DNA of 36,303 nt from contig JAGNSI010000006.1 of the NCBI GenBank assembly GCA_017988135.1, forward strand, positions 1 through 36,303. Reading direction: 5' to 3'. Made by a program: the position numbers and the translations under genes. Under the pieces are notes generated by a model. That model had not been told where the DNA came from. It was given only the letters and a program-made list of their open reading frames with translations, and searched no databases. Below are positions 1-36,303 of the stretch, piece after piece (positions within the stretch are counted from its first letter, which is position 1; every line of letters begins with the position of its first letter). The stretch is from Pseudarcicella sp. (lineage in GTDB: Bacteria > Bacteroidota > Bacteroidia > Cytophagales > Spirosomataceae).

Positions 1-1145
1 ATTAAATACCATTCTTGACCAGCTAGACTGAAATTTGATAAATCATAATGAAAGTCGTTTGCTAACTTTTTTGATAAAAATAGTAAACCTATACGGCTGA
101 ATATTAAACCTGAAATTATTCCTAAAATACTAATAATGAGTCCTTCAAGTAATAATATAACAAAAACTTTCAATTTGCTTGCACCCAAAGAAAGCATAAG
201 TGCTATTTCGTATTTGCGGGTTTTTAAACTATTGTACAATGAAACAAAAACGCTGATTCCAGCTACCAAAATCAACAAATAAGCAATGTAATTGACAGCA
301 TCCAAACCAAAACCTAGCAAAGAAAACAGTCTATTGATTTCTATAGCGGGTAGTGCTGCCTGTAAATTGGTTTGTTGATTGATGATTCTAGGTAAAGACA
401 TCATTCCCATCGGACTTCTAAAACGCACCAGCAAGGCAGTTATTTTATTTTCATCCTCTTCTTCTTCGTTGTGCTGATGAGTGATGATATCTTTTTCTAT
501 TTCCGAATAAATATTTTTTCCTTGATTGTGCTGGCTATGTGTTTCCCAAATACTTGACATTGGGCTTAAAATTAGCTGGTCTAAAACAGTATTATTTTGT
601 TCAAAAATACCCACTACCTTGAATGCTTTCTCATGGTGCTTTTCGCCTTCGTGTTCAAAACCATGCGCACTTTCGAATTCGCTACCAATTTTTAGATTTA
701 AATTTGTTGCCACTTGACTACCAATCGTCACCTCAAAAGCTTGTTGAAACAGTTTACCTTTTGCTATTTTTGCTTCATAATGTTTTGCAAACGTTTCGTC
801 TGTACCTACAATTCTGTGCCCTTCGTAGTTGTCGCCCAATATTAAAGGAACGATCCATTTTACAAAAGGGTGTTTTTTTAAAAGCTTGGCTTCATTCAAA
901 TTTATGTTTCCTGTGGGAGAGTCTATGTGGTACACTGCCGACAATATAAGTTGCAAAGGGCTACCTTTAGCTCCCACTACCATATCCGTATTGTGAATAT
1001 TTTTTTTAAATTTTGTTTCTAGTTCATTACCTAAAATCAACATCAAGGATATAATGCCAATGCCTAATGCCATCAGCAAAATACTTAAAAAACTGTGAAG
1101 TGGTTTGTCTTTGAAGTTGGTATACGACAACCGAAGAGTATTCAT
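1..1145 (-). CDS. ABC transporter permease, FtsX/MacB-like (partial, C-terminus off the window)
   Basis: Membrane subunit of an ABC exporter of the FtsX/MacB/LolCE type. The minus-strand frame opens at ATG 1145 and stays open to base 1, so 381 codons are visible and the C-terminus is missing. It begins MNTLRLSYTNFKDKPL followed by a first membrane span (about residues 17-37), then a large extracytoplasmic domain, then hydrophobic spans from about residue 285, the normal FtsX permease layout. The extracytoplasmic domain carries two His/Glu-rich patches: around residues 155-173 (including FEHEGEKHHEKAF) and around 215-226 (THQHNEEEEDE). It starts 20 bases after the upstream ATPase gene, so the two form one unit. 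The histidines suggest metal contact, as in MacB-like permeases linked to zinc handling, but this is inference; lipoprotein release or peptide export is also possible. Confidence 0.85.
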   Translation of the reverse strand, partial: MNTLRLSYTNFKDKPLHSFLSILLMALGIGIISLMLILGNELETKFKKNIHNTDMVVGAKGSPLQLILSAVYHIDSPTGNINLNEAKLLKKHPFVKWIVPLILGDNYEGHRIVGTDETFAKHYEAKIAKGKLFQQAFEVTIGSQVATNLNLKIGSEFESAHGFEHEGEKHHEKAFKVVGIFEQNNTVLDQLILSPMSSIWETHSQHNQGKNIYSEIEKDIITHQHNEEEEDENKITALLVRFRSPMGMMSLPRIINQQTNLQAALPAIEINRLFSLLGFGLDAVNYIAYLLILVAGISVFVSLYNSLKTRKYEIALMLSLGASKLKVFVILLLEGLIISILGIISGLIFSRIGLLFLSKKLANDFHYDLSNFSLAGQEWYL

Positions 1146-1165
1146 AGCAGATAGTTTATGGATAT

Positions 1166-1801
1166 TTACAAGATTATGTTATGGTCGAAAACTTGTTTTA
1201 AACGCTGGTCGTGCGTTACGATAAGCAATGTAGCTTTTATTTCTGACGATTGTTTTTGTAATAAATCTATAACTTTCACACAGTTGCTATCGTCGAGACT
1301 TGAAGTAGGTTCATCTGCCAAAATCACAGATGGCTTGTTCATCAAAGCCCTTGCTATGCTCACTCGTTGTTGTTCGCCCTGCGAAAGTTGATTTGTTTTT
1401 TTATTTAAATGATTTTCAAAACCTAGCTGGCTAGCTAATTCCTGTACTCGCTCGATCGACTCTTTTTGTTTGCCTAAATAATTTACCAACAATAAGTTTT
1501 CTTTTACCGTAAGCGACTGTACAAAATGCGATTGCTGGAATACGATGCCGATATTTTCAGCTCGAAAACGATTTATTTCGGCATTTGGCAATTGTGTTAT
1601 TAACTTATTATTGATGAAAATTTCTCCCGAATCAGGCTTTAGTAGTAAGCCCAATAGGTGCAAAAGCGTAGTTTTGCCTTTGCCAGATTCCCCCAATACC
1701 AACAAAGATTTATTGGCATCACAGCTAAAGTTTTGAAATGCAATTGTTTGGTCGTTGGAATAAGCAAAGTGAAGATTTTTTACAGCTATCATAATCATCA
1801 A
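1166..1801 (-). CDS. ABC transporter ATP-binding protein (LolD/MacB type)
   Basis: Cytoplasmic ATPase that would drive the permease encoded directly downstream. At 211 residues it has the usual length of a LolD/YbbA-type subunit. Motifs in order: Walker A GESGKGKT (37-44), Q-loop in IGIVFQQ (about 84-90), ABC signature LSQGEQQ (139-145), Walker B plus catalytic Glu in ILADEPTSSLD (160-170, E164), and the H-loop in VTHD near residue 196. The Walker A has Lys where most family members have Ser or Thr (GxSGSGKS/T), a minor variation. The N-terminus has Met at positions 1, 2 and 4 (MMIMIAVKN). The third (base 1792) aligns better with related proteins and leaves room for a leader after the candidate promoter at 1815-1822, so the true start may be 1792. 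Confidence 0.9.
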   Translation of the reverse strand: MMIMIAVKNLHFAYSNDQTIAFQNFSCDANKSLLVLGESGKGKTTLLHLLGLLLKPDSGEIFINNKLITQLPNAEINRFRAENIGIVFQQSHFVQSLTVKENLLLVNYLGKQKESIERVQELASQLGFENHLNKKTNQLSQGEQQRVSIARALMNKPSVILADEPTSSLDDSNCVKVIDLLQKQSSEIKATLLIVTHDQRLKQVFDHNIIL

Positions 1802-1814
1802 TAATTTATATGAA

Positions 1815-1822
1815 CAAAGATA
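1815..1822 (-). promoter_or_regulatory. Candidate -7 promoter element for the ABC operon
   Basis: On the minus strand this reads TATCTTTG, an exact match to the Bacteroidota -7 consensus TAnnTTTG. It lies 14 bases before the first possible start of the ATPase gene, giving a very short leader. No convincing TTG/TTTG -33 element is seen upstream. Confidence 0.35.
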
Positions 1823-2220
1823 GTGATTTTGAAATTTTAGCTCGATGAAAATTTAAGGAATCAGTCTTTAAATAGTCGCACTTAAAAAAGTTTAGAAACA
1901 AAAGGAAATTGGGGTAGAAATGAGATTTTTGAAATTATATTTTGGCTAAAGTCTATCAAGTACTGGCAAACCAACGGTCGTAAGTTTCGTTTTCTTATAC
2001 CCACTTATATTCCTGATTTTGCAAGCAAACAATATCCAAAAAATAGCCTATTTTCCTGTTTTTAGCCTTGTTTTTTTGTAGATAAATCAATTTATTAAAT
2101 ATGTCAAATGGTTTATTATAAATTAGTTATGTAAGTTTTGGGCTGAAATGTTTAGTTTAATTTTTCTTTTTAATGTATAATTGATTGCATAGATTTTAAA
2201 ATATAGGCAAGTATTAATGA
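1823..2220. other. Intergenic stretch without a recognised gene
   Basis: Very AT-rich spacer between the leftward ABC operon and the rightward toxin-antitoxin locus. I see no convincing reading frame, RNA gene or strong hairpin in it. Its right end leads into the toxin-antitoxin promoter. Confidence 0.5.
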
Positions 2221-2248
2221 TTGAATGTAGATTTTTTTTATAATTTTG
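2221..2248 (+). promoter_or_regulatory. Candidate promoter of the toxin-antitoxin locus
   Basis: TTG at 2221-2223, a 17-base spacer, then TAATTTTG at 2241-2248, matching the Bacteroidota TTG/TAnnTTTG pattern with normal spacing. Transcription would begin near 2255, giving a leader of roughly 95 bases before the antitoxin start. Confidence 0.5.
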
Positions 2249-2351
2249 ATATCTAACATTTTAGTGGTGTTTCAAATATATTCAAAATAGGGAAATTACA
2301 GGAGATTATTTGTTAGTATAATGCTATTTGTGAATTTTGAATTCAAGAAAG

Positions 2352-2564
2352 ATGAAAGTGATTTTAGAAATTAGAGAAAATAGAATGCAATTTTTTATGG
2401 AATTGGTTAAAAGTCTTGATTATATAAGTGTTGTGAAGGAAGAAAATGAACAAAGTAAAAATCAGATAGTTGCTGATTTAACTGAAGCTTTTACTGATGT
2501 GAAACTCTATGAACAAGGAAAGAAAAAATTGAAATCTGCAAAAGACTTGTTGAATGAGCTTTAG
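2352..2564 (+). CDS. Small antitoxin-like protein (type II, RelE/ParE partner)
   Basis: A 70-residue acidic/basic protein beginning MKVILEIRENRMQFFMELVK and ending in KSAKDLLNEL. This pattern is common in Bacteroidota, where such proteins sit directly upstream of RelE/ParE-type toxins; the KxxLKSAKDLLNEL-like tail is typical. It would be the labile antitoxin that binds the toxin through its C-terminal half and represses the operon. The ATG at 2352 is chosen over the in-frame TTG at 2337 because family members begin MKV. Its stop codon (2562-2564) overlaps the toxin start (ATG 2554), the translational coupling usual for these pairs. The gene appears intact although its toxin partner is broken. 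Assignment rests on family resemblance and position. Confidence 0.7.
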   Translation: MKVILEIRENRMQFFMELVKSLDYISVVKEENEQSKNQIVADLTEAFTDVKLYEQGKKKLKSAKDLLNEL

Positions 2565-2882
2565 TGTAATTGTGACCGAGCCATTCGAACGAAAGTTAAA
2601 ACGTTTAGCCAAAAACATTAGTCTTTAAAAGCTGATTTGTTAGAAATTGTAGAACTATTAGAAGAAAATCCTACTACAGGTACTTATATTGGTAATGATT
2701 GTTATAAAATACGCTTTGCTATAACCAGTAAAGGAAAGGGTAAAAGTGGAGGCGCTAGATTGATAACCTATGTTCGTGTTGTAAAAAAGACTGTTTTTTT
2801 GATGGATATTTACGATAAATCTGAACAAGAAAATATTTCTGATAAAGAATTACAATTGCTTATAGAATTGATGTTTGACTAA
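2554..2882 (+). pseudogene. RelE/ParE-family toxin, frameshifted
   Basis: The first frame starts at ATG 2554 inside the antitoxin's end and reads MSFSVIVTEPFERKLKRLAK before a TAA at 2626-2628. The rest of the toxin is in the -1 frame from about 2622 to the stop at 2880-2882: SLKADLLEIVELLEENP, then TYIGNDCYKIRFAITSK, SGGARLITYVRVV and FLMDIYDKSEQ. Joined by one added base near 2617-2622, the two parts give a 109-residue protein with the complete RelE/ParE pattern: core strands, the conserved KIRFAI...GARLITY segment and the YDKSEQENIS tail. It would be an mRNA- or gyrase-targeting toxin if intact. A one-base deletion is the simplest explanation. A sequencing error cannot be excluded, but no long homopolymer lies at the break. 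Confidence 0.75.
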
Positions 2883-2884
2883 TT

Positions 2885-2923
2885 TAAAAAAGGCTGTCTG
2901 AATTATTTCAAACAGCCTTTTTT
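2885..2923. terminator. Bidirectional hairpin terminator between the toxin remnant and lpdA
   Basis: Inverted repeat with arms AAAAAAGGCTGT (from 2885) and ACAGCCTTTTTT (to 2923). It continues, after one mismatch, with TGAA/TTCA around a TTAT loop. The A-run on one side and T-run on the other make it usable from both strands, which suits the convergent genes. Confidence 0.75.
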
Positions 2924-2942
2924 GAGGAAATGTCAAATGTTA

Positions 2943-4337
2943 TTACAAGTGAATTACTTCTCCATAAGCTGCAGCAGCAGCTTCCATTACAGCTTCAGAC
3001 ATGGTAGGGTGTGGATGTATGGTTTTGATAACCTCCATTCCTGTAGTTTCAAGCTTGCGTGCAGTAACTACTTCAGCTATCATTTCAGTAACATTAGCAC
3101 CTATCATGTGTGCACCTAGCCATTCGCCATATTTTGCATCGAAAATTACTTTTACAAATCCATCTTTTGCTCCAGCAGCTGATGCCTTTCCTGATGCCGA
3201 AAATGGGAATTTACCTACTTTTATGTCGTAACCCATTTCTTTAGCTTTTTTCTCTGTAAGTCCTACAGAAGCTATTTCTGGTGAGCAATATGTACAGCCA
3301 GGTATATTGTTGTAGTCAATTGCTTCTACATGGTGACCTGCTATTTTTTCTACGCAAAGTATGCCTTCCGCAGATGCTACGTGTGCCAAAGCTTGCCCTG
3401 GAGTGATATCTCCAATAGCATAATAACCTGGAATATTGGTTTCGTAGTATTTGTTTACCAACACTTTTCCTTTATCGGTAGCTATACCTACGTCTTCTAG
3501 TCCTATGTTTTCAATATTGGCTATAACACCTGCTGCAGAAAGTACTATTTCTGCGTCGATAACTATATTTCCTGTTGGTGTTTTTACGTTTACTTTACAG
3601 TGTTCGCCTTGAGTATCTACAGACTCTACAGCAGAGCTTGTATGAATATCGATACCCATTTTTTTGTATTGTTTTGCCAGTTCTTTAGATATATCTTCAT
3701 CTTCAACTGGTACTATATTTGGCATAAACTCTACAATGGTTACTTTGGTACCCATAGCTGCATATACATAAGCAAACTCTACACCAATTGCCCCAGAGCC
3801 TATCACTACCATAGATTTAGGTTGTTTTGGTAGTACCATTGCTTCTCTGTAGCCGATTACTTTTTTGCCATCTATAGGTATATTTGGTAATGCTCTAGCT
3901 CTTGAGCCAGTTGCAATTACTATGTGTTTAGCGTCATAAATGTTAGCTTTTCCTTCGCTGTCCGTTACTTCTACTTTTTTGCCTTTCAGTACTTTTCCGT
4001 TACCCATCAAAACATCTATTTTGTTTTTCTTAAGCAGAAAAGTTACTCCTTTGCTCATGCCTTCGGCTACACCACGAGAACGCTTGATGATGGCAGAAAA
4101 ATCTGCACTGGCATTGTCTACTTTTATGCCATATTCTTCGGCGTGTTTGATATATTCAAATACTTGGGCTGACTTTAATAATGCTTTTGTAGGGATACAA
4201 CCCCAGTTCAGGCATATTCCTCCCAAAGATTCTCTTTCTACTACTGCAACTTTCATCCCTAATTGCGAGGCACGGATTGCAGTAACGTAGCCACCTGGAC
4301 CTGTTCCAATCACGATTAAATCATAATTCTGAGCCAT
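2943..4337 (-). CDS. lpdA: Dihydrolipoyl dehydrogenase (E3)
   Basis: FAD-dependent E3 subunit that reoxidises dihydrolipoamide with NAD+ in the pyruvate, 2-oxoglutarate or branched-chain dehydrogenase complexes or the glycine cleavage system. At 464 residues it has the family length. FAD-binding GTGPGG is at 11-16. The redox-active disulfide is in GGICLNWGCIPTK (C42 and C47), where many homologues have GGTCLNVGC. The NAD-binding motif GSGAIG lies in VVIGSGAIGVEFA near residue 180. A second FAD motif YAIGD is near 310, and the C-terminal active-site His-Glu pair is in HPHPTMSEAVMEA near 445-455. No E1 or E2 gene is adjacent, so which complex it serves cannot be decided. It has its own candidate promoter (4376-4405) and terminator (2885-2923). 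Confidence 0.95.
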   Translation of the reverse strand: MAQNYDLIVIGTGPGGYVTAIRASQLGMKVAVVERESLGGICLNWGCIPTKALLKSAQVFEYIKHAEEYGIKVDNASADFSAIIKRSRGVAEGMSKGVTFLLKKNKIDVLMGNGKVLKGKKVEVTDSEGKANIYDAKHIVIATGSRARALPNIPIDGKKVIGYREAMVLPKQPKSMVVIGSGAIGVEFAYVYAAMGTKVTIVEFMPNIVPVEDEDISKELAKQYKKMGIDIHTSSAVESVDTQGEHCKVNVKTPTGNIVIDAEIVLSAAGVIANIENIGLEDVGIATDKGKVLVNKYYETNIPGYYAIGDITPGQALAHVASAEGILCVEKIAGHHVEAIDYNNIPGCTYCSPEIASVGLTEKKAKEMGYDIKVGKFPFSASGKASAAGAKDGFVKVIFDAKYGEWLGAHMIGANVTEMIAEVVTARKLETTGMEVIKTIHPHPTMSEAVMEAAAAAYGEVIHL

Positions 4338-4375
4338 ATTATACTATTTTTAAAAGAAAAATACAATTTTATTCA

Positions 4376-4405
4376 CAAATATAAACAAGCACTGCCATTT
4401 ATCAA
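4376..4405 (-). promoter_or_regulatory. Candidate promoter of lpdA
   Basis: On the minus strand: TTG at 4405-4403, a 19-base spacer, then TATATTTG at 4383-4376, fitting the TTG/TAnnTTTG pattern. Transcription would start near 4369, about 30 bases before the lpdA start. Confidence 0.55.
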
Positions 4406-4692
4406 TTTTTATTGATTCAAAAATAGGTCAAGTTTAGTGGCAATATTTACTATATTTTTTGTCGGTTTGTATTGATTTTTTGATTTGAATTGATAGATTT
4501 TTTATGTTTTTTATAAAAATGATACAATTTTATACTTCTAAGAGACTTTTTTATGGGCTAAAATGTTTTTTTTTAGTTAATTTTGAAACAAGAAATTAGC
4601 TGTATTCATGCAGTTTTTTTTGAATTACGTTAGTTGATGTTTTAGTATCCAAAAACAATCTTAATTTATAATCGTAGGTTTTTTAATTTAAA
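4406..4692. other. AT-rich intergenic region
   Basis: Runs from the lpdA promoter to the tandem repeat array. It is rich in long T tracts and I see no open frame, RNA gene or strong hairpin. Confidence 0.5.
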
Positions 4693-4842
4693 GAACAAGC
4701 AAAAAGAGGAAAATGCAAAATAGCATTTGTGTTTTGTTTAAGTCTAGAGAACAAGCAAAAAGAGGAAAATGCAAAATAGCATTTGTGTTTTGTTTAAGTC
4801 TAGAGAACAAGCAAAAAGAGGAAAATGCAAAATAGCATTTTC
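4693..4842. repeat. 56-bp tandem repeat, two perfect copies and a partial third
   Basis: A 56-base unit starts with GAACAAGCAAAAAGAGG and ends GTTTAAGTCTAGA. Copies lie at 4693-4748 and 4749-4804 and are identical over the full unit. The third copy starts at 4805 and matches for about 37 bases (to GCATTT). It then diverges into the right arm of the sulfatase terminator. The first two copies therefore hold the left arm of that terminator hairpin and a short 6-bp inner stem (AAATGC/GCATTT), but a different right side. There are no unique spacers, so this is not a CRISPR. Confidence 0.85.
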
Positions 4843-4851
4843 CTCTTTTTG
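4812..4851. terminator. Strong bidirectional terminator downstream of the lipoprotein sulfatase
   Basis: Perfect 17-bp inverted repeat: left arm CAAAAAGAGGAAAATGC (4812-4828), loop AAAATA (4829-4834), right arm GCATTTTCCTCTTTTTG (4835-4851). On the minus strand it follows the sulfatase stop codon by about 30 bases. It is the last, modified copy of the tandem repeat array. Confidence 0.8.
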
Positions 4852-4883
4852 TAAACTAATAATTTGAAATAAAATCTTTGTGA

Positions 4884-6335
4884 TTACTGTACAGTATTTG
4901 GAAGATTGTATTTAGTAGTATTAGTTCTTGCCGAATTCATAATAGCTTTCAAATCATTTACTATTGTTGGATTTTGAGAGGCTACATTAGTTGTTTCGCC
5001 AGGATTGTTTACTAAATTGTATAATTCATAAGTACTGGCTCCTGTACTGCTGATGGTTCTTATAAGCTTAAAGTTGTTTTTCAAAACAGCTTGCATTTTT
5101 TTGCTATCAAAAGATTCCCAGTATAAATAACTTCTATCACCTGCCGTAGTTGGTGATTTTAAAGCTGGCAAAATAGTTTTTGAATCTATATTGCTTGGTA
5201 TTGTAGCACCAGCCATGTTTAAGAATGTAGCAAATAAATCTGTACCTTGGCGTGGTTTTGTAATAGTACTATTTGCTGGAATAGTACCAGGTGCCCAAGC
5301 TATAAAAGGTACTCTGATACCTCCATCATAAAAATCTCTTTTCAAACCTCTGTAAGGACCATTGCTGTCGAAAAAATCTATACTTCTACCCGCTTCTTTG
5401 TGTGGACCATTGTCTGACGTAAATACAATATAAGTATTGTTGCTTAAACCTAAGTCAGCAAGTTTTTTAATGATTTTGCCTACTTCAAAATCAAGTTGAG
5501 TAATCATAGCTGCTGTGGCAGCATTTGGTGTAAGTTGTGTAGTATAGCTACCTCCTGTGTTGTACCAAGGCGTTTCGGTAAATTTGCTCACGTTATTCAA
5601 GAAAAATGGTGCTTTAGATTCTGGTGTAGGAAACACCATAGATGCATGAGGCAAAGTAACTGGCAAATATAAAAAGAAAGGGTTTTCTTTGTTTTTGGTT
5701 ATAAATTTCATGGCATAATCCATTATTAGATTGTGCGTACATATTGTATTTGAAATGGCTGTATCTGTGGTGAAGTTTTCGTTTTTGCGTTTTATTTTTA
5801 CGCTATTTACATAGTAACTATGGGCAGCTCCATGATTAGTATACCCTAGAAATTCGTCCCATCCCATTTTTTCAGGTGAGCCCGATTCGCTTGGATCTCC
5901 TAATCCCCATTTGCCGTACATACCTGTAGTATATCCATTGTTTTTTAGTAAACTAGCTATACATACGTCTGATGAAAGTAGTGTTGTACCTGAGTTGCCT
6001 CTTACAGTGCTATGACCTGTGTGTAACCCAGTAAGCATTGAGCATCTCGAAGGTGCACAAACTGTGCCCGAAGAATAATAATTGGTAAGTTTAACGCCTT
6101 GTGTTGCCATCAAATCTATATTAGGTGTTTGGAATTTTTTTTGTCCAAAACAACTAATATCGCCATAGCCAAGGTCGTCTGCCAAAATGAAAATAATGTT
6201 TGGTTTTTCTGAAATAGTTCGGGCAGAATTTGAGTCAGCTTTAGTTACAGCTTCTTCAGCAAGGTCATTGCTACAACTATTTCCTAGTATTAAAGCAATT
6301 GTGATAATAAACAGTAAATTGATTTTTGTTTTCAT
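4884..6335 (-). CDS. Sulfatase, S1 family, outer-membrane lipoprotein
   Basis: Predicted sulfatase of 483 residues that would hydrolyse sulfate esters on a carbohydrate or aryl substrate. The N-terminus is a lipoprotein signal (hydrophobic 7-18, lipobox ending NSC, lipidated C21). Acidic residues soon follow (SNDLAEEA), which in this phylum often goes with surface exposure. Metal-binding ADDLGYGD is at 52-59 (D53, D54). The formylglycine motif is CAPSRCSMLTG with C93 as the residue to be oxidised by a maturase encoded elsewhere. Further conserved parts are GMYGKWGLGD and FTSDNGPHKEAG. It stands alone on the minus strand, flanked by its own terminator and by tRNA-Pro, about 9 kb from the polysaccharide locus and facing away from it. 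The substrate is unknown. Confidence 0.9.
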   Translation of the reverse strand: MKTKINLLFIITIALILGNSCSNDLAEEAVTKADSNSARTISEKPNIIFILADDLGYGDISCFGQKKFQTPNIDLMATQGVKLTNYYSSGTVCAPSRCSMLTGLHTGHSTVRGNSGTTLLSSDVCIASLLKNNGYTTGMYGKWGLGDPSESGSPEKMGWDEFLGYTNHGAAHSYYVNSVKIKRKNENFTTDTAISNTICTHNLIMDYAMKFITKNKENPFFLYLPVTLPHASMVFPTPESKAPFFLNNVSKFTETPWYNTGGSYTTQLTPNAATAAMITQLDFEVGKIIKKLADLGLSNNTYIVFTSDNGPHKEAGRSIDFFDSNGPYRGLKRDFYDGGIRVPFIAWAPGTIPANSTITKPRQGTDLFATFLNMAGATIPSNIDSKTILPALKSPTTAGDRSYLYWESFDSKKMQAVLKNNFKLIRTISSTGASTYELYNLVNNPGETTNVASQNPTIVNDLKAIMNSARTNTTKYNLPNTVQ

Positions 6336-6380
6336 GATTGAATTAAAAATTAAAAAAGTGGAACTAAAAACTGAAATGTG

Positions 6381-6419
6381 AAATTTAGAATTGTAATTAT
6401 GAAATGAAAGTCTAAATTT
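6381..6419. repeat. Inverted repeat in the sulfatase leader
   Basis: Arms AAATTTAGA (6381-6389) and TCTAAATTT (6411-6419) separated by 21 bases, about 50 bases before the sulfatase start. It could be an operator or a leader hairpin. The base composition is so AT-rich that chance is not excluded. Confidence 0.35.
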
Positions 6420-6614
6420 AGTTGTTTTAACTGGAATTGAAAAAAATAAATTATTTTTTCAACTTCTCTTTAAAGTTAAATTTTTTAAAATAAATTTTAT
6501 ATTTTGATTGCAAATATCAGACCAAATCTTAACGAAATAAAGAGGAATTCGAAAAGAATTTTGAAGCCAAAATAACATTATTTAAAGCCAAATATTTTTC
6601 TTTTAAAGAAATAA
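6420..6614. other. AT-rich intergenic region upstream of the sulfatase
   Basis: No gene seen. Several near-matches to the minus-strand -7 element occur, but none fits TAnnTTTG exactly, so the sulfatase promoter is not located. Confidence 0.4.
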
Positions 6615-6656
6615 AAAACAAAAAAGCAGGAGCGAAAACAACTGCTTTTTTGTTTT
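6615..6656. terminator. Terminator after tRNA-Pro
   Basis: Perfect 15-bp stem: AAAACAAAAAAGCAG (6615-6629) and CTGCTTTTTTGTTTT (6642-6656) with a 12-base loop. On the minus strand it begins about 10 bases after the 3' end of the tRNA. Confidence 0.8.
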
Positions 6657-6666
6657 AAAATCACTG

Positions 6667-6740
6667 TCGGGATGACAGGATTCGAACCTGCGACCACACG
6701 CCCCCCAGACGTGTACGCTACCGGACTGCGCCACATCCCG
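6667..6740 (-). tRNA. tRNA-Pro (anticodon GGG)
   Basis: The minus strand folds as a full cloverleaf. The 7-bp acceptor stem is CGGGATG (6740-6734) with CATCCCG (6674-6668) and discriminator A. The T-arm contains GGTTCGAATCC. The anticodon stem is CACGT/GCGTG with loop CTGGGGG, giving anticodon GGG (Pro, CCC/CCU codons). CCA is not encoded. Confidence 0.95.
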
Positions 6741-6750
6741 TTTTGAACTG

Positions 6751-6758
6751 CAAAAATA
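6751..6758 (-). promoter_or_regulatory. Candidate -7 element of tRNA-Pro
   Basis: Reads TATTTTTG on the minus strand, matching TAnnTTTG, with its expected start point a few bases before the tRNA 5' end. No -33 TTG is visible at the usual distance. Confidence 0.45.
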
Positions 6759-6895
6759 GGTGATTCGCTAATTTAAAAAAATAAAAATTTGTAGAATTTA
6801 TTAGATAAAATGTACACATACTGTATCAAATATCAAATCAGAGCTAATTGACAACTTGCTTTAGATTTTCATAAAATATCTTTTAAATTATTTTT

Positions 6896-6935
6896 CAGAA
6901 TAAAGCATAAATTTTGACAGAATAAAGCATAAATT
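6896..6935. repeat. 18-bp direct repeat before the alpha-E/Anbu operon
   Basis: CAGAATAAAGCATAAATT occurs perfectly at 6896-6913 and again at 6918-6935, with TTGA between, a 22-base period of about two helical turns. It ends 23 bases before the first start codon of the operon, so it may be an operator for a dimeric regulator. Confidence 0.7.
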
Positions 6936-6958
6936 GGCTCACGAAACCCCCAAACGAT

Positions 6959-7930
6959 ATGTTAAGTAGAGTAGCTAATTCTATTTATTGGCTAAATAGA
7001 TACATAGAAAGAGCCGATAATTATGCCAGATTTGTATCTGTAAATTTCAATTTGGCACTAGATTTACCGCCCAATGTAGACGAGCAATGGAGACCATTGA
7101 TAGTCGCCACGGCAGATAATTTGGTTTTTGACAGCTTGTATGACAATGCAAGCAGAGAAAATGTGTTGTATTTTATGACATTCGACACCCGCAATGCCAA
7201 TTCTATAATATCTAGCTTGTATCATGCCCGTGAAAATGCCCGTACTATCAGAGAAAGTATTTCGAGAGAAATGTGGGAGTACGTGAATCAAATTTACTGG
7301 AAAGTAAAAAACGTAGAACAAGAAAGCCAACATTGGGAAATAGCTAAGTATCAAGGTTTTTTGTCGGAAATTAAAGCAGGCTCTCAGCTTTTTTACGGTA
7401 TTGTAGATTCCACCATTACCCGAGGCGAAAGCTGGCATTTTGGGCAGCTTGGTAGGTTGCTGGAGCGTTCAGACAAAACTACCCGTTTTTTAGATGTTAA
7501 ATATTTTACACTATTGCCCGATTTGTCCAACGTAGGCTCTCCGCTAGATATACTTTTATGGTCAGCAGTGCTTAAATCTGTAAGTGCCTATAATATGTTT
7601 AGGCAGCAATATAAAGTTGTAAATCCATCTAATATCGTAGAGTTTTTAATATTAGACAAGCAATTTCCACGCTCAGTGATGCATTGTCTTGTTGGTGCAG
7701 AAGTTTCTTTGTATGCTATTTCGGGCGGCATCCCGCATAATGGCTATAGCAACACTGCTGAAAAAAAACTTAGCAAACTGAGGTCAAATATAGAATTTAC
7801 AGAAAAAAACGATATTTTTGAAAAAGGTCTACATCTTTATTTAGATGACTTTCAGATTCAAAACAATTTGGTCGCAGAATGTGTTTTTAATGAATATTTC
7901 GACCTAAAACCTGTACAAGAAATTAAATAA
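6959..7930 (+). CDS. Alpha-E domain protein (DUF403 / COG2307)
   Basis: A 323-residue, mostly helical cytoplasmic protein. It opens with the family signature MLSRVANSIYWLNRYIERAD and has the family's usual length. Other conserved helices include SSLYHARENARTIRES and REMWEYVN near residues 82-110, and GRLLERSDKTTRFLDVKY near 165-182. No enzyme activity is established for the family. Comparative genomics places it with a circularly permuted ATP-grasp ligase (COG2308), a transglutaminase-like protein and the Anbu peptidase, in a proposed peptide synthesis or tagging and processing pathway. Here it leads an operon with Anbu (37-bp gap) and the transglutaminase, but no ATP-grasp gene is adjacent. 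The start is preceded by C-rich ACCCCCAAACGAT and a direct repeat, with no Shine-Dalgarno sequence. Confidence 0.9.
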   Translation: MLSRVANSIYWLNRYIERADNYARFVSVNFNLALDLPPNVDEQWRPLIVATADNLVFDSLYDNASRENVLYFMTFDTRNANSIISSLYHARENARTIRESISREMWEYVNQIYWKVKNVEQESQHWEIAKYQGFLSEIKAGSQLFYGIVDSTITRGESWHFGQLGRLLERSDKTTRFLDVKYFTLLPDLSNVGSPLDILLWSAVLKSVSAYNMFRQQYKVVNPSNIVEFLILDKQFPRSVMHCLVGAEVSLYAISGGIPHNGYSNTAEKKLSKLRSNIEFTEKNDIFEKGLHLYLDDFQIQNNLVAECVFNEYFDLKPVQEIK

Positions 7931-7967
7931 ATTATCTTTTTTTGATAAAAATTTTATTACATCACAC

Positions 7968-8681
7968 ATGACATATTGCCTTGGCATGAAACTTAATGGC
8001 GGATTAGTAGCCATAGCAGATACCAGAATTACTGCTGGATCTGATGTATATACCAATAAAAAAATATCAGTTCACGAAGTAAATGGAGCCTCGATGTTTA
8101 TCATGACAGCAGGTTTACGGTCTATTCGTGATAAATCTATCACCTATTTTAAGCATTTAATCAACGACGAGGGGGCAACCTTTGACCACATGCATCAAGC
8201 CGCCAGTACTTTTGGCGAAATGATAAAAAAAGTAGCATCCGAAGATAAAAGAGCACTCAAAGACGAAGGCTACGATTTTAATTTGCATACTATTATAGGA
8301 GGTCAAATGCCCAAAGACACAGAACACAAGTTGTATTTGATTTTTCCAGAAAGCAATTGGATAGAAATCAATGAAGAGTTGATGTTTCAAATTATTGGTA
8401 ATTCAAATTTTGGTAAACCTATTATTCACAGGACTTTATCTTACGATTTGTCACTAAAACAGGCACTCAAAATAGGATTATTGTCTTTTGATGCCACCCG
8501 TGTCAGTGCCAATGACGTAAGCTTTCCTATAGATGTGATAGTATACGAAAAAAATAGTTTTAAAATGAAAGTACATCGCCTCACAGCCCAAGAACTAGAT
8601 GACCCGCTTAAAGAATGGTCTGTTTTGGTGAAAAATGCTATAGGAAAAGTAAATGAAGATTGGATGAAGAATATGTTTTAG
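7968..8681 (+). CDS. Anbu, proteasome-type (HslV-like) Ntn peptidase
   Basis: Ancestral beta-subunit of the proteasome superfamily (COG3484), 237 residues, the family's size. The protein starts MTYCLGMKLNGGLVAIADTR. Removal of Met would expose Thr as the N-terminal nucleophile. After that numbering Asp17 falls in ADTR as expected, and a Lys pair (30-31, in TNKKI) sits near the position of the catalytic lysine. The later segment FNLHTIIGGQ is typical. Anbu particles are self-compartmentalising assemblies whose substrate is still unclear. Its neighbours, alpha-E before and transglutaminase after, are the standard partners, suggesting it processes the product of that pathway. Confidence in the family is high; the biological substrate is unknown. 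Confidence 0.93.
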   Translation: MTYCLGMKLNGGLVAIADTRITAGSDVYTNKKISVHEVNGASMFIMTAGLRSIRDKSITYFKHLINDEGATFDHMHQAASTFGEMIKKVASEDKRALKDEGYDFNLHTIIGGQMPKDTEHKLYLIFPESNWIEINEELMFQIIGNSNFGKPIIHRTLSYDLSLKQALKIGLLSFDATRVSANDVSFPIDVIVYEKNSFKMKVHRLTAQELDDPLKEWSVLVKNAIGKVNEDWMKNMF

Positions 8682-8732
8682 TGAATTTCTATTTGTTTAG
8701 TTTCAACATTAATACCATAGAAAACACAAAGT

Positions 8733-9605
8733 ATGCATTTAGAAATAATCCACCATTTTTTGTATAAATACACTAACAATGTACTCTTAGAGCCACATAT
8801 TATGTATGCATATCCCAAAAAAAGCTCTTTATTGAAGCTGTTGAGCTTCGATATGGATGTTTTTCCAAAACCTTCAAATGTGGTGAAGAATTTAGATATT
8901 TCAGATAATATCCAACATATACTGTACTTTTTTGAACCTACTCAGGTATTAGAAATAAAAGTAAAATCAATAATAGAGTTAAGTCAGTTTAATCCATTTT
9001 CGTTTTTGTATTTGCCAGAAACAACGCATTTGTTGCCTTTTGAGTACGCTCAAAATGAAATGCTAATGCTTAGTCCATATTTGCAAAAAACACAAGTAAC
9101 TACACTTATTGAACAGCAAGCAAGGCTTTTGGCATCACAAGCACATTGGAATACCAGCGATTTTTTGTTGCAGCTCAATCAGTACATAAATAGTTTTCAA
9201 TACGAAGCAAGATTAGAAGGCGATCCTTACAGTCCAGAAAAAACATTGATTCAAAAAAAAGGCTCATGTAGAGATTTTTCGGTATTATTTATCGTTATGG
9301 CAAGGGCATTGGGTGTAGCCTCAAGATTTGTGAGTGGTTATTATTACACCAATCAAAGCCAAGAACAAACCTTGCACGCTTGGGTAGAAGTATATTTACC
9401 AGGAGGAGGCTGGCGTGGATATGATCCCACACAAAACTGTTTAGTATCAGGAAATCATATTCCGCTAGGAACTTCGGCGTATCCGCAAATGGTAGCTCCT
9501 TTGATGGGTACATACAGAGGGATGTCTAAAGCTATATTTGAAGCAAATGTTTCTATTAAAGAAATTGATATTAAAGAAAGTGCTTTCTTTTTTGAAAATA
9601 TCTAG
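8733..9605 (+). CDS. Transglutaminase-like cysteine protein (COG1305)
   Basis: A 290-residue protein with an N-terminal beta-rich Bact_transglu_N-type domain (about 1-110) and a C-terminal transglutaminase/protease core. The catalytic triad is visible: Cys179 in KKGSCRDFSVLF, His215 in TLHAWVEVYLP, Asp231 in GYDPTQN. There is no signal peptide, so it is cytoplasmic. Members beside Anbu and alpha-E genes are thought to act as peptidases or amidases on isopeptide-like bonds made by the associated ATP-grasp ligase. It follows Anbu by 51 bp and is probably the last gene of the operon. The C-terminal tail after residue 250 (PQMVAPLMGTYRG) is also typical of this group. Confidence 0.92.
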   Translation: MHLEIIHHFLYKYTNNVLLEPHIMYAYPKKSSLLKLLSFDMDVFPKPSNVVKNLDISDNIQHILYFFEPTQVLEIKVKSIIELSQFNPFSFLYLPETTHLLPFEYAQNEMLMLSPYLQKTQVTTLIEQQARLLASQAHWNTSDFLLQLNQYINSFQYEARLEGDPYSPEKTLIQKKGSCRDFSVLFIVMARALGVASRFVSGYYYTNQSQEQTLHAWVEVYLPGGGWRGYDPTQNCLVSGNHIPLGTSAYPQMVAPLMGTYRGMSKAIFEANVSIKEIDIKESAFFFENI

Positions 9606-9706
9606 ATAAATTTTGCTCACTTTATGATTTATTTTGTTATTTTACTAAGTAGAAAATAATTTAAAATAGTGCTCAATTTATTGATAAACCCTTCGTTTGG
9701 AGATAA

Positions 9707-9723
9707 AATTTAAGACTTAAATT
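9707..9723. repeat. Palindrome upstream of the DUF2911 gene
   Basis: AATTTAAG (9707-9714), one A, then CTTAAATT (9716-9723): a perfect 8-bp inverted repeat with a one-base centre, ending 30 bases before the start codon. The short centre suggests a protein-binding site rather than an RNA hairpin. It is entirely AT-biased apart from the central G/C. Confidence 0.4.
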
Positions 9724-9753
9724 GAATATTAAAAATCAAAAATAAACAATACA

Positions 9754-10272
9754 ATGAAACTGTTCAGCCTAATTTTATTTACATTGATGTCGAATAGTGG
9801 TATCGCTCAAATGAATATGAGTAAAGATCCGTCTAAAATGCCATCTCCACCAGCCGAAACAAAAGCAATTATAAATGGCAAAAATGTAGAAATTCACTAT
9901 CATCAACCAGCAGTAAAAGGTAGAAATGTATGGGCTGGAAGCCTTGCACCTTATGGTAAAATATGGCGAACTGGTGCAAACGATGCACCTACATTTGAAG
10001 TTTCGGAAGATGTACTTGTAGCAGGTAAATCATTAGCGAAAGGTATTTATGCCTTGTTTACCATTCCCGGAGAAACCGAATGGACTATTATTTTTAATAA
10101 AGTAGCCAAACAATGGGGAGCTTACAACTACAAAGAAAACGAAGATGCACTTAGAATTACAGTGCCAAGTATTGCACACGAAATGACCGAAAGATTTACC
10201 ATAGATGCAAGTCAAGAATCTGGAGTTTCCCTAAAATGGGACAAAGTTGAAGTGAAGTTTAATGTGGAGTAA
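9754..10272 (+). CDS. DUF2911 family exported protein
   Basis: A 172-residue protein with a cleavable signal peptide (MKLFSLILFTLMSNSGIAQ), probably periplasmic. The mature part is a single DUF2911 domain with the family's recognisable segments: VKGRNVWAGSLAPYGKIWRT (about 55-74), GANDAPTFEVSEDV, LAKGIYALFTIPGETEW (about 94-110), and KQWGAYNYKENEDALR (about 119-134). The function of the family is unknown; members are widespread in Bacteroidota and usually single genes. It sits alone between the Anbu operon and the response regulator, with a palindrome before it and a candidate terminator after it. Confidence 0.88.
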   Translation: MKLFSLILFTLMSNSGIAQMNMSKDPSKMPSPPAETKAIINGKNVEIHYHQPAVKGRNVWAGSLAPYGKIWRTGANDAPTFEVSEDVLVAGKSLAKGIYALFTIPGETEWTIIFNKVAKQWGAYNYKENEDALRITVPSIAHEMTERFTIDASQESGVSLKWDKVEVKFNVE

Positions 10273-10333
10273 ATCATTCTATAGATAAAACTAAATGTCT
10301 CAAAATGGGTTCTTTTTTATTCAAAATTAATTT

Positions 10334-10378
10334 AATCAGTACATTTTTTTTTTAAAACTTGTAATACTGATTTTTTTT
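10334..10378 (+). terminator. Candidate terminator after the DUF2911 gene
   Basis: Arms AATCAGTA (10334-10341) and TACTGATT (10365-10372) form an 8-bp stem closed by a 23-base AT-rich loop and followed by six T. The long loop makes it a weaker candidate. Confidence 0.45.
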
Positions 10379-10395
10379 AATGAAATTGGAAATTA

Positions 10396-10403
10396 TATTT
10401 TTG
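10396..10403 (+). promoter_or_regulatory. Candidate -7 element for the response regulator
   Basis: TATTTTTG matches TAnnTTTG. Transcription would start near 10410 and give a leader of about 180 bases that includes the inverted repeat at 10451-10492. No well-placed -33 element is seen. Confidence 0.3.
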
Positions 10404-10450
10404 CGATTCGAGATAAAAAAACAATTCACAAGCACATAATTTATTTATTG

Positions 10451-10492
10451 AGATTTTTGTAGATGTCTTGAATTTAGCATAAACAAAAATCT
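10451..10492. repeat. Inverted repeat in the leader of the response regulator
   Basis: Perfect 10-bp arms AGATTTTTGT (10451-10460) and ACAAAAATCT (10483-10492) enclose 22 bases. It lies about 97 bases before the response regulator start. It is not followed by a T run on the plus strand, so a leader structure or operator is more likely than a terminator. Confidence 0.4.
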
Positions 10493-10588
10493 GAAAGGAA
10501 ATGTTAATTAAAAATGATAGTTTTTAAATAATCAAATTGTATAATATTTCTAAATATTGCATTAAAAACAACAACTGATAATAAGCAG

Positions 10589-10957
10589 ATGAAAAAGGTA
10601 CTCATAGCAGAGGATAGTTCCGTTATTCAAAATTTAGCAAGAAAAATTCTTGAGTTTCAAAATTTTGAAATTCATTCAGTAAAAAACGGAAAACAAGTTT
10701 TAGACTTAATGGAAACAGAGCATTTTGATATTTTATTATTAGACATCAATATGCCTGTGATGGACGGTATGGAATGTGCCAAAACAGTAAGAAATTTGGT
10801 AGATCCTAAAAAAGCAAATATACCTATGATAGCTATAACGGGTAATGCAAGAAATTACTCTATGGAAGATTTCAAGGAAGCTGGTTTTAATGATATGCTT
10901 TCAAAACCATTGAATTTTGATGCATTGGTAGCTCAAGTAAAAGCTTTGACTATTTAA
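10589..10957 (+). CDS. Single-domain response regulator (CheY-like receiver)
   Basis: A 122-residue protein that is one receiver domain with no output domain. It contains the acidic pair E8/D9, the phospho-acceptor D52 in LLLDINMPVMDG, the switch Thr in AITGNA (about residue 84), and the conserved Lys in LSKPLNF (about 105). It would act by protein interaction once phosphorylated by a histidine kinase. No kinase gene is adjacent, so it is an orphan in this context. Divergent start and end spacings place it in a possible two-gene unit with the metallo-hydrolase 38 bp downstream. The pathway (motility, development or phosphorelay) cannot be told from the sequence. Confidence 0.93.
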   Translation: MKKVLIAEDSSVIQNLARKILEFQNFEIHSVKNGKQVLDLMETEHFDILLLDINMPVMDGMECAKTVRNLVDPKKANIPMIAITGNARNYSMEDFKEAGFNDMLSKPLNFDALVAQVKALTI

Positions 10958-10995
10958 TAGATTTTTTTTTCCTATAAAAACATTAATATAATCGG

Positions 10996-11757
10996 ATGAA
11001 AATAACTTTGTTAGGGACAGGTACATCGCAGGGAGTACCCGTGATAGCTTGCCCTTGTGAAGTGTGCCAATCTGAAGACCCCAAAGACAAAAGAACAAGA
11101 GTTTCGGTGCAGATAGAAGTTGATAGTAAGGTATTTGTTATAGACACAGGTCCTGACTTTAGGCAACAAATGCTGAGTGCAAATACCCAAAAACTAAATG
11201 CCGTAATTTTTACACACGAGCACAAAGATCATACTGCAGGATTAGATGATGTAAGGGCTTTTAATTTTTTTCAAAAAAAAGAAATGCCTGTTTATGGTCA
11301 TCCAAGGGTATTGAACCAAATCAAAAGAGAATTTTCGTATGCTTTTGAAGAAAATAAATACCCTGGCATTCCTCAAATAAATCTGATTGAAATTGACGAT
11401 AATTTTTTTGAAATTGAAGAAGTAGCATTTCATCCCATCAAAGCAATGCATCATTTATTGCCAGTTTATGGCTATAGGATAGGTGATTTTGGGTATGTAA
11501 CTGACGCTAATTTTTTAGAAAATGAAGAATTAGAAAAACTAAAAGGTCTCCAAGTATTGGTGCTGAATGCTTTGCGAAAAGAAAAGCATTTGTCTCATTA
11601 TAATTTGGAAGAAGCATTAGAAGTGATTGCTTACTTAAAGCCTCAAAAAGCCTTTCTTACTCATATAAGTCATCAAATGGGCAAGCATGCAATTGTGAAC
11701 AGTCAATTGCCACCCAATGTTTTTTTGGCTTACGATGGGCTAGAGGTTCAAATCTAA
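10996..11757 (+). CDS. MBL-fold metallo-hydrolase, PhnP-like
   Basis: A 253-residue metallo-beta-lactamase-fold enzyme. The metal-binding signature is THEHKDHTAGLDD (H74, H76, D78, H79). Further ligands are probably His in AMHHLLPVYG, the Asp in VTDANF and the C-terminal His in FLTHISHQMGKH. The N-terminal CPCEVC (C19, C21, C24) matches the structural zinc site of PhnP-type phosphodiesterases, and GTGTSQGVPVIACPC is typical of the group. PhnP itself acts on a cyclic ribose phosphate in phosphonate breakdown, but no phn genes are here, so the substrate is open. Its stop codon overlaps the end of the convergent cysteine desulfurase gene by 4 bases. Confidence 0.9.
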   Translation: MKITLLGTGTSQGVPVIACPCEVCQSEDPKDKRTRVSVQIEVDSKVFVIDTGPDFRQQMLSANTQKLNAVIFTHEHKDHTAGLDDVRAFNFFQKKEMPVYGHPRVLNQIKREFSYAFEENKYPGIPQINLIEIDDNFFEIEEVAFHPIKAMHHLLPVYGYRIGDFGYVTDANFLENEELEKLKGLQVLVLNALRKEKHLSHYNLEEALEVIAYLKPQKAFLTHISHQMGKHAIVNSQLPPNVFLAYDGLEVQI

Positions 11758-12887
11758 CGGATTATTTCTGAGAGCTTACTGATCACAAAGTCAATTTCAT
11801 CTTTCGTATTGTTTTTTGAAAATGAAAATCTAATGGCAGCACTATCAGGGTTTGTGTTTAAAGCTGTGAGTACATGCGAGCCAATGTTTGTGCCTGATGC
11901 ACAAGCACTTCCACCAGATACATATATTTTGTTGATATCAAGGTTAAAAAGCATCATGTCTGCGTTTTCTGAAGGTGGAAAGCCTACATTGAGTACCTTG
12001 TAAAAGCTGTTTGTGGTATCACCAGATGAGCCATTGAACTCAATGTTCGGTATAACAAATGATAGTTTTTCTATGAAATATTTTTTTAAGCTTTCGATGT
12101 GTGTTTTGTTGCTTTCGAGCTCTGAATAAGCTATTTCTAGCGCTTTGGCAAGCCCAACAATTCCATAAATATTTTCTGTACCTCCTCTGAGATTTCTCTC
12201 TTGTGCTCCTCCATGCATAAAAGGATTTATTTTGTTTTTGGCGTTTACATACATAAACCCAACTCCTTTAGGCCCATGAAATTTATGTGCCGAGCCTACT
12301 AAAAAGTCTATTTCTAGATTTTGTAAGTCGTAGGGTATGTAGCCCATTGTCTGCACAGTGTCCGAATGGAAAATAGCTTGGTGTTGTTTGCAAATTTCAC
12401 TTACCTCTTTTATAGGCAAAAGATTGCCTATTTCGTTGTTGGCATGCATAAGTGAAACTAATGTTTGCTCTTTGTTTTGAGCAAGCAGATCTTCGAGACT
12501 ATTGAGGTTTATGTCTCCGTTTTTGTTTAGTTCAACCCAATCTATTTGTATTTTGTTGTTTTTTTCTAAATGTTCTAGTGTGTGTAATACAGCGTGATGT
12601 TCTGTTTTGGATGAGATTATTCTTTTTAAGTTGCGTGTTTCTACTGTGCTTTTTATGGCTGTATTGTCGGCTTCTGTACCTCCTGAAGTGAAAAATATTT
12701 CGGCAGGAGAGGTGTTGAGTAGCTGTGCAATGGTTTTTCTTGACTTTTCTACTAATGTTTTTGCCTGCCTACCTAGTGTATGTATAGATGATGGATTGCC
12801 ATAGTTGTTTTGTAAAATGGGTAATATTTCTTCTAAAACCCTTGGGTCGAGTGAAGTAGTGGCGGCATTGTCGAAATATACTTGCAT
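11754..12887 (-). CDS. Cysteine desulfurase (NifS/IscS family)
   Basis: PLP-dependent enzyme of 377 residues that takes sulfur from cysteine as a persulfide for Fe-S clusters or tRNA thiolation. The N-terminus YFDNAATTSLDPRV and the segment YGNPSSIHTLGR are diagnostic. The PLP lysine is K202 in GSAHKFHGPKG. The sulfur-accepting Cys is C329 in SGGSACASGTNIG, followed by the usual C-terminal helix. The conserved His before the cofactor is in TEHHAVL (97-98). It belongs to the class V NifS-like group. No IscU/SufE-type partner is adjacent, so the specific pathway is not known. It is convergent with the metallo-hydrolase gene (4-bp overlap of the stop codons) and lies downstream of the phosphohexomutase on the same strand. 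Confidence 0.93.
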   Translation of the reverse strand: MQVYFDNAATTSLDPRVLEEILPILQNNYGNPSSIHTLGRQAKTLVEKSRKTIAQLLNTSPAEIFFTSGGTEADNTAIKSTVETRNLKRIISSKTEHHAVLHTLEHLEKNNKIQIDWVELNKNGDINLNSLEDLLAQNKEQTLVSLMHANNEIGNLLPIKEVSEICKQHQAIFHSDTVQTMGYIPYDLQNLEIDFLVGSAHKFHGPKGVGFMYVNAKNKINPFMHGGAQERNLRGGTENIYGIVGLAKALEIAYSELESNKTHIESLKKYFIEKLSFVIPNIEFNGSSGDTTNSFYKVLNVGFPPSENADMMLFNLDINKIYVSGGSACASGTNIGSHVLTALNTNPDSAAIRFSFSKNNTKDEIDFVISKLSEIIR

Positions 12888-12909
12888 AGTGAAAGGCTTT
12901 GTTTGAAAT

Positions 12910-12942
12910 AAAAAATGCCAGCCTGAAACTCTGACATTTTTT
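12910..12942. terminator. Hairpin terminator between the phosphohexomutase and cysteine desulfurase
   Basis: AAAAAATG (12910-12917) pairs with CATTTTTT (12935-12942). After one mismatch CAG pairs with CTG around a 9-base loop. It lies about 30 bases past the stop of the phosphohexomutase gene, with a T run on the minus strand. Confidence 0.6.
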
Positions 12943-12970
12943 GTTTATTTATAGTGTTGTATTTTACCGA

Positions 12971-14371
12971 TTATACTTTTTTTGTTTGTATAATTTCTTT
13001 GATATCGCTGATTATTTTTTTTGCCAAATTGTCGGCTTTTGTTATCGCATCTGCTTCAGAATAAATTCTTATAATGGGTTCTGTGTTTGATTTTCTGAGG
13101 TGCACCCATTCTTTATCGAATTCAATTTTTAGTCCATCAATATTGTTGATTGGATTTTTTTTGTATTTCTTTTGTATTTCTTCTAAAACCTTATCTACAT
13201 TTATTTCGGGCGTAAGTTCTATTTTATTTTTAGAAATATAATATTCTGGATAACCTTTTCTGAGTACAGATATTTTCTTTTTAGATTTGGCTAAATGAGT
13301 AAGGAATAGTGCTATTCCTACAATGGCATCACGACCATAGTGCAACTCTGGGTAAATGATTCCTCCGTTGCCTTCGCCACCAATTACAGCATTGGTTTCT
13401 TTCATGAGAGTCACTACATTTACTTCGCCTACTGCAGATGCATGGTATTGTTCGCCAGCGGCTTCGGTAACGTCTCTTAAAGCTCTGGTTGAAGACAGGT
13501 TTGAAACGGTACTGCCTTTTTTATGTTTTAAGATATAGTCTGCAACGGCTACCAATGTGTATTCTTCGCCAAATGGTGTGCCGTCTTCACAGATAAAGCA
13601 AAGCCTGTCTACATCTGGATCTACAACTATACCAAGATCAAATTTTCCTTTTTCTATTGTTTTTATGATGTCGGTGAGGTTTTCGGGAACTGGTTCAGGA
13701 TTGTGTGCAAAGTTTCCTGTTGGCTCGCAATGTATTTGAGTGATTTGTGTTACACCCATTGCTTCTAAAAGTTGAGGTACGATAATACCTCCTGTTGAGT
13801 TTACAGCGTCTATTACTACGTTGAAGTTGGCTTTTCTTACTGCCGCAACATCTACAAGGTTTAATGCCAACACCTCGTTGATATGTTTGGTAAGCCAAGT
13901 GTCGTCTTGGGTGTATGAACCGATTTTTTTTACATCTACAAAATCAAAATCTTCTTCTTCAGCTATTTTCAATAAAGCTGTTCCGTCAGCATCTGAAATA
14001 AACTCGCCAGTTGCGTTCAATAGTTTGAGTGCGTTCCATTGAATAGGATTGTGGCTTGCTGTAAGTATGATGCCTCCTGCTGCTTTTTCTGCCGGCACGG
14101 CCATTTCTACAGTTGGAGTAGTGGATAAACCTAGGTCTACTACGTCAAAACCAATACTTTGCAGGGTAGAGCATACCAATTTGCCAATCATTTCACCAGA
14201 AAGTCTTGCATCTCTTCCGATGATAATGGTGTTACTGTTGTTGGTAGAATTTCTTTTTAGCCATGTAGCATAAGCAGCACTATATTTTACTACATCTACA
14301 GGTGTGAGAGAGTCGCCAACTTTCCCGCCTATGGTACCTCTAATTCCCGAAATTGATTTGATTAATGTCAT
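12971..14371 (-). CDS. glmM: Phosphoglucosamine mutase / phosphohexomutase
   Basis: A 466-residue alpha-D-phosphohexomutase. It has the phosphoserine loop ILTASHNPIQWNALK (S106), the metal loop DPDVDRLCF (D251, D253, D255), the sugar-binding loop GEGNGGIIYPE (near 330-340), and the phosphate-binding C-terminal loop LRKSNTEPIIRIYSEA. The N-terminal SISGIRGTIGG also fits. The likely reaction is glucosamine-6-phosphate to glucosamine-1-phosphate for peptidoglycan and LPS precursors; the related phosphomannomutase/phosphoglucomutase activity cannot be excluded by eye. It is a monocistronic-looking minus-strand gene with a candidate promoter at 14441-14448 and a terminator at 12910-12942. Confidence 0.9.
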   Translation of the reverse strand: MTLIKSISGIRGTIGGKVGDSLTPVDVVKYSAAYATWLKRNSTNNSNTIIIGRDARLSGEMIGKLVCSTLQSIGFDVVDLGLSTTPTVEMAVPAEKAAGGIILTASHNPIQWNALKLLNATGEFISDADGTALLKIAEEEDFDFVDVKKIGSYTQDDTWLTKHINEVLALNLVDVAAVRKANFNVVIDAVNSTGGIIVPQLLEAMGVTQITQIHCEPTGNFAHNPEPVPENLTDIIKTIEKGKFDLGIVVDPDVDRLCFICEDGTPFGEEYTLVAVADYILKHKKGSTVSNLSSTRALRDVTEAAGEQYHASAVGEVNVVTLMKETNAVIGGEGNGGIIYPELHYGRDAIVGIALFLTHLAKSKKKISVLRKGYPEYYISKNKIELTPEINVDKVLEEIQKKYKKNPINNIDGLKIEFDKEWVHLRKSNTEPIIRIYSEADAITKADNLAKKIISDIKEIIQTKKV

Positions 14372-14440
14372 GTATAAATGAAGAAAAATAGAAAATTTGT
14401 ATCAGTGAATAATCAATAAAATTGTTTGAGTTTCAATCGA

Positions 14441-14448
14441 CAAATATA
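14441..14448 (-). promoter_or_regulatory. Candidate -7 element for glmM
   Basis: Reads TATATTTG on the minus strand, an exact TAnnTTTG match, about 70 bases before the glmM start. No clear -33 TTG is seen. Confidence 0.4.
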
Positions 14449-15232
14449 ATTGATAATTTATAAAATTGTTTACGCTTTTTGTTTGAACGATTTTTTTGTT
14501 TCTGATTTTCAACGTTTGTGTATTGTCTTTTTTAGATTTTGTTTTGCAGAAATTATATATTTTTTAATTATTCATATTTTTTTTTATTTGATTTTGATGT
14601 TTTTAAATAATCTTTAAAATGTCATCTTTTAGCTTGTTTTTGGCTATAAATATAATTTATAGGTGTATAAATATTGTTATTTTTAGGCTTTTGGGTTAAA
14701 AATGCTACATTTTTAATATTAAATGATACAATAGTTATAGTGCTAAAGGGTAATTGCTTGTTAATATTGCATTATCAAAACATTATTGTTCAAAGTAGAT
14801 TTATTTGAAAGAATAGTTCACGCCAGAAAACCAAGATTGCATCCGATTGTTAAGTTTTTTTATTCTTTAAGATCGTTTTTTCTGAATTATTTTTTTTTAA
14901 ACTATTCTAAATAATACTTTTTTGTTAATTCTAACTCATAAATAAAAAGGTGTCTCATGCTCAAGAAATTGAGCATGAGAATTTAAAAATTCAAACTAAA
15001 GCTTAATTTTAAATCAATACACATATGAACTACAAAAAAAATATCTAAGTAAATTTAAAGCAAGATTTTAAAGTGAAAAATGATTTACGATTACTAAGGA
15101 TTTTAATGAAATAAAACCAGTTTTAGGGGATGTTTCAATATTGATAACTGTAATATTTATCGTTTTTTTATTATCAAATTTCAATAATAAGTAGGTTTTT
15201 GATTTCTTAAAATATCTACAAGAAAAAATATC
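14449..15232. other. Long intergenic region before susC
   Basis: About 780 bases of very AT-rich DNA without an intact gene. It holds a less AT-rich patch at about 14801-14866, whose minus strand reads a 20-codon tail ending GVNYSFK, and a perfect hairpin at 14953-14980. I find no exact TAnnTTTG promoter for susC. The region probably carries the regulatory input of the polysaccharide locus, including the binding site of its AraC-type regulator. Confidence 0.5.
14953..14980. repeat. Perfect 12-bp inverted repeat with GAAA loop
   Basis: TCTCATGCTCAA (14953-14964), GAAA, then TTGAGCATGAGA (14969-14980). The stem is perfect and contains all the local G and C. Read on the plus strand it has a GNRA tetraloop and no T run after it. 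Read on the minus strand it is followed by CACCTTTTT, so it could also end a minus-strand transcript. It lies about 250 bases before susC. Confidence 0.75.
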
Positions 15233-18200
15233 ATGGACAAAAAAGCATTAATAGTTTGTAAGATTTTTATACCAATATTTTTGATTTTGACTGGTTTTGT
15301 AAATTCATCAAAAGCACAGACAAGGGTAATTACTGGTCGTGTAACGAATGGAAAATCTGAGTCATTATCTAACGTTACAGTTCATCTCAAAGGAAAAAAT
15401 ACTGTTTCGACAACCAATGAAACTGGAGATTACAGTATAACGGTTCCAGTGAGCAAGGCAACACTTATTTTCAGAAGAGTGGGTTTTGAAGTGCGTGAAA
15501 TAGCTCTAGATGACAATGTGTTGTTAAATGTTGAGTTGGTAGAAATAATAAAAGAGTTGGAAGATGTTGTTGTAGTGGGTTATGGTACTATAAAAAAATC
15601 GGATTATGCTGGTGCTAGTTCCACTTTTAAAATGAAACCCAACAACGAAAATAGAGTTGTGTCGGTAGCAGAAGCTCTACAAGGTAAAATTTCTGGCGTT
15701 CAGATACTTAACAATAGTGGTGAGCCTGGTTCAGGAATGACCTTTAATGTTAGAGGAAGCACTTCTATTACAGGTAATAATAGACCTTTGATAGTGGTAG
15801 ATGGGCAACCCATAGAAAGCGATTTAGATGCTACCTCGGCTGGAAACACAAATCAAGCAACTACTATACAACCTTCTGATCCTTTGGCTACTATAAATCC
15901 TAACGATATTAAATCTATGGAAATATTGAAAGACGCATCTGCAACTGCTATTTACGGAAGTCGTGGTGCTAATGGAGTTGTGATGATAACTACCAAGTCT
16001 GGTTCAGCAGGAAAAGAACAAATATCTTTTTCTACTAGAGTAGATATGAGTAGTGTGCCTAAAAAACTTAAAGTATTGAATGTGAAAGATTTTTTGATAT
16101 TCAAAGATTTAGCCATCCAAAATGATATAAATGACGGTCTTATTACTAACAGACCCGATTTTAAACCTTTAACTACCCAACAACTTGATTCTGCAACAGC
16201 TACAAACAATACAAATTGGCAAGATTTGATTTTTTCAAATGCTGTTTCTCATGAACATAATTTGAGTATTTCAGGTGGGAACGGTAAAAGTAATTTTATG
16301 TTTAGTGGTAATTATTCAGACCAAAACAGTGTTATTCGAAATGCATATTATCGTAAAGGTTCTTTAAGGTTTAATTACTTTACTGAATTAGGTTCAAAAA
16401 TGCGTATAGATTTTAGGACTTCATATGCTCCAGCTTCTCGTAGCTATGCTTCACAATCTAATACTAGTGGTGATGGAGGGAGTTCTTTGGTAGCATCTGC
16501 AATATCACTAAGCCCTCAAAAAATACCTTTTGAAGACAATGGAGATGTAGATTTGTTATTTACTAATAATCCACAGACCATTATCGAAAAAGTAAAAGAT
16601 ATTACTGCTATTAACAATTTGATCAGCAATATGAGTTTGGAATATAAATTTAATAAGAATTTCAATTATAAACTAACAGGTTCTTACAATCTTGTGCGTT
16701 CTGAGCGTGAGCAGTATTGGCCTCGTGGTACTACACAGGGGGATAATTTGGGAGGTTCAGCTTTAGTTGCTAACAATGAAAATAGTAATATGCAGGTAGA
16801 TCATGTTTTTTCATTTTTAAATACATTTAAAAAGCATTCTGTAAATGCGGTTGCTGCGTATTCTTTTCAAGAATGGAACACACGTTCTTTTAGTGTTGTG
16901 AATGGTGGATTTCCTTCAGATGAATTGTTGAACTATAATTTAGCTGCAGCTCAGTCACCAGGTGTTTCCTCTAATTCCGACAGAACAAGGGCTTTGTCTT
17001 CTATATTGGGTAGGGTTAATTATGCTTTTAATAAGGTTTATAATGTTACTCTTACTGGAAGATACGATGGCTCTAGTCGCTTAGCTAATGGTAACAAATG
17101 GGCTTTTTTCCCAGCCATTGGTTTAGGATGGAATATAATGAATGAGAAATTTATAAAACTACCAGAATCTATATCTTTACTTAAATTAAGGGCAAGTGCA
17201 GGGCTTTCTGGTAACGAAAATATAGGCATTGGTGCCACACAATCTCTTTACAATATAAATTATAATGCAGTAGGAAATACTACCCAAACAGGTTATAGTT
17301 TAGCATCATTTAATAATCCTTATTTGACTTGGGAAAAAACGCTTCAATATAATTTGGGTTTAGAAATTGGTTTGCTTAACGATCGCTTTTCACTTTCAAT
17401 TGACGCTTACAAAAAGATTACAACAGATTTGTTGATTAATTTAAGTTTACCTGCTTCGTCTACATTTAATGATTTTAACACAAATATTGGAAAAGTTGAA
17501 AATAAAGGTATAGATATTGAACTTAATGTCAATATTTTAAAAGGCAAATTCAAATGGGATGCAAATGCTAATATTTCATTTTTAGACAACAAAGTGATTA
17601 GTTTAGGGCAAAGTACAAAGGAAATATATGGTTCAAGTGTTATTTCTGCAGGAAATGCACTTAATCAACCGGTTACTATAGCTACTATAGGGAACTCTAT
17701 GTCATCTTTTTTGGGATACAAAACAGAAGGGGTATTCCAAAATCAAGCTCAGGTAGATTCAAGTGCCGACAAAGGAGCCAAACCAGGTCACATACGTTAT
17801 GTAGATCTAAATAAAGATGGTAAAATTGATGCCGAAGATAGAACTATAATAGGCAATGCTATACCTGATTATACATTTGGCTTTGGAAGTAATTTATCTT
17901 ACAAAGGTTTCAGTCTTTCATTTACATTTTTAGGTAGTGTAGGGAATAGCCTTTTAAATTTAAATCAATGGTATAGCGGTTCATTAAACTCTACTACATT
18001 GAATAGTAATCAATTTCAAGAAGCTTTTGATAATAGCTGGAAAGGAGAAGGTACTAGTAATAAATACCCAAAACCATCATCAATATCTACTAGATTTGGG
18101 ACAAAATTGCCTGATTTTTTAGTTGAAGAAGCCTCCTTTTTACGCTTACAAAATTTAAATTTTGGCTATACTTTTAATAAATTAAGTGCCTTGAGGCTCA

Positions 18201-18370
18201 AATCTATTAGGCTTTATGTTTCAGGAACAAACTTGTTTACAATAACTAAATACTCAGGTTATGATCCTAATATTAATGCTTTCGGCTCGAAGCCTTTGAT
18301 GAATGGTATTGATTTTGGTACAATTCCTCAGGCAAGAACAATTTCACTTGGTTTAGTAGTTAACTATTGA
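15233..18370 (+). CDS. SusC-like TonB-dependent outer-membrane receptor
   Basis: A 1045-residue outer-membrane channel that imports oligosaccharides with its SusD partner, powered by TonB. The signal peptide ends near residue 28 (NSSKA/QT). A carboxypeptidase-regulatory-like domain spans about 30-110 (VITGRVTNGKSESLSNVTV). The SusC-type motif DVVVVGYGTIKKSD follows near 112-125, then the plug (about 120-240, with VRGSTSITGNNRPLIVVDG and IEILKDASATAIYGSRGANG-like sequence), and a C-terminal barrel ending TISLGLVVNY. These are hallmarks of the SusC/RagA group. It is the first gene of the locus and is followed 14 bases later by susD. The ATG at 15233 gives a sound signal peptide. Confidence 0.96.
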   Translation: MDKKALIVCKIFIPIFLILTGFVNSSKAQTRVITGRVTNGKSESLSNVTVHLKGKNTVSTTNETGDYSITVPVSKATLIFRRVGFEVREIALDDNVLLNVELVEIIKELEDVVVVGYGTIKKSDYAGASSTFKMKPNNENRVVSVAEALQGKISGVQILNNSGEPGSGMTFNVRGSTSITGNNRPLIVVDGQPIESDLDATSAGNTNQATTIQPSDPLATINPNDIKSMEILKDASATAIYGSRGANGVVMITTKSGSAGKEQISFSTRVDMSSVPKKLKVLNVKDFLIFKDLAIQNDINDGLITNRPDFKPLTTQQLDSATATNNTNWQDLIFSNAVSHEHNLSISGGNGKSNFMFSGNYSDQNSVIRNAYYRKGSLRFNYFTELGSKMRIDFRTSYAPASRSYASQSNTSGDGGSSLVASAISLSPQKIPFEDNGDVDLLFTNNPQTIIEKVKDITAINNLISNMSLEYKFNKNFNYKLTGSYNLVRSEREQYWPRGTTQGDNLGGSALVANNENSNMQVDHVFSFLNTFKKHSVNAVAAYSFQEWNTRSFSVVNGGFPSDELLNYNLAAAQSPGVSSNSDRTRALSSILGRVNYAFNKVYNVTLTGRYDGSSRLANGNKWAFFPAIGLGWNIMNEKFIKLPESISLLKLRASAGLSGNENIGIGATQSLYNINYNAVGNTTQTGYSLASFNNPYLTWEKTLQYNLGLEIGLLNDRFSLSIDAYKKITTDLLINLSLPASSTFNDFNTNIGKVENKGIDIELNVNILKGKFKWDANANISFLDNKVISLGQSTKEIYGSSVISAGNALNQPVTIATIGNSMSSFLGYKTEGVFQNQAQVDSSADKGAKPGHIRYVDLNKDGKIDAEDRTIIGNAIPDYTFGFGSNLSYKGFSLSFTFLGSVGNSLLNLNQWYSGSLNSTTLNSNQFQEAFDNSWKGEGTSNKYPKPSSISTRFGTKLPDFLVEEASFLRLQNLNFGYTFNKLSALRLKSIRLYVSGTNLFTITKYSGYDPNINAFGSKPLMNGIDFGTIPQARTISLGLVVNY

Positions 18371-18384
18371 TATTATAAAAAAAT

Positions 18385-20052
18385 ATGAACTGGATATATA
18401 AATATTGCTTTTTGTTTTCTATAGCATTGCAGCTAACCTCATGTAATATAGATGAGAAAATTATTGATAAACCTACTGATGCAAACATCAAAACTGAAAA
18501 TGATGTAACTGCTTTGGTAAGTGGAATGTATGGTAACTTACAAGAAGGATCTTGTTTTAGAACCAATGGAATGCACCTGCTTTTTCTTTGTGCAGACGAT
18601 TTTTATTCAGACTCTGGTTCGTTTTTTCGAATTAGTAATCATGACTTTGATGGTAGCCTTTCCTCTGTACAGGGTTTTTGGAATTCACTTTATCTAACAA
18701 TCAGAAATTCAAATAATGTTATCAATGTACTTGATAATTTAGAATTATCTGAAAAATTCGAGAAAAGAGCATATGGAGATGCTTATTTTGTAAGAGCTTT
18801 GTGTTATTTTTATTTGGTGCGTTTGTACGGAGGCGTTCCTCTTGTTACACAACCTGTGAATGTAAATAGTAATTTTTATCAACGTAGAAATACTGTTGAT
18901 GAGGTTTATAGTCAGATTTTTAAAGACTTTAAAAAAGCTTCTACAAGTTTACCAATCGCTAAAGATCTATTAGCAAGTGAGCTAGGAAAAGCAACTAAAG
19001 GGGCGTCTCATGCATTGCTTGCTAAGTCATATTTGACATATGGTAATTATCAAAGTTTGAATAATTTGCCATCAGATTCTAGCTTTATTTATTCGTCGAA
19101 CTATGCTGATTCTGTTATTAATAGCAATCAATATGCACTTTTAGATAATTTTGCTGATTTGTTTGATGTTAAAAAAGAAGTAAATGCCTACAAGGAAGTA
19201 ATCTTTGGAATTAGATATACTAGAGATTTTTTTCGCTCGCAATTGAAGTCTACTGGTTCAGAGTTCGCTCCTAACTTGTCTCCTCAAAATTTTTCTAATG
19301 TTGCTGGTACAACCACTACTAATGGTAATGGCAATATGAAAGTACATCCTTACATAGTTGATTTTTATAGAACAGGTGATTATGCTGGAGATTATCGTGC
19401 CGATGCAACTTACACAACCAGAGGGTTTAATAAGAATAATGGTAAGTTTCATATAACTTTTCCTGGTGTTAAAGTAGCTAATACCGAAACTGTATCTGCT
19501 TGGGGACACATCAAGAAATATGTAGATGGTGAAGGCTTTGATTCTCGAAATCATGAAAACGACTTTTTTATATGCCGACTTGCAGATGTGCATTTGATTA
19601 AAGCTGAAGCAATGAACGAATTGTATGGACCCACAGCAGATGCGTATGCTAGTTTCAATAAAGTAAGAGAAAGAGCAAGGAAAGCTGATGGAACTGTTAG
19701 AACAACACCTGCAAATATTGTAACGGGTTTAACAAAAGAAGAATTTAGATTGAAAGTTTTTCATGAAAGAGAAGCTGAGCTTATAGGAGAAGGAGATAGA
19801 TTTTTTGATTTAGTACGTACTAAAAGTCCAGTAGATCCTAATAAAACTATGTTTGAATATAGGTTTTTTACCCTTTATCCGACATTATCTAAAAAAGCTC
19901 CAGTGTATAACAATACAACTAAAACTTGGAGTGAAACCAAGTCAATATTAGGTAACTATGATAAAGTATCGGTGAAACACAAACTTCTTCCGATACCTAT
20001 TTCTGAATTAATCAACAACCCAAATTTTGGAGATAATAATCCATTGTGGTAA
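18385..20052 (+). CDS. SusD/RagB-like surface glycan-binding lipoprotein
   Basis: A 555-residue outer-membrane lipoprotein that caps the SusC channel and binds the glycan. The lipoprotein signal ends in the lipobox LTSC with lipidated C20, followed by NIDEK, whose acidic residues suit surface export in this phylum. Family features are the early region TDANIKTENDVTALVSGMYG, the TPR-like segment AYGDAYFVRALCYFYLVRLYGGVPLV (quoted in part, about 130-155), and the C-terminal RagB/SusD region with VFHEREAELIGEGDRFFDLV (about 453-472) and LLPIPISELINNPN near the end. It forms a unit with SusC (14-bp gap). An 88-bp gap with a small inverted repeat separates it from the enzyme genes. Confidence 0.95.
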   Translation: MNWIYKYCFLFSIALQLTSCNIDEKIIDKPTDANIKTENDVTALVSGMYGNLQEGSCFRTNGMHLLFLCADDFYSDSGSFFRISNHDFDGSLSSVQGFWNSLYLTIRNSNNVINVLDNLELSEKFEKRAYGDAYFVRALCYFYLVRLYGGVPLVTQPVNVNSNFYQRRNTVDEVYSQIFKDFKKASTSLPIAKDLLASELGKATKGASHALLAKSYLTYGNYQSLNNLPSDSSFIYSSNYADSVINSNQYALLDNFADLFDVKKEVNAYKEVIFGIRYTRDFFRSQLKSTGSEFAPNLSPQNFSNVAGTTTTNGNGNMKVHPYIVDFYRTGDYAGDYRADATYTTRGFNKNNGKFHITFPGVKVANTETVSAWGHIKKYVDGEGFDSRNHENDFFICRLADVHLIKAEAMNELYGPTADAYASFNKVRERARKADGTVRTTPANIVTGLTKEEFRLKVFHEREAELIGEGDRFFDLVRTKSPVDPNKTMFEYRFFTLYPTLSKKAPVYNNTTKTWSETKSILGNYDKVSVKHKLLPIPISELINNPNFGDNNPLW

Positions 20053-20085
20053 TAGCAATACTCATTATAAATTAAAAACAATATT

Positions 20086-20105
20086 TTTCCAAAGCGTTTT
20101 GGAAA
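20086..20105. repeat. Inverted repeat between susD and the GH43-like gene
   Basis: TTTCCAAA (20086-20093), loop GCGT, TTTGGAAA (20098-20105): a perfect 8-bp stem with a 4-base loop in the only sizeable gap of the locus, and no T run. It could stop exonucleases or partly separate expression of susCD from the enzymes. Confidence 0.5.
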
Positions 20106-20140
20106 CAAACAATCAACCCAAGTACTCATAAAAAAATAAA

Positions 20141-21304
20141 ATGAAAAATAATATTATTGTACTGCTAATCCTTTTGGTTTGCTCTTCAACTTTGGCACAA
20201 TATAATGCAGAAATTAAAAGTGAAAAGCAATTTAGTGATCCATTAGCACCTGTAGGAAACAAATCTCTTACAGTTCCTAATGTAGTGTCTCCGATTCTAG
20301 ATTATTGGATGAGAGATACTTATATGATGGCTGGTCCGGATGGTTATTATTACATGACAGGTACGACTTCTACACCTGGTAGAAAATTTCCATCTGGTAA
20401 TATTCATTGCTGGGATCATAACGATGGATTATACATGTGGCGTTCTAAAGATATGAAAAGTTGGGAAGCAATGGGCTTGATTTGGAGTTTTGACAAAGAT
20501 GCTGCAGATTGGCAACGTAACGGAAAACCAGTAAAACCAGGTGCTGTATCGCCAAACAAAGACCCATTAGATTCAATTTATAGGGCTGTATGGGCACCTG
20601 AGTTACATTACATAAAAAGCAAAAACAAATGGCTTATTATAGCTTGTGAGAATGGTGGAATAGGTTCTTTTGTATTAGAAAGCACTTCAGGTAAGCCGGA
20701 AGGTCCTTACAGAAATATAGCTGGAAACACCACAAAGCCAATTTTTGGTAATATAGATTTAGGTATGTTTGAAGACGAAAATGGTGATGTGTATTTGGTA
20801 GGTCACAACCATTTTATAGCAAAAATGAAAAGTGATTTGAGCGATATTGCAGAGCCATTTCAAAAAATCAAAGAAAGTCCTTACAGCCCAGAACCTTATA
20901 TAGAAGGTGTTTTTATTACCAAACAAAATGGTAAATACCAACTTTTACAAACCATTTGGTCTGTCAAAAAACAAGATGGTTCATACAGTTATTTAAGAGA
21001 CGACAAAAAAGACTTATCTTCTCTTTATAGCTACGACGTTGTTGTAGCAGAAAGTGATAATGTATATGGTCCTTACGGTAAAAGATATCCAGCAATTTTA
21101 GAGGGAGGTCATAACAACTTGTTCAAAGATTTTGATGGCAAGTGGTGGAGTACTACTTTTTTTAACCCTAGAGGTGCAAGAGGTGCAAAATATACAGTAA
21201 CTTGCAGGCCAGGATTAGTACCCGTAAAATGGGAAAAAGGTAAGCTTATGCCTGATCATAAAAGAGCCAAAAAGTTTTATAGTGCTTCGGTAAAGAAAAA
21301 ATAA
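20141..21304 (+). CDS. GH43-like five-bladed beta-propeller glycosidase, secreted
   Basis: A 387-residue protein with a cleavable signal peptide (ends near residue 19, STLA/QY). The sequence pattern is that of clan GH-F family 43 and relatives. The N-terminal blade has RDTYMMAGPDGYYYMTGT with D59 as likely general base. The family phrase RAVWAPELHYI is near 148-158. IDLGMFEDENGDVYLV supplies D206 as the likely pKa modulator, where most members have IDP. PYIEGVFITKQNGKYQLL supplies E255 as the likely general acid. GH43 enzymes cleave arabinofuranosides, xylosides or galactosides; related propeller families act on algal galactans, so specificity is open. It lies 7 bp before the next gene, in the locus with a sulfatase. 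Confidence 0.82.
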   Translation: MKNNIIVLLILLVCSSTLAQYNAEIKSEKQFSDPLAPVGNKSLTVPNVVSPILDYWMRDTYMMAGPDGYYYMTGTTSTPGRKFPSGNIHCWDHNDGLYMWRSKDMKSWEAMGLIWSFDKDAADWQRNGKPVKPGAVSPNKDPLDSIYRAVWAPELHYIKSKNKWLIIACENGGIGSFVLESTSGKPEGPYRNIAGNTTKPIFGNIDLGMFEDENGDVYLVGHNHFIAKMKSDLSDIAEPFQKIKESPYSPEPYIEGVFITKQNGKYQLLQTIWSVKKQDGSYSYLRDDKKDLSSLYSYDVVVAESDNVYGPYGKRYPAILEGGHNNLFKDFDGKWWSTTFFNPRGARGAKYTVTCRPGLVPVKWEKGKLMPDHKRAKKFYSASVKKK

Positions 21305-21311
21305 TTGTAAA

Positions 21312-22496
21312 ATGAAATATGTATTAGTAATAACAGCTTTTTTCTTTGCTGGTATTTGTAACATAAATGCTCAAGAAATTGGGTTGAATTTTAATCATAA
21401 TCCTGAATTTATTGATTTAAATGTTACCAGTAAATTGTCAAAAGCACAATGGATAAGAACTACACCTTTTATTTTTGAATACATAGATGGTAAAAAAGAT
21501 CCTGCTACAGCTCCAGGTTTACAAAATGTAATAGACGCTAAAACCAAAGGCTACAATGTAGCCTTTGGTTTTAGATGGGATTTTAGAAAATATGAACTTT
21601 CAATTCCTGCCCCAAATTCTGAAACAGAAAAAAAATACTTTAATACAGTTTTGAAAATATTGAACAGAGTAGGGCCTTATATCGATATTTTTAAATTAGG
21701 TAACGAACCTAATTTGGAAACAATGGAGGCAGATTTGCAAGTAAGTAGTAACGGTTCTGTACCCTTGGTAGTTTTTACAGAAAGATTACTTACACAAGTT
21801 GTTTTGCCATATTATGCTTCAAACCCTACGCTTAAAAGACCTGATATTTATGTAGGTTCATTGCCACGTTTGTTTTTAAAGTCAGATCAAGTAAAACCTG
21901 GTGTAATAGGTTTAATTAAAATGGCAGAGCAAAATGCCAACATCAAAGGTTTGTCCGTTCATTTGCACATTAGCGACTCTACGGAAATGGATAAAGCTTT
22001 TACTTTTGTGAGATCTATAATGCCAAGTAAACCGATTATTATTCCTGAATTTTCTTTATTCCGTTTGTACAATTCGCATATGGGAGATAAAATAGGAGAT
22101 AGTGAAAAAGGTATAGCTTTTGCAAAAAAATACGCATACAATCCTTCTATGAAGTTGTATGACTGGTATTCTAAAGTAAATACTGAGCTAGTAGATTCAG
22201 CACAATGGAACGATTTTTTTGCTAGTCGAAAATGGTTTCCACAACATTTTCTACAAACTTATTATAGATATTTTCAAAAATATGGCGTAATATTGGCTAC
22301 CTATGGATTTGTTGGACAGTCGTCACCCAAGAAAGTTACTAAACAAACACCTTCTTGGTTTATCAATGCTATTTATCCTATCAAAACCTTAAAGTCTCAA
22401 TCAGACGGTTCATTTACTCCAAACCCACTATGGCATGATGATTTTGTAGATATCGTAAACAAAGGTAATAGCTGGAAAAAGAGTCAAAATAAATAA
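21312..22496 (+). CDS. Putative clan GH-A (TIM-barrel) glycosidase, family not recognised
   Basis: A 394-residue secreted protein (signal peptide about 1-20, ending INA/QE). I do not recognise a named family. It has the hallmarks of a (beta/alpha)8 retaining glycosidase. IFKLGNEPNLE (126-136) fits the end of strand 4 with N131-E132 as the acid/base pair. PIIIPEFSLF (241-250) fits the end of strand 7 with E246 as the nucleophile. The intervening LSVHLHISDS (214-223) fits strand 6. The 114-residue spacing of the two Glu is normal for clan GH-A. Its place between a GH43-like enzyme and a sulfatase in one operon (7- and 9-bp gaps) supports a role in breaking the same glycan. The catalytic role is inference; family membership would need a search. 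Confidence 0.65.
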   Translation: MKYVLVITAFFFAGICNINAQEIGLNFNHNPEFIDLNVTSKLSKAQWIRTTPFIFEYIDGKKDPATAPGLQNVIDAKTKGYNVAFGFRWDFRKYELSIPAPNSETEKKYFNTVLKILNRVGPYIDIFKLGNEPNLETMEADLQVSSNGSVPLVVFTERLLTQVVLPYYASNPTLKRPDIYVGSLPRLFLKSDQVKPGVIGLIKMAEQNANIKGLSVHLHISDSTEMDKAFTFVRSIMPSKPIIIPEFSLFRLYNSHMGDKIGDSEKGIAFAKKYAYNPSMKLYDWYSKVNTELVDSAQWNDFFASRKWFPQHFLQTYYRYFQKYGVILATYGFVGQSSPKKVTKQTPSWFINAIYPIKTLKSQSDGSFTPNPLWHDDFVDIVNKGNSWKKSQNK

Positions 22497-22505
22497 GATT
22501 ATTTT

Positions 22506-24017
22506 ATGAGATTATTCGTCAAATCGCTATTGTTAAGTGCCATTTCTCTGTTTCTTGAGCATAATGTTTTAGCTCAAAAAAAACAACCCAACATTATTTT
22601 GTTTTATGTAGATGATTTGGGATATGGAGATTTGAGTTGTTATGGAGCCACTTCTGTAAAGACGAAACAAGTAGATCTACTGGCAAAAAATGGCATTCAG
22701 TTTACAGATGCACATTGTACTGCTTCTACCTGTACGCCTTCACGATTTAGCTTACTTACAGGTGTTTATGCTTTTAGAAACAATGCTTCTGTGTTGCCAG
22801 GTGACGCACCGTTGATCATAAAGCCAGAAATGCCAACTGTAGCATCTATGCTGCAACGTAATGGTTATAAAACTGCTGTGGTAGGGAAATGGCATTTAGG
22901 TCTTGGAAATGGAAAAATCAATTGGAATGGAAGTATTTCGCCTGGGCCTAATGAAATTGGCTTTGGTTACTCTTTTATTATTCCTGCTACAACAGATAGG
23001 GTGCCAACCGTTTTTGTTGAAAATGGAAAAGTACCTAATCTTGATCTTTCTGATTCTATAAAAGTTCAATATGATAAAATACTGGGCGATGAACCTACTG
23101 GCTTGACACATCCAAATCTATTAAAACAAAAAGCAGACGCTCAGCACAGCAATACCATAACCAATGGCATTAGCAGAATTGGCTACATGACAGGCGGTAA
23201 AGCAGCTCGTTGGATAGACGAAGATATTCCTTTTGTACTCAATCAAAAAGCCAAAACATTTATTCAAGATAATGTTAGCAATCCATTTTTCTTGTTTTAC
23301 CCTTTTCCAAATATTCATGTTCCTCGTACACCGAATAAGAAATTTGTTGGTGCTACCACCATGGGTGCAAGAGGCGATGCCATTGCCGAAATGGATTGGA
23401 TGGTAGGTGAAATAATGCATCAGCTCGATTCACTGAAATTGCTTGAAAATACAATTGTTATCTTTAGTAGCGACAATGGTCCCGTTCTGGACGATGGCTA
23501 CGAAGACCAAGCTGAGCAATTGGTTGGTAATCATAAGCCAGCTGGAATTTATAGAGGAGGTAAATACAGTGCTTATGAAGCTGGTACAAGAGTGCCAATG
23601 ATTGTACAATGGAAAGGAAAAATAAAACCAAACAAAAGCAAAGCGTTGGTTTCGCAAGTAGATTTATACAAAACTTTGGCAACATTACTAAATTTTCCAC
23701 TGTTGAGTCAAGAGGCAAAAGATAGTCAAAATCAGCTCAAATCTTGGATGGGGAAATCCTTAATTGGAAGAAATTGGCTTTTGGAAGAATCTTATACTTT
23801 GTCTATAAGAACTGCAAAATGGAAATATATCAACCCGCATGAAAAAGGTACTCCTTCATGGTTGGTAAATAAAAAAGTTGAAACAGGCTTGATGAAAACA
23901 GAACAGTTGTATGATTTGATAAAAGATCCACAAGAAAAAAATAATGTGCTGCTTACTAATGTAGCAGAAGCTCAAAAATTAAAATTACAACTCAAGTCAG
24001 TAATTGAAAGAAAGTAA
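22506..24017 (+). CDS. Sulfatase, S1 family, secreted
   Basis: A 503-residue sulfatase with a cleavable signal peptide (ending VLA/QK near residue 23). It has metal-binding YVDDLGYGD (34-42, D36 and D37), the formylglycine motif CTPSRFSLLTG with C76 as the residue to be converted, GKWHLGLG near 126-133 with the conserved Lys and His, and SSDNGPVLDDGY for the second metal-binding site. It would remove sulfate esters from the glycan handled by this locus, allowing the glycosidases to proceed. It needs a formylglycine-generating enzyme or anaerobic maturase, not seen in this window. It is the last enzyme gene of the operon, 9 bp after the GH-A-like gene and 131 bp before the regulator gene. It differs clearly from the lipoprotein sulfatase at 4884-6335. 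Confidence 0.93.
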   Translation: MRLFVKSLLLSAISLFLEHNVLAQKKQPNIILFYVDDLGYGDLSCYGATSVKTKQVDLLAKNGIQFTDAHCTASTCTPSRFSLLTGVYAFRNNASVLPGDAPLIIKPEMPTVASMLQRNGYKTAVVGKWHLGLGNGKINWNGSISPGPNEIGFGYSFIIPATTDRVPTVFVENGKVPNLDLSDSIKVQYDKILGDEPTGLTHPNLLKQKADAQHSNTITNGISRIGYMTGGKAARWIDEDIPFVLNQKAKTFIQDNVSNPFFLFYPFPNIHVPRTPNKKFVGATTMGARGDAIAEMDWMVGEIMHQLDSLKLLENTIVIFSSDNGPVLDDGYEDQAEQLVGNHKPAGIYRGGKYSAYEAGTRVPMIVQWKGKIKPNKSKALVSQVDLYKTLATLLNFPLLSQEAKDSQNQLKSWMGKSLIGRNWLLEESYTLSIRTAKWKYINPHEKGTPSWLVNKKVETGLMKTEQLYDLIKDPQEKNNVLLTNVAEAQKLKLQLKSVIERK

Positions 24018-24045
24018 TCCTATACCTGTTCCCTATGTTACATAT

Positions 24046-24055
24046 CCACATGTGG
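24046..24055. promoter_or_regulatory. Palindrome CCACATGTGG before the regulator gene
   Basis: A perfect 10-bp palindrome in the 131-bp gap between the sulfatase and the hybrid sensor gene, with a related ATGTGTGG a little further on. It could be an operator or part of a weak hairpin. No TAnnTTTG element is found nearby. Confidence 0.3.
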
Positions 24056-24148
24056 TCTTTTAGATTATGTGTGGTATGTTTTTTTAAAAGCATTTCATTT
24101 TTTAGATTATATTAGATAAAATATAATATTTATATAAAGAGAAACTAT

Positions 24149-27100
24149 ATGAAGTTGGCGAATTTTTTATTGGTGTTGTTGATGTTAGTAATTTTCAAAC
24201 AACATAACTACGCCCAACAAATAAATTTTCGACATTATTCGGTTACAGAGGGCTTACCATCAAGCACCATTCGGGCAATAATCCAAGACTCAAAAGGTTA
24301 TAAATGGTTTGGTTCTAAAAATGGATTAAGTCGTTTTGATGGTTACACTTTTAAGAATTTTCAAAATCAGCCCAACAACCCTCAATCTATAGGTAATAAT
24401 TTTATACATTGTATTACACCTTTAGACAACAATCACTTACTCATAGGTACCGAAAATGGTGTTTATCAGCTAGATCTTCAAACCGAAATTTTTACTAGTT
24501 TTCTGCCATTAAAAGGGAAAACTGTATTGGATATCCTTAAAGATAAACAAGGTAATTTATGGATAGCAACACGTTTGAACGGATTGTTTTTTTATGAATT
24601 TCAAAGCCAAAAAATACAAAATTTTATTGTTCAAAAAAATAATAGAACCGTTTCATCCAATCAAATTTCAAAATTAGCTCAAGACAATTTAGGTAATATT
24701 TGGATAGGTACTTTAGGTGCTGGGATAGATATCTACAATTTTGTAAATAAACAGTTTAGTAGTCTTAACTCTTCAAATAGTAATCTAAGTGCCAATCATA
24801 TCAATACCATTTATAAAGGATTAGACGGTGCCATCTGGATAGGAACTATGAACGGAGGATTGTGCAAGTGGAACGCTAAAGCCAATACTTTTTATTGCTT
24901 TCAGTACAATGAGACAAAACCTTTCTCTATGAAAGACAATATTGTAAGGTCTGTTTTGCAAACAAAGCCCAATGAATTGATGGTAGGCACTGAAAGAGGA
25001 TTACATTTTCTTGATATAGCAACTGGAAAAATTACAGTTTATACCCACCAAGATAACAATCCTACTAGTATTAGTGACAATGCTATATATTCTATTTGTG
25101 CAGACCAAAATAAAACGGTTTGGGTAGGTACTTTTTTTGGAGGCGTCAATAGTTTCAATGAATCAGCTTCCGCTTTTGAGCTGTTTTCGCCCAATGGAAA
25201 TCCAAATGCCATTTCAGGAAAAGCAGTCAGTAGTTTTTTAGAGCAAAAACCAGGTGAGTTTTGGGTAGGAACTGAAGATGCAGGATTACATTATTTTAAT
25301 GCTAATACTAAAAAATTTCTGAAATATCCTTTTAGTCCCTATCAACAGAAACTTTCATATCATAACATACATGCCCTCACAAAAGATAAAAAAGGGAATA
25401 TCTGGGTTGGAATTTTTGCAGGTGGTGTAAATATGCTAAATCCTCAAACAGGCAGTGTGAAATATTTTAAACAAAATCCTCAAAATTCACAATCACTGAG
25501 CAGTAATAATGTTTTTAGCTTGTATGAAGATAAAGATGGTGAAATGTGGGCAGGTACTGATAAGGGTTTAAATAAAATTGATCAACAAAAAGGTTTTTTG
25601 GATAATATTTCACAAAAATATGCTGCTAATACCATTGTGTATGATATTTATGAAGACAATAGTAAAAAGCTTTGGTTGGCAACCTACAACAACGGTTTGG
25701 TGGTTTTTAATAAAAAAACAAAAACTTGGAATAGAATTATTGCAGGTAGTGGTAATAAGTATTTGGCTAGTAATAAGCTCACTTGCTTGGCAGACGATCA
25801 CAATGGAAATCTGTGGGTAGGTTCAGATGGCGGTGGTTTGCATAAATTTAATTTTCAAACCCAACAAATAAAATTATATAATACTCAGCTTGGAATCAAA
25901 GCAAATGTAATATACGGTTTACAGCAAGATGATTCAGGGCAATTGTGGGTTTCTACCAATGATGGGCTTTATGTTATAGACCTTGCGACAGACAAAGTGA
26001 AACACTATACCGCTCAAGATAATTTACAAGGGCAGCAGTTTAACTATAAAGCACTTTATAAAGCAAATGATGGAAAGCTTTTAGCGGGTGGAATTATGGG
26101 TTTCAATAGTTTTTATCCCGAAAAAATAATTAAAAGTAAACCCATAAGTTCTGTAACTTTTACCAATTTTCAGCTTTTCAATAGCGATGTTTTACCAGCT
26201 CAGACTGACAGCCCTTTGCAGAAACAAATAGCTTATACCGATGAAATAGAGCTATCTCATAGTCAATCGGTAATGGGTTTTGAGTTTTCGGTTTTGAATG
26301 CTATAATACCAGAGAAAATAAGTTATGCCTACAAAATGGACGGTTTTGATGACGACTGGAATTACATCGGTAATCAGCATAAAGCTATTTATACCAATCT
26401 TTCGCCAGGTAAATATATATTTAAAGTAAAAGCAACCAACGATGATAATAATTGGGATGTGCCTGAAAAAACCATTCAAATAGTTATCAATCCGCCTTTT
26501 TATCGTTCTATACTGGCTTATATTCTTTATTTTTTGCTTTTGGGTGTTATTTTATATTTGATTTACAAATATGCCAATGAATATATAAATCGTCAAAACC
26601 AAGCGAAACTAGAACGTCTTAAAAATCAAGAAGAACAAGATTTTTATACCCGTAAAATTGAGTTTTTTACAGAAATGGCTCACGAAATACGTACGCCACT
26701 TTCGTTGATAATTGCCCCACTAGAAAAGTTGTTGGAGCTTAATAAATGGGATAACGAAGAAATGGAACAGCTGAAAGTAATGGATGAAAATGCAGATAGA
26801 TTGCTTAATCTAGTCAATCAATTGCTCGATTTCAGAAGAATAGAAAGTGACGCTTATACGATTCATAAAGAAGAAATTGAATTACTATCTTTGGTAAGAA
26901 CTGTATACTCAAGGTTCTCTTCACTTCAATACAAAAAAGATCTAGAATTTACACTCACCTCCAAAACCAGTAGCTTGCAACTCCTTGCAGACTCTGAAGT
27001 AATCAATAAAGTACTCAGTAATTTGCTAATCAATGCATTTAAATTTGCCAGAAGTAGTGTAAATATTACTGTAAATGAAGTTGAAAAAACCTCAGAAGGT

Positions 27101-28195
27101 GAAGGTGTGGTAACTATTAGTGTACAAGACGACGGAATAGGTATTCCAACAAAAGATTTGAAAAATATTTTTAAGAAATTTTTCACAACAAAATCTAGTA
27201 ACTATGTTTATCACAACCACGGAGGTACAGGTATTGGACTTGCATTGGCATGTTCATTAGCAGAAAAACACGGTGGTCGCCTATACGTAGAAAGTGTAGA
27301 AGGAGAACGCACAGTGTTTACATTCGAACTACCAATTGAAGGAGAATTGAATATTCCTGCTAAAGTTGATAAAAACGAAATAGTACAAAACGATTTATTA
27401 AATGCACCAACTATATTGCTGGTTGATGACGATGCCTCAATGCTAGATTTTATAGCAAAAAGTTTTAGGTCAGAAACTTTGAATGTGATTACTGCAACAA
27501 ACGGGAAAGAAGCCTTGTTATTACTGGCAAACAACCATGCAGATATAATAGTTTCTGATGTAATGATGCCAGAAATGGATGGTTTGGAGTTTTGTAATGC
27601 TGTGAAAACCAGTATAGAATATAGTCATATTCCATTGATATTGCTTACAGCCAAAGGAAATTCAGAAGCAGAAATTCAAGGTATTCAATCTGGAGCAGAT
27701 GCTTATATCATGAAGCCTTTCAAATGGAAATATTTATTGGCTGTTGTGAAAAATCTAATAGACTCAAGAGGGCGTTTGCAAAAGAAGTTTTCTGATTCTC
27801 CACAAACGGGTGTAAACGATATTACTAACAATCAAAAGGATAAAGAGTTTATCGAAAAAATAGTAGCTATTATCGAAAAAAGAATGATAGATCCTCAGTT
27901 ATCTGTTGAAGAGCTAAGTAAGGATATGTCTATGAGTAGGTCTACTTTGCACAAAAAAATAAAAGCTATGGTGGGTATGGGCCCCAATGAGTTGATCCGT
28001 TTGGTTCGTTTGAAACAAGCAGCTCGAATGTTGCTGACGGGTCAAAATAACATCAGTGAGGTGTCTTATCTGGCAGGATTTAGTTCTCCGTCTTATTTTT
28101 CAAAATGTTTTTTACAACAGTTTAAAATGACACCTAAAGAATACACTGACAAGCAATCTACTTCTTTAGATTTGGATATAGATAATCTGCTGTAA
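24149..28195 (+). CDS. Hybrid two-component system regulator (HTCS): sensor kinase, receiver and AraC-type DNA-binding domain
   Basis: A 1348-residue inner-membrane protein that senses a glycan fragment in the periplasm and activates the locus. Domains in order: signal peptide or signal anchor (1-22); two Reg_prop beta-propellers (about 28-660, many repeats such as GNLWIATRLNGLFFY and GNIWIGTLGAGIDIY); Y_Y_Y domain (about 695-780, YKMDGFDDDWNYIG); one membrane span (about 787-808); HisKA with H845 in MAHEIRTPLSL; HATPase (N-box NLLINAFKFA, G1 DDGIGIP, G2 GGTGIGLALA); receiver (acidic DDD near 1091, D1137 in SDVMMPEMDG, conserved Lys in MKPFKW); and a C-terminal AraC HTH (about 1240-1335, LAGFSSPSYFSKCFLQQFK). 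All catalytic motifs are present. It is the usual regulator of SusCD loci and lies downstream on the same strand. Confidence 0.97.
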   Translation: MKLANFLLVLLMLVIFKQHNYAQQINFRHYSVTEGLPSSTIRAIIQDSKGYKWFGSKNGLSRFDGYTFKNFQNQPNNPQSIGNNFIHCITPLDNNHLLIGTENGVYQLDLQTEIFTSFLPLKGKTVLDILKDKQGNLWIATRLNGLFFYEFQSQKIQNFIVQKNNRTVSSNQISKLAQDNLGNIWIGTLGAGIDIYNFVNKQFSSLNSSNSNLSANHINTIYKGLDGAIWIGTMNGGLCKWNAKANTFYCFQYNETKPFSMKDNIVRSVLQTKPNELMVGTERGLHFLDIATGKITVYTHQDNNPTSISDNAIYSICADQNKTVWVGTFFGGVNSFNESASAFELFSPNGNPNAISGKAVSSFLEQKPGEFWVGTEDAGLHYFNANTKKFLKYPFSPYQQKLSYHNIHALTKDKKGNIWVGIFAGGVNMLNPQTGSVKYFKQNPQNSQSLSSNNVFSLYEDKDGEMWAGTDKGLNKIDQQKGFLDNISQKYAANTIVYDIYEDNSKKLWLATYNNGLVVFNKKTKTWNRIIAGSGNKYLASNKLTCLADDHNGNLWVGSDGGGLHKFNFQTQQIKLYNTQLGIKANVIYGLQQDDSGQLWVSTNDGLYVIDLATDKVKHYTAQDNLQGQQFNYKALYKANDGKLLAGGIMGFNSFYPEKIIKSKPISSVTFTNFQLFNSDVLPAQTDSPLQKQIAYTDEIELSHSQSVMGFEFSVLNAIIPEKISYAYKMDGFDDDWNYIGNQHKAIYTNLSPGKYIFKVKATNDDNNWDVPEKTIQIVINPPFYRSILAYILYFLLLGVILYLIYKYANEYINRQNQAKLERLKNQEEQDFYTRKIEFFTEMAHEIRTPLSLIIAPLEKLLELNKWDNEEMEQLKVMDENADRLLNLVNQLLDFRRIESDAYTIHKEEIELLSLVRTVYSRFSSLQYKKDLEFTLTSKTSSLQLLADSEVINKVLSNLLINAFKFARSSVNITVNEVEKTSEGEGVVTISVQDDGIGIPTKDLKNIFKKFFTTKSSNYVYHNHGGTGIGLALACSLAEKHGGRLYVESVEGERTVFTFELPIEGELNIPAKVDKNEIVQNDLLNAPTILLVDDDASMLDFIAKSFRSETLNVITATNGKEALLLLANNHADIIVSDVMMPEMDGLEFCNAVKTSIEYSHIPLILLTAKGNSEAEIQGIQSGADAYIMKPFKWKYLLAVVKNLIDSRGRLQKKFSDSPQTGVNDITNNQKDKEFIEKIVAIIEKRMIDPQLSVEELSKDMSMSRSTLHKKIKAMVGMGPNELIRLVRLKQAARMLLTGQNNISEVSYLAGFSSPSYFSKCFLQQFKMTPKEYTDKQSTSLDLDIDNLL

Positions 28196-28250
28196 AGTTT
28201 ACAGCGGGTTTTGGGTTGAGGTATAAAAAAGCTATTTGTAAGATTTTATT

Positions 28251-28271
28251 ATTTGCGGTTTGTTCGCAAAT
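28251..28271. repeat. Inverted repeat after the regulator gene
   Basis: ATTTGCG (28251-28257), 7-base loop, CGCAAAT (28265-28271), about 55 bases past the stop of the regulator gene. It may contribute to ending its transcript. A second short inverted repeat, GCTGTAA/TTACAGC, spans the stop codon itself. Confidence 0.35.
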
Positions 28272-28316
28272 GTAGCTTTGCGTCTTTATGTTTTGAATTG
28301 AAAGGCTATAAAACAA

Positions 28317-28350
28317 AAAAAGACAAATCTTTTAAAGGATTTGTCTTTTT
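28317..28350. terminator. Bidirectional terminator between the regulator gene and tRNA-Gln
   Basis: Perfect 13-bp stem: AAAAAGACAAATC (28317-28329) and GATTTGTCTTTTT (28338-28350) with an 8-base loop. It directly abuts the 3' end of the tRNA on the minus strand and can also end the plus-strand transcript. Confidence 0.8.
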
Positions 28351-28351
28351 G

Positions 28352-28422
28352 TTGACCGACAAGGATTCGAACCTTGAAAAACTGCACCAAAAACAGTTGT
28401 GTTACCATTACACCATCAGTCA
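28352..28422 (-). tRNA. tRNA-Gln (anticodon TTG)
   Basis: Minus-strand cloverleaf. The acceptor stem is TGACTGA (28422-28416) with TCGGTCA (28359-28353) and discriminator A. The T-arm contains GGTTCGAATCC. The anticodon stem is ACTGT/GCAGT with loop TTTTGGT, giving TTG (Gln, CAA and CAG codons). CCA is not encoded. Confidence 0.95.
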
Positions 28423-28439
28423 GTAGCGATTTGCTTGTA

Positions 28440-28471
28440 CAAAATTAGTATTTTTGATTGGAATTTTCAAA
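28440..28471 (-). promoter_or_regulatory. Promoter of tRNA-Gln
   Basis: On the minus strand: TTTG at 28471-28468, a 20-base spacer, then TAATTTTG at 28447-28440, a full match to TTTG/TAnnTTTG. The start point would fall about 10 bases before the tRNA 5' end. Confidence 0.65.
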
Positions 28472-28551
28472 TTTTTGGAGAAAAAAAATGGAATAATTTT
28501 TAAATAATTATTCCATTTACTGATTTTCAAATCGTTATAATTTTATTTTTT

Positions 28552-29430
28552 TTAAACTACGCTTTCTGTAGCAACTTCTGGAGCTATTTTTTTGACTAAT
28601 CCTTGTAAAACTTTTCCTGGTCCGCACTCAACAAATAGTGTTGCACCGTCTTTTACCATGTTTTCAACAGACATTGTCCATCTCACCGTTCCTGTTAGTT
28701 GGGCAATAAGGTTGTCTTTAATCGTGCGAACATCTGTAGACGCTTTAGCGTTTATGTTTTGGTAAATTGGACAGATAGGAGAAACAATATTGGTAGATTC
28801 TATAGCTCCTGCTAATTGTTCAAGGGCAGGTTGCATCAAAGGTGAATGAAAAGCACCTCCAACTGGTAAAGGTAATACTCTTTTTGCACCAGCAGCTTTA
28901 AGGGCTTCGCCTGCTTTTTCTATTCCTGCAAACGTTCCTGAAATTACTACTTGTCCTGGGCAATTGAAATTGGCTGGTACTACTATTTCATCTGTGATGT
29001 CAGCACATGTTTTTTCAATAACATCATCTGCTAGTCCTAGTACAGCCGCCATTGTAGATGGTTGTAGTGCGCAAGCTTTTTGCATAGCATCTGCTCTTTG
29101 AGCAACTAATTTTAATCCATCTTCAAAGCTTATCGCACTAGCTGCTACCAATGCCGAAAATTCTCCCAATGAATGTCCTGCTACCATGTCAGGAGCAAAT
29201 GTTTCGTTTTGTTTGGCTTGTATTACCGAGTGAATGAATATTGCAGGCTGAGTGACATTGGTTTGTTTGAGGTCTTCTGCTGTTCCCTCAAACATAATGT
29301 CAGTAATTCTGAATCCCAATATATCATTGGCTTTTTCGAATAATTTTTTTGCTGTTTCAGAACTTTCATAGAGTTCTTTGCCCATTCCTACAAATTGAGA
29401 TCCTTGTCCTGGGAAAATGTATGCTTTCAT
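28552..29430 (-). CDS. fabD: Malonyl CoA-acyl carrier protein transacylase
   Basis: A 292-residue FabD that moves malonyl groups from CoA to acyl carrier protein to start fatty-acid elongation in the cytoplasm. The N-terminus KAYIFPGQGSQFVGMG is diagnostic. The nucleophile is S87 in GHSLGEFSALVA, and the catalytic His is H195 in GGAFHSPLM. QPAIF (61-65) and VECGPGKVLQGLVKK near the C-terminus also match. Length and motifs are normal. No other fab genes are adjacent, as is common in this phylum. It lies downstream of the large exported protein on the same strand with a 92-bp gap and a possible promoter of its own. Confidence 0.96.
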   Translation of the reverse strand: MKAYIFPGQGSQFVGMGKELYESSETAKKLFEKANDILGFRITDIMFEGTAEDLKQTNVTQPAIFIHSVIQAKQNETFAPDMVAGHSLGEFSALVAASAISFEDGLKLVAQRADAMQKACALQPSTMAAVLGLADDVIEKTCADITDEIVVPANFNCPGQVVISGTFAGIEKAGEALKAAGAKRVLPLPVGGAFHSPLMQPALEQLAGAIESTNIVSPICPIYQNINAKASTDVRTIKDNLIAQLTGTVRWTMSVENMVKDGATLFVECGPGKVLQGLVKKIAPEVATESVV

Positions 29431-29499
29431 CTATTATATATTTTTAGCCTCTTTATTGATTTTAAGGCTTATTTTAAGGTGTTTTAAATTATCAAAGAA

Positions 29500-29507
29500 C
29501 AAACTTA
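29500..29507 (-). promoter_or_regulatory. Candidate -7 element for fabD
   Basis: Reads TAAGTTTG on the minus strand, an exact TAnnTTTG match 70 bases before the fabD start. No -33 TTG is visible at the normal distance. Confidence 0.4.
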
Positions 29508-29522
29508 AATAATATTTTTTTA

Positions 29523-32333
29523 TTATTTAAGTACTTCTATCCAGCCTTTAAGTTTTTTAGTGGCTTTGCTTTTGTCTAAAACATCTTCCACAATAGTACA
29601 GCTATATAGGTAAGTTCCTATGTTTACGCCTTTTCCACTTTCGTTTTCTCCGTTCCAATTGATTAAAGGTTCTGTTGTCTCATATACTTTTTGTCCATAT
29701 CTGTCGTATACTTTAAACAGAACACTTTTTATAAAACGTGGGCAAGTGATAGGAGTGAAAATGTCGTTTCTCTTATCGTTGTTTGGGGTAAAAACATTAG
29801 GTAAGTCATAGTTGGGGCAGTTGTCTGCACAAACTATATTACTAGGTGCACTTTCATTACCAAATGTGTTTATGGCTGTTACATAGTAGCATCCTATGTT
29901 TGTTTCTTTTAGGGTGTTTTGAAAATTGGTGATACTATGTCTAGTTTGACCAATTTTTGTAAAAGTGCCATTTGGTTCTTTTGAAAAATAAATATTATAC
30001 AGTGCAAATCTGCTATCACATATTTGGTTGTTTACTTTTTCGGGATTTGTCCATTTAAGGTCATGAACAAATTCGTTTTGAAAACAATAGTTTGCTTTTT
30101 TTCTTTCTAAATCACAGTTTATGGGTGATAATGTTAAAATTGGCGGGCAAGGTGTAATGTCTGATTTTGCAGAACCGCATATTTTTTGAGAAAAATTATA
30201 GAGCAAACCTGTTTTTATTTTTGAATTATTGTAGCTACCTACTGTTTCAACGACATAACAATAGGTCGAATCGGGTGTCATGTTTACATTATTAGTGCCA
30301 TCAGCTGAATATTTATCTGTTCCATCATCTTTATATGTGAAGGTGTTTTTTACAGCTACATCAGCTATTCTGTTGTAAATTCCAGAACCTTGAAATGTTT
30401 CTCTATAAATACGATGTGTTTGGTTGCTGTTTGACCATGCAGTATTGCTTTCCCATGTAAGTTCTATATTGTTGAGTGTGCTTTTTGCACTGCTAAATAC
30501 AGAACCCGATGCATCACTCGAATCTAGCACTGCAAAGTTTTTGCTATTAGTTGTATAATCGAAAACTATTTTGTAATAATGAATAATATCTTCAGTGTTT
30601 ATTCCTTTATCTGTAAAAGTAGTGTCGTTTTTTAATCCACTTAAATCAGCAGGAGTGCTAAAAATTTGGTTGTAAGTTCCATCTTTAGTGACCGTTTTTT
30701 TGAAAATTCTATATTGATAAGGTCCTTTGTAAATGCTCGTGTCTAAATTGTTTGGTCTTGTCCATCTTACAAAAATTTCTCCGTTTTTATCATTTGTTTT
30801 AGTTACAGAAACGTTGGTGATTAAAGGAACAGGTGTGCTTAAAAGTACACAAACATTATTGGATGCTACACTTTGAGTTCCATTACTAAATTGTGCAATG
30901 GCAACGTAGTTGTAATTTGCGTTTGCTTGAAGTTTGGTGTCTTTATAGCTGGTTTCTGAAGCTAGCACTTCGGCTATTTTAGTATATCCTGCAGGTGCAC
31001 CTGTTGTGCAAGGTTCATTGCCAGAATTATTACAAGCTGTGTTTGAACGATAGATAGCGATTTTTAATCCAGTTATCTCACAGGCATATTTAGACCAAGT
31101 TAAAGTAGTTGTTCGTTCTAACGCATTTTCTTTCGCTGTTAAATTTTTTATACTTGGTGCTACAACTTTTATTTTCCAAATCTTGCTATCTACTAAAGAA
31201 GGAATAGTTGCCGATTTGGTATCTTTTACCTTAAAAAATATATCATAAGATTGAGGTCTAATATGGTTACACGACGTTTGCCAAGTAAATGTTCCCGACG
31301 TAGGTGAAGGGGTGTTTGCCGTTGTAGAAAAACTAGCAAAAGGTGCTGTAAATGGATTGTCAGGTATATTGCCATACACTGCACCCGTAGATGTGATCGT
31401 AAGCCTGTCGCCATCTACATCTGTTGCAGAGACGATACCTCTGATAAGTGTGCCAGCTTCTACACAAATTTCGTCGGGTACTTTTATTTTTGGAGCTTTA
31501 TTTAGCGCATCTTTAACGTTTATTTGCATGTCTCTTGTAGTACGAGATATTTCTACAGCACGGCTTCCTGGTAAAGCACCTTTTCGCCATTCTATTACTA
31601 CAAAGGCACAATTATAAGATCCTACTTGTTGAGGAGCGTCCCATACTAAATCGCCTGTAAGTGAATTCATCGTAAATGAGCTTGGTATGTTACTTACTTG
31701 GTTGGGTTGCTCGAAGTTGGGTATCAAAGTTCCTCTAGTGCATTCTCCATCGATTCCAAGTTTACAGCTAATGAGTTCGTACGACAAGCTATCGCCTTCT
31801 GGGTCTATAGCATTAGGGTTATGGATAAATTTTTGACCTATCACGGCTGTAATGTCTATTGCTGGATTCATTAACAGCGGTGTTGAATTGTTTAGTAATA
31901 CATCTGACAATGAAAATTGTGTTTCGACATAAAAGGAAATATTAGACGAATTAGGGAAATTTAAAATATTGGCATTTCTATTATTGATTGCAACAGAAAC
32001 AGTGACTGAAAGCGCTGCAGAAGCATATGTATGTTCAATTTCATAAATATTTTCAAAAGTTCCATCGCTATTGGGTATGGGAACACCATTTCCACCTCCA
32101 TTTTTTCTTTTGGCTTTTGCAGGGTCTGAGTTGTCACCAAAACAAAAGGTTACTTCTTCTTGAGCAACATTTGCCTGATTGTTTTCTGTATAAGTAGTTA
32201 GTTTAAAAATAAAAGTTTTACTGTTAGTGCTTTTTCTTCTTACAGTTATTTCTCCGCCTTTCAAATGGGTAGCAAAGCTAGTATTTTGTAAAAATAATAG
32301 CATTGTAAATAGACATGCAAGGTGTTTGTACAT
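29523..32333 (-). CDS. Large exported protein with gliding-motility-associated C-terminal (CHU_C) sorting domain
   Basis: A protein of 936 residues from the chosen start, sent to the cell surface or outside by the type IX secretion system. The signal peptide is MYKHLACLFTMLLFLQNTSFA. An in-frame ATG nine codons upstream (32360) adds MRFQLLQTT before it and is less likely. The mature protein opens THLKGGEITVRRK, a start common in large Bacteroidota surface proteins. It continues with Ig/cadherin-like repeats (NAIDPEGDSLSYELISC, PDEICVEAGTLIRGIVSATD) and several fibronectin type III-like modules. The last ~90 residues are a CHU_C/type B sorting domain: PNVFTPNNDKRNDIF, KVYDRYGQKVYE, WNGENESGKGVNIGTYLY, ending KKLKGWIEVLK. 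No catalytic domain is recognisable, so adhesion or matrix function is a guess. Homologues often come in many copies per genome. Confidence 0.88.
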   Translation of the reverse strand: MYKHLACLFTMLLFLQNTSFATHLKGGEITVRRKSTNSKTFIFKLTTYTENNQANVAQEEVTFCFGDNSDPAKAKRKNGGGNGVPIPNSDGTFENIYEIEHTYASAALSVTVSVAINNRNANILNFPNSSNISFYVETQFSLSDVLLNNSTPLLMNPAIDITAVIGQKFIHNPNAIDPEGDSLSYELISCKLGIDGECTRGTLIPNFEQPNQVSNIPSSFTMNSLTGDLVWDAPQQVGSYNCAFVVIEWRKGALPGSRAVEISRTTRDMQINVKDALNKAPKIKVPDEICVEAGTLIRGIVSATDVDGDRLTITSTGAVYGNIPDNPFTAPFASFSTTANTPSPTSGTFTWQTSCNHIRPQSYDIFFKVKDTKSATIPSLVDSKIWKIKVVAPSIKNLTAKENALERTTTLTWSKYACEITGLKIAIYRSNTACNNSGNEPCTTGAPAGYTKIAEVLASETSYKDTKLQANANYNYVAIAQFSNGTQSVASNNVCVLLSTPVPLITNVSVTKTNDKNGEIFVRWTRPNNLDTSIYKGPYQYRIFKKTVTKDGTYNQIFSTPADLSGLKNDTTFTDKGINTEDIIHYYKIVFDYTTNSKNFAVLDSSDASGSVFSSAKSTLNNIELTWESNTAWSNSNQTHRIYRETFQGSGIYNRIADVAVKNTFTYKDDGTDKYSADGTNNVNMTPDSTYCYVVETVGSYNNSKIKTGLLYNFSQKICGSAKSDITPCPPILTLSPINCDLERKKANYCFQNEFVHDLKWTNPEKVNNQICDSRFALYNIYFSKEPNGTFTKIGQTRHSITNFQNTLKETNIGCYYVTAINTFGNESAPSNIVCADNCPNYDLPNVFTPNNDKRNDIFTPITCPRFIKSVLFKVYDRYGQKVYETTEPLINWNGENESGKGVNIGTYLYSCTIVEDVLDKSKATKKLKGWIEVLK

Positions 32334-32360
32334 AGTTGTTTGTAATAATTGAAATCTCAT

Positions 32361-32549
32361 ATCGGTTTGCCAAAAAAAAATGACTTTAAAAATCTTGATT
32401 TGATAGAACGAAATTACTCTGAAGCTTTTTTTCTATTTTTAATAAAATTTATGCAAGATAATGATATTTTATTTCACTAAATGTTGAAATAATAGTATAA
32501 AAGTATTTTGTAACACTGATTCATTAAAATGCTTTTATTTTATAATTAT
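32361..32549. other. Divergent intergenic region, left part
   Basis: AT-rich DNA between the divergently transcribed exported-protein gene and sdhC. I see no gene or strong hairpin, and no exact minus-strand TAnnTTTG element for the exported protein. Confidence 0.45.
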
Positions 32550-32582
32550 TTTGCTAATAAATATAAATAAATGTTAATTTTG
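32550..32582 (+). promoter_or_regulatory. Candidate distal promoter of the sdh operon
   Basis: TTTG at 32550-32553, a 21-base spacer, TAATTTTG at 32575-32582. Full consensus for Bacteroidota, about 200 bases before sdhC. Confidence 0.5.
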
Positions 32583-32590
32583 GCAGATTA

Positions 32591-32622
32591 TTTGAAACAC
32601 CGTTTTTTCGTTATTAGTTTTG
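32591..32622 (+). promoter_or_regulatory. Candidate proximal promoter of the sdh operon
   Basis: TTTG at 32591-32594, a 20-base spacer, TAGTTTTG at 32615-32622. A second full consensus match directly after the first, suggesting two tandem start sites and a leader of about 160 bases. Confidence 0.5.
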
Positions 32623-32788
32623 AAAACTACAAATTTCTTTCATAAATAATCTGTTTGTTTTTTATTAACAAATAATTAATTTTTAGATTAAAAATCTTCA
32701 TTATTTAGTTTTTAAAACGAAAAATACGGTGGAATATTTAATTACAAAGAAATTAAAATAAATTAAAAAGTATAAAAAAATAATAATT

Positions 32789-33460
32789 ATGTCTTGGCTA
32801 ACAAAAACATTAACAAGCTCATTAGGAAGAAAATTAATTATGGCAGTCACAGGCTTATCGCTTGTATTGTTTTTATTGGTTCATTGTGGGATAAATGCCT
32901 GCATATTTTTGAATGATGGCGGTCACACTTTCAACGAAGCTGCCGAATTTATGGCACACAACTGGCTTATAAGAGCAGCAGAAGTAGGCTTGATGTTAGG
33001 TTTTATCATTCACATAATAGATGGTTTGCTACTTTGGAAAAGCAATGCAGCTAAAAGACCCGTTCAATATGCAGTAGTAAAAGGAGAAGCAAATTCAACA
33101 TGGTACTCACGTTCTATGGGTATATTAGGTTCTCTTCTACTTATATTTTTGATAGTTCACTTGGGTCATTTTTGGGTGGTAAGTCGTTTTACAGACGAGA
33201 TTACAAGTGGTCAAGAAACGCTTTTTGGCGAAATGAAAGAAGTTTTTGAAAACATTTGGTTCGTGGTTTTGTATGTAATAGGTTGTATATCATTGGCTTA
33301 TCATTTATTGCATGGTTTTCAAAGTGCTTTTCAAACCATGGGATGGAATCACCCTAAATACACTCCATTCATAAAAACCGTAGGAGCGATATTTTCTATA
33401 ATCGTACCATTGGTATTTGCGGCTATGCCGATTGCATTTTATTTTGGAATAATTAAATAA
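32789..33460 (+). CDS. sdhC: Succinate dehydrogenase / fumarate reductase cytochrome b subunit
   Basis: A 223-residue inner-membrane subunit with five predicted spans (about 16-34, 62-80, 110-130, 156-178, 198-220), typical of the single-anchor, diheme type found in Bacillus, Wolinella and Bacteroidota. It starts MSWLTKTLTSSLGRKLIMAV, the family pattern. Candidate heme-b ligands are H32 (VHCGIN), H75 (IIHIIDG), H124 or H127 (IVHLGHFW) and H172 or H175 (YHLLHGF). It anchors the flavoprotein and iron-sulfur subunits encoded next and passes electrons to or from menaquinone. It is the first gene of the operon. A 111-bp gap with two hairpins separates it from sdhA. Confidence 0.95.
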   Translation: MSWLTKTLTSSLGRKLIMAVTGLSLVLFLLVHCGINACIFLNDGGHTFNEAAEFMAHNWLIRAAEVGLMLGFIIHIIDGLLLWKSNAAKRPVQYAVVKGEANSTWYSRSMGILGSLLLIFLIVHLGHFWVVSRFTDEITSGQETLFGEMKEVFENIWFVVLYVIGCISLAYHLLHGFQSAFQTMGWNHPKYTPFIKTVGAIFSIIVPLVFAAMPIAFYFGIIK

Positions 33461-33506
33461 TTTCCAAAACAAATTGCCACAAAAAAAGATTATCAATATT
33501 ATCAGT

Positions 33507-33567
33507 AGTGCTATGAAACCCCTAGCACTCAAGCACATAAAATAGCCCCTCTGGGTAGAGGGTTTTT
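33507..33567 (+). promoter_or_regulatory. Two-hairpin element with terminator-like end between sdhC and sdhA
   Basis: Hairpin 1: AGTGCTA (33507-33513), loop TGAAACCCC, TAGCACT (33523-33529). Hairpin 2: CCCTCT (33547-33552), loop GGGT, AGAGGG (33557-33562), followed by TTTTT (33563-33567), which is terminator-like and ends 4 bases before the sdhA start. The loop of hairpin 1 (AAACCC) is complementary to GGGTTT in the 3' side of hairpin 2, so the two regions could pair and disrupt the terminator stem. This may be an attenuator, or a device lowering sdhA expression. Confidence 0.5.
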
Positions 33568-33571
33568 GGAT

Positions 33572-35551
33572 ATGACAACAATTGATTCTAAAATTCCTGA
33601 AGGAGCCATTGATCAAAAATGGACAAAATACAAATCTTCAGTGCCATTGGTAAATCCTGCCAATAAAAGAAATATAGAAATTATAGTAGTAGGTACAGGT
33701 TTGGCTGGAGCTTCAGCAGCTGCTTCTTTGGCCGAAATGGGCTACAAAGTGAAAGCATTTTGTTTTCAAGATTCGCCACGTAGAGCACACTCTATTGCAG
33801 CTCAAGGTGGTGTAAATGCTGCTAAAAATTATCAAAATGATGGCGATTCTGTTTACCGTTTGTTTTATGATACTATAAAAGGTGGAGATTACCGTGCTAG
33901 AGAAGCTAACGTTCACCGATTGGCAGAAGTTTCAGGCAATATCATCGATCAATGCGTAGCTCAAGGTGTACCTTTTGCTCGTGAATACGGTGGTTTGTTG
34001 TCTAACCGTTCTTTTGGAGGTACTCAAGTACAACGTACATTTTATGCAGCCGGTCAGACAGGGCAACAACTTTTGTTGGGAGCATATTCTGCTTTGCAAC
34101 GACAAATTGGCTTAGGTAACGTAACCATGATGTCTCGTCACGAGATGATGGAAATAGTAATGATAGACGGCAAAGCTAGAGGAATAATAGCCCGTGATTT
34201 GATTACAGGAAAACTGGAGCGTCATTTTGGACATTCAGTATTGCTTTGCACAGGAGGCTACGGAAACGTATTTTACCTCTCTACCAATGCAATGGGATCT
34301 AACGTAACCGCAGCTTGGAAAGCAACTAAAAAAGGAGCCTACTTTGCTAATCCATGTTACACCCAAATACATCCAACATGTATACCAGTATCTGGCGATC
34401 ATCAGTCTAAACTTACATTGATGTCTGAGTCGCTAAGAAATGATGGTAGAATATGGGTGCCAAAACAAAAAGACGATAATCGTGCAGGAAATCAAATTCC
34501 AGAAAACGAAAGAGATTATTATTTAGAGAGACGTTACCCTGCTTTTGGTAACCTTGTACCTAGAGATATCGCTTCAAGAGCAGCCAAAGAAAGATGTGAT
34601 GCTGGTTATGGAGTAGGGACTTCTAAAATGGCTGTGTTTTTGGACTTTGCCGAAGCCATCATCCGTTATGGAAAAGCAGAAGCAACCAAAAAAGGGATGC
34701 AAAATGCCAGTGCAGAAGAAATACAAATAATGGGTAAAGACGTTGTAAAAGAGAAATATGGTAATCTCTTTGATATGTACAAACAAATCACCGGCGAAGA
34801 CCCTTATTCAGTGCCAATGAGAATATACCCAGCTGTGCATTATACAATGGGTGGTCTTTGGGTAGATTATAATTTGATGACCTCAGTGCCAGGTTTGTAT
34901 GCATTGGGTGAAGCTAATTTTTCAGACCATGGTGCCAATAGATTAGGAGCTTCTGCTTTGATGCAGGGCTTAGCCGATGGATATTTTGTGATACCTTATA
35001 CTATAGGAGCTTATCTTGCTGGTGATATCCGCACCAAAGCTATTCCTACAGATGCACCAGAATTTGTTGCTGCAGAAAAAGCCGTTCAAAATCAGATCGA
35101 TACTTTGATGGGTATTAAAGGCAGTAAATCTGTAGATTATTTCCACAAAAAATTAGGTAAAATAATGTGGGATAAATGCGGAATGGCACGTAACGAAAAA
35201 GGTTTGAAAGAGGCTATTGTCGATATACAAGCTTTGATAAAAGAGTTTTGGTCTGACGTAAGAATACCTGGCGATGCAGATGAATTTAATCCTGAACTAG
35301 AAAAAGCCGTAAGAGTAGCAGACTTTTTAGAATTGGGAGAATTGATGTGTATTGACGCACTCAACAGAGAGGAATCTTGTGGTGGTCACTTCCGTGAAGA
35401 ATTTCAAACAGAAGACGGTGAAGCATTGCGTGATGACGAAAAATTCGCTTATGTAGCTGCTTGGGAATACAAAAAACAATCGAGTTTTGAGCTTCATAAA
35501 GAACAATTGGTGTACGAAAATATCAAAATAGCTCAAAGATCTTACAAATAA
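33572..35551 (+). CDS. sdhA: Succinate dehydrogenase / fumarate reductase flavoprotein subunit
   Basis: Catalytic subunit (659 residues from ATG 33572) that interconverts succinate and fumarate on the inner face of the cytoplasmic membrane. FAD-binding [10 protein letters not shown] is near 42-51. [13 protein letters not shown] carries the His (H73) expected to hold FAD covalently. The substrate-binding segments include [25 protein letters not shown] and [10 protein letters not shown], and the C-terminal FAD loop is [15 protein letters not shown]. The in-frame TTG at 33566 is set aside in favour of the ATG. Length fits the longer B-type flavoproteins of Bacteroidota. It lies between sdhC and sdhB, with a 70-bp gap to sdhB. 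Confidence 0.95.
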
Positions 35552-35621
35552 GTTTTAATAAATAAGCATTCAATGGTTAAGTTTTTTTAATAAAATATAA
35601 CCTTAAATATAGATTATTACC

Positions 35622-36303
35622 ATGGAAGGAAATATGAATTTGTCGCTCAAAGTTTGGAGACAAAAAAACGCCAAAACTGAGGGCAACTTTCAAAAATATG
35701 ATGTAAAAGGAATATCAGAAGATATGTCTTTTTTAGAAATGTTTGATGTGCTCAACGAAAGGCTCATCAACGAAGGTGAAGCACCGATAGCCTTTGATCA
35801 CGATTGCCGTGAAGGAATTTGTGGGATGTGCTCGATGTATATCAACGGCCAACCTCATGGTCCAAACAAAGGAGTTACTACCTGTCAATTGCACATGCGT
35901 AGTTTTAAGTCTGGCGATACTATCACTGTAGAACCATGGAGAGCACAAGCATTTCCTATAGTAAAAGACCTTGCTGTAGATCGCTCTGCTTTCGATAGAA
36001 TTATGTCTGCAGGCGGATATGTGTCAGTAAATACTGGTAACGCACAAGATGCCAATAGTTTACCAATACCGAAAAGCAATGCTGATGAGGCATTTGCTGC
36101 GGCAGCTTGCATAGGTTGTGGTGCTTGTGTTGCAGCATGTAAAAACGCTTCAGCGATGTTGTTTACTTCTGCTAAAATATCGCAGTTGGCATTGTTGCCA
36201 CAAGGTCAGGCAGAAAGAAGCATTAGGGCTGAAAATATGGTAGCTCAAATGGATGTTGAAGGTTTTGGCGCTTGTACCAATACTGGAGCTTGCGAAGCAG
36301 AAT
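35622..36303 (+). CDS. sdhB: Succinate dehydrogenase / fumarate reductase iron-sulfur subunit (partial, runs off the window)
   Basis: Electron-transfer subunit linking the flavoprotein and the cytochrome b. The frame opens at ATG 35622 and remains open to the last base, showing 227 codons. The N-terminal plant-type ferredoxin domain has the [2Fe-2S] cysteines C62, C67 and C70 (CREGICGMC) and C88 (TTCQLHMRS). The C-terminal domain shows [13 protein letters not shown] near 164-176, with the first cysteines of the [4Fe-4S] and [3Fe-4S] clusters. It reaches [10 protein letters not shown] at the edge, where the final cluster cysteines begin. A second possible start is M5 ([10 protein letters not shown]), common in homologues. 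It is the last of the three structural genes, sdhC-sdhA-sdhB. Confidence 0.94.

Follow-up and report, generated by a model that had tools for sequence, protein, structure and literature searches.

Positions 15233-28195 of the window (the whole 36,303-nucleotide stretch of Pseudarcicella sp. DNA that was analyzed) were found by ORF calling to contain six collinear ORFs, all on the plus strand and separated, 5' to 3', by gaps of 14, 88, 7, 9 and 131 bp. The features are as follows.

15233-18370, plus strand: SusC/RagA TonB-dependent importer, 1045 aa (TIGR04056, Plug, barrel and CarbopepD_reg_2)
18385-20052, plus strand: SusD-like surface lipoprotein, 555 aa (PF07980, PF14322; lipobox LTSC at Cys20)
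20141-21304, plus strand: GH43 glycoside hydrolase, 387 aa, with signal peptide (PF04616; catalytic D59, D206 and E255)
21312-22496, plus strand: GHA, a clan GH-A-type enzyme by its barrel model, 394 aa, with signal peptide (E132/E246)
22506-24017, plus strand: S1_15-type sulfatase, 503 aa, with signal peptide (PF00884; CTPSR at C76; phmmer matches to PDB sequences)
24046-24074, plus strand: stem-loop resembling a terminator, lying after the enzyme genes and before the regulator gene (13 pairs, then a T-rich tail)
24149-28195, plus strand: hybrid two-component system regulator (HTCS), 1348 aa (Reg_prop/Y_Y_Y, HisKA-HATPase, receiver and AraC HTH)

An initial annotation, made from the sequence, had described a six-gene, one-strand polysaccharide utilization locus (PUL) consisting of SusC, SusD, GH43-like and GH-A-like enzymes, a sulfatase of family S1 and a hybrid sensor/AraC regulator, and the ORFs, gaps and family matches agree with this description. 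As in Sus-type PULs, susC and susD are adjacent and are linked both to carbohydrate-active enzymes (GH43 and the S1 sulfatase, with GHA as a putative third) and to a regulator of the carbohydrate-sensing type. SusC scores 800 bits against TIGR04056 (cut-off 368), SusD matches PF07980 (SusD_RagB) at 5e-35 and PF14322 at 1e-25, and the regulator ORF carries Reg_prop, Y_Y_Y, HisKA, HATPase_c, Response_reg and HTH_18 domains. All six frames are full length and the catalytic residues are intact. No lipobox was found on GH43, GHA or the sulfatase (judged by pattern only), and the three enzymes look periplasmic, which suggests uptake of ready-made oligosaccharides.

The stem-loop is only suggestive as a terminator, because the total number of promoter-like and terminator-like sites is what chance would give. 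The flanking tRNA-Gln was considered as a site of mobile insertion, and the idea was dropped: a search for an att site gave, as the longest direct repeat shared with the stretch before susC, 14 T-rich bases, and shuffled sequences reach 15.

The three enzymes

The GH43 ORF matches Glyco_hydro_43 at 7e-21, with 75 bits against a curated cut-off of 32. Its catalytic Asp, Asp and Glu are invariant in 12 homologues, and it is 60-72% identical to its orthologues. A PDB profile search for its subfamily returned weak matches only (3kst, 6mly and 5msx).

The sulfatase ORF matches the Sulfatase family at 3e-52. Among PDB sequences compared by phmmer, it is nearest over its whole length to S1_15 members: 9bas (S1_15A; 8.5e-184, 615 bits), 9bau (S1_15B; 6e-166, 556 bits) and 6s20 (BT3333; 6e-160, 536 bits), followed by 7oze, 7p26, 7ozc, 9s7x and 9s85 at 415-518 bits, the next match being at 162 bits. 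The formylglycine motif C-x-P-S-R is kept as CTPSR, and alignment with 6s20 shows that the galacto-recognition triad, which contacts O3/O4 of 6S-Gal/GalNAc (PMC6994673, PMC10154612), is kept as D164/R165/H214. Note that the paper numbers the triad D173/R174 and H225, and that the only Asp-Arg pair there in the 6s20 PDB chain is 175/176. By residue alignment, pocket residue W452 is the equivalent of Trp471 of S1_15A, which packs on galactose-6-sulfate (PMC12549532). Because the formylglycine motif and the Asp/Arg/His triad are kept, the best reading of the sequence is a sulfatase that would target 6-sulfated galactose (or GalNAc). The earlier proposal of a sulfated-glycan target is thereby supported and sharpened to a galactose-6-sulfate type. 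S1_15 members are also active on GalNAc6S. An FGE homologue with GSFLCNDSYC lies on contig C84 of the same genome, so formylglycine maturation is possible.

GHA has no match in Pfam, NCBIfam or PDB sequences, in keeping with the initial annotation, which had left it unassigned and guessed it to be GH-A-like; structure prediction and fold comparison back that guess. At pLDDT 89, the predicted structure forms a (beta/alpha)8 barrel whose eight parallel-barrel strands come in order. N131-E132 follows strand 4 (residues 126-129) and E246 lies on strand 7 (residues 242-248), so that the model combines the barrel with an acid/base Glu (Asn-Glu) and a nucleophile Glu at the positions of clan GH-A. 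The putative acid/base E132 is encoded at 21705-21707 and the putative nucleophile E246 at 22047-22049; both residues are invariant in 12 GHA orthologues and in the Rhizobium, Catenovulum and Bacteroides relatives. Structural comparison by VIA gave Z of 19-21 and rmsd of 3.2-4.8 over 270-310 residues against GH164, GH5 and GH1 chains, and Foldseek gave E values of about 2e-5 with TM of only 0.4-0.5. Naming a GH family by fold was attempted and abandoned, as the barrels of GH164, GH5_18, GH5_7, GH1, GH42 and klotho score within about 2 Z units of one another; identity to the named GH-A families (GH164, GH5, GH1 and GH42) is 6-15%, and none stands out.

The model supports a clan GH-A-type enzyme of putative hydrolytic activity. 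GHA might instead be a non-catalytic or differently acting barrel (a binding protein or transglycosidase), leaving bond cleavage to GH43 alone. A common fold does not show function, and GHA has no sequence relative of known activity in the three collections searched, but the Asn-Glu-Pro after strand 4, the Glu on strand 7, His217, His219 and Trp349 are invariant among relatives down to 21-27% identity, and we regard this alternative as unlikely.

A larger conserved locus

The initial annotation could match no described locus. This holds for the literature and family libraries searched; the GH43-GHA-S1_15 arrangement itself was found in at least 11 other genomes. The three genes are neighbors in the same order in eight Chitinophaga-type loci (L002-L008 and L013) and in Pedobacter sandarakinus (L009), and two Arachidicoccus genomes (L010 and L012) have one or more extra genes ahead of S1_15. 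This recurrence indicates that the grouping is more than chance. More distant GHA and S1_15 pairs occur in Bacteroides finegoldii, Catenovulum and genome G782. A Rhizobium homologue of GHA has dehydrogenase, hydrolase and transporter genes as neighbors, which give no substrate hint, and a search for GHA in phages gave no match. GHA was found in 1 of 395 genomes of the phylum and 1 of 222 of the family (its own genome both times) and in 2 of 390 of the order; these values should be considered lower bounds, as the coarse first screen may overlook distant members. The family is small and conserved.

The Chitinophaga-type, Pedobacter and Arachidicoccus loci carry the same enzyme set behind a SusC/SusD pair, and the Chitinophaga loci, like ours, include an HTCS. 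Unlike ours, the Chitinophaga loci have two additional enzymes, a GH5-like one and an S1_4-type sulfatase that is a lipoprotein, and those of Pedobacter, Arachidicoccus and C. cymbidii have an additional GHA paralogue of about 407 aa with a lipoprotein-like N-terminus. GH2 enzymes are also among the additions. In two related loci the GH2 is nearest to 7sf2 and the beta-D-galactofuranosidase 9j6n, and one of the two has an arabinofuranosidase-like protein; neither gene is in our locus. Elsewhere in the genome, read as selected contigs, are a 47% homologue of that GH2, S1_4-type homologues and an araA/kinase/GH27-like/S1 cluster, and the Chitinophaga GH5-like protein has no match.

The SusC of our locus is 33-36% identical to those of the related loci, which are 47-92% identical among themselves, and its SusD is 27-32% identical to theirs. 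The sensor domain of the regulator, in contrast, is 56-60% identical to the Chitinophaga regulators. Judged by these values, the SusC/SusD pair is not orthologous to the pairs of the Chitinophaga, Pedobacter and Arachidicoccus loci, which are orthologous to one another, whereas the enzymes and sensor are. On sequence comparison, then, the locus is a reduced, importer-swapped form of a larger conserved locus. The earlier argument from only two glycosidases to a defined oligosaccharide or a few linkages holds only in part, because related loci are larger by an S1_4-type sulfatase, by GH5-like or GH2 enzymes, or by the lipoprotein GHA paralogue.

Reduction could have gone as far as decay, with the surface enzyme, the S1_4-type sulfatase and the original importer lost and growth no longer supported. 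The genes that Chitinophaga, Pedobacter, Arachidicoccus and G782 have and our locus lacks, the GH5-like protein without a match and the non-orthologous importer fit such a remnant. We consider it very unlikely, given that all six frames are full length, the catalytic residues are intact, the gaps are short, a SusC/SusD pair is in place, and S1_4-type and GH2 homologues lie elsewhere in the genome.

Substrate and comparison with described systems

From the genes, domains, conserved catalytic residues, gene order and non-orthologous importer we infer the activities, locations and substrate. The probable role of the six-gene cluster is the import and breakdown of a glycan that bears 6-sulfated galactose. 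In the mechanism that we propose, SusC/SusD would bring in oligosaccharides made elsewhere; GH43 would strip a side-chain pentose or furanose in the periplasm; the GH-A-type barrel, acting there as a retaining enzyme through E132/E246, would cleave a glycosidic linkage of the core; the S1_15 sulfatase would take the O6-sulfate off terminal or free galactose; and the hybrid regulator would sense a periplasmic breakdown product and turn the operon on. A compact PUL working in this manner on oligosaccharides containing 6-sulfated galactose from a branched glycan is the reading we hold with reasonable, though not high, confidence. Counted in its favor were the GH2 of two related loci, one of them with the arabinofuranosidase-like protein, its homologue in the same genome and the araA/kinase/GH27-like/S1 cluster; counted against it were the weak solved neighbors of GH43 and the lack of a single family from the GHA fold match.

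Our best single guess at the substrate, a tentative one, is a Cladophora-type sulfated (xylo)galactoarabinan or a related sulfated galactan from green algae or plants. Cladophora polysaccharides contain galactofuranose, 6-sulfated galactose and 3-sulfated arabinopyranose, and freshwater members exist (PMC5694217, PMC7550628). Other S1_15 neighborhoods (Emticicia, Hymenobacter, a second Catenovulum plasmid and a second B. finegoldii record) place it in the context of a fucosidase, GH16, GH2 or hexosaminidase, which means that the polymer cannot be read from S1_15 alone. The locus might be a fragment of a pathway for a sulfated galactan of red algae, of the lambda-carrageenan or porphyran type: S1_15A and S1_15B, galactose-6-sulfate sulfatases for lambda-carrageenan, are the nearest of solved structure, and 56-58% homologues occur in Pseudoalteromonas carrageenovora and Catenovulum. 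This is improbable: no GH150, GH110 or S1_8 enzyme was seen among the window proteins, the related loci searched hold other families, and the nearest relatives of the locus are in Chitinophaga, Pedobacter and Arachidicoccus, which are not known as seaweed degraders. An animal-type glycan with GalNAc6S or Gal6S (chondroitin 6-sulfate or mucin O-glycan) is quite improbable as well. BT3333 and BT1624, of the same sulfatase subfamily, act there (PMC6994673, PMC10154612), and B. finegoldii has a GHA, S1_15 and GH43 locus, but no polysaccharide lyase, GH88, hexosaminidase or fucosidase was found among the window or related-locus proteins searched, and the described chondroitin pathway is without GH43.

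Pairing of the sulfatase with the barrel spans soil, gut and seaweed bacteria (Chitinophaga, Pedobacter and Arachidicoccus, one Bacteroides, and a Catenovulum derived from an alga); this distribution suggests a sulfated galactose glycan common to them. It is conceivable, at somewhat less than even chances, that GHA founds a glycoside hydrolase family for such glycans, undescribed as judged against Pfam, NCBIfam and PDB sequences, with lipoproteins cleaving at the cell surface and soluble members completing the degradation in the periplasm; our locus would have retained the sensor and just the periplasmic half, working with another importer. If GHA is indeed a new hydrolase, it would be a tool for reading sulfated galactans.

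Described sulfated-glycan PULs are mostly from marine and gut bacteria. Those for land-plant glycans are rare in gut Bacteroides, as one study emphasizes (PMC8406133). Pseudoalteromonas distincta U2A has a lambda-carrageenan PUL (PMC12549532) whose S1_15 sulfatases share their galactose-6-sulfate pocket residues with ours. Only S1_15 is shared: that PUL uses GH150, GH110, GH2 and S1_8, with no mention of GH43, whereas the enzymes of our locus are GH43, GHA and one S1_15. The Bacteroides thetaiotaomicron chondroitin/dermatan PUL with BT3333 (PMC6994673) shares SusC/SusD, an HTCS and an S1_15 6-O-sulfatase, and differs in having polysaccharide lyases and GH88 in place of GH43 and GHA. The sulfated arabinogalactan-protein PULs of Bacteroides plebeius are presented, in the part of the account used here (PMC8406133), with S1_8 and S1_14 sulfatases, GH43_24 and GH145 and without S1_15 or GHA; what that part shares with our locus is the action of a sulfatase and a GH43 on a sulfated, galactan-containing plant glycan.

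Gene content and flanks

The six + strand genes of the polysaccharide utilisation locus (PUL) span 15233-28195, with intergenic gaps of 14, 88, 7, 9 and 131 bp. The six genes listed in the initial annotation were borne out by ORFs and profile searches, which returned SusC, SusD, GH43, a fourth ORF without a match (GHA), an S1 sulfatase and a 1348-aa hybrid two-component regulator. Features outside the PUL are as follows.

4884-6335, - strand: second S1 sulfatase, CAPSR at residue 93, adjoining tRNA-Pro
11754-14371, opposite strand to the locus: cysteine-desulfurase-type and phosphoglucosamine-mutase-type genes, unrelated flank
155 bp past the regulator gene: tRNA-Gln
28552-32360, opposite strand to the locus: acyltransferase and protein with a type IX secretion tail, unrelated flank

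The second sulfatase is closest to 7an1/7ana and shares just 26% identity with the PUL sulfatase. Separately, Alpha-E domain, proteasome-type peptidase and transglutaminase-like genes lie in series at 6959-9605 (+), resembling a peptide-modification cluster; no adjoining ATP-grasp gene was found among the proteins searched.

GH43 and a putative glycosidase, GHA

Searches with GHA, singly or as a profile, matched nothing in Pfam, NCBIfam or the PDB sequences. Its AlphaFold2 model (16 sequences, pLDDT 89) is a barrel with N131-E132 after strand 4 and E246 on strand 7, the clan GH-A layout, in agreement with the earlier description of a GH-A-like enzyme. Foldseek and VIA-align placed the model among GH164, GH5, GH1 and klotho barrels (Z 19-21), with no clear nearest family. 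Residues G130-N131-E132-P133, E136, H217, H219, E246, S248 and W349 are unchanged across relatives down to 21-27% identity. Relative to Pfam, NCBIfam and PDB sequences, we call GHA an unassigned family, of clan GH-A type as modeled, and one enzyme family in the locus worth testing. The GH43 triad D59/D206/E255 is invariant across 12 homologues, and solved relatives are distant by PDB comparison.

Predicted sulfatase specificity and candidate substrates

The structures closest to the 503-aa PUL sulfatase are S1_15: 9bas (S1_15A), 9bau (S1_15B) and 6s20 (BT3333). Alignment showed the CTPSR site kept at C76, together with D164, R165 and H214. In BT3333 the counterparts of these three residues bind galacto sugars at O4 and O3 (PMC6994673; PMC10154612). 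The tryptophan W452 corresponds to W471 of S1_15A, against which galactose-6-sulfate stacks in a closed pocket (PMC12549532). We infer an exo-acting 6-O-sulfatase for galactose-6-sulfate, possibly GalNAc6S. The sulfated target proposed initially is thereby sharpened to a galactose-6-sulfate type, and that interpretation as a whole is only partly supported. An FGE-type protein (cysteine motif GSFLCNDSYC) is encoded on contig C84 of the same genome, so sulfatase maturation is possible. This 2.7-Mb genome has 17 sulfatase matches, one of which is a C-terminal fragment lying at the end of a contig.

Chitinophaga loci carry a second sulfatase, closest to 7all and P. aeruginosa arylsulfatase, and we take it to be of S1_4 type. 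The S1_4 enzyme BT4683 is active on 3-sulfated galactose (PMC10154612). A Sinomicrobium GH2, 56% identical to that of G782 (a related genome of the same order), is closest to 7sf2 and the beta-D-galactofuranosidase 9j6n, whose group is furanose-specific (PMC12243196). The window's own genome encodes a 47% homologue of this GH2, and has GH43 genes adjoining sulfatases on contigs C48 and C175. Two of its gene runs are listed here.

C23, L030:362-6553, - strand: S1 sulfatase, GH27-like protein (motif MDYCW), FGGY sugar kinase, L-arabinose isomerase
C48, L033:3341-8563, - strand: GH43, S1_4-like sulfatase (48% to the Chitinophaga one), further sulfatase

The C23 run may reflect use of a sulfated arabinose glycan. 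On C48 lies a second locus pairing GH43 with sulfatases, and SusD genes are few in this genome. Apart from lacking C6, L-arabinopyranose shares the configuration of galactose, and so 3-O-galactose sulfatases could, by analogy, act on its 3-sulfated form. In Cladophora polysaccharides, which also occur in fresh water, 3-sulfated L-arabinopyranose is combined with xylose, galactofuranose and some 6-sulfated galactose (PMC5694217, PMC7550628), and water hyacinth heterogalactans contain galactose-6-sulfate (PMC3269731). A Cladophora-type polysaccharide is our tentative, still rather doubtful, candidate substrate; a carrageenan-like substrate and an animal glycan each seem improbable to us.

Related loci and a proposed importer substitution

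Among 84,980 species genomes scanned, 12 loci were recovered. Chitinophaga and one Flavihumibacter-labelled MAG have the order SusC-SusD-GH43-GHA-S1_15-S1_4 type-GH5 like-HTCS (hybrid regulator); the GH43, GHA and S1_15 genes of Pedobacter and Arachidicoccus likewise lie downstream of SusC/SusD. One locus, that of Chitinophaga pinensis YS-16, is split into many short frames, perhaps by assembly errors. G782 carries S1_4 type, GH2, SusC, lipoprotein-like GHA, SusD, an arabinofuranosidase-like protein and S1_15 (57%). Among annotated records, S1_15 (47%) adjoins a GHA homologue (26%) in Bacteroides finegoldii, with GH43 three genes further, and S1_15 (58%), GHA (25%) and window-type GH43 (30%) fall within 23 kb in Catenovulum adriaticum. 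Of 72,556 plasmid records, 4 contain GHA and 24 contain S1_15 (E up to 1e-60); two carry both, closely spaced. The exceptions are the Sinomicrobium locus, with other S1 sulfatases and no S1_15 within the stretch examined, and a Rhizobium GHA homologue with no sulfatase seen nearby.

Relatives also have S1_4-type sulfatases or GHA paralogues whose N-termini resemble those of lipoproteins; these are presumably surface enzymes. The ~407-aa paralogues, in which an N-terminal Cys stands in a lipoprotein-like setting, sit immediately ahead of SusC or between SusC and SusD, and are likely surface partners of a periplasmic GHA.

L003:2955-4187: GHA paralogue, Chitinophaga-type locus
L009:1844-3067: GHA paralogue, Pedobacter sandarakinus
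L010:2691-3914: GHA paralogue, Arachidicoccus
L012:2737-3960: GHA paralogue, Arachidicoccus
L044:9390-10625: GHA paralogue

By sequence patterns, the window GH43, GHA and S1_15 have signal peptides and no lipobox. These three enzymes and the regulator's sensor share about 56-72% identity with their Chitinophaga counterparts. SusC and SusD of Chitinophaga, Pedobacter, Arachidicoccus, Sinomicrobium and G782 are mutually orthologous (47-92% and 44-92%), whereas those of the window show 33-36% and 27-32% to the related loci, as low as an unrelated pair from its own genome, and are not orthologous. No better copy of the related loci's SusD was found elsewhere in that genome. Since the importer is not orthologous and the signal peptides of the enzymes lack a lipobox, we interpret the locus as a sensor and a periplasmic finishing module that work with a substituted importer, enzyme locations being predicted from sequence patterns alone. 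SusC/SusD would then take in oligosaccharides freed by other cells or other enzymes. The window locus is a variant of an arrangement already present in other genomes.
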